Shown piece by piece: positions 1 through 38,419 of a DNA stretch of 38,419 bases. Both the position numbers and the translations under genes were made by a program. Under the pieces are notes generated by a model. The model was not told where the DNA came from and ran no database searches. It worked only from the letters and a program-made list of their open reading frames with translations. Numbering within the stretch: position 1 is the first letter of the stretch; every line of letters starts with the position of its first letter. This DNA comes from a virus, in IMG/VR virus record IMGVR_UViG_3300025684_000031, positions 1 through 38,419 of that record. The stretch is one strand, 5' to 3'.

Positions 1-267
1 TAGGCAACGATTGTCATTTTTAAATTCTAAAACACTGTGAGTTTTTGCTCCATTGTAATATTGCTTTTTAGTTGACGCTGTTGGTATTTCATTAATGATA
101 ATTTTATCAAACCAATCTTTATATCTGTCACCAATACTTTCTTTATCAGTTACAATACTAACTGGCAAGTTAAGATATTCTTTTGCTCTACCAGCAAGAA
201 ATGCCGCTTGTTTTACGTAATCTATTTCAGCATTATTGTGTGCAAAAACAAGAATACCTTTAGTCAT
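1..267 (-). CDS. Putative glycosyltransferase-like protein, N-terminal 89 residues (cut by window edge)
   Basis: An open frame of 89 codons runs from ATG at 267 to the left edge without a stop; it begins MTKGILVFAHNNAEIDYVKQ. A hydrophobic strand (GILVFAHNN), then a helix, then PVSIVTDKES and a second strand (FDKIIINEIP) resemble the Rossmann-like start of GT-A nucleotide-sugar transferases. The closing stretch, with YYNGAKTH and KNDNR, resembles marine T4-like phage proteins that continue into a DxD-type motif, but that part is outside the window. The start overlaps the stop of the upstream 115-aa gene by 8 bases (ATGACTAA), which implies translational coupling and a shared sigma70 promoter at 634-662. 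If it is a transferase, its substrate is unknown; DNA, virion or host-surface glycosylation are all possible. The family call is from remembered similarity only. Confidence 0.5.
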   Translation of the reverse strand, partial: MTKGILVFAHNNAEIDYVKQAAFLAGRAKEYLNLPVSIVTDKESIGDRYKDWFDKIIINEIPTASTKKQYYNGAKTHSVLEFKNDNRCL

Positions 268-607
268 TAAATATGCCTGCAACTGAACGTTGTTTTTTTA
301 ATTTGTTATATTCATTGAAGTATTTGTTAGATGCTGTTGCATATGTGTTTACTAGATTTTTTGTAAACACAGGTAAATCTTCTATTAAAGAAGGAAGTCC
401 ATTATCGTCTATTAGAACAATTTGATCTTGCTCTAATGATATTAAACTTTGACAAAAACTAATTAGTTCTTTACTGGATGTAAATTGGCACCCATTTTCG
501 TAATGAATTAGTCCAGCATCATATTGCTGTTGTAGTATCTTTTTTTGCTGATTAATTGTGTCAAGCATATTACTTGCTTCAAGTGCTTTTGCTAGTTTTT
601 CGTCCAT
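260..607 (-). CDS. Conserved hypothetical protein of marine T4-like phages (115 aa)
   Basis: A small acidic protein of unknown function. The N-terminal 30 residues (MDEKLAKALEASNMLDTINQ onward) are helical and probably coiled-coil. The centre holds a short beta segment (IVLIDDNGLP) and the end is a lysine-rich helix (YNKLKKQRSV). No signal peptide, membrane segment or catalytic motif is visible. Proteins with this helix-DDNG-helix layout are familiar from T4-like cyanophages, where they are also unassigned. The start ATG follows a GGAG ribosome site nine bases upstream. It is the first gene behind the consensus sigma70 promoter at 634-662 and overlaps the putative transferase by eight bases, so the two are probably made together. 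It is unlikely to be a late virion gene, because it has a host-type promoter and no late promoter. Confidence 0.8.
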   Translation of the reverse strand: MDEKLAKALEASNMLDTINQQKKILQQQYDAGLIHYENGCQFTSSKELISFCQSLISLEQDQIVLIDDNGLPSLIEDLPVFTKNLVNTYATASNKYFNEYNKLKKQRSVAGIFND

Positions 608-622
608 ACAACATCTCCAAAG

Positions 623-640
623 GTATAATAGTAATTATAC
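623..640. repeat. Perfect 7-bp inverted repeat over the -10 and start site
   Basis: GTATAAT at 623-629 and ATTATAC at 634-640 form a perfect inverted repeat around a four-base centre. It covers the -10 element and the expected transcription start of the promoter at 634-662. It could be an operator or a leader hairpin, but because each arm contains a TATAAT, the symmetry could also be a by-product of the -10 sequence in AT-rich DNA. Confidence 0.4.
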
Positions 641-662
641 ACTCGTATAGGTCAAATGTCAA
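634..662 (-). promoter_or_regulatory. Consensus sigma70-type promoter for the 115-aa gene
   Basis: On the minus strand the -35 element TTGACA (662-657) and the -10 element TATAAT (639-634) are separated by exactly 17 bases, a perfect match to the bacterial housekeeping consensus. The expected start of transcription is near 627, giving a leader of about 20 bases that carries a GGAG ribosome site. It lies just after the stop of the last structural gene, so it starts a separate, host-polymerase-driven unit. Confidence 0.85.
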
Positions 663-674
663 GAAAAAGATAAG

Positions 675-1853
675 TTATTCTAATGTTGTAATTGTAGTAG
701 CTGTTGGGGAAGGTATTCCTAGAACTGAATCAACACGTTCACTAACTGTACTTGTGATGTCATTAGTAACATATTCGTCTACACTACTGAACAGCCCGCC
801 TGATGCAAAATCATTATCTTGTAATTCTATTCTAAATCTTAACGCACTAGCCGTTGATGCATTGCCAGCGGCAGATTCCCAAGCCTCGATTTGATATTTA
901 ATATCAGCGTATATTCCAGATCCATTTTTAGTAAAAAGTGTAACACGATTAGCAGAACTAGTTAAATTCCAATCTGCATAATAGTTTCCTATTGTAGGAC
1001 TGCCAGTACCTGGTGATGATCCATTTGCTACTGTAGAATTTTTACCAAATGTAATTGTTCCCATAGTGTCTAATATAGAACGCCAAAAATCGTTTTTAGA
1101 ATTAGCAACAACTCCACCTGCTAAACTAGCATCAAATTTAAGTTCGCCGCCTGCATTAAAAAAGTATCTTCTTTCGTTAGCGTTTAGCCAAGTAATTTCA
1201 ACTTCATGAGTAATTTTAGCTCCAGGGGCTGCTGGATCATCTCCGCCCCAGTTAGAAGTTCTTGTGCTAGTAGATTTTGCTGTAGTTGAAAAGTTATCAG
1301 GATCGTGTACATTTATATTTGCAACTATTTCATCAGCTGCTGATTCAAAATCTAAATAACCTCCGCCGAGGTCTTCTTCTGCGTTTACACTAGTAGGTGA
1401 AATTCTAGCTGTACCTGTTCCGGTGCCTGGACCTGATGCTGTAAATTTTATGCCTGCTTCGTTAGCAGAAGCACCTATTGATGTAAAATTACTATCGCCA
1501 GTGTCAATAATCACATACTCTATTGATGCAACAAGTGCAAAAATAGCGATTGGAGTTTCGTTACCTGTATCAGCGGCAGCTGCACCAACATCGTCACCTT
1601 CAATAATTGATTCAAGACCATCTGCGTTGGTCCATGTTACTGGGTTTGCTTGGTGTTTTCTTGCTTTGAATAAATCAGTGTACAAATCTGCCATGTCTTG
1701 TGCAGCAATAATATCGCCTGATGATTTTGCAGAACTTGTTAATGCACGGCCATAACCGTTTTGGGCGCCATCTCCGACACCTAAAACATCTTGTATTTTA
1801 CCTTGGATTGTATTATAATTTGCCGCGGTAACATTTGTTCCAATTACAGCCAT
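675..1853 (-). CDS. Virion structural protein, paralogue with inserted module (392 aa)
   Basis: This protein shares its plan with the neighbouring 337-aa gene: an N-terminal helix ending in VLGVGDGAQNGYGR, a WTNADGL/WSNADGL segment, a W-L-N-A-(N/D)-E-R-R-Y-F-F core, an MGT-(I/V)-(T/R)-F segment, IGNYY, and a C-terminal EAWE(S)A...LRF segment ending in a short D-rich strand. Residues about 101-152 are an extra Gly/Thr-rich module absent from the paralogue, with the pattern Y-V-I...DSNFTSIGASANEAG..FTASG.GTGTGTA, which recurs in many marine phage structural proteins. It is beta-rich and lacks a signal peptide or catalytic motif. It is probably a late virion component at the baseplate or fibre periphery; its exact role is unknown. 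It is the last gene of the structural block. ATG follows AGAGGAAA. Confidence 0.8.
   Translation of the reverse strand: MAVIGTNVTAANYNTIQGKIQDVLGVGDGAQNGYGRALTSSAKSSGDIIAAQDMADLYTDLFKARKHQANPVTWTNADGLESIIEGDDVGAAAADTGNETPIAIFALVASIEYVIIDTGDSNFTSIGASANEAGIKFTASGPGTGTGTARISPTSVNAEEDLGGGYLDFESAADEIVANINVHDPDNFSTTAKSTSTRTSNWGGDDPAAPGAKITHEVEITWLNANERRYFFNAGGELKFDASLAGGVVANSKNDFWRSILDTMGTITFGKNSTVANGSSPGTGSPTIGNYYADWNLTSSANRVTLFTKNGSGIYADIKYQIEAWESAAGNASTASALRFRIELQDNDFASGGLFSSVDEYVTNDITSTVSERVDSVLGIPSPTATTITTLE
1400..1553 (-). other. Inserted Gly/Thr-rich module within the 392-aa virion protein
   Basis: This segment encodes roughly residues 101-152 of the 392-aa protein and has no counterpart in the 337-aa paralogue. 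It contains FTSIGASANEAG and the low-complexity end GPGTGTGTA. Its edges are set by where paralogue alignment by eye is lost and regained, so they are approximate. Confidence 0.6.
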
Positions 1854-1876
1854 TCGTGTTTCCTCTTAATGTACTG

Positions 1877-1884
1877 TACTTATA
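1877..1884 (-). promoter_or_regulatory. Possible late promoter (TATAAGTA) before the 392-aa gene
   Basis: The minus strand reads TATAAGTA, one mismatch from the T4-type late promoter TATAAATA, 24 bases before the start codon at 1853 and overlapping the stop of the preceding gene. The position is as expected for a late promoter; the mismatch in the conserved AAATA part weakens the call. Confidence 0.4.
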
Positions 1885-2893
1885 GATTTGAATTAACTGT
1901 TAACGCCGGTTTAGGTATTGCTAACGCTCCACTAGCATAAACAAATGAAACTGTGCTTTCAGTTACACCAGTAACGTCTTCATCTTCTGGACCTGACGAA
2001 CTGGCTCCGCCTGCATCGTCGCCTATATCATTATCTATGAGTACAATATTAAATCTTAAACTATTAGATGCTGTTTCCCAAGCATCAATATAATATTCAT
2101 TTTCAGCATACAGCCCAGCACCGCCTTTTGTAAAAATTCTTACTGGATTTGCAGAACTTGAACTTGACCAATCATAATAGTTGCCAATTGCTGTACCTGT
2201 ACCCGGATTAGTACCATCTGATGCTGTTATGCCTTTGCTAAATCTTACAGTACCCATTGTACCTAACATTGTTTGCCATATTTCGTCTTTAGTAGCAGGA
2301 GGTGTTGTTGTAACATCTCCAGGTACACTTGTTCCGCCTGTTAGGTTAGCATCAAATTTAATTGTTCCGCCAGTATTAAAAAAGTATCGTCTTTCATCAG
2401 CATTTAGCCAAGTAACTGTTACAGTATGATTAATACTGCCGTTCCAACTTGACTGTCTTGTGTTTGTATCTTCTATAGTTGTACTAAACTGTGATGCATC
2501 AAATACATCTTTATCAGTTAAAATATCTTGTGCCGCAGCTTCAAAGTCTGCAAACCCTTCTGCTTGGTCTGCTGTTGCATCTGCACTTGTACCACCTGGG
2601 CCAACATCTGCCGCATACACACCAACTAGTTCGCCTATTGACGGAACTGCAAGTCCATCTGCATTTGACCATGTTGGGGGATTGCCTGTTTGATGTGTTC
2701 TTGTTTTAACTAAATCGTTAAACAATGTTTGCATATCAGCAGCAAATATTACATCATTATCAGCTTTGGAAACACTCTCAAGTGTTCTACCGTATCCGTT
2801 TTGGGCGCCGTCGCCAACTCCTAATACATTGTTTATAGAACTTCTAATTGCATTGTATACGGACGAGTTAACTAAGTCTGTTACAGCCGGCAT
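1880..2893 (-). CDS. Virion structural protein, paralogue (337 aa)
   Basis: This is the shorter member of a tandem paralogous pair with the 392-aa gene downstream. It has the same N-terminal VLGVGDGAQNGYGR block (about residues 24-37), a WSNADGL segment, the WLNADERRYFFN core, IGNYYDW, and the C-terminal EAWETASNSLRFN strand. The pair has diverged considerably outside these blocks, so the duplication is not recent. Composition is Gly, Thr, Asn and Asp rich with low Cys, as in beta-structured virion proteins; no enzyme motif or membrane segment is visible. It starts ten bases after the fibre gene stop, so it is co-transcribed with the fibre genes. It probably sits at the tail or baseplate periphery; function is inferred from context only. 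Confidence 0.8.
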   Translation of the reverse strand: MPAVTDLVNSSVYNAIRSSINNVLGVGDGAQNGYGRTLESVSKADNDVIFAADMQTLFNDLVKTRTHQTGNPPTWSNADGLAVPSIGELVGVYAADVGPGGTSADATADQAEGFADFEAAAQDILTDKDVFDASQFSTTIEDTNTRQSSWNGSINHTVTVTWLNADERRYFFNTGGTIKFDANLTGGTSVPGDVTTTPPATKDEIWQTMLGTMGTVRFSKGITASDGTNPGTGTAIGNYYDWSSSSSANPVRIFTKGGAGLYAENEYYIDAWETASNSLRFNIVLIDNDIGDDAGGASSSGPEDEDVTGVTESTVSFVYASGALAIPKPALTVNSNL

Positions 2894-2903
2894 GTGTTTT
2901 CTC

Positions 2904-4403
2904 CTAAAGTTTTAATATGCACTCTACTAATTTTTCTTCTTCGTTTAAGTTGCTTTCAAGTGCTATGCCAACTAAAGGATTACCTGTGAATTTTGTACTT
3001 GCACAACCTTCAGCGTCTACATAAACTTTATTGCCTTTACGTATTTCGCCTATACATCTTACAGGAACACGACCTTCAAGTGCTATTGCTTGTCCGTCTG
3101 CTTCTGCATTCATTAAGTATGCTGGTTTTTCAGATATAACACCTACTGGATAACTATCTAGCAAACACGGTGCAATTTCATATTCACCTGCTGTGCTTAC
3201 ATACATAACTGTTCCTACAGGATGATCTTTTTCTACTGTGTATTTTTCTGCCAAGTCAGCAAATTGTGCTTGTGTTGCTGTACCTTGGAAAATATCTGCA
3301 ACTAGTTTTGTATTTGCACCGTCTTGCTGTCTTACAGCAATAGTGCCGCCTACGTTAGATTCTGTAGCATACGTATAAGAGCTACCTGAATTACCAAGTC
3401 TTAATTGGTTTGCATTATCTGCTGTGCCTTTAAATGCTGTAGCATGTACTTCGTCCCAAACGTTTCCACTGTCACCTAATGTTAAATCAGTTGATGCAAC
3501 ACCAGGCATTATGCCGCCTGCTGTAATTGCAACAGAATGTGTAAGTGTACCTGTAGAAGGTGCTTTTAATTCAAAGTCAATTTGGTTTGCATTTGCACTT
3601 GTATTTTTAATTAATCCAGTTTGATTATCTGGACGCATTGTAAAGTAAAAATTACTATGTGTAACTAATCCTGCACTAAGGTCTAACTGTGAAGCAAAGC
3701 TCGGTGAACCGCCTTGTACAAAATCACCTGAACTAAGGCCGCCCAATTTATCAGCGTTTGTTGCTGTACCGTGGAATCTTACTGCTGTACTTGTTACACC
3801 TGAAGCTGGCGTGTCTCTTAATGTAACACCTTGTTTAATATCACTGAAGCCGGTTATTTCGTTGTCTGCACCTGAGCCTAGCGTAAATGCTACTGGTGAT
3901 ATAACAAACTCTACAGAATCATTTACTGTTGCTGTAATAATACTTCTTGAAACGCCTGTTGGGCTTGTATTATCAAGTACAGTACGACTAATCATTGCTG
4001 TTTGGCCTTCGCCTGCGTCTTGTGGTCCAATTAGGACAAAATTTGAACCATTGTAAACATAAAGTTGTTCGTTTGCACTATCCCACCAAAAATCACCTTC
4101 TGCTAATCCTGCTGGTTGAGCTCCGGAAACTTCTGCACCGCCTACTGTTCGCCAGTTTTGGTTGCCATCTCTAAACTTTATTCTATCCGAACCGCTGTCA
4201 AACCAAAGTTGACCGCTTACTGGTTTAGGTGGCTGGTTAGCACCTGCAAAGTTTTCTAGCAAGAATAAGAAATTTTCGTTATGTATTTCTCCATATCCTG
4301 CATAATTTTTACCTACAAATTTAATATCTGTAGTTTCGTCAAGAGTACCGTCCTCTACTGTTGTTAAAGGGCTCTTATTAAATCTATCTATTTGATACGC
4401 CAT
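2904..4403 (-). CDS. Tail fibre-like protein A with C-terminal trimerisation/autoproteolysis-like domain (499 aa)
   Basis: Residues 1-130 form the N-terminal module shared with the next two upstream genes: YAGYGEIHNENF, LENFA followed by PPKPVSGQLWFD, then GDFWWDSANEQLYVYNG and LIGP. The middle contains fibre repeats, including LGDSGNVWDEVHATAFKGTA. From about residue 381 (ADLAEKYTVEKD) the C-terminus has DSYPVGVISEKPAYLMN, then a GRVPVRCIGEI strand and KGNKVYV, a plan resembling the G2-peptidase-like or intramolecular chaperone-like C-termini of phage fibres. The shared N-terminus presumably attaches the fibre to the baseplate, and the C-terminal part differs in each paralogue. A TATAAATA late promoter lies 37 bases upstream. 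Whether the C-terminus is cleaved cannot be told from sequence. Confidence 0.8.
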   Translation of the reverse strand: MAYQIDRFNKSPLTTVEDGTLDETTDIKFVGKNYAGYGEIHNENFLFLLENFAGANQPPKPVSGQLWFDSGSDRIKFRDGNQNWRTVGGAEVSGAQPAGLAEGDFWWDSANEQLYVYNGSNFVLIGPQDAGEGQTAMISRTVLDNTSPTGVSRSIITATVNDSVEFVISPVAFTLGSGADNEITGFSDIKQGVTLRDTPASGVTSTAVRFHGTATNADKLGGLSSGDFVQGGSPSFASQLDLSAGLVTHSNFYFTMRPDNQTGLIKNTSANANQIDFELKAPSTGTLTHSVAITAGGIMPGVASTDLTLGDSGNVWDEVHATAFKGTADNANQLRLGNSGSSYTYATESNVGGTIAVRQQDGANTKLVADIFQGTATQAQFADLAEKYTVEKDHPVGTVMYVSTAGEYEIAPCLLDSYPVGVISEKPAYLMNAEADGQAIALEGRVPVRCIGEIRKGNKVYVDAEGCASTKFTGNPLVGIALESNLNEEEKLVECILKL

Positions 4404-4439
4404 TTTTTTTGTCCTATATAATCCTGTGTTTACACGTTG

Positions 4440-4447
4440 TATTTATA
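4440..4447 (-). promoter_or_regulatory. T4-type late promoter (TATAAATA)
   Basis: The minus strand reads TATAAATA, an exact match to the T4 late promoter recognised by gp55-bearing polymerase. It sits in the 44-base gap between fibre genes, touching the upstream stop codon, and is expected to start transcripts near 4433, about 30 bases before the start codon at 4403. No sigma70 -35 element accompanies it. Confidence 0.75.
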
Positions 4448-6277
4448 CTAATTTGCAGTCCATGCCCCATTAGTAATTATGAAGTTTCTTGTCCCTCTTG
4501 TAACGCTTAACGTAAATGTAGGAGTTAAAGAGTTAGGTAAACTTATGCCCTGTATTACACTTACTACGCCGCCTGCAGCTGCATTAACATTCACTTCAGT
4601 GATTGTAGTAGGTGTTGCAATATCAATTGGGTCTGTTGCTTGACCTGCATAAGACGTTGTAGCAATTCTTGCTTCTTTGCCATTAGCAAACGTTGTTGCA
4701 GGGTACAAACTTTGTAATATTGCAATAATTCCATCGTTAACACTAAGCATGCCTGTAATATCTAGTGACATTACTATTGGTTCTACTTGTACAGTTTGAT
4801 CAACATATACTTTATTAGCGCCATCGCCATCTGCTGTTGGGGTTAACAAGTTTGTAATTTTGTTACTGTTTAGATCAACATCGCCGCCTACGTTAATTGA
4901 TAAGCCTGATCCTGCGCCTGGTCTTGTAATTACACCTGCATTAGATATATTTACACTTGCTGTGCCGCCTGTACCTATATTAAGTGTTTCAAGTACACCA
5001 AGATTTCTTAGGCTACTGTTAATTACGCCAGTGCCAATTGTAGTTGCTGATAATACATCAGTACTATTAACTTTAAAACTTTTTCCACTTGCTAGATCTA
5101 AGTGTTCGCTACTTGTCCATGAACTTGTTAAATTTAACCATTGGAATGTTTTATCAGTAGTGCCTTTTAATGTAATGCCACCTTGGTCACATGTTAAGTT
5201 TGTAGGACTATCTACTACAGCTAATTCAATATTTTTATCTGCTATTTGTAGTGTTTCTGCTTCAGTTACAAAACTGTCACCTTCTACTGTTAAATTACCA
5301 GTAATACGTACATCGCCTGTAACATCTAAATTATAAGCGGGGTTTGAATTAAATAATCCTATACGTTTTGTTGTGGGCTTAATTATTAACGCACTTGTTT
5401 GGTCAAGTACATCATTAGCACCACGTACAAGAATATTAAAATCATCACCTGCTCTAGTATTTCTAATAGTAAAGCCGTTATCCATAAACAATCTAGTATC
5501 GTCATTTGGCCCAATTGAAAGACCTGCACTAACTCTAACGTCTAATCTACCTTGTAATACCTGATTGGAATTATTTTTCATTAATTCAGATTCTTTAACT
5601 ATTCCGCCAGTTTCTGAATTAATTAAGTTTTCCGCAAATTCAGCAACACCTCTATATTTAAAATCGACTGTATCTATTAAATTTACACCTTTAAAAATAG
5701 TTCCTGTTGCATTAGTTGCTGTAACTAATCCTGATACTAAATTGTTAGGAATAGGGTTTGGAGTAAATGTTTCGCCTGATATAACAGCATGTAATATTTC
5801 GTTTGTAAATAATTTTAATACTGTTTTTGAATTTAGATCAGTATCAAAAATTGTATCTGTTATAACTCCACTTTTTCCTTGCAATCTGCTAAATGCTGGA
5901 CCAATTAATGTCCATGATGTGCCATCATACAAGTAAAATTGTTTTTCAGCTGTACTAAACCATGTGTCGCCTGGTACTGGTCCTGAAGGAAAAGTTTCAC
6001 TAATAAAACTACCAGCTGCTGATTGGAAGTCTGTGCCGTCAAATACTTTTAATTTGTTTTCGCTTGTGTCATACCAAAGTTGTCCTTTTAATGGTGTAAC
6101 AGGACTATTTGGATTAGCAAAGTTTTCTAACATCTTTATAAAGTTTTCATTTATAAATTCGCCGTATCCAGAATAGTTTCTACCTACTAGACTTATGTCA
6201 GTAGTATTAGTGTCCAGTATCCCATCTACAAGTTCTGTAAGTAGTGTTCCATCTGTTTTGTTTAAATTATAACTCAT
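4448..6277 (-). CDS. Tail fibre-like protein B (609 aa)
   Basis: The N-terminal 130 residues repeat the module shared with proteins A and C: NYSGYGEFINENF, MLENFA, P-V-T-P-L-K-G-Q-L-W-Y-D, LKVFDG, GDTWFSTAEKQFYLYDG and LIGP. Around residue 310 it has NPAYNLDVTGDVRITGNLTV, and further on the ADKNIELAV, GGITLKGTTDKTFQW and SSEHLDLASGKSFKV segments that are widespread in marine phage fibres. Near residue 490, NKITNLLTPTADGDGANKVY is a common fibre repeat. The last 100 residues (from MSLDITGML) are unlike those of A and C and lack a collar or peptidase-like domain. It is probably a homotrimeric fibre or adhesin; the unique C-terminus may be the receptor-facing end. It starts eight bases after the stop of gene C. 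Confidence 0.8.
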   Translation of the reverse strand: MSYNLNKTDGTLLTELVDGILDTNTTDISLVGRNYSGYGEFINENFIKMLENFANPNSPVTPLKGQLWYDTSENKLKVFDGTDFQSAAGSFISETFPSGPVPGDTWFSTAEKQFYLYDGTSWTLIGPAFSRLQGKSGVITDTIFDTDLNSKTVLKLFTNEILHAVISGETFTPNPIPNNLVSGLVTATNATGTIFKGVNLIDTVDFKYRGVAEFAENLINSETGGIVKESELMKNNSNQVLQGRLDVRVSAGLSIGPNDDTRLFMDNGFTIRNTRAGDDFNILVRGANDVLDQTSALIIKPTTKRIGLFNSNPAYNLDVTGDVRITGNLTVEGDSFVTEAETLQIADKNIELAVVDSPTNLTCDQGGITLKGTTDKTFQWLNLTSSWTSSEHLDLASGKSFKVNSTDVLSATTIGTGVINSSLRNLGVLETLNIGTGGTASVNISNAGVITRPGAGSGLSINVGGDVDLNSNKITNLLTPTADGDGANKVYVDQTVQVEPIVMSLDITGMLSVNDGIIAILQSLYPATTFANGKEARIATTSYAGQATDPIDIATPTTITEVNVNAAAGGVVSVIQGISLPNSLTPTFTLSVTRGTRNFIITNGAWTAN

Positions 6278-6285
6278 ATCGTTTC

Positions 6286-8370
6286 CTAAACATTATCGGC
6301 AAATATTATGTAGTTTACTGTAACGAACGGTGGTAAAGCATCTAGTGCTGTACCTAAATTTTCTGCACCTCTAAATGATCCTTGCCCGTCGGTTCCGCCT
6401 TCTTTAATTCCACCACTTGATGGAATACCACTTGTTGTTTGTGCGCCTTGTGAAATATTCAACGGTTGGTTAATACTTCCTTGCTCATCGGGTGCTACAG
6501 TATCATCAATAATTGCATAGTGCTGTGTACCACCTGGCGACTTCATGTCGTGTTCGTGTTCTGGTAAGTTTTCTACCTTAATATCTTTAAATTCAGAACC
6601 AGATGAACCACCTATGTTATCTGCGTTTGTATTAGTTACACTATTTGCAGGTAAGCCGCCCATGTTATCAGCACCTAGTAAAAATCTACCTCTAAAGTCT
6701 GGTAAAGCAAAAAATGATGCCGCAGAGTTTTGAAAATTTGGACTTTGTGGATCTTTAAATTTAAATCCTATTACGCTGAATAACGCTGATGCTTCTGTTT
6801 GTCTAATTTCTTTTCCATCACACAAGTACCAACCAGGGGGCGCAACTTCGCCTGCAAAAGGTACAATCATTCCTACTGGATTTTTTGGAACGCCTTTTAA
6901 CAAGTTTGTTTGAGATATTCTAAATAATCCGCCTTCACCCTGTGTTCTGTTAATTAATAATTCGTCTCCTGTTTGAGGAGTAACAACTACACTCTTATCT
7001 GATATAAATCTATCACTTAATGTCGTTGTAAATGTTTTTGTAAGATCGCCTGCACCGTCAAATGTTATTGGATCTGAACTTACATCACCTGTTAATTCAA
7101 ATACAGTTTTATTGTTAAGTTTTGCTGCACTTGATGCTGTACCATTAATAGTACCTGACACACTTCCGTTAAAGAAACCTTCAAATGTGTCTGCTTTTAC
7201 AGTACCAAACCCTTCCATGTTAGGTTTAGTTAATGCATCTGGATCAGCAATAACATCGCCACCAATATTTGTTTGACCTTTTACAGTAAGTTTTGCACCA
7301 ATTTTAACATTCTTAGCAACACTCGCGCCGCCTGATGTTACAATAGTGCCTTCAGTTAATGTATCATTAAAACTATCATCTGCATCTTCAACACCATTAA
7401 CGTCTAAATTACCTGAAAAACGACCGCTACCTGTTACATCTAACGGAAGTTGTGGATTTTCTTGATTAATACCAACATTAGTATTAGACTTAATTCTAAT
7501 TGCTGTTTGTTCGCCTTGATCATTTTTAACTTTAAAGTCTAAACTAGCACCGTTGAAGTTACTTTTTACAACGCCGCTTTCTCCTGATGCTTCTAATGCT
7601 AATTGCGAATTTGCACCTACTTGCACACCCTGGTTATTCTTAACATAAAGTGTACCATTTGATGTTGTATCTACGTCAGCACGTAAAAAGTTACTAGATG
7701 GAATATTGCTGTTTCCAATTCTAAGTGCTTCTGCTGATTCTGCTGTGCCGTTATACTTGGCATTAGTACTTGACAGTGTTAAACTAGTTAAATTAAATCC
7801 TGGTTTAAGAACTGAAAAGCCTCTAATATTTACTTTAGGTGTAAATTGTGCATTTGTTATAATTGCTATAGGTTGAGCACCTACTTCAACTTTTAATACT
7901 GTGTAACTTTTATCATCTGTACCTTGGATTAGTTCTGCTTTTGTACCTGATGATAAACCTTCACTAAATTCTGGTCCTACAAGTATCCAACTTGAACCGT
8001 TGTTCAAATATAATTGCTGATTACTAGTATCTACCCAAAGGTCGCCAATTACACTGTTTCCAACTTCAGGTTGTGCAGCGCCTTTTTTGATGCCTCCTGA
8101 TTCAATCCAATTTGTTCCGTCATACACTTTAAGTGCATCAACACCAACAGTTGTATCATACCATGTTTGTCCTTCAACAGGATTAGCGGGCGGATTGTTA
8201 TTTGCAAAGTTTTCTAAAATATGCAAGAAGTTACCTGCAATCGCTTCACCGTATGCTGTGCTGTTTCTGCCAGGTAGAGATAAACTAGTATCAGTATTGT
8301 TTATTTCTCTATCTTCTACAACAATAGATCCTTTATTTGTAAAATCTGTAAATTGGATTTGATATGCCAT
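6286..8370 (-). CDS. Short tail fibre/tail collar protein C (694 aa)
   Basis: The N-terminal 135 residues are the module shared with A and B (NSTAYGEAIAGNF, ILENFA, NPVEGQTWYD, GDLWVDTSNQQLYLNNG, LVGPEF). The middle has fibre repeats, including LPLDVTGSGRFSGNLDVNGV. Residues about 488-573 form a phage tail collar domain: PVGMIVPFAGEVAPPGWYLC, then DGKEI, then LPDFRGRFLLGAD. This is the fold of the T4 short tail fibre gp12 head region. An HEH triad in LPEHEHDM (about residue 604) recalls the metal-binding HxH of T4 gp12. The C-terminus ends PPFVTVNYIIFADNV, as in collar proteins. It is probably an irreversible receptor-binding fibre. Its start overlaps the 206-aa gene stop by one base (TAATG). 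Confidence 0.87.
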   Translation of the reverse strand: MAYQIQFTDFTNKGSIVVEDREINNTDTSLSLPGRNSTAYGEAIAGNFLHILENFANNNPPANPVEGQTWYDTTVGVDALKVYDGTNWIESGGIKKGAAQPEVGNSVIGDLWVDTSNQQLYLNNGSSWILVGPEFSEGLSSGTKAELIQGTDDKSYTVLKVEVGAQPIAIITNAQFTPKVNIRGFSVLKPGFNLTSLTLSSTNAKYNGTAESAEALRIGNSNIPSSNFLRADVDTTSNGTLYVKNNQGVQVGANSQLALEASGESGVVKSNFNGASLDFKVKNDQGEQTAIRIKSNTNVGINQENPQLPLDVTGSGRFSGNLDVNGVEDADDSFNDTLTEGTIVTSGGASVAKNVKIGAKLTVKGQTNIGGDVIADPDALTKPNMEGFGTVKADTFEGFFNGSVSGTINGTASSAAKLNNKTVFELTGDVSSDPITFDGAGDLTKTFTTTLSDRFISDKSVVVTPQTGDELLINRTQGEGGLFRISQTNLLKGVPKNPVGMIVPFAGEVAPPGWYLCDGKEIRQTEASALFSVIGFKFKDPQSPNFQNSAASFFALPDFRGRFLLGADNMGGLPANSVTNTNADNIGGSSGSEFKDIKVENLPEHEHDMKSPGGTQHYAIIDDTVAPDEQGSINQPLNISQGAQTTSGIPSSGGIKEGGTDGQGSFRGAENLGTALDALPPFVTVNYIIFADNV

Positions 8371-8990
8371 TAGCTGTTACCTCCGCTAAGGCTTTGTACT
8401 CGAACTGTATAATCTACTTGGATCAATCTGTTTAGTGATTTTTGTACAGGATGGAAAATAACATGAGTAAGCAATCTACCATTACCTAAAATACCATCTG
8501 GACTTACACTACGCAAACCTAATTCGTCAAATACGAAACTGTTATCTGCATCAGATGCTGTATCAAATGCATCTTGGCCGTTTGGTTCACCGTAGTCTAG
8601 TAAACATGTAATAACAATATCAGTATAATTTGTACCATTTACGTGTCTAGTTTCGATCTTATTTCTAGTAGGGTCCAAATTATCTGTATTTCTATCGTCA
8701 ACTATCTTTGTAAACGTTTGATTGTACAAACCTGCGTTTGTTCCTGTTGAGTTTGGAGTAAGATATGTTATTACCCCTGTTGTATCTATATTTGTACCGC
8801 CGTTGCCGAAGCTCATTACAGCAATAGGCCCCTGTCCTGCATTACCTAAAGATTCTGCAAGAGCAATACTCATATTTTCATAGTGTATGGCGTTCTTTTT
8901 GTTAACAAAGACTTCGCCGCTGCTAGGGTCACTTATTTTAATATGTCCCTGTACAAATACACCGTTTTGTTCATTAATTGTGTTTGTCAT
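8370..8990 (-). CDS. Conserved virion structural protein between the giant and collar genes (206 aa)
   Basis: The protein begins MTNTINEQNGVFVQGHIKIS and has a Gly/Asn-rich middle (VMSFGNGGTNIDTTG, then TYLTPN), a strand of TDIVITCLLDYGEPNG, and a C-terminal HVIFHPVQKSLNRLIQVDYT. No enzyme motif, signal peptide or membrane segment is visible. Proteins of this pattern occur next to fibre genes in T4-like cyanophages and are listed there only as structural. By position it falls where T4 has gp8-gp11, but no homology to those is evident. The start ATG follows AGGAATAG, is preceded by an AATAAATA late promoter, and its stop overlaps the start of collar gene C by one base, so the two are coupled. 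It may be an adaptor between baseplate and fibres; that is inference. Confidence 0.75.
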   Translation of the reverse strand: MTNTINEQNGVFVQGHIKISDPSSGEVFVNKKNAIHYENMSIALAESLGNAGQGPIAVMSFGNGGTNIDTTGVITYLTPNSTGTNAGLYNQTFTKIVDDRNTDNLDPTRNKIETRHVNGTNYTDIVITCLLDYGEPNGQDAFDTASDADNSFVFDELGLRSVSPDGILGNGRLLTHVIFHPVQKSLNRLIQVDYTVRVQSLSGGNS

Positions 8991-9008
8991 TTTCTATTCC
9001 TACTAGTA

Positions 9009-9016
9009 TATTTATT
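9009..9016 (-). promoter_or_regulatory. T4-type late promoter (AATAAATA)
   Basis: The minus strand reads AATAAATA, matching the NATAAATA late-promoter form reported for T4-like cyanophages. It overlaps the stop codon of the giant gene and lies 19 bases before the start of the 206-aa gene, leaving a leader of about a dozen bases with an AGGAA ribosome site. The same sequence at nearly the same spacing precedes gp6. Confidence 0.65.
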
Positions 9017-12000
9017 CGGGTAATTCACTTCTTGCTCCACGTAAGAAACTACCAATGTCGTTTTGAGCATCTTTTAATGGAGTGCCCGGGTCTGTCCACA
9101 ATTTACCTACTTTTCTAATAACAACTAACTTTTGATCCGCTTTCATTGGACTTGTTAGTGTTAATGTATCGCCATTTACAGTGAACTCTGCTGGTGTATT
9201 TACATCACCTTCGGGTGAATCAATTGCAAGTACGGGATCAAATGTAGCTATAGCAGCCTTATTTAACCTCTTTCCTGCAGCAAACACTTCAAACTCATTT
9301 ACACTGTTTGGTGTAAAATCAAGTGTGAATTCAGTCTGTCCTTCGGTTACAGCAGCAACTGGTGACCAAACTATGTTTTGATCAGCATATGGAATAGTTT
9401 TCTCTACTCCTGCGCCGTAAACTCTAGTTTCTGCCTTGTGTACTGATGCAATACCTGTTCCTAATGTGCCTCTGCGTAACTGTCTTAAATCGTTGCCTGT
9501 TTTTGCAAAGTACTCAATACGTTCGCCGTTAATCCAAATAATGCCTGGTTTATTAGAACTCTTATCTGGTCTTGGTAATTTATCTGCTCCTTCAACAACA
9601 ACAATTCTAAGATCATTAAATGCTAAATCTTGTGCTAGTTTTACACCATCGTTATTATCAACACGTTTATAATGTGTTCTATTAAGAATATCTTTAAACT
9701 GTTGCCATGCAATAGTTGGTGTGCTAATTGGTGCTGTAAAGTGTATAATATCTATTGTATCATTTTCACTAGGTTCATTAACAAGCTCAATTATTCTCAT
9801 GTTGCTCTGTAACTTGTAATCTACACTTGGTGACAACATAGAACCGTTTTTAAATATCCAAACATATTCAACACCGCTGGCTGGCTGATTTAACAATACT
9901 CTACCGCCTGTTAATTGATGGTATGCTGAATAATTAGCTGACCCAGGAGTTAGTGAGCTTCTGTTAATTACGTCATAACTTATGCGGTTAATATCTAATA
10001 TATCATGATTACTAAATGTGTACGCATTTATAACATCATCTTCTGCTAATAAATCTGTAAATGTAATTTGGTTGCCAACAATACGATAATCACCATTTCT
10101 AAAGTAAACTGTTAATATATCGCCTTGTGACAAAATATTACTTCCTATTGTAACACTACTTTGTCCAATATTAACAGTATAACTATCTTGCTGGTTTAAC
10201 AATTTACCATTAAGATATACTTCAGTATCAGAAGCATTTAGAGTTGACTCTTGTACTTGGAATGTTTCTAACATATATTCTCTTTTTGTTGCATCCGTAA
10301 TATAGAATACTTTTGAGTAACCTGGCTTTTTAATGTTTCCGTTTACTTCTACAATGCTAAAGAACTCTGCAGGTGTTTCGTATATTGCATTAGTTGACAA
10401 GTTGTATGTAATACTCGATCCGTCAGCAATAATATTGTCTTTTTGTATTTTACTGTAATTAATTTGTGTATTGTTAGAATAAATTTCATAATCTAATCTT
10501 GTACCTACAGGAGGTGCTACTGGACTAAACACAAATTCAATAAATCCTTTGTCACTTTTCTTAGCAATTAATTCAGGTCCGTCTGGTTCTTGTCCATTTT
10601 TCTTAAGGTATATTGAATAATTGTCATTCCATAAAGTATTTGTTATGTATGAACTTTGGCCTTCTGTTGTAAACAGTACTCCAAGGTCAATTATATTTTG
10701 ACCATTTATACCAACTGTAAGTATTGTTAATACTTGATCTGTTGCAGGCGCATTTTTAAATGTTACTGTAAGAGCTGTGTAATCTAATGTGTACTGTGCT
10801 TTATCAACTATTGTATTGCCTAGTTTAACAATTACAGCATCGTTACTGTGTGGTGCTAAACCTAGTGGATAAGTTGTAGTTGTGCCATCAGTCAAATAAT
10901 TTTGATTATATATTTGTCCTTGACCTTCGCCGTTTCTTTCATAAACTGTTATATTAACAGAGTCCATAACTTGACCATTAACTAGTTCTTCTGGTCCTCC
11001 TGTTGTTAAAGGAGTAACAAATAAATCTCCGTCTAATATAATGTCGTCTGCATTAATACCTCCAGCATTACCATAAGCCAGGGCGCCACCTTCAAGTATA
11101 GTATCGTAACTATCGCCATCTGGTTTGAAACTTCCATCTGATGTTGTTTTTCTAATAGTAACAATATCACCGTCATTAACTTGAATATCATTTTCGGCTA
11201 AATTAATTGTTTGTGTTACACCGTCACCTGTTAGTGTTTGCATCATTGCTAAAGGATTAGTTGGTATAGTATCGTAATTAGGATCGTCTATTCTAATTGC
11301 GTTTGTTTGTCCAAAACGTTTCAAATAAACATTATATTCAATACCATTTTCTAAAGGTTTAGCAAGCTCAATAGCAACAGTAGTTCCATCTGCAAAGAAA
11401 ATTTCATCTTCAAATGTGTTATCGTAACTGTCCCAAGTGTCTGTTCCATATTCGTCGGTCATCCATCCTGACGTGCCTTCAAAGCCAAAGCTCTTAACTT
11501 CTACACCACCGTAATCAACTCCAACCATTAGTTGTGATAAATCTTTACCAAGCATTCCTGTTGTAGGATTATACAAGTGATTAATTCTATCTTGTGCATT
11601 TAATATTGCAGGATCTTTTTCGTATTCAACTACAATAATACTTCCTAATGCAGGAGTTTTACTAAATTGTACTTGACCTTTTTGTCTATCATATGTATAT
11701 GTTTTATCATCTACGTTAGTAAATGTATATTCACTACGTAATAATAATGTGCCATTAATTGTAACTTTTATTTTGTTACGTTTTAAATTAATAGGCCATT
11801 TTAAATTAAACTTATCATTTATTGCTGTACCTGTAAATGTTTCTGTTTCAGGCAATAGTGTAATATAGTATTGTCCAGAAACTCTATCAAACTTAATACC
11901 AACTTGTAGACTTCTAACAACACTGTCGCCAATTTGCGCTGATGCTATTGCTGTTGTAGAACCGTCTGCTTGTGATCCGCTAATAGTTACTGTTGGCGCA

Positions 12001-15000
12001 CTAGTATAGCCGCTTCCTGCATTAGTAACCTCAATGTTAACTACTTTGCCTGCGCCAATATATGCTTTTGCTGTAGCGCCTGTACCGCCACCGCCTGCAA
12101 TAGTTACTGTCGGCGGATATGTATATTTGCTTCCGCCATTGTAAATATTAATTGCTGTAACTTTATATCCGTAATTTTCTTTCCATGATTGATATGGATA
12201 TTCATCAAAGAACGCATCTGCTCCAAGCAACTCGTTATCTTTAATTTTTACAGATTTAGTTTTTATTCCGTTTTCTGTATAGTCATAAAACGGAGGAACA
12301 TCAAAGTCACTTGTTTGTGTATTAGTATTATCTATATTTTCATAAGAACTTAGATATTCACGTATGTTTGTCTTATAAGGTTTAACTTCGTTAATGTAAT
12401 CATTGTAACTACTTAAATTATCATTTTGATAATTTATCTTTTGCTCTAGTCCACCTACATTATGTTTTGCTTTTACAAAACTTGTTTTATATACCCAGTC
12501 AACATTTTGCTGTTCTGATAATACATATCTAATACTTGCAAGAAATAATTCTTGCCATTTAATTGCTAAGTTGTCTACAAATATATCGTTCTTTAATGCT
12601 GTTAATATTTGTCTACCTTCAGTTACTGGTTCAGTATCAAAGAATCTGTTGTCGAAGCCTAGTAAATCATAACCAACTGTATTTTCTATTACATTGTAAA
12701 TCTTGCTACTAATTTCTATTGTACCGTTTTCTCTACCAATAGTTTCATAATCAATTGTATAATCTAAAGAATTAGTATCTGCAACACGTTTTAGCAATAA
12801 CCAACCGCCATTACCTATGTTATCAATCTTAACAATTTGGCCAATCTTAGCATTTGCTGATGCTAACTGGTAGCTTTCATCTACTCTATGATCAATTCTT
12901 GTAAATTGTGTATAACCCGTTGCATACCAGTCTACATAATCCCAATATTCTTTTGTATCGTAACTTTGTGACTTTACTCTATCCCAAAGACTTGATGATT
13001 TATTCCATTCGTAAATAGCCCATTTGTTATTAACTGTGCTATCGTTTTCAACTATTACTGTAAGTGGTCTTACTTCAATTATTAAATTTTCATCATATCC
13101 AGTACCACCGTTAATAATGTTTACTTTACTAATTTGTCCTAGGTTATTAATTTCTAAGTTGAAGTCTAATCCGCTACCGTTACCAAACAATTCAAAACTT
13201 GGTCCGTGTCTTACAACACTTGTAGTACTGTCATATGTAGGATCGTTGTATCCTCTACCAGTATCAGTAATTCTAATATCAGTTACTACGCCACCATGTA
13301 CTGATGCTTGTAATGTTGCTGTTTTAATTTTGTTAATACCAATAAAATTTAATTCATCTAATGTATCAATTTTATAATCATATGTTCTGTCAGTTACAAA
13401 CGGTTGAACATCGGCATTGTTAAGTGTTTTAAAACTAAAGTCGTCTACAATAATAGTTTCTCGAAGTGCTAAGTTTGCTCTTTCAATAACTTGCTTAAAT
13501 GCTTCATGTCTATTAACAAACCAACTTTGTCTTGGACTATTTAATGTACCGTATTTGTCTTTTGTACTTAATTCAGGATCTGGAACAATACGTCCTCTTG
13601 AATCATATCCAAGTAAACTGTCAATCCATTTTCTTTCTATGTCTGCTTTAGGTACACTTGTTTCTAGTCCTTCTGTTAGCAGACTATATTCTAAATGTCT
13701 ATTTTGTTCTTGTGTATCCTGTGTATAGTAACTTACATGTAAAGCAATGTCTTTGTCTTTAATTAAATTTTCACAGTTATAAAGAACAAATCTATCATTA
13801 CTTAATAATGCTACAAAACTATAACCTTGTCCTCTTGGATTAGCAATTAATTTTGCAACTTCAGATGCACTAATTTTTCTTGCTTCTTGAATAGGAACAG
13901 TTACTTTGTTTTTAACCCAAAAGTAATACTTGTCACTAAATGTTTGTGATACAGGATCATAAATTAATTTTTGACTATACGCATCATTGCCGTATTTAGA
14001 TAGTCCACTTATGCCTTTTGCAAAACCTGCAGCTGTATCTGCTCGGTTATCCCAGTCTGCAGGAACAATATCACTTTCTACCCATTCATAAATATCAACT
14101 GAGTAATTAGGTATTAATTTGCTCCAGTTATTAGCCTGGTTAGTAATATCTTCTTGATACACATTAAAGAATTTTGCTGTAGATAAATCCCACCATAGTT
14201 TGCCAACATGTTGTTCTTCCCAATTAGAAGTTTCACTAAAATAGTCAGGTAATGTTGTAACATTATAACGTGCAAAATCTATGTTTGATTTAAATGTTAA
14301 TTCTTGCTCTGCTGGTCCTGCAATTTTACCTTGTACAGGATCAATATAATCTAAGTATGTAGTTAGTTGATTTGTTTTTACGTTGTATAAGAATGCCGAT
14401 TTAATTTTTTGTGTGTCAACAACTTCATTTGGTGTTCTTAATAATGTCCACGGTTTTTTATCTTGTGTAACTTGATAGTCAACAAAACTTCCAGGATTTA
14501 TATCTTCATCATAATATGTGTTTGTATCTGCTGGAACTCCTACATAAATGTGATTGTCGTTAATTAAAACTTGTTCGCCAAATCTACTTGCAAATAGCAC
14601 ATTGTCATCGCCATCATAGTCTAATTCTTCTGCAAGTATGTATGCATCTTTAACTTTTTGGTATAGTCTAACACTACCACTGTCTACTCTTTTGTCAGGG
14701 TATGTTGTAAATGTATCATCAAATGACGTAGTACCGTTATCAAATACTGTTTCAGTAATACTGTCGCCATTGCCGCTTGTTACAGCAATAATATCTTTTG
14801 AAATACTAACCTTAGTGCCAAACTTTTCACTAAGTGTTCCTGTACCTGATAGCGTTTGGTGTAATTCAAACGCTCCATTTACTTTTGCATAGACATATGC
14901 TTTACCTGTGTTATAACCTTGTACATCACTTTCAGGATCAGCAATTACTAAAGTGTCACCGTCTTCGCTAAGGCTTATACTACTTCCCCAACCAGTGTTT

Positions 15001-18000
15001 GATATAGGTGCAACAATAGTCTGATCAAAAACATACCTATCATCTAAAATTCTATAAACAAGTACTTTGTTATCAGGGTCAACACTTGTATCAGTAATTA
15101 CACTTATTGCAAGTACTTGACCGTTTTCGCTTACACTTATTTCTTTTGTAAAGTCTAATACACCTTCACCTAAATCATTAAACACTGGGTCATTGTAAAT
15201 GTTTACAGCGTTTGGCAATGATGGAAGATAATTTACTGTACTGTTTAATGTTATCCATTTAAGTGTATCAGTAGGTAAAACACCTTTAACAAATGTAAGT
15301 GCTGAATATAATTGATTGTTGTATAAAACTATTTCATCTGTTCTATACGCTGCATCAGCCGAGTAAGGTCCTCTATAATGAGGATTAATATCTAAGGCAT
15401 AATTGTATTTTTTACCGTATTTGTCAGTACCATGTTTTAAAACTGTTAGGTTCTCTTTTGAACCTATGTAAAATCTGTATAGTTCGCCATCTTGTGTTAC
15501 AGCAACTTGTTTACCAACATTACTGTTTGTAGTACTTTCTGGAATTGTCCATGTCCCTCTGTTGGTCCATGTGCTTCCTACTCTATTAAAGATACTATAT
15601 ACACCTTGATTTACAGGCTGACTGGCTTGCGAACCGCTAGTGTCTACTGGTAAGTTGTAAACAAGGCGCCAGTCACTGTTTGATGTGCTAGGTATACTTG
15701 CTTCTGCGTCTGCGCCTGCTTCTGTTAGGTTTTCTTTGTATACCCAAAATTCTTTATTAATGTGTGCAAACGTATTCAAATCTTTAAACTGATCTAAGCC
15801 ACCATATGATTCTGGGTGAGCAGGGAAGGTCGATCCTTTTTGCATTACAGCAATTTTACCTGTATTGTTTCCTGTAACAGATATTTTGTTAATTGGACCC
15901 ATAATACGTTGGTTTGGTAATTGCGAAGGTCCTTCTAATGTTTCTAATAATAATCTGTTACCTTGAGTAAATGTTCCTGTAACATCTTTAAGATATACTC
16001 TACCTTGGTCAGTAGCACGTCTTATATAATATGCAACACGGCCTCTTGCACCAGTTATTTCATCTCTAATAAAGTCGCCAGTTGCTCCACCAATATTAAC
16101 AATGTTCCCTAATAGGTCTGTAAATACTTTTCCTTCATAAGCAGGCTCAAAGAAATCACCGGTATCAGCGTCTTGGTCTGATAGCATGTCAACATCGGCG
16201 CCCTGTGTTTTAGTAAATGTAAAGTCAATATAGCCTTCCCACATATCTATAACAGTGTGTAAGTTATCGTTAATGTAACTAGGGTCAATACCTAATAAAG
16301 TAAAATCTGGTTCATCTGCCTGATCATTAATATATGCTCTAAACTGATCGCCTGGAGTTGTAATTTCTCCAGCTAGAGCTGACGGAACTCTCATTAACCA
16401 TCTGTTGTCTAAAATGTTTTGTACACCATCGTTATCAACATTTATGTATGCGGCGCCTCTGTGCGAAAGAATACTAACAAATACTGGTTCGTCCCTAGTT
16501 GGGAATATTGTACTTGCAACATCATCTAAACCGTTCGCATAAAAGTTTGGTATAGACCTTGCATATGTTTGAGTATCTTCATTGTAAACTAATACATCTT
16601 GGTATACTAGACCGTAAGCCGGTACACCAAAGTCTTTTGCTTGTGTAAATTCATCTGATGTTAAGTAGTTTGTGCCTGTGTTAATATACCACCAGCCGCC
16701 TATAGCACCAGTTGTGCCATTATAGTTTGGCTGTGTATAATCGCCAATTGGTGTTCCGTTACTATTTGTAATAGTTCCTGTTGGGCCAAAAACTCCATTT
16801 GTATCTTTTATATAAAGTACAAGTTTAAAATCTCTTCGGAATGCTTTATAAACTGTTGCTGAGCCGCCTACTGCATTTATTATGTCGCCATCTGTTGGAG
16901 GATCAGTAAACGGTTCTACTAGTAATACAGCATCAACCTTTTCTACAATAACATGTTCGCCATTTATAAATGTTGATGTTGGCTCTGTATACGATGCCGC
17001 TAAATTCTGTGCGTTGATGCCTTCTGGGAACACTTCTACAGGACTTGCATTACCTATATTTCTATTAAAGTTTGTATAATTATTCCACTTAAGAACTAGT
17101 TTGTCTTGTGGCTTAGAACCTCTGTATTGATCAAAAGGTGCAGCAATTAACAAGTGATCTGTTTGTAAGTTTGGTAAGTACGGACTACCTTGTAAAATTA
17201 GTGTTAGTAAAGAACTATCGCTTGATCGTTCAAAGTTTGCATAACTGTCAAAAGTACTAAATGTAATACTGTCACTTTCAGCAGTAATTGCTCTTACTGC
17301 CTTCCAGTAGTTTTCGTTATACTTAACAATGTCGTTTTCAGCATAATCTAAAGTTTTACTATAATTGCTTTGATAATTAGAAGCAACTTCACTTGCTGTG
17401 CTTGAACCAACAATTAGATATTTGCCGTCTGCACTTATATCAATATCTGCACCAAAGCGATGACCGTCTGCCACTGGATATGTGTCAGTGTCTAAAGTTA
17501 ATGTTTCTTCAAATAATAAATCTCTTAAATTTGAACCTCTTTGATAAGTGTAAACATTACCATTTAAACTGTTTGCACTATGGTCACCAAGTGCTAATCT
17601 AGTGTTTGCTTTATTTGCCGATATAGCAGATCCAAACTCGTATGCAGATGTAATGTCATAATCGCTAGGATTATTATAATGTGATTTATCAGTGTATACA
17701 TTATTTTGTATAGCAACAACCCAATCATTCTTAGTTGAACCATTAATCCAAACTTTCTGATCTTTAATTATTTTGTCTTCTAATACAATGTTTGCGTCTT
17801 TTATTGTATCAAAATTTACTGATCGTAAAATACTTACGTAGCCATTAATATCACTTAGATCTTCAATACTATTGTTTGCGCCAGCAAGAACATTTACACT
17901 AGTAGGCTTTACAACTTCTACAGTGTAAAACCCATCATTCTGTGTTGATGTATTCTGCAAGCCAATTATGTCACCTCTTTTGAAAGAGTGCGATCTGTCA

Positions 18001-21000
18001 AATTCGATTGTGCCACCTGGATTATCTACACCAACAAATGCATCAGCACCTTCGTCAAAGCCTGTTATATTAGTTACTCTAATATCAGTAGTTACATGTT
18101 GTAAAACGTCCCATGGTTCTCTATCACCTGTTACCCAAATATAATCTTTGGCACCAATTACATCAATATTAGCTGTAAGTATATCTGTCTTATCGTTAAT
18201 TCTATATGCAGCGTCTGCATCAAACACAAATCCGGCGTCTTTAGTAAATTGTGTGTAATCTACAACCGTCGGAAACGGTTTATGATCGTAGTTTTGAGGT
18301 CTTTTATATACGTCTGCTGGGGTTAGTTTATAAATAGTGTCGGTATCGTTAGCCGGTAAGTTAGTTACAAGCTCAACAGGCTGAGGATTAGTTTTAATTT
18401 GTTTTTCATCAATTAAAAATTCAACATCGTCAAAGTTATCAGTAGCGCCATACTGGCCAACTCTAATTGCCCATTCTTCATAAAATTCTAAACTTTCTTT
18501 ATCAGCACTTGCAAGAGCATCAAACAGTTTTACTAAACTATTTTTTGTACCCTTATCTTGTAACATTCCCTGGTAAAACTTATATTGACTTACATCGTCA
18601 TTTATAATGTTTTCTAAATACTTGCGTTTTTGATATCCAATTAAATGCTGTGCATGTTTTTGTTGTTCAAGATCAAAGTTGTCTGTATCTAAATCATAAA
18701 AATCTGCAAACTGATTAATTTTGTATTCAAAGTTTGGAACTAACTGTGCTTGCGGGCGGCTTTCTAAACGCTCCCATTGTGAATCAATAAACACTTCTGT
18801 ACCAGTTACATTAGACAATGCAACATAGTAAAATTCTTTATGCTTAACTAATTTGCCAATGCCATAATCTTTGTATGGTTGCCAGTCTCTTACTTCTGCT
18901 TCGTCATATATAAAGCCTGGTATGTTTAGGCCGCCGGACCAGTTATCACTTCTATAACCAGTAACTTTAATTCTTTCTTGTCTATAACCTGCTTCTTGGT
19001 CATATATTACATCACCAAATACAGTTTTGTTATCTAATAAAATAACATGTTCTCTTTGAACTAACGGAAGTTTAACACTGTAAATACCATCTGCGGTATT
19101 TCTAACACTTAGACCAAAATCATTTTCTGTATCTCTAGCAATGCTACTAAACGATCTTTCTAATTTTTGTCCATCTGCTTTTAATAAACTATAATCATAA
19201 AAATTATCAAAGATATTATCTACGACCATATATTGTCTGTTGAATGTAAACTGTTGTGCGCCTGGGCTAATAGTTAATACACTTCCTGCAGCCCAATTTT
19301 GTGTAGTCCAGAACATAAATTCTTTTACACTGAATGTCCAATCTTCTACAACACTTATGTCTTTATTGTAATATTCAAACGTAAAGCCTTGTGTCTTTAA
19401 GTATGCTTCGTAGCCTAATAAGAAGTCAACAACTTCTTGTGTAGTTTGAAGCAATGTTCCATAAGGTATAGTGTTAATACGTTTTGTAAACTTTCTTCTA
19501 AGTACATTTGATCTACCGCCAACAAGCGGAAGTTCTGCTAACTTAGACATTTTAGTATCATCAAAACTTGTACCACTAACATGGCTTGTGTTTACTCTAT
19601 AATAGAAATTATTATATCGAACATTTTGTCCTTTAACATATTGTTTTCCGCTATCCCAATTTACAAATGACTCTGAAATGCCGCCTATGTTTATTACAGG
19701 ATCTGATGATGCTTGTATAGGTTCATAATAGTTAAATGCAGCTGCAGCCTGATCATATCCTTTTATAACATAACCATTTGTATTTTTTTGAATTACAACA
19801 CCGCTGTAACTTGCAATTTCTATAGGTACAGATGTGTTTAAAAATAATTTGTAATTTTCTTCTGGTACAAATACATTGCCTTCATTTAAAGGTGTTCTAC
19901 TATCTAATATTAATTTAAATTTACTCTTGTCAGTAAACCCGCCAACTTTAAGTGCTAATTGATTTTTTAAAGTTTTTAATTCTGTTTGGTACTCATTATA
20001 GCTAGTGTTTATATCGCTAACTATGTAGTTGTATACAAAGTTAACAAGACCACTTGTAATAACACGTTGGTTGTCTGTATATGTATTTGGAAATACTAAA
20101 TCTTTTAATCTAATAATTGTATTAGACGGAGTATAAACAAGATTGCCTGTTTTGTTTCTTAACATTCTTGATAAGTCAAAACCAGTACCCATTACTTTTG
20201 CTGGTTGATTTAATAACCAACTTGTAATTAATGCAAATGGATATTCACTGCTTTTTCTCCATGCACTTTCAGTAGGAGTATGATCTCCAAATGTATATGA
20301 ATCTCTTGTTCTTACAGCAACAAAGTTTTGTGCATAGTTACTGTCTAACGGACTTAATAAATTTCCATTGTCGTCTACAGGAATATGATTTGTTAATCCT
20401 GGACGTTTGTATCTATTATCAACTGTTGCAGGTTTACCTGGAACTTTTATTAAACCTTTTTCAAGGTCTTCCCAAAGTACAAAATTATTTCTAGTATACG
20501 GTGCAGGCCCATATTCTGATTCCCACCATGAAGGTTTAATAGTAAAGCCTAGCATTTCCCAAGGATGAGTATGAGGACGATCAGTATCGTATGCATCTTT
20601 GTACACGCCTCTCCAAAAACCTGGTAACTGTTTACCTGTTGGAGATGACATATTTTTATAGTTGTATCTAAACGTATCTGTGTCTTTCCAAAAAGTATTT
20701 GCTGTATAATTTGGATCGCCTGCAATTATTGACCATTGTACAAAATCACTTACCATTGCACTGTCAACGTCTTGCCTACTAAAGCCTGTATCTCTAAAGT
20801 TACCGCTAGTAAATTCATGTATATCAAAAACGTCTGTGTTATATGCTTGTTTTAGATTATTATAAATTCTTCTTTCAAAATCTAATATTAGATTATCACG
20901 ATAATCGTTATAAGCAAAAGTAATACTTCCGTCATGCCCTTGGATTACGTTGCGCGGTGTTTCTTGTGTTGTGTCTAAATACAGTTCAGGCTTATAAGCA

Positions 21001-24000
21001 GGATACAGTCCTAGCTTAGTTGGCGTAGTAGGTACAAAACAACCGTCGGTTGTGTCATACTCGTATATTTCTAGTTCGTCATTAACCGCAAGTGTTGCTG
21101 ATACCTTTACAAATCCTTCTTCTGTAAATGTGTAATCTGTACCGTGACATAGAGCTACATCATTAAGATATACTAATACTCCTCTTTCAGTTAGATTTGA
21201 TAAACTAAACGTTTTAGTAAGCGGATAAAACACACCGTCACTTGCTCTTACAATATGTAATGTACGCTTAGATGCACCATGTGGTATCATGTCTGAGAAA
21301 TAAAACGGCATTCGGTCAGTTTTCTGACTGTTTATTTCTTCAATAATTTTATCTACATGATCTTTAATTGGACCATCATATCCTAAGTTGTCTGCTACTT
21401 GCAAAAATAATCTTTTGTATTTTGCATATTCTAATCTAGCATACTTTAACGCTTTTACAACATTTGCATTTTTATCTGTAAGATGATAACTTGCAAGTGC
21501 AATAGGTCCTGTGTGTTTTACAAAACGTGTACCAAATTGACTTAGGTTGCCAATATCTCTTAAATTACTAACACCTGGAAATATATTACCGTCATAATCA
21601 AAAGTGTTTTCGATTATTGTGCTTACATGATCTGTAACTTCACCAATAGTAAACTCGCCTATGTTTTCATTCATAGGATTACGTTCTAAGTTGTATGCTA
21701 ATTCGTAGTAACCGTTGTCTGTTTTTTCTGCTTTACTAAAGCATCGTAATAGAACAATATCGTCTTTTTCTAGATTAGTTTTGAATGTTATATAAGCAAC
21801 ACCATTTATTCTATTAATATCGTAATGTGTTGATTCTTTCTTAAAACTATTGTTTACATAAACTTTAACAACTAAATCATTTATGTCACCGCTACGGTCA
21901 AATACATCTACAGCAAAATCATTTACTGTAGTATCTACTACGTACTGTCTTAGTATTGCTTGTGAGCTTGGCTTATTTGCTTTTATCCAACCATTTTCAC
22001 TTACATATGATGTTAGGTCAGTATACTTTCTTACATAACCGGTTTCAACTTTTACAGTTATGTTGGAATTATTTTCTTCATAAACAAACAAATCACTTAC
22101 TAATGGAAAGTTAAATTGTATATCACCAAAGTTTTCAATAGCTCTATACGATAATGGAAATCCCAATTCAGCATCATTTGTACCTGTGCCTTTTGCATAT
22201 GCAAATAATTCTGTACCATTAAATGTACTTGCATTGTAAGTACCAAAACTGTCATCACTTTCGTCAAAAACATCAAACAATGGTTGCTGATTTACTTGAA
22301 TCTTTCTTTGTGACTCTTTCCAATTAGTACCGTCGAAGTAAAACAGTCTGCCTTTGTATGTATCGCCACCTTTAATTAATACTGTTTCATTTACTTGTGC
22401 TGTAGCATCAGTGTCTTCTACTAAACTAATTTGTCTAATATTGTCAATTAGAATAAAGTTAACTTTGTAAATTTTGCCTCTTACATTTCTATCAGTATCA
22501 GCATTAAAGATAACACGCATGCCATCTGCAAGATTTGTGTTGTCTACACTATATCCAGTGCCGCCTTCTACTGTGCTAAATGCATCGGTAGTTTTGTAAT
22601 CAATTAAGTCTACATCGTCTTTTGCTTTGGTACCAAAATTAAATAGTTTTAGTCCTGCATTAAATTCAATAATTGGTCTTGATGCTCTGACGGTTTGATC
22701 AATGCTTGCTATTCCGTTGTTATATTCTGCTGACTTTTCAATTACATCTTTATGGAACCATTTATTGTAACGTGTCCAAGCATTCCTGTCAACACTTGAT
22801 CTATTAATAACAACATAATCTTTTGTTCCTGCAAACGCACTGGCGTTACCAAACGGCAATCTGTCGAAGCCTTCGCTATCAAATGGAACTAATTTATCAC
22901 CTACATAACTTGCAGGTATAACTAAATCTTGTTCTCTAACTAATTTAATGTTGGTGCCAACACCTTCAACATACCACTCATCGTTAGCATATATTTCTGG
23001 AGTTACTTTACCAGCAAATTTTACTTTAAGTCCATTAGTAAATTGTACTTTGTTTGAACTTGTGTAGGTTTTCTTACCTATAATTTCGCTTACATCAATC
23101 TGTGTGTTTTCAATAATATCAAAAACTTTAATGTAGCCACTTGTGTTAATATCACTTCTACTTGTATAATATAATTGTTCTGGTGCTTCAAATGGTACAG
23201 TAAAAGTAATTCTACCTTTTTCAACATTTACAGGATTAATTTCATTGCCTTCTAAATCTGTTGCTGTAAGTCCTTGTACATATAGGCTCGATGCATTATC
23301 TGCACTTCCTGATACAACTTTATAACTGCCGTCATCTTGTTTTTCAAGTGTAAACGGTGCATCTGCAAAACGTCTATCAGTTGAGAACGAAAACGGATGT
23401 CCTGGTGTGTCTATTTCAAATGTATATGTTTGTCCTCTATATAAAGTAAGCGCAGGATTTGGTTCAAACCCTGGAGGAGAAAATTTGTATACTACGTTGT
23501 CACCCTGATCTTCTGTAGTAACTGTATATGTGCTTACTTCTTCTAAACTTTTTCCAAACACCGAAACAGTTTGTGGACCATTCGGTAACCAATAGTATTC
23601 ACGGAAATTTGTAAACTTGTCCCAGTCTATATTTGGGTTCCATGCATAATATTCTTGACTGTTTAATTTGCTTTGGTCTTTGTTATTGCCTGAAAAGTTG
23701 TTAACTTGATTAACATAGTCAGCGTAATCTGCAAAAAAGTTTACATTTCCTAAATCGTCAACAGATACAGTAGCAGGTTCTAATTGTCTATCTTGTCTTT
23801 GTTGTGTAACGTCAGCAATATACGTGTCACCTGCCTTAAATGCTTTTGCATTTTTGCGGCCCATGTAACCGTTTACTTTTTCTGCTGTGCCAGGTTGTAC
23901 AAGTTGATCTATTGTACTTGACAGTATTTTCTTATTTGCTTGTGTTCTAAAATACTTAGGAAGTAAATCTACACTTTTTCTATTACTGTCTCCGCCTGCT

Positions 24001-24038
24001 GGCAAAGGTGAGTCTGTCTGATCGTTATCGTAAGACAT
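9012..24038 (-). CDS. Giant composite baseplate/tail structural protein (5008 aa)
   Basis: A single uninterrupted frame of 5008 codons directly after gp6 (one-base TAATG overlap), the place occupied in T4 by gp7 (about 1030 aa). N-terminal residues 1-190 hold conserved marine-phage segments ([29 protein letters not shown]). Residues ~190-305 look cupredoxin-like ([20 protein letters not shown]). Four short aromatic modules resembling carbohydrate-binding ChtBD3 lie near 1457, 1716, 2220 and 2889. FG-GAP-like blades lie near 2133-2200 and 2960-3160. Gly-Tyr repeats ([14 protein letters not shown]) lie near 3590-4020. Fibre-like 'gn-l--g--Yt' strands lie near 720, 950, 4090, 4400, 4604 and 4724. 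[14 protein letters not shown] to [10 protein letters not shown] segment is near 4830-4860. It is beta-rich, without the long coiled coil of a tape measure. Placement in the wedge is from synteny; homology to gp7 was not seen. Confidence 0.8.
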
Positions 24039-27000
24039 TAGTAGTAACTTCCTCCACTATTTGATCCGCTGTTGTTTGAGCTATTTGAACTAGTAAACGA
24101 AGAAGAACTTGTTATACCAGTATTTGCTGTTTCGCTTGAAGTAACAACGTTACCTGATGCGTTTAATCTAGTTGCTGTAATTTGATCTATTATTTCAATA
24201 TTTGCAACAGTTGCACTATTAATAAAAATCTCATCAACTTCGCTTCTTATTTCAAACAAACTTCCAAACCCTTGTGTAATTTGGTTTGGCACAATTACTA
24301 CACTGACTAAGTCAGGAGCAAGTCTATTCATAATATAAGTTGCTAATTCTTGGAAGTAAAAAGTATCTCCAAAGTCCCAATTTTCTAAAGCAAAATATTG
24401 GTTAATTGATTCAATAGATCTTGTTTTAATATCGCTATCGTTTAAAACAACACCTGGATTTTTTACTAATTTAAATGTTGCTTGTAGGTCTGACTTTGCA
24501 GCACTACCAAATAATTCTTTATACTTTACAGGATGGTAAACAACTTCATCACTAATAGATTTAATCTTGTTTAACTCTGCACCATAAGATCTAAATAATT
24601 CATCTGAACTTGGTGGTAGCGGTTTTTGTGAAAGTTGCCCATCTAAGTAAAGTCTGTAATTTCTGTCATAAGTTTTTGTAAGCATATATGTGTCAATCAT
24701 ATTGCTTGCACTTGGATCTATTCTGTTGTTAGTATCTGCAACATGCACATAATGAAATTTCAACTTGTCTCTGCCAACAAACGCTTTATAATTACTGTCA
24801 GTTTCTAATTCAAGTGATGTTGCATTTAACTTTTTAAATACGTCTGCATCTCTAAAGTAAAATAATTGTCCATCTGTATATGTGCTTAACGGTTGAATTG
24901 CTGTTTGCGATTCTAAAATTTGTATATTAGAAGCATTAATATATCTAAAGTCTTCAACACCTGCTTCTGTAAAATATTTTTCGTGTATAATAAATTTTGT
25001 TAATGGTGCTGTATCTTCGTCAACAATATGTAAAAATAATTCAGGATCATCAATAATACCATCTGCATCTTTGTCAGCAAAAGTTATTTCTATTTTTTTA
25101 GTATCTACATATCCTTCTTTATCTCTATAAGACTCTAAAATGTCAAAATCAAAATTATCTGTAAATGGCGATGTGCTATCAGGCTGTGTATTAATGCTTA
25201 AAATACTTAATTTGTCTTTAATTGTTTTACCTGTTTGTGAATCATAAATTTTGTCACCACTGTCGTAATAGAATTTAATTTCTCTATCACTTTCAAATAC
25301 ATATCTTAAACCTCTGTAGGTTACTTTATATGTCTCGCCGTTAGTTTCAAACAATAGCAACCAACTTGCGTCAAGATTTCCATTACTTACGTTGCCTGCA
25401 AAACCTGTGCTAAAGTTACTTTTCTTATCAAGGTCACTTGCTTTAATTAATCTCCAAACTCTGTTAACATCATCATAACGTAAACCAAAGTCATTGTATG
25501 CAAAAGTTTGATCGATAATTTCTACTTTTACATCATCTATAAGACTACTTGCTAGTTTAGGGCGAATTTGTATAAGTCTGCAAGTGCTTGGTATTTTGTC
25601 TGCTAATGCAATAGCACCTTGTGTGTCTGACAAACCTACAGTTAGGCCATTGCCTGCAACTGCTACAACTTTCGTCCACTTGTATATTGAACTTCCTGGA
25701 TGATCTGCTGCGCCGGCCATAAGTGTACCGTCTTGCATAAAATGGAAGCCGTTAGCCGCTTGGAATTTAACTGCTGTACCTGCTTCAATATATTTTAAAC
25801 TGTTTGTTGTAAATGTACCAACATTGTATCCAGTTCCGTCTGTTGATTGAAAATTACCTGTAAATGTATTTGTATCTTCGCTTACAACATTCCAAAATAC
25901 ATTTAAATCAAATGTATTGATTTTTGGAAACTTATCTAGATAATAATGTTTAACTTTTTGGTCTGCTAGTATAGGCTCAATATTGTTTATAATGATGCCT
26001 TCAATATCTGTTTGTGTAGTAAAATTAAAACTAGATTTATTTGTTATATACTCTTTATATAGAACACCATCGTTACCATATAAATTTGTATTACTATATT
26101 TTCCAGTTGAGTCAATTAGATCAAAATATCTTGAAATACCACTTGACGTTCTGTTTACACTTTTTACTTTTACAATTTCTTGGCTAATGCCTAAAGGTGC
26201 AACATTATAATCTTCGCCTGTAACCATTCTGTTTTGAGTATAATATGTTGCTGGAGCATTCTGTTTAATACTTTGATTGCTTTCGCTTCTTGAACTATTT
26301 GCTACAGTTGTTTGTAAGCCCATTGTAATAGTAAGCGTTTGTACTCTACCTTTTTTACTTAGGTAACGTAAATTAATAGCAACGTTGTTTATAGCACTTG
26401 GTGTAATAACCATGTTTCTATTTTCGCTTGTTCTATAATATGCTTTGAAGTTGCCTTTTGGTAAATTACCAAATACACCATCAGAGAAAACTAAATTAAT
26501 TCTGTCGTCAACTCTTGTTAAAACACTATAAATGTTTCTTATCTTTTTATTAATGCTGTTGTAAATTACATTGTTGCCTTCTACAGCATCAAGTTTTGTC
26601 CATATATCAGATTCATTGTTATTACCATCTAGTCCAAACAACCATACGTCTGAATCATTTATGTTTGGTGTGTCTATTGACACAGTTGAATTCGGTGTTG
26701 GTTGTGCTACATTAAATTGTCCGCTTTCTAATCTACCTTGGCGAAAATGTGCAAAAAATCCTGTGTTACTGCTACCAGGTCCTTGTGTGTCATTTCTATA
26801 CATAAACGCAAAGTTGTTTCCTGGAATTGGAGCTTCTTCAACTAAACTTCCATCTTGGATATCAGTAGATACAATTTCAAAAGAAGTAGTTTTTCCTTCG
26901 ACAGGTTTATCAAATGCATATACAGGCACATCTGTGTTTACACCGTTAAGTCTGTATTGGTCTGTAGATATACCTGCTACTGTTTCACTTTTGTTTGGCT

Positions 27001-27514
27001 TACCAAACACGCCATTTACAGGTAGTGCTGTATTAAGTACTTTAATAAACTGTTCATACCAGTTAGCATTTGTACTATCATTCCATTGGATTGTTTGTCC
27101 TGATAAATTTGTACCGTTTGAATCTAATAAATCTTCTGTTGTACTAACCGCTGTAAATTTTAACAAGCCATTTGCGGCTTGGTTTCTGCGAGGATTGTAA
27201 TTTAGTAGTCTTGCTAGTCTTAGTACAGATTCACGTCTTTCAGCAAGTTCGAGGAAATTTTCTCTTGCGTTAAGGTCAATCCTAAAGGATAAATTTTGTC
27301 CAAGAAATGCAACTAAATCAATTAGTGCAAGGTATTCACTTGATTCAATATAATCGTTGAAATCCTCAGGATAATTAGTCCTAAGGTATTCTATCATTGT
27401 TCGTCTTAAATTGTCAAAGTCGTAACTTTGAAAATCTGCGTTGCGGAAAGATTGGTATACTTTTTTCCAATCCTCTGCAACTAATAATCTATTTTGTCTA
27501 TCCGTAGCTGACAT
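24038..27514 (-). CDS. gp6: Baseplate wedge protein gp6 (1158 aa)
   Basis: T4 gp6 joins neighbouring wedges into the inner baseplate ring. The N-terminus has the family signature: [20 protein letters not shown] near residue 35, then [20 protein letters not shown] and [20 protein letters not shown] (about 82-101), followed by LLNYNPRR. A mid-protein [12 protein letters not shown] (about residue 428) matches the baseplate J-like core. At 1158 residues it is almost twice T4 gp6 (660); the added length is in the C-terminal half. The last 30 or so residues are a disordered Ser/Asn/Gly tail ending SNSGGSYY. The start ATG follows GAGGAAATTAG, with an AATAAATA late promoter 20 bases upstream. It lies between gp25 and the giant gene, as in T4 order 25-6-7. 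Confidence 0.93.
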
Positions 27515-27533
27515 CTAATTTCCTCTTATAACG

Positions 27534-27541
27534 TATTTATT
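27534..27541 (-). promoter_or_regulatory. T4-type late promoter (AATAAATA) before gp6
   Basis: The minus strand reads AATAAATA in the 54-base gap between gp25 and gp6, 20 bases before the gp6 start codon, leaving a short leader with GAGGAAA. It would let gp6 and the giant gene be transcribed apart from the hub genes upstream. Confidence 0.65.
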
Positions 27542-27568
27542 CATATGAGTTATGTACGTATTTTATTT

Positions 27569-28015
27569 TTAAGCAAGTAAGCCTGCGTCTCTATCAAATT
27601 GCAATGTCATGGCTTCGGCAATGCTGTAGTTTAAGTATATTAGAGTACATTCGATTTGTATACCGCTTTCGTAAGTATCAACAATAACATTATCAACAAC
27701 AACACGAGGATCGTAATTAATAATAGCTTCTACATTTTCTATTATAGCACTTTTAAGTTGATCTGTTAATGGGTCAAATAATACGTCCCAAATAATTGTG
27801 CCAAATTCAGGGTTTTCAAGTTTTTCGCCCTGTCTAATATGAAAATGGTTAATAATGTCTTGCTTAATAACAGCAAGATCATATAGTCTATACCCTTCAT
27901 TTGCAGGATTAACTGTGCTTATAGATCTATAAGCCGCACTAGAAGCAGGCTTACTAGGTTGTTTAGCACTGCCTACACTAACCCTTTTGTATATGTTTTT
28001 TTCTAAAGTACTCAT
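27569..28015 (-). CDS. gp25: Baseplate wedge protein gp25 (148 aa)
   Basis: Member of the GPW/gp25 family, the lysozyme-like-fold wedge protein that anchors the sheath-proximal baseplate. Diagnostic parts are the RQGEKLENPEFGTIIWDVLF segment (about residues 70-89) with DP following, the helix QLKSAIIENVEAIINY, and the DPRV motif that corresponds to the conserved EPRV core contact. The C-terminus forms the usual paired strands (IQIECTLIYL, AEAMTLQFD). Length is near T4 gp25 (132 aa) with a Ser/Ala-rich N-terminal extension of about 40 residues. It lies 16 bases downstream of the spike gene with a GAGGG ribosome site, so the two are co-transcribed. No catalytic activity is implied by the fold. 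Confidence 0.94.
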   Translation of the reverse strand: MSTLEKNIYKRVSVGSAKQPSKPASSAAYRSISTVNPANEGYRLYDLAVIKQDIINHFHIRQGEKLENPEFGTIIWDVLFDPLTDQLKSAIIENVEAIINYDPRVVVDNVIVDTYESGIQIECTLIYLNYSIAEAMTLQFDRDAGLLA

Positions 28016-28031
28016 TATGTATATTTACCCT

Positions 28032-30425
28032 CTATGTATAACCAGTTTCTTTAATGTTTCTAACAGAAGCAATAAAGTCCGCTGGTGCAATTCTTGACTT
28101 GTTTAGGCCATCGCCGGAGTAATAACTTTCCCCAGGATTAACTGTTCGTTTTGCGCCCGGCTGTCTATATGTAACTGGCAAACTAGCCCATTCTTGTGCC
28201 AATGATCTACAAAATGCTTGCTCTGATTTGGAGCCTGCTAGGTAATCGTCTATTCCCCTACCTTGTAAAAGTTTCCTACATAATTTGTCTTGTGTTACTT
28301 GATTAAATTTATCTGTTCTTGCCGCTGCACCTTTATTGTCTACTAAGTCTATAAGTGTCTTCTTAATAATCTGATACTTGCCTGCAGCTGAGCTTGGTGA
28401 ACCCTGGCTTACTGACTCAGTTTGCCATTCAATTACTTCATCGATTGTAAGTCTTGTTAACGACTTACCAAAATATTGTTCAGGTCGTATTCTGCTTCCG
28501 CCAAATACAGTGTTGTAGCCTGCGCCTTCAGCTTCGCCAATAATATCTAATATATTTCCGTCTGGGCCAACTGTTGTAAAACGTTGCTGTGGTGTTTTAC
28601 TACCACCGTCTGATGTTACTGACTCTACTCCACTTGTACCAGGTACTGGACCTGAACCACTTGCTGACTCTTGTGCTGTTCCGCCAGCAAAACTTTTTCT
28701 AAATGTGTCTGGACTATTTTGTAATGCTCCATCTGTTAAACTAGTTGGATCTGTAATATCTGTCCTAGTAGACTTGTACATAATAGGATCTAAATTTTCG
28801 TGGTGGGCATACGGTTCGTGACTTGGCATTCTTTTTACAAAAGTAGACACATCGGAAGTTATATCCGTACCTGGTGATGTTTTTGGTACTGACCATTTTG
28901 GCAAATATGTAAAGTCTACAGCGTCTTCAGAATCTGTAGCTATTGTACCTGCTGTTGATGCACCGCTGTTTAAATTAATATCAGTGTCGCCGTCAATTTC
29001 AACGTTGCCGGCTGTGGCCTTAATATTAATTGCTCCTTCTGTTGCTGTGAAATAATTTTCTTTACCTACAATATTAAGGGTAGTATCAGTATTAATAAAC
29101 ATATCTTCTGCTGTGCGAATATGTCCTTGTAGGTCTGCTAACACATATATGTTAGCATTTGTATGATGATGTATGTCGCCTTCAACTAAAGTTTTTTGGT
29201 ATCCTGTAACTTTAGTTTCTTGGTATCCTTTAACATTTGTTAAAAAGTTTGCTTCTGCTAACATTTTAGTGTCAGTTGCACTTTCAATAGAAACGTTGCC
29301 TGTGCCGTTGCCAGTAAAGCCATCAAATCTAGCACTTGCTCTAACATTAACATTTCTGCCGCCTTCAATGTTAACATCTCTATCTGCTGTTAAGTTTATG
29401 TCTGCATCACTGTGAATTGAAATACTGTCGGTTCCGTAGACATCAATTTTACCATCACTAGTAAGTTCGACCCATGCTGTTCCTCTACTGTTAGCAATGT
29501 AAACAAAATCTTCCGAATTGTGCATCAATATTTGATGCCCTGTACGTGTTCGTATCCTTGTTAATTCGTTGTGCGGAATAGTTGGAATGCCATAAAGTTC
29601 TTCTGCTTCTACATTTGCATATGTAGGAGGTCCTGCTGAGGCATGCGACACTCTTAATAGTTTATCATCACCGTCATCCATTACTATGCTTGAACCGCCT
29701 AGCCTGTTAACAAATTTTGAATGTTTTAATCCTGACTCGCCAACTAATCCTTTTGGTGCGCCTGGACGTTTGTCTATTGGTCCGGGTGTGCTAATACCAA
29801 ATACAGAACTAGGAACTTCACGCCTAGCACTTGAAGTAGTTGTACCTCTATTTTCGTCTCTAATTAATCCTTGTATTTCTAGTGTTTGCGTAAAATCTTT
29901 GTTGTAAGGTTTTGCATATCTAGTTTGATCTCTGCCAGTTCCGCTTTCAACTCTTTTATTGTATTCTGCAACAGGTAATTTCAACCCTTGTATATTGTCT
30001 GGAGTTCCTGGTGTTGTAAGCTCTGTAGATGCTCTACCATCAGGAATCATAAAGTTCATAAATTTGTCTTGAACGCAACCTATCCAAAATCCTTGTGATA
30101 CATCACCTTCTGCAAAAATAACCATTACCCTTGCGCCAACATCTGGTGGTACAAACCACATACCATAACTTTTTTGTGAACTTGCATAACCGTCATTTGC
30201 TGTGACATGACTCATATTTGTAACACCGTAAAATGGTGACAAATATCTAACTTCGATTGTAGTACCTAAACGTTCTGGTACACTACCTGCTGTGTTAGAT
30301 TTTAAAACATCAACTTTTAATGACCCCATATAAGTAGTATCAAGATTACTAACCACTATGGCTTCATACGGTCCTGAGCCGATATTTTCTAATTTTTTAA
30401 GGTTAGATCTTTTACTTTGTGCCAT
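28032..30425 (-). CDS. gp5: gp5-like baseplate spike with C-terminal lysozyme-like domain (797 aa)
   Basis: Start placed at 30425: ATG follows the hub stop by seven bases and an AGGAAA ribosome site, whereas the longer frame from 30479 would overlap the hub gene by 47 bases. Domains: an OB-fold-like N-terminus (GPYEAIVVSNLD, then PPDVGARVMVIFAEGDVSQG and FWIGCVQD); a central repetitive needle (about residues 335-490) with DINLTADRDVNIEGGRNVNV-like octad turns, as in gp5/VgrG beta-helices; a Ser/Gly/Pro linker; and a C-terminal lysozyme-like domain (about 615-750) with an IGEAEGAGYNTVFGG start and SSAAGKYQIIKKT near 678, matching the lambda-R/COG4678 muramidase type. The Glu in GEAEG is the likely catalytic acid. 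T4 gp5 has its lysozyme in the middle, so the order differs here. It punctures the outer membrane and digests peptidoglycan locally. Confidence 0.9.
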   Translation of the reverse strand: MAQSKRSNLKKLENIGSGPYEAIVVSNLDTTYMGSLKVDVLKSNTAGSVPERLGTTIEVRYLSPFYGVTNMSHVTANDGYASSQKSYGMWFVPPDVGARVMVIFAEGDVSQGFWIGCVQDKFMNFMIPDGRASTELTTPGTPDNIQGLKLPVAEYNKRVESGTGRDQTRYAKPYNKDFTQTLEIQGLIRDENRGTTTSSARREVPSSVFGISTPGPIDKRPGAPKGLVGESGLKHSKFVNRLGGSSIVMDDGDDKLLRVSHASAGPPTYANVEAEELYGIPTIPHNELTRIRTRTGHQILMHNSEDFVYIANSRGTAWVELTSDGKIDVYGTDSISIHSDADINLTADRDVNIEGGRNVNVRASARFDGFTGNGTGNVSIESATDTKMLAEANFLTNVKGYQETKVTGYQKTLVEGDIHHHTNANIYVLADLQGHIRTAEDMFINTDTTLNIVGKENYFTATEGAINIKATAGNVEIDGDTDINLNSGASTAGTIATDSEDAVDFTYLPKWSVPKTSPGTDITSDVSTFVKRMPSHEPYAHHENLDPIMYKSTRTDITDPTSLTDGALQNSPDTFRKSFAGGTAQESASGSGPVPGTSGVESVTSDGGSKTPQQRFTTVGPDGNILDIIGEAEGAGYNTVFGGSRIRPEQYFGKSLTRLTIDEVIEWQTESVSQGSPSSAAGKYQIIKKTLIDLVDNKGAAARTDKFNQVTQDKLCRKLLQGRGIDDYLAGSKSEQAFCRSLAQEWASLPVTYRQPGAKRTVNPGESYYSGDGLNKSRIAPADFIASVRNIKETGYT

Positions 30426-30432
30426 AGGTTTC

Positions 30433-33400
30433 CTATATTGCTGTTGTGCCGTTGTTACCAGTATATACCGGATCTCCAAACTCGTTATAAGTGATACCGG
30501 ACTGTGATCTAGTTATAGGTGTACTTGTTTCTACACCTTGGTTTGTATAAAAATTAGCAATAGCTCTAATTTTGTCTCCTGCTTGTACATCATATAAATC
30601 ATCACGTGCTTCTGTTGGAAAATATGGTCTAAGAGTTGATTCACCAAATTCACTTGTTTGGAAGTTTTGTTGATACGCTGAATACTGTGTTGCTGTTAAA
30701 GAGCTAGTTCCGCTTACACGTCTAATAGCACTGTCAACATAACTTTGTTTCGGTGTACCATCTGGATTATGAGTTGCCCCATACTGTCTTATCCACTGTC
30801 TTCCACTTTGCCCAGAAGGCTTAGGTCGAACGTTTCCAACGCCGCCAGTTTCATCAGAAGTCCCAGATATCTGATCAGGCGCCCTTGGAGCGTCTGTGCT
30901 AGTACTTTCTTCTTTAGGTGCTGGCGGATTACCACCAGGAACTAAACCGTTTCTAGGCCAATCTAATTCTCCACCTTCAGATGCCGCAGCACTAAAATGC
31001 ATAGCATCTGTTGCACTTTCCCAATCGCCGCCCCAGCCTAAACCATGTTTCTCAGCTAATGCACTAATTGCACTTCCTGTGCCGCCATCTGGCATATCTG
31101 TTGGTTCTGGGCCGTCTTCAGGTCTTGGTCTAACCATAGGATTTTCTGCAGCATTAATATCTATTGCCAATCCACTTGCATGATAACTTGGGCTGGCGCT
31201 TCCTCTAGATGTTCGTTGAACATATCCGCCTAGTGTACGCACTTCGTATCCTAAATCATTTTCTAACTCATCTATAAGAGCTTGAAAGTTTTCTGCGTAA
31301 ACTTTTGCTACTTGAGTAGTTTTACCATTTTTAGAACGTATTGTTGCAAGCTCACCATTAGACCCATATGATTTTACAACTGCGTTTTGATTCATAGTAT
31401 TTTCTTGAGGGTCGCTACCTATTACATTTCCGTCCCAGCCTGGGTGTGGATTAAGACCCGGACAACCTGGCTTTTCAATAAGTGCTTTTGCTTCGCTTAT
31501 TCCTTCTGTACTTTGATTTCTACGCCTTACTAGTTCTAAAGTTTGTGTAAATTTATTTCCGCTTATTTTGCTGTTAGCAGTTATAACTTGATATACACCG
31601 CTAAAACTATCTACCGCAACAGTTGCTCCTGGAAACAACATTGTGCCATCTTGGTTATAATCAACTGGGGTTCTAAAATTAATAACAACATCAATTTCGT
31701 TGCGTTGATGATCAAGTCCGCCACCAGCTGTAATATTTTTTGAGCCGCCTCTAGCTGATGTAAAATTACCTATTCCGCTATCAGGTATAAAATACGGATC
31801 TCCCCAAACTTCTAACTCTGCTGTAATCAAATCAACTTTACTGTTTATAAGTGAGTTGTGAAACATCTTAGCAAGTTCTTCGCCGTATTGTTTATTGTAA
31901 CTACCTCCATTAAAATTACCAGTTTTCATTACTGACCTAGTCCTACCTTCAGGTATCATATTTCCGTCTCTAGGTGGACCGAGTGTTGGATGTCTTGGCG
32001 TAGTTACATTTTTTTCTCTGTCGTTGACTACGTCACTTGCGGAAAGTTGTCCCATATCCATTCTTATTGCTTGGAAGAATGCCGCATTAAATTTTATATC
32101 AAATCCTAGTACATCTTCGTTTTGACCACTGTAAATATAATTGTATGTTTTTACAGTATGTTTTGCTTTTTCTATTAGACCTGAATTTGCTTGGTTCGGC
32201 GCACTGAATCTACTAGCATCTACTTTGTAAGGTACAACATCATAAACATAAACTTTTGGTGTTTCGCCTGTTGCATTTTCATATGCTCTGTCATCTATAA
32301 TGTAGCATTTAGACTCAATTCTAAACCATTCTATTTCGCCCTTACTATCTACTCTATTAAGTGCTGTTCTGCCGTATTCACTTACAAGTAAAAGTTCTTC
32401 AATAACTTTTGTAATTGGTGTTCCTTGTGTAAACTTAAACGTTCGTAATTCATCACTCATTGTAAGTTCTACACCATTACGTTTGTAAACATTTGTGTCT
32501 TGATCGTATGCATAAAGACCTAATCCAAAAGGATTATCGCCACCTTCTTGAAAGTCTGTTATCATTCGGCTTGCGCCTATCTTGTTAAGGTCTTGGATAG
32601 ACCCTGATTTTAAAGATTCTAATAATGCACTACTACTTGTGTCTACTCCTAAACGTTTAAAAAATGATGTAACGCCGCCGTCTTCTGTAGTTTCTGCTGC
32701 TTGGTCACCTTTACGCGATGACTTTGCTTCGCTGTCTGATATTGTTGCTTTATTAGTAAATTCTGCAGCTCGCAAATAACTTGTGTCTATATCTCCAGTT
32801 CGTGTTGTTGGAAATCTAACAAGATAAAAATCAGTTGCTGGCTGACATGACTCGTTTGCAATGTGTTGTAATTTTTCATTAATAACTGTAGATAAACTTT
32901 GTTCACCGATTGATAGTATTTCAACCATATCTCTACCAGTTATACTAATCGTGTCTTGTAACTCTTGTACATCTTGAGAAAATGATTGTTCGTTCCACGG
33001 TATACATTGTACTTGATATGCACTTCCGCCAGAGTCTACATCAAATTCAATTGATGTTAGTTTGAATGGAAGTTTTCTATTACTGTATGCTATCGGCTTG
33101 CCGCCTTCATCGTCCCATCCAACAAAATCTAATTCTAACAAATACGGTGCTTGTAAGTAGTTTTCAAATCCTGCATCAAACGCCGCTGCTTGTAATGCTT
33201 GTAAAAACACACCCATTGAATAAGGTTCTTTTACTGTAAAACTAAAACTAATTGATTGTGTTGCGCCAGTTTTACTATTAGAAGCAACAATAGCATTCAT
33301 ATCAAAATCGTCTATAAAATACTCTGTGTTTCCGCTCTCGGTTCCAACAGTGTCATATATTGACTGAATACGCTTATCATCTATGCCGCCACCGCCGCTA

Positions 33401-34059
33401 CGTAGAATTGTATAGTCTGCACCGTTTGCAATATATGTTTGACTAGGATTATTTGCACTGTCAGCTGTTAGCGCACCTAAAGTAAAAATAGCATTATAAC
33501 TGTTAAATGACCTTAACGGATTTTTTAGTGTTACACCAGGCGCTTTAGGTTCTGGTTCAGGAGCACTGTTTTTTCCCCTAGCTGTATCTTTGTGCTTTTC
33601 TTGAAACTTTTCAAGTTCTTCTTCTACAGCATTTACAATGCCATTGCCAACAGAATCAAGTGCTTCAGTTACATAACTGTTAATCTCACCTACACTCATT
33701 CCTTTTACTGCTGGTATAACTTGTTCTACTAATGCTTCTGCTTTGCTTGCTAAGGCTCCGCCAAAGCCGTTTGCAAAAGCGTTTAGCCCAGGAGGAAAAA
33801 TAGCTGACGGATCTTCAATATCTGCAAGTGCTGGAATTTTTTGTCCTAAAGTTTTGGCACTCGTTGCAAGTCCAGCTACATCTATTTTTGAAACTGAATC
33901 AGATAAAACAGACATTGCTCCAGACGCATCATAAATTGTGCTTGTAGCATTTTTCATGTCTCCAAACATTTCAGTTGCATTTATATTTTCTAACGGATCA
34001 CCAAACCCGTTAGCAAGTGTCTGTGCTTTGTTTTGAATAATCTTTGTTGGATCAATCAT
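30433..34059 (-). CDS. Baseplate hub protein with M15 peptidase domain (1208 aa)
   Basis: The N-terminal ~160 residues are helical and Ala-rich. Residues ~185-880 are beta-rich and hub-like (YNAIFTLGALTADSANN, ISFSFTVKEPYSMGVFLQAL, LELDFVGWDDEGGKP, INFRTPVDYNQDGTMLFPG, FTQTLELVRRRNQ), as in large hub proteins of marine T4-like phages. Residues ~915-1025 form an M15/VanY-type metallopeptidase: SYHASGLAIDIN (near 956) gives the His and Asp zinc ligands, and GWGGDW followed by DAMHFS (near 1018) gives the last His. A Pro/Ser/Thr-rich linker leads to a C-terminal domain of about 110 residues. It abuts gp53 (TAAATG) and precedes the spike. Likely role: the gp27-like hub with an enzyme that cuts peptide stems during entry. 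Identity with gp27 itself is not shown. Confidence 0.82.
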   Translation of the reverse strand: MIDPTKIIQNKAQTLANGFGDPLENINATEMFGDMKNATSTIYDASGAMSVLSDSVSKIDVAGLATSAKTLGQKIPALADIEDPSAIFPPGLNAFANGFGGALASKAEALVEQVIPAVKGMSVGEINSYVTEALDSVGNGIVNAVEEELEKFQEKHKDTARGKNSAPEPEPKAPGVTLKNPLRSFNSYNAIFTLGALTADSANNPSQTYIANGADYTILRSGGGGIDDKRIQSIYDTVGTESGNTEYFIDDFDMNAIVASNSKTGATQSISFSFTVKEPYSMGVFLQALQAAAFDAGFENYLQAPYLLELDFVGWDDEGGKPIAYSNRKLPFKLTSIEFDVDSGGSAYQVQCIPWNEQSFSQDVQELQDTISITGRDMVEILSIGEQSLSTVINEKLQHIANESCQPATDFYLVRFPTTRTGDIDTSYLRAAEFTNKATISDSEAKSSRKGDQAAETTEDGGVTSFFKRLGVDTSSSALLESLKSGSIQDLNKIGASRMITDFQEGGDNPFGLGLYAYDQDTNVYKRNGVELTMSDELRTFKFTQGTPITKVIEELLLVSEYGRTALNRVDSKGEIEWFRIESKCYIIDDRAYENATGETPKVYVYDVVPYKVDASRFSAPNQANSGLIEKAKHTVKTYNYIYSGQNEDVLGFDIKFNAAFFQAIRMDMGQLSASDVVNDREKNVTTPRHPTLGPPRDGNMIPEGRTRSVMKTGNFNGGSYNKQYGEELAKMFHNSLINSKVDLITAELEVWGDPYFIPDSGIGNFTSARGGSKNITAGGGLDHQRNEIDVVINFRTPVDYNQDGTMLFPGATVAVDSFSGVYQVITANSKISGNKFTQTLELVRRRNQSTEGISEAKALIEKPGCPGLNPHPGWDGNVIGSDPQENTMNQNAVVKSYGSNGELATIRSKNGKTTQVAKVYAENFQALIDELENDLGYEVRTLGGYVQRTSRGSASPSYHASGLAIDINAAENPMVRPRPEDGPEPTDMPDGGTGSAISALAEKHGLGWGGDWESATDAMHFSAAASEGGELDWPRNGLVPGGNPPAPKEESTSTDAPRAPDQISGTSDETGGVGNVRPKPSGQSGRQWIRQYGATHNPDGTPKQSYVDSAIRRVSGTSSLTATQYSAYQQNFQTSEFGESTLRPYFPTEARDDLYDVQAGDKIRAIANFYTNQGVETSTPITRSQSGITYNEFGDPVYTGNNGTTAI

Positions 34060-34362
34060 TTATATTCCTAAAGAGCTTTTTAGTCTATCTGCGTTTGGTA
34101 AAAATATTGTAGTGCCTGCAACCATATCAAAAACAGGATCTTTAATAATATTAATATTTCTCTGTGCAAACACCCACCATAGCTTAGGAGTTCCATAAAG
34201 GTCATATGCTAATAAATCTGGTCTATGAGTATATTGTGTTTCAATGGTATATTGTGCATCATCTGATGCTGACGGAACAGGACGTATCCTAAGTATATCT
34301 AAAGCACCTGTTCTAGTGTACTGTGTTTTGTGCCAAGGACTTGTTGATTTATAATTTGCCAT
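34060..34362 (-). CDS. gp53: Baseplate wedge protein gp53 (100 aa)
   Basis: T4 gp53 is the last wedge subunit and allows wedges to assemble around the hub. The family signature is clear: SPWHKTQYTR at the start, then RPDLLAYDLYGTPKLWWVFA (about residues 47-66), QRNINIIKDP, and the closing GTTIFLPNADRL. This LysM-like segment is all that remains; T4 gp53 is 196 residues, while short forms of about 100 are usual in marine T4-like phages. The start overlaps the stop of the gp48-like gene by one base (TAATG) and the stop directly abuts the hub start, so the three are translationally coupled. Confidence 0.93.
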   Translation of the reverse strand: MANYKSTSPWHKTQYTRTGALDILRIRPVPSASDDAQYTIETQYTHRPDLLAYDLYGTPKLWWVFAQRNINIIKDPVFDMVAGTTIFLPNADRLKSSLGI

Positions 34363-35255
34363 TAGATGAAGCCCTCGTTGCCGCCAATATAATCACCATT
34401 AACAAAATTTTGTAAATTAAATTCACTTGTTCTTCTTCTTGAAAATGTAGGTTTGAGCGTAATACTAATTTGAGAATTTGTAGGTGCCCAACTTGTAGAC
34501 CCTTTTTCTTCATCTGTAAGTCCGCAAGCAATATAGTCTACGTCTGCTGGTAAGTCAACTGTAAAGTTTGAAATAACAACAGGTACATTATTAAAAATAT
34601 AATCACCGTAGCCGTTTAGTCTTACTACTGGCGGTGGTGCACCTGCATTTTCTGAATCTGCACCGTAAAACATTTTTGTTACAGTTCTTAAATAGTGAAT
34701 ACACGCAATCCAGTATTTTCCTTCATCTGGATTTTCTACAGGAAATTCACCTGTAATAACAATGTCATCTGCAGCACTATTTTCGTAAATTTGGAATGGG
34801 TAATTTGTATGCACAGGTTGCAATGTATTATAGTTTGCGCTGTGACTTACAATAATTGTAGGAGTTATTGGAAAACACAGTCCGCCGGTTGCAGATAGCG
34901 GTGCAAGTAGCCTTGCATTTTTTACGTCTGGTGCTTTCGGTAAACTTAACTTCACACGCCAATCAGCATCTTTTGCGGTTGACTTAAAACTAGATGCAAC
35001 GTTAGATTTAATTTTTCCTTTATCGCCTGTAGGTAAGTTTATACTTCTTGCTAGTTTAGCAAAACCTGCTGCGCCAAAAACGGCACCGGCTACATCTTTA
35101 ATAGCATTGTCAATAAAGCCAACACCTGTGTTGAGCGAATCACCTATAAATTTTGTTATCGATGCTTCTGCACCTTGTTCTATAGCCTGCTTTGCTTTGT
35201 TTGCTTGTGTCTTTACAGCTTTACCTACTGCACTCTCTAATGGATTGGTTGCCAT
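34362..35255 (-). CDS. gp48: Tail tube-associated baseplate protein, gp48-like (297 aa)
   Basis: The N-terminus is a helical, Ala-rich stretch (SAVGKAVKTQANKAKQAIEQ) and a hydrophobic Gly/Ala segment (DVAGAVFGAAGFAKLA). The rest is beta-rich: WRVKLSLPKAP, PITPTIIVSHSANYNTLQP, NYPFQIYENSAADDIVITGE, YWIACIHYLRTVTKMFYG, NGYGDYIFNNVPVVISNF. The alternating core resembles tube-like proteins that cap the baseplate end of the tube (gp48/gp54 in T4). gp48 is preferred because proteins of this pattern next to gp53 carry that name in T4-like cyanophages; gp54 or another tube-fold initiator is possible. ATG follows AGGAGATG. It is the first gene of the late block, behind a possible late promoter at 35276-35283, and is divergent from gp55. 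Confidence 0.7.
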   Translation of the reverse strand: MATNPLESAVGKAVKTQANKAKQAIEQGAEASITKFIGDSLNTGVGFIDNAIKDVAGAVFGAAGFAKLARSINLPTGDKGKIKSNVASSFKSTAKDADWRVKLSLPKAPDVKNARLLAPLSATGGLCFPITPTIIVSHSANYNTLQPVHTNYPFQIYENSAADDIVITGEFPVENPDEGKYWIACIHYLRTVTKMFYGADSENAGAPPPVVRLNGYGDYIFNNVPVVISNFTVDLPADVDYIACGLTDEEKGSTSWAPTNSQISITLKPTFSRRRTSEFNLQNFVNGDYIGGNEGFI

Positions 35256-35275
35256 TTCACATCTCCTATATACAT

Positions 35276-35283
35276 TATTTAGT
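35276..35283 (-). promoter_or_regulatory. Possible late promoter (ACTAAATA) for the structural block
   Basis: The minus strand reads ACTAAATA, keeping the TAAATA core of NATAAATA with a mismatch at the second base, 21 bases before the start codon at 35255. This is the same distance as the exact matches before gp6 and the 206-aa gene. Its last base touches the first base of the gp55 -35 element on the other strand. Confidence 0.45.
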
Positions 35284-35311
35284 TGACATAATTAAGTATG
35301 TAGTTTATAAT
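35283..35311 (+). promoter_or_regulatory. Consensus sigma70-type promoter for gp55
   Basis: TTGACA (35283-35288) and TATAAT (35306-35311) are 17 bases apart, a perfect housekeeping consensus, so host polymerase should transcribe the late sigma gene early. The expected start is near 35318, about 20 bases before the TTG start codon, inside a ten-base palindrome at 35315-35324 (GTTAATTAAC). Confidence 0.88.
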
Positions 35312-35324
35312 AGTGTTAATTAAC

Positions 35325-35330
35325 TTGGAG
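35325..35330 (+). promoter_or_regulatory. Ribosome binding site fixing the TTG start of gp55
   Basis: TTGGAG ends seven bases before the TTG at 35338. There is no in-frame ATG nearby upstream, and the conserved N-terminal frame begins here, so TTG is the best-supported start. Confidence 0.7.
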
Positions 35331-35337
35331 AATACCA

Positions 35338-36198
35338 TTGAGAAAACGTAATTACCTTAATAATAAGGACATATTGTCAGAAATCCATAAATCTAAAAAC
35401 ACTTTTAATAGTTATGTGGAAGAAACTTATAATCAGTACGATTTGATACTATTAGACGTAGCTAAAATTAATAGACTGACTATCGCTGAAGCGAAACGAG
35501 CAAAAGCAAAAAGATTAAGCACAGCCGAGTACGAAAGACGTAAAATGGCTGGAGAAAAAGTTAAACAAGCAGAATGTGAAGTTGATTGGAAAAAGATCAC
35601 ACAAGAAGAACTAATCTTCCGTGTTATGACATTTGATCACATTCCAGAAGAGCCCGGACGTAAAAAGAATCCTAAAACAATAGCAGATACAAAAACTAAA
35701 CTTAACTTTCCCCCTTTCCATCATTACAAATTTAATGATGAAGGTGAGCTTATTTTAGTTGGTAAAAGTCATTGGGTAGGTGGTATGGATAATGGCCACT
35801 TTTCAAAAGGACACGGTAAAGCAACAAACACACTTGCTACTATGTGGTTAAAATTAGTAGACCGTTATGCTACTCGAGGCAATGTACGTGGTTACACATA
35901 CAATGACGAGATGAAGGGTCAAGCAATACTACAATTAGCACAAATTGGCTTACAGTTTGACGAATCAAAGTCAAACAATCCGTTTGCATATTATACAGCA
36001 GCCGTTACTAACAGTTTTGTACGTGTTATTAATATTGAAAAGCGTAATCAAAACATTAGAGATGACATTTTAGAGATGAATGATCTTAATCCTTCTTACA
36101 CAAGACAAGCACAAGGCGAGTGGGAAGCAAGTGTAAAACGTAACGAAGCAGCCAGCTTTTCTATCCATAACGAAAAAAAACCGGTTGACAACAAATAG
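35338..36198 (+). CDS. gp55: Late-transcription sigma factor gp55 (286 aa, TTG start)
   Basis: gp55 binds host RNA polymerase core and, with the clamp-coactivator system, recognises TATAAATA late promoters. The sigma-region-2-like part covers about residues 165-245: LATMWLKLVDRYATRGNVRG, then YNDEMKGQAILQLAQIGLQF, DESKSNNPFAYYTAAVTNSF and VINIEKRNQNIRDDI. The DLNPSYTRQ that follows is typical of marine phage gp55. T4 gp55 is 185 residues; the extra 100 or so are N-terminal, including a Lys/Arg-rich helix (AEAKRAKAKRLSTAEYERRK) and a FPPFHHYKF to GKSHWVGGMDNGHFSKGHGK stretch. The start is TTG with TTGGAG seven bases upstream. A consensus sigma70 promoter drives it, divergent from the late block it would control. 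Confidence 0.93.
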   Translation: MRKRNYLNNKDILSEIHKSKNTFNSYVEETYNQYDLILLDVAKINRLTIAEAKRAKAKRLSTAEYERRKMAGEKVKQAECEVDWKKITQEELIFRVMTFDHIPEEPGRKKNPKTIADTKTKLNFPPFHHYKFNDEGELILVGKSHWVGGMDNGHFSKGHGKATNTLATMWLKLVDRYATRGNVRGYTYNDEMKGQAILQLAQIGLQFDESKSNNPFAYYTAAVTNSFVRVINIEKRNQNIRDDILEMNDLNPSYTRQAQGEWEASVKRNEAASFSIHNEKKPVDNK

Positions 36199-36213
36199 TT
36201 TTGTATGTACAAT
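36185..36213 (+). promoter_or_regulatory. Near-consensus sigma70-type promoter for gp47-gp46
   Basis: TTGACA (36185-36190) and TACAAT (36208-36213) are 17 bases apart; only one base differs from consensus. The -35 lies inside the last codons of gp55. The expected start is near 36220, about 25 bases before the gp47 start codon. A TTGTA/TACAA inverted repeat (36201-36212) overlaps the -10. Confidence 0.75.
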
Positions 36214-36231
36214 ACTAACATAGAAGCCTAA

Positions 36232-36237
36232 TGGAGG
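36232..36237 (+). promoter_or_regulatory. Ribosome binding site fixing the TTG start of gp47
   Basis: TGGAGG ends seven bases before the TTG at 36245. The only nearby ATG (36231) reads into a stop after three codons, so TTG is the start. Confidence 0.75.
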
Positions 36238-36244
36238 ACTGACT

Positions 36245-37267
36245 TTGTTTAAGAAAGCCGCTGTCTTTACTGATATCCATTTTGGTCTAAAAAGTAATTC
36301 ACGTATTCATAACGATGATTGTGAAGAATTTATAGACTGGTATATCGAAGAAGCAAAGAAGAATAACTGTGAAACAGGTATATTCTGTGGTGATTGGCAC
36401 CACAATAGAAATAGCCTTAATCTTACAACTATGGACGCAACTATACGGTCTATGGAAAAGTTAGGCAATGCATTTGAAAAGTTTTACTTTTTTGACGGTA
36501 ATCACGATTTATATTATAAAGACAAAAGAGATGTAAATTCAACAGCATTTGCAAAACATATTCCCGGTATTACGTTTGTTGACGAAATGCTAGTAGAAGA
36601 TGACGTTTGCCTTGTACCATGGTTAGTAGGCGACGAATGGAAGAAAATACAAAAGTGTAAAGCCAAGTATATGTTTGGTCACTTTGAACTTCCTAGTTTT
36701 TATATGAATGCAATGGTTAAGATGCCCGATCACGGAGGCGATCTTAACAAACAACATTTTGAAAATCAAGACTACGTGTTTAGTGGACACTTCCACAAAA
36801 GACAAACACAAGGAAAAATACATTATATAGGCAATGCGTTTCCTCATAACTATGCTGATGCATGGGATGATGAACGTGGTATGATGATTCTTGATAAAGA
36901 AAATAGCAAGGAACCAGAATACATTAATTGGCCAGATTGTCCTAAGTACAGGACTGTAAAATTATCAAAACTAATTGATGAACAAGAAACTCTTATTAAA
37001 AGTAAAATGTATCTACGTGTAGAACTTGACATTGACATAAGTTATGAAGAAGCAAGTTTTATTAAGGAAACATTTATTAATCAATACAGGTGTCGTGAGA
37101 TTACACTTATTCCGCAATCACAAATTGAGGAAATTACAACAGACTTAGACATTAGCACATTTGTTAGTGTTGATCAAATTGTTGCAGGTGAAATATCAGA
37201 GCTTGATACAGATTCATTTGACAAGGTAAAACTTTTGGAGATTTATAACGGGTTGGCACATGATTAA
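36245..37267 (+). CDS. gp47: Recombination endonuclease subunit gp47, Mre11/SbcD-like (340 aa, TTG start)
   Basis: gp47 is the metallophosphoesterase partner of gp46; the pair resects DNA ends for recombination-dependent replication and degrades host DNA. All phosphoesterase motifs are present: DIH (D10, H12), GDWHH (D50, H52-H53), GNHD (N86-H87-D88), GH (H146) and GHFHKR (H182, H184). Length equals T4 gp47 (339 aa). The C-terminal third (KYRTVKLSKLIDEQ onward) is the capping/partner-binding part. It begins with TTG after TGGAGG and has its own near-consensus sigma70 promoter, while also lying 46 bases behind gp55. Its stop overlaps the gp46 start by eight bases (ATGATTAA), coupling the two subunits. 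Confidence 0.95.
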   Translation: MFKKAAVFTDIHFGLKSNSRIHNDDCEEFIDWYIEEAKKNNCETGIFCGDWHHNRNSLNLTTMDATIRSMEKLGNAFEKFYFFDGNHDLYYKDKRDVNSTAFAKHIPGITFVDEMLVEDDVCLVPWLVGDEWKKIQKCKAKYMFGHFELPSFYMNAMVKMPDHGGDLNKQHFENQDYVFSGHFHKRQTQGKIHYIGNAFPHNYADAWDDERGMMILDKENSKEPEYINWPDCPKYRTVKLSKLIDEQETLIKSKMYLRVELDIDISYEEASFIKETFINQYRCREITLIPQSQIEEITTDLDISTFVSVDQIVAGEISELDTDSFDKVKLLEIYNGLAHD

Positions 37268-38419
37268 AATTAAAGACCTAACAGTAAGAAATTTTATGAG
37301 TGTTGGGAATCAAACCCAAGCGGTAGATTTCGACAAACAACAACTAACACTTGTATTAGGTGAAAACTTAGATCAAGGCGGAGACGACAGCGGGTCACGT
37401 AACGGTACTGGTAAAACTACAATTATTAATGCACTAAGTTATGCACTCTACGGAACTGCACTAACTAATATTAGAAAAAATAACTTAATTAACAAAACTA
37501 ATTCTAAAGGTATGTTAGTTACTCTTTCTTTTGAGAAAGACAATCTCCAATATCGTATTGAACGTGGTAGATCCCCAAATATATTAAAATTCTACATTAA
37601 CAATGAAGAACAAGTTGACGTAGATGAAAGCCAAGGCGATAGTCGTAAAACGCAACAGTCAATTGATACACTTTTAGGAATGAGTCATGATATGTTTAAG
37701 CACATTGTTGCGTTAAACACATACACAGAGCCCTTCCTAAGCATGCGTACTAACGACCAAAGAGCAATTATTGAACAACTTTTAGGTATTACAATACTGT
37801 CTGAAAAAGCAGATATTCTTAAAGAAGACATAAAAGTTACTAAGGACGATCTAAGTCAGGAAACAATGCGTATTAATGCATTGCAAACAGCCAATGAAAA
37901 AATTGACGAAACTATTGTAAGTTTACAAAGTAAGCAAAAAGCATGGCTTGGAAAACGCACTACAGACGTTGTAAAACTAAAAGAAGCAATCGACGAATTT
38001 GAACACTTAGACATTGATGCTGAACTCGAAGCACACGAAAAGTTATCAAATTGGACTGAACATAACAATGCTATTTTGGCTCTTAGAAAAGAATTAAGCA
38101 CATTAGAACCTGCACTATTACGTGCTGACAAGTCTGTAGAAAAAGCAAAAAAAGACGCCGATAATTTAGATCAAGGTACATGTCACTCATGCGGACAAGA
38201 TCTTCCTGATGATAAAAAAGCAGAAATTGCAGAACGCAAAAACAAAGAACTTGAAGATTCTATTTCGTATCAAACAGAGATTGCAGAAAAGGTTACAGGA
38301 GTTGCAGAAGCACTAAGTGAAATTGGTGACATCAATGGCAAGCCTAATACTTTTTACGAAACGTCTAAAGAAGCATATGAACATAGACAAAATGTTGACA
38401 GTCTAAAGCAGGCATACGA
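37260..38419 (+). CDS. gp46: Recombination endonuclease subunit gp46, Rad50/SbcC-like (N-terminal 386 residues, cut by window edge)
   Basis: The frame opens at ATG 37260 and runs to the right edge without a stop. It begins MIKIKDLTVRNFMSVGNQ, the usual Rad50 start. The Walker A loop is RNGTGKTT (R47-T54), preceded by an acidic, Gly-rich insertion (GENLDQGGDDSG) not found in T4 gp46, where the loop follows directly. TYTEPFLSM then RTNDQRAIIEQLLGI is the typical marine T4-like continuation. From about residue 180 it is a long coiled coil, broken at the apex by a zinc-hook CxxC (C308-H-S-C311). The second coil arm begins after it; Walker B and the signature motif lie beyond the window. It forms the ATPase of the gp46/gp47 complex and is translationally coupled to gp47. 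Confidence 0.95.
   Translation, partial: MIKIKDLTVRNFMSVGNQTQAVDFDKQQLTLVLGENLDQGGDDSGSRNGTGKTTIINALSYALYGTALTNIRKNNLINKTNSKGMLVTLSFEKDNLQYRIERGRSPNILKFYINNEEQVDVDESQGDSRKTQQSIDTLLGMSHDMFKHIVALNTYTEPFLSMRTNDQRAIIEQLLGITILSEKADILKEDIKVTKDDLSQETMRINALQTANEKIDETIVSLQSKQKAWLGKRTTDVVKLKEAIDEFEHLDIDAELEAHEKLSNWTEHNNAILALRKELSTLEPALLRADKSVEKAKKDADNLDQGTCHSCGQDLPDDKKAEIAERKNKELEDSISYQTEIAEKVTGVAEALSEIGDINGKPNTFYETSKEAYEHRQNVDSLKQAY

Follow-up and report, generated by a model that had tools for sequence, protein, structure and literature searches.

A family of giant baseplate proteins encoded directly after gene 6 of jumbo phages, and its possible kinship with the T4 wedge protein gp7

Results

Gene order at the baseplate locus

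The DNA analysed (hereafter the window) comprises 38,419 nucleotides, positions 1 to 38,419 of the IMG/VR virus record IMGVR_UViG_3300025684_000031, itself a 38-kb fragment. The genes considered here lie on the minus strand in the order 297-aa virion protein, gp53, a 1208-aa M15 protein, gp5, gp25, gp6, the giant gene, a 206-aa protein and three fibre genes. The gp53 wedge subunit (34060..34362) was recognized by PF11246 and phrog_7145, the gp25 wedge subunit (27569..28015) by PF04965 and phrog_261 and the gp5-type hub plus tail lysozyme (28032..30479) by Pfam and PHROG matches. The gp5 ORF as listed has a TTG start located 47 bases within the preceding gene, and the real start is probably farther downstream. 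Between gp53 and gp5 lies a 1208-aa virion-type protein (30433-34059) with a Peptidase_M15_4 (D-Ala-D-Ala carboxypeptidase) domain at residues 953-1023. The C-terminal part of gp5 is endolysin-like and, together with the M15 protein, would give one baseplate module two murein-cutting domains. The gene immediately upstream of the giant gene encodes the baseplate wedge protein gp6 (24038..27514; 1158 aa), which matches phrog_10646 and phrog_219 and is 35% identical to PA5oct gp6. Since T4 gp6 itself belongs to phrog_219, this gene is a genuine gp6.

The giant gene (9012..24038) is followed by the gene of a 206-aa protein (8370..8990), which has the same place in relatives and is a homologue of PA5oct gp357 (40% identity), a protein whose record is tagged ESI-MS/MS. 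Next come three fibre genes (2904..8370; 694, 609 and 499 aa), detected by PHROG matches and mutual comparison. Their first 230-350 residues are common to the three proteins at 32-34% identity, and from its sequence this shared N-terminal domain is likely to be an attachment anchor. The small structural gene and the fibre genes that the preliminary description had placed downstream of the giant are these four genes. At 675-2893 lie tandem paralogues of 337 and 392 aa (41% identity), neither of which has a match in Pfam or PHROG. The T4 late promoter TATAAATA was not enriched. PA5oct has the same gene order, there beside a divergent late sigma factor and the 46/47 genes, and by this shared order the window stems from a phage related to the PA5oct/RaK2 group, which consists of jumbo phages of the T4 superfamily.

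The giant reading frame is intact and under purifying selection

The giant frame runs uninterrupted for 5008 codons (table 11) from an ATG at 24038 down to 9012. Its start reads ...ACTACTAATG TCT..., with one base common to the gp6 TAA and the giant ATG, and a GGAGG lies upstream of the ATG. The computed product has a mass of 562 kDa and a pI of 4.7. Intact versions of 5008, 5011 and 5005 codons, having 94, 80 and 75% amino acid identity, were found in contigs of other metagenomes and, overall, independent contigs carry intact versions of 5005-5011 codons at 75-95% identity to the window giant. Relative to four relatives the overall dN/dS of the gene is 0.08-0.13, and dN is far below dS in all ten 500-codon segments, indicating purifying selection throughout. 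In two relatives the frame differs, possibly owing to sequencing errors: that of L341 (3721-17365) is broken into 3123 and 1255 aa and that of L181 (998-14536) stops early at 4513 aa. A chance ORF, or a fusion of several genes created by assembly or sequencing errors, is favored solely by the extreme length of the frame and can be dismissed, as the same unbroken frame is found in many independent contigs and selection acts along its whole length. The preliminary description of a single unbroken frame overlapping gp6 by one base agrees with these data, as does its estimate of roughly 0.5 MDa per copy (computed, ~0.56 MDa).

The giant belongs to a large recorded family

By sequence, the window giant falls into a family of giant baseplate proteins encoded after gene 6 that is large and has been recorded before. 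Three separate pieces of the protein match phrog_10938, annotated "virion structural protein", with E values of 9e-97, 5e-146 and 7e-82. When the first 2000 residues were used in tblastn, 60 phage records matched, and 57 did so across 45% or more; the first 1000 residues matched more than 580 places in IMG/VR. Complete homologues range from ~2500 to 5343 aa. Among ~80 complete ORFs, a set that includes same or near-identical contigs and two ORFs from one split frame, the median is 4576 aa, the maximum 5343 aa and 15 are longer than the window giant.

The position of the gene is equally constant. In all 62 contigs that contain gp6 and at least 900 nt beyond it, a homologue (the query being the N-terminus of the giant) begins within 600 nt after gp6, and this bears out the earlier assignment of a single giant structural gene to the gp7 position. 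In isolates, giants are found directly after gp6 in PA5oct (3857 aa), Atu_ph07 (4449), SCTP-2 (3807), RaK2 (3326) and Vibrio phage 2.275.O (3771), and in Sinorhizobium phage AP-J-162 the wedge protein is followed by a listed structural protein of 4455 aa (PMC11242549). In SCTP-2 the gene at the gp6 position ahead of the giant (L004:8630-17920), a putative gp6, is itself 3096 aa. The phrog_10938 members PA5oct gp355, Atu_ph07 gp180, RaK2 ORF070w and SCTP-2 gp140 occupy the same slot, match the window giant in several blocks along the chain and share its conserved blocks (1-200, 300-700, 1000-1930, 3190-3535 and 3680-3960), but are only 3326-4449 aa. The window giant differs from them by its extended C-terminal part and by inserts at residues ~1713-1760 and ~2300-2800.

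The exceptional standing that the preliminary description implied for this gene does not hold, since phrog_10938 has hundreds of members and still larger gp7-position proteins are annotated in cyanophages (P-SSM4, 7312 aa). That description had also set against its proposal any strong full-length match to a described family of known role; the family matches do exist, the role of the family being a predicted one.

Homologues are virion components

Virion presence is known for relatives of the window giant. An ESI-MS/MS tag marks the record of PA5oct gp355. CBB_236, which adjoins the gp6 protein CBB_237, was detected in CBB by 21 unique peptides (7.7% coverage; PMC5259590), and phAPEC6 gp245, of predicted mass 381.9 kDa and adjoining the wedge protein gp244, by 17 peptides (7.6% coverage; PMC7247149). 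Note that CBB_236 and gp245 are tied to the family by adjacency to the wedge gene plus tblastn matches to CBB and 121Q rather than by aligning the named products. These mass spectrometry results on PA5oct, CBB and phAPEC6 agree with the initial classification of the giant as a structural protein.

Domain architecture of the giant

Five blocks of the protein are conserved in all family members: residues 1-200, 300-700, 1000-1930, 3190-3535 and 3680-3960. The first contains a family-conserved LLP helix motif (residues 23-49; 23892..23972) identified by motif conservation and by the gp7 N-terminal profile. Within the third block are two small beta domains resembling CBM5/12 (chitin-binding type 3) modules, both found by Pfam PF02839 and VIA-align. 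The first (residues ~1456-1502; 19533..19673) aligns over 42-46 residues with Z scores of 6-7 to chitin-binding domains and to chain P1 of the Milano baseplate. The second (residues ~1713-1760; 18759..18902) aligns to a tail fibre of phage 7-7-1 (Z 6.9, rmsd 1.4, 46 residues) and in the sequence alignment is an insert missing from five jumbo-phage homologues. It is followed by a KGT helix element (residues 1822-1862; 18453..18575), which profile comparison picks out as a candidate gp7/gpI wedge core.

In the occupancy table, roughly half the nearer relatives and almost none of the distant ones possess an insert at residues ~2300-2800 (15639..17141). An FG-GAP (beta-propeller type) repeat (PF14312) lies at residues 3017-3050 (14889..14990), and a motif scan gave a similar motif at residue 2195. 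Alignment and occupancy define a second block conserved in jumbo-phage homologues at residues ~3190-3535 (13434..14471). A glycine-rich repeat module, GxGYxxxPTVxI, at residues ~3961-4040 (11919..12158; profile and motif scan) is common to many marine phage structural proteins. The C-terminal region (residues ~4060-5008; 9015..11861) has low conservation by occupancy.

AlphaFold models of residues 1000-1975 (mean pLDDT 81.5, pTM 0.64) and 3185-4062 (mean pLDDT 81.2, pTM 0.49) were both beta-rich which, with the CBM5/12-like, FG-GAP and GYxxPT modules, fits the earlier picture of a beta-rich composite protein. In PDB fold searches with these two models, the CBM5/12-like modules were the only whole-domain matches listed and neither list included T4 gp7 or a gp7-like protein; the KGT stretch was modelled at low confidence. 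A BFVD fold search returned the giant's own family. Chitin-binding domains alone reached significance in phmmer and hmmsearch comparisons with the PDB.

A short element resembles the gp7 family

T4 gp7 (1032 aa) has no detectable pairwise similarity to the window giant by BLAST or HMMER. HHalign of seven giant segments against T4 gp7 gave best P values of 0.05-0.8 depending on the segment and no whole-domain similarity, and no Pfam gp7 domain was found in the KGT region of 70 family members. A scan with P2 gpI returned near-identical sequences only. What T4 gp7 and the giant have in common is the gp6/gp7 gene order, the one-gene slot after gp6 and, possibly, a KGT/KGI helix.

Deep profiles were then compared, one built from 117 nonredundant giants and the other from 80 gp7-family KGT segments. 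Of 80 sliding windows scored against the gp7-family KGT profile, the four that contain residues 1822-1862 scored 28-29, whereas the next, an unrelated window, scored 19.3 and the mean was 14.0 (sd 4.3). Reversed or column-shuffled gp7 KGT profiles gave maxima of 15.4-17.3, although only four such controls were run. The aligned motifs are FYQGxIxxKGTxxSxxKLF and FYxAKGTxxSxxFxFxxL. The best per-sequence HMM match fell at the KGT column in 97 of 105 giants, including 32 of the 34 most distant, even though each chain spans thousands of residues; the giants are, however, mutually related. Single-sequence KGT scores were at most 6 bits, and the shared element is ~40 residues centred on the KGT triplet, which drives part of the score. 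HHalign assigned the element a probability of 8-20%. In the reciprocal KGT search T4 gp7 gave no match, and the control protein T4 gp10 aligned at its own KG motif.

The gp7 N-terminal profile found its best match among 98 windows at the LLP helix region (residues 1-120), with a score of 18.4 versus control maxima of 12.4-16.8, a match that we regard as suggestive only. The third gp7 element, HPAG, scored 17.5 against control maxima of up to 17.7 and hence is at the control level. A KPYxT helix (residue 3886), considered as the third element, found no support; the gp7 C-terminal element scored no higher than shuffled controls. Matches of some family members to phrog_2885 were also discounted because they co-occur with repeat-driven families.

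The preliminary statement that the giant lacks gp7 homology thus stands for BLAST, HMMER and whole-profile HH comparisons, but the deeper gp7-family profile matches one short core element above controls. Judged from these profiles, common descent of the giant with gp7 seems more probable than its absence.

Giants of the gp7 family in cyanophages and pelagiphages

Giant single ORFs also lie directly after gp6 in the cyanophages Syn1 (3274 aa), P-HM2 (4454), P-HM1 (4446), P-SSM4 (7312), S-MbCM7 (3533) and S-CAM1 (3032), and some cyanophage giants are annotated as gp7 or wedge proteins. Two that exceed the window giant in length are P-SSM4 gp7 (L427:8003-20243 and beyond) and a 6619-aa S-SZBM1 protein annotated baseplate wedge initiator (L511). 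The Syn1 giant and gp055 of the pelagiphage HTVC008M match phrog_2885, phrog_17744 and phrog_26741, the same families that T4 gp7 matches at its KGI helix (E values of 2e-5 to 4e-4). HTVC008M gp055 (1016 aa; L184:33435-36485), annotated "head closure Hc2", also matches PF23786 Baseplate_wedge (E 8e-13) and is, by sequence, a gp7-family wedge protein. It has been published that gp7 is absent in marine T4-like phages (pelagimyophages) and apparently substituted by VrlC (PMC7029224). Contrary to that report, the PHROG and PF23786 matches indicate that pelagiphages and cyanophages do encode gp7-family proteins, and that such proteins can be giants.

The giants of P-SSM4, S-SZBM1, P-HM2 and Syn1 resemble the window giant in being giant single ORFs, placed directly after gp6 in those genomes whose neighbourhood was read, and in having an LP helix near the N-terminus and a KGT element; GYxxPT-type repeats are seen in Syn1. 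Beyond short elements and repeats, they gave no pairwise similarity to the window giant. In Syn1 and P-HM2 the KGT element is found around residue 200, but in the window giant at 1828, and the HPAG element is seen in Syn1 whereas in the window giant it is at control level. The sole HHalign match of giant segments to HTVC008M gp055 was to the GYxxPT repeats, which is uninformative on the core.

VrlC of pelagiphages and cyanophages, the proposed gp7 replacement (PMC7029224), likewise belongs to this module and is a large structural protein. Its gene follows gp8 in HTVC008M and in phiN3 lies two genes after gp6, behind the wedge subunit that follows gp7, unlike the window giant, which directly follows gp6. 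HHalign of giant segments with the one VrlC sequence used gave no profile similarity.

Discussion

We consider it probable that the giant is a baseplate wedge component in the gp7 role, in which a small core has been enlarged by beta-rich inserts. This reading is based on the adjacency of a homologue to gp6 in 62/62 contigs and in PA5oct, Atu_ph07, SCTP-2, RaK2 and the Vibrio phage, on the occurrence of homologues in virions, on the gp7-family membership of cyanophage giants at the same place and on the KGT profile, which tops the 80 windows at residues 1822-1862 with 97/105 homologues in agreement. By analogy with T4 the giant would be made right after gp6 and, in each of the six wedges, join the gp6 dimer. 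The small conserved core, composed of the N-terminal LP helix and the KGT helix, would make the wedge contacts. The remaining ~4500 residues would be beta-rich inserts and extensions, namely the two chitin-binding-like modules, the FG-GAP propeller, the GYxxPT repeats and the C-terminal domains. These modules may spread outward to build the periphery or rim of the baseplate. There the inserts could dock the fibres encoded alongside, all of which have the same N-terminal domain, and perhaps contact surface glycans. The present data show the reading frame, its conservation, its location and the domain matches. The six copies, the gp6 contact and the glycan binding are taken from T4 and from domain names, and we infer both the assignment of the core and the role of the inserts.

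The giant could instead be a functional stand-in, an unrelated protein that took over the gp7 slot and contacts gp6 in its own way, the KGT likeness being due to chance. The failure of BLAST, HMMER and whole-profile comparison to relate the giant to T4 gp7, a sole signal of ~40 residues and PDB fold searches that list no gp7-like match would all fit such a replacement. We think it unlikely, as the KGT element outscores every other window and greatly exceeds the controls, a second, weaker element is found at the expected N-terminal place and giants with gp7-family profile matches fill the same slot in cyanophages.

A less likely possibility, which is compatible with the wedge role, is that the giant is a polyprotein cut into separate structural proteins during or after assembly. 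Its length, the sharp differences in conservation along the chain and the frame of the L341 relative, which is in two parts (3123 and 1255 aa) although this may be a sequencing error, are in keeping with processing. On the other side, T4 gp7 itself is not known to be processed; the published peptide coverage of 7-8% is too low to decide.

It is more improbable still that the giant is an outer-baseplate or whisker protein from which fibres, hairs or an outer shell are made, with gp7 function being dispensable or performed by the expanded gp6 (1158 aa). Carbohydrate-binding-like and propeller modules, the expansion of gp6 itself and the hairy tails of CBB and phAPEC6, phages from groups in which the family occurs (PMC5259590, PMC7247149), are suggestive of such a function. 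However, the CBB authors expect the hair genes to be among those missing in GAP32 (PMC5259590), whereas the giant gene is present in GAP32, and strict adjacency to gp6 suits a wedge partner.

The gp7-role wedge reading can be extended to a bolder proposal, which we hold only tentatively and think rather doubtful: that the giant is a true gp7/gpI descendant with its core elements split by >1500 residues of inserts, a single polypeptide that would build the outer baseplate as well as the wedge core, replacing the work of several T4 proteins (gp8, gp10 and gp11) throughout one lineage of large phages and doing so separately from the cyanophage giants.

What is new here is mainly the faint link to T4 gp7 and the picture of a small core swollen by inserts. 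As far as our searches show, these giants are a major part of the baseplate for which there is neither a structure nor a tested role. The published statement that VrlC replaces a missing gp7 in marine T4-like phages (PMC7029224) is brought into question. In large contractile-tailed phages a protein of 2500-7300 residues commonly occupies the gp7 slot and, if there are six copies, the window giant would account for ~3 MDa per virion.
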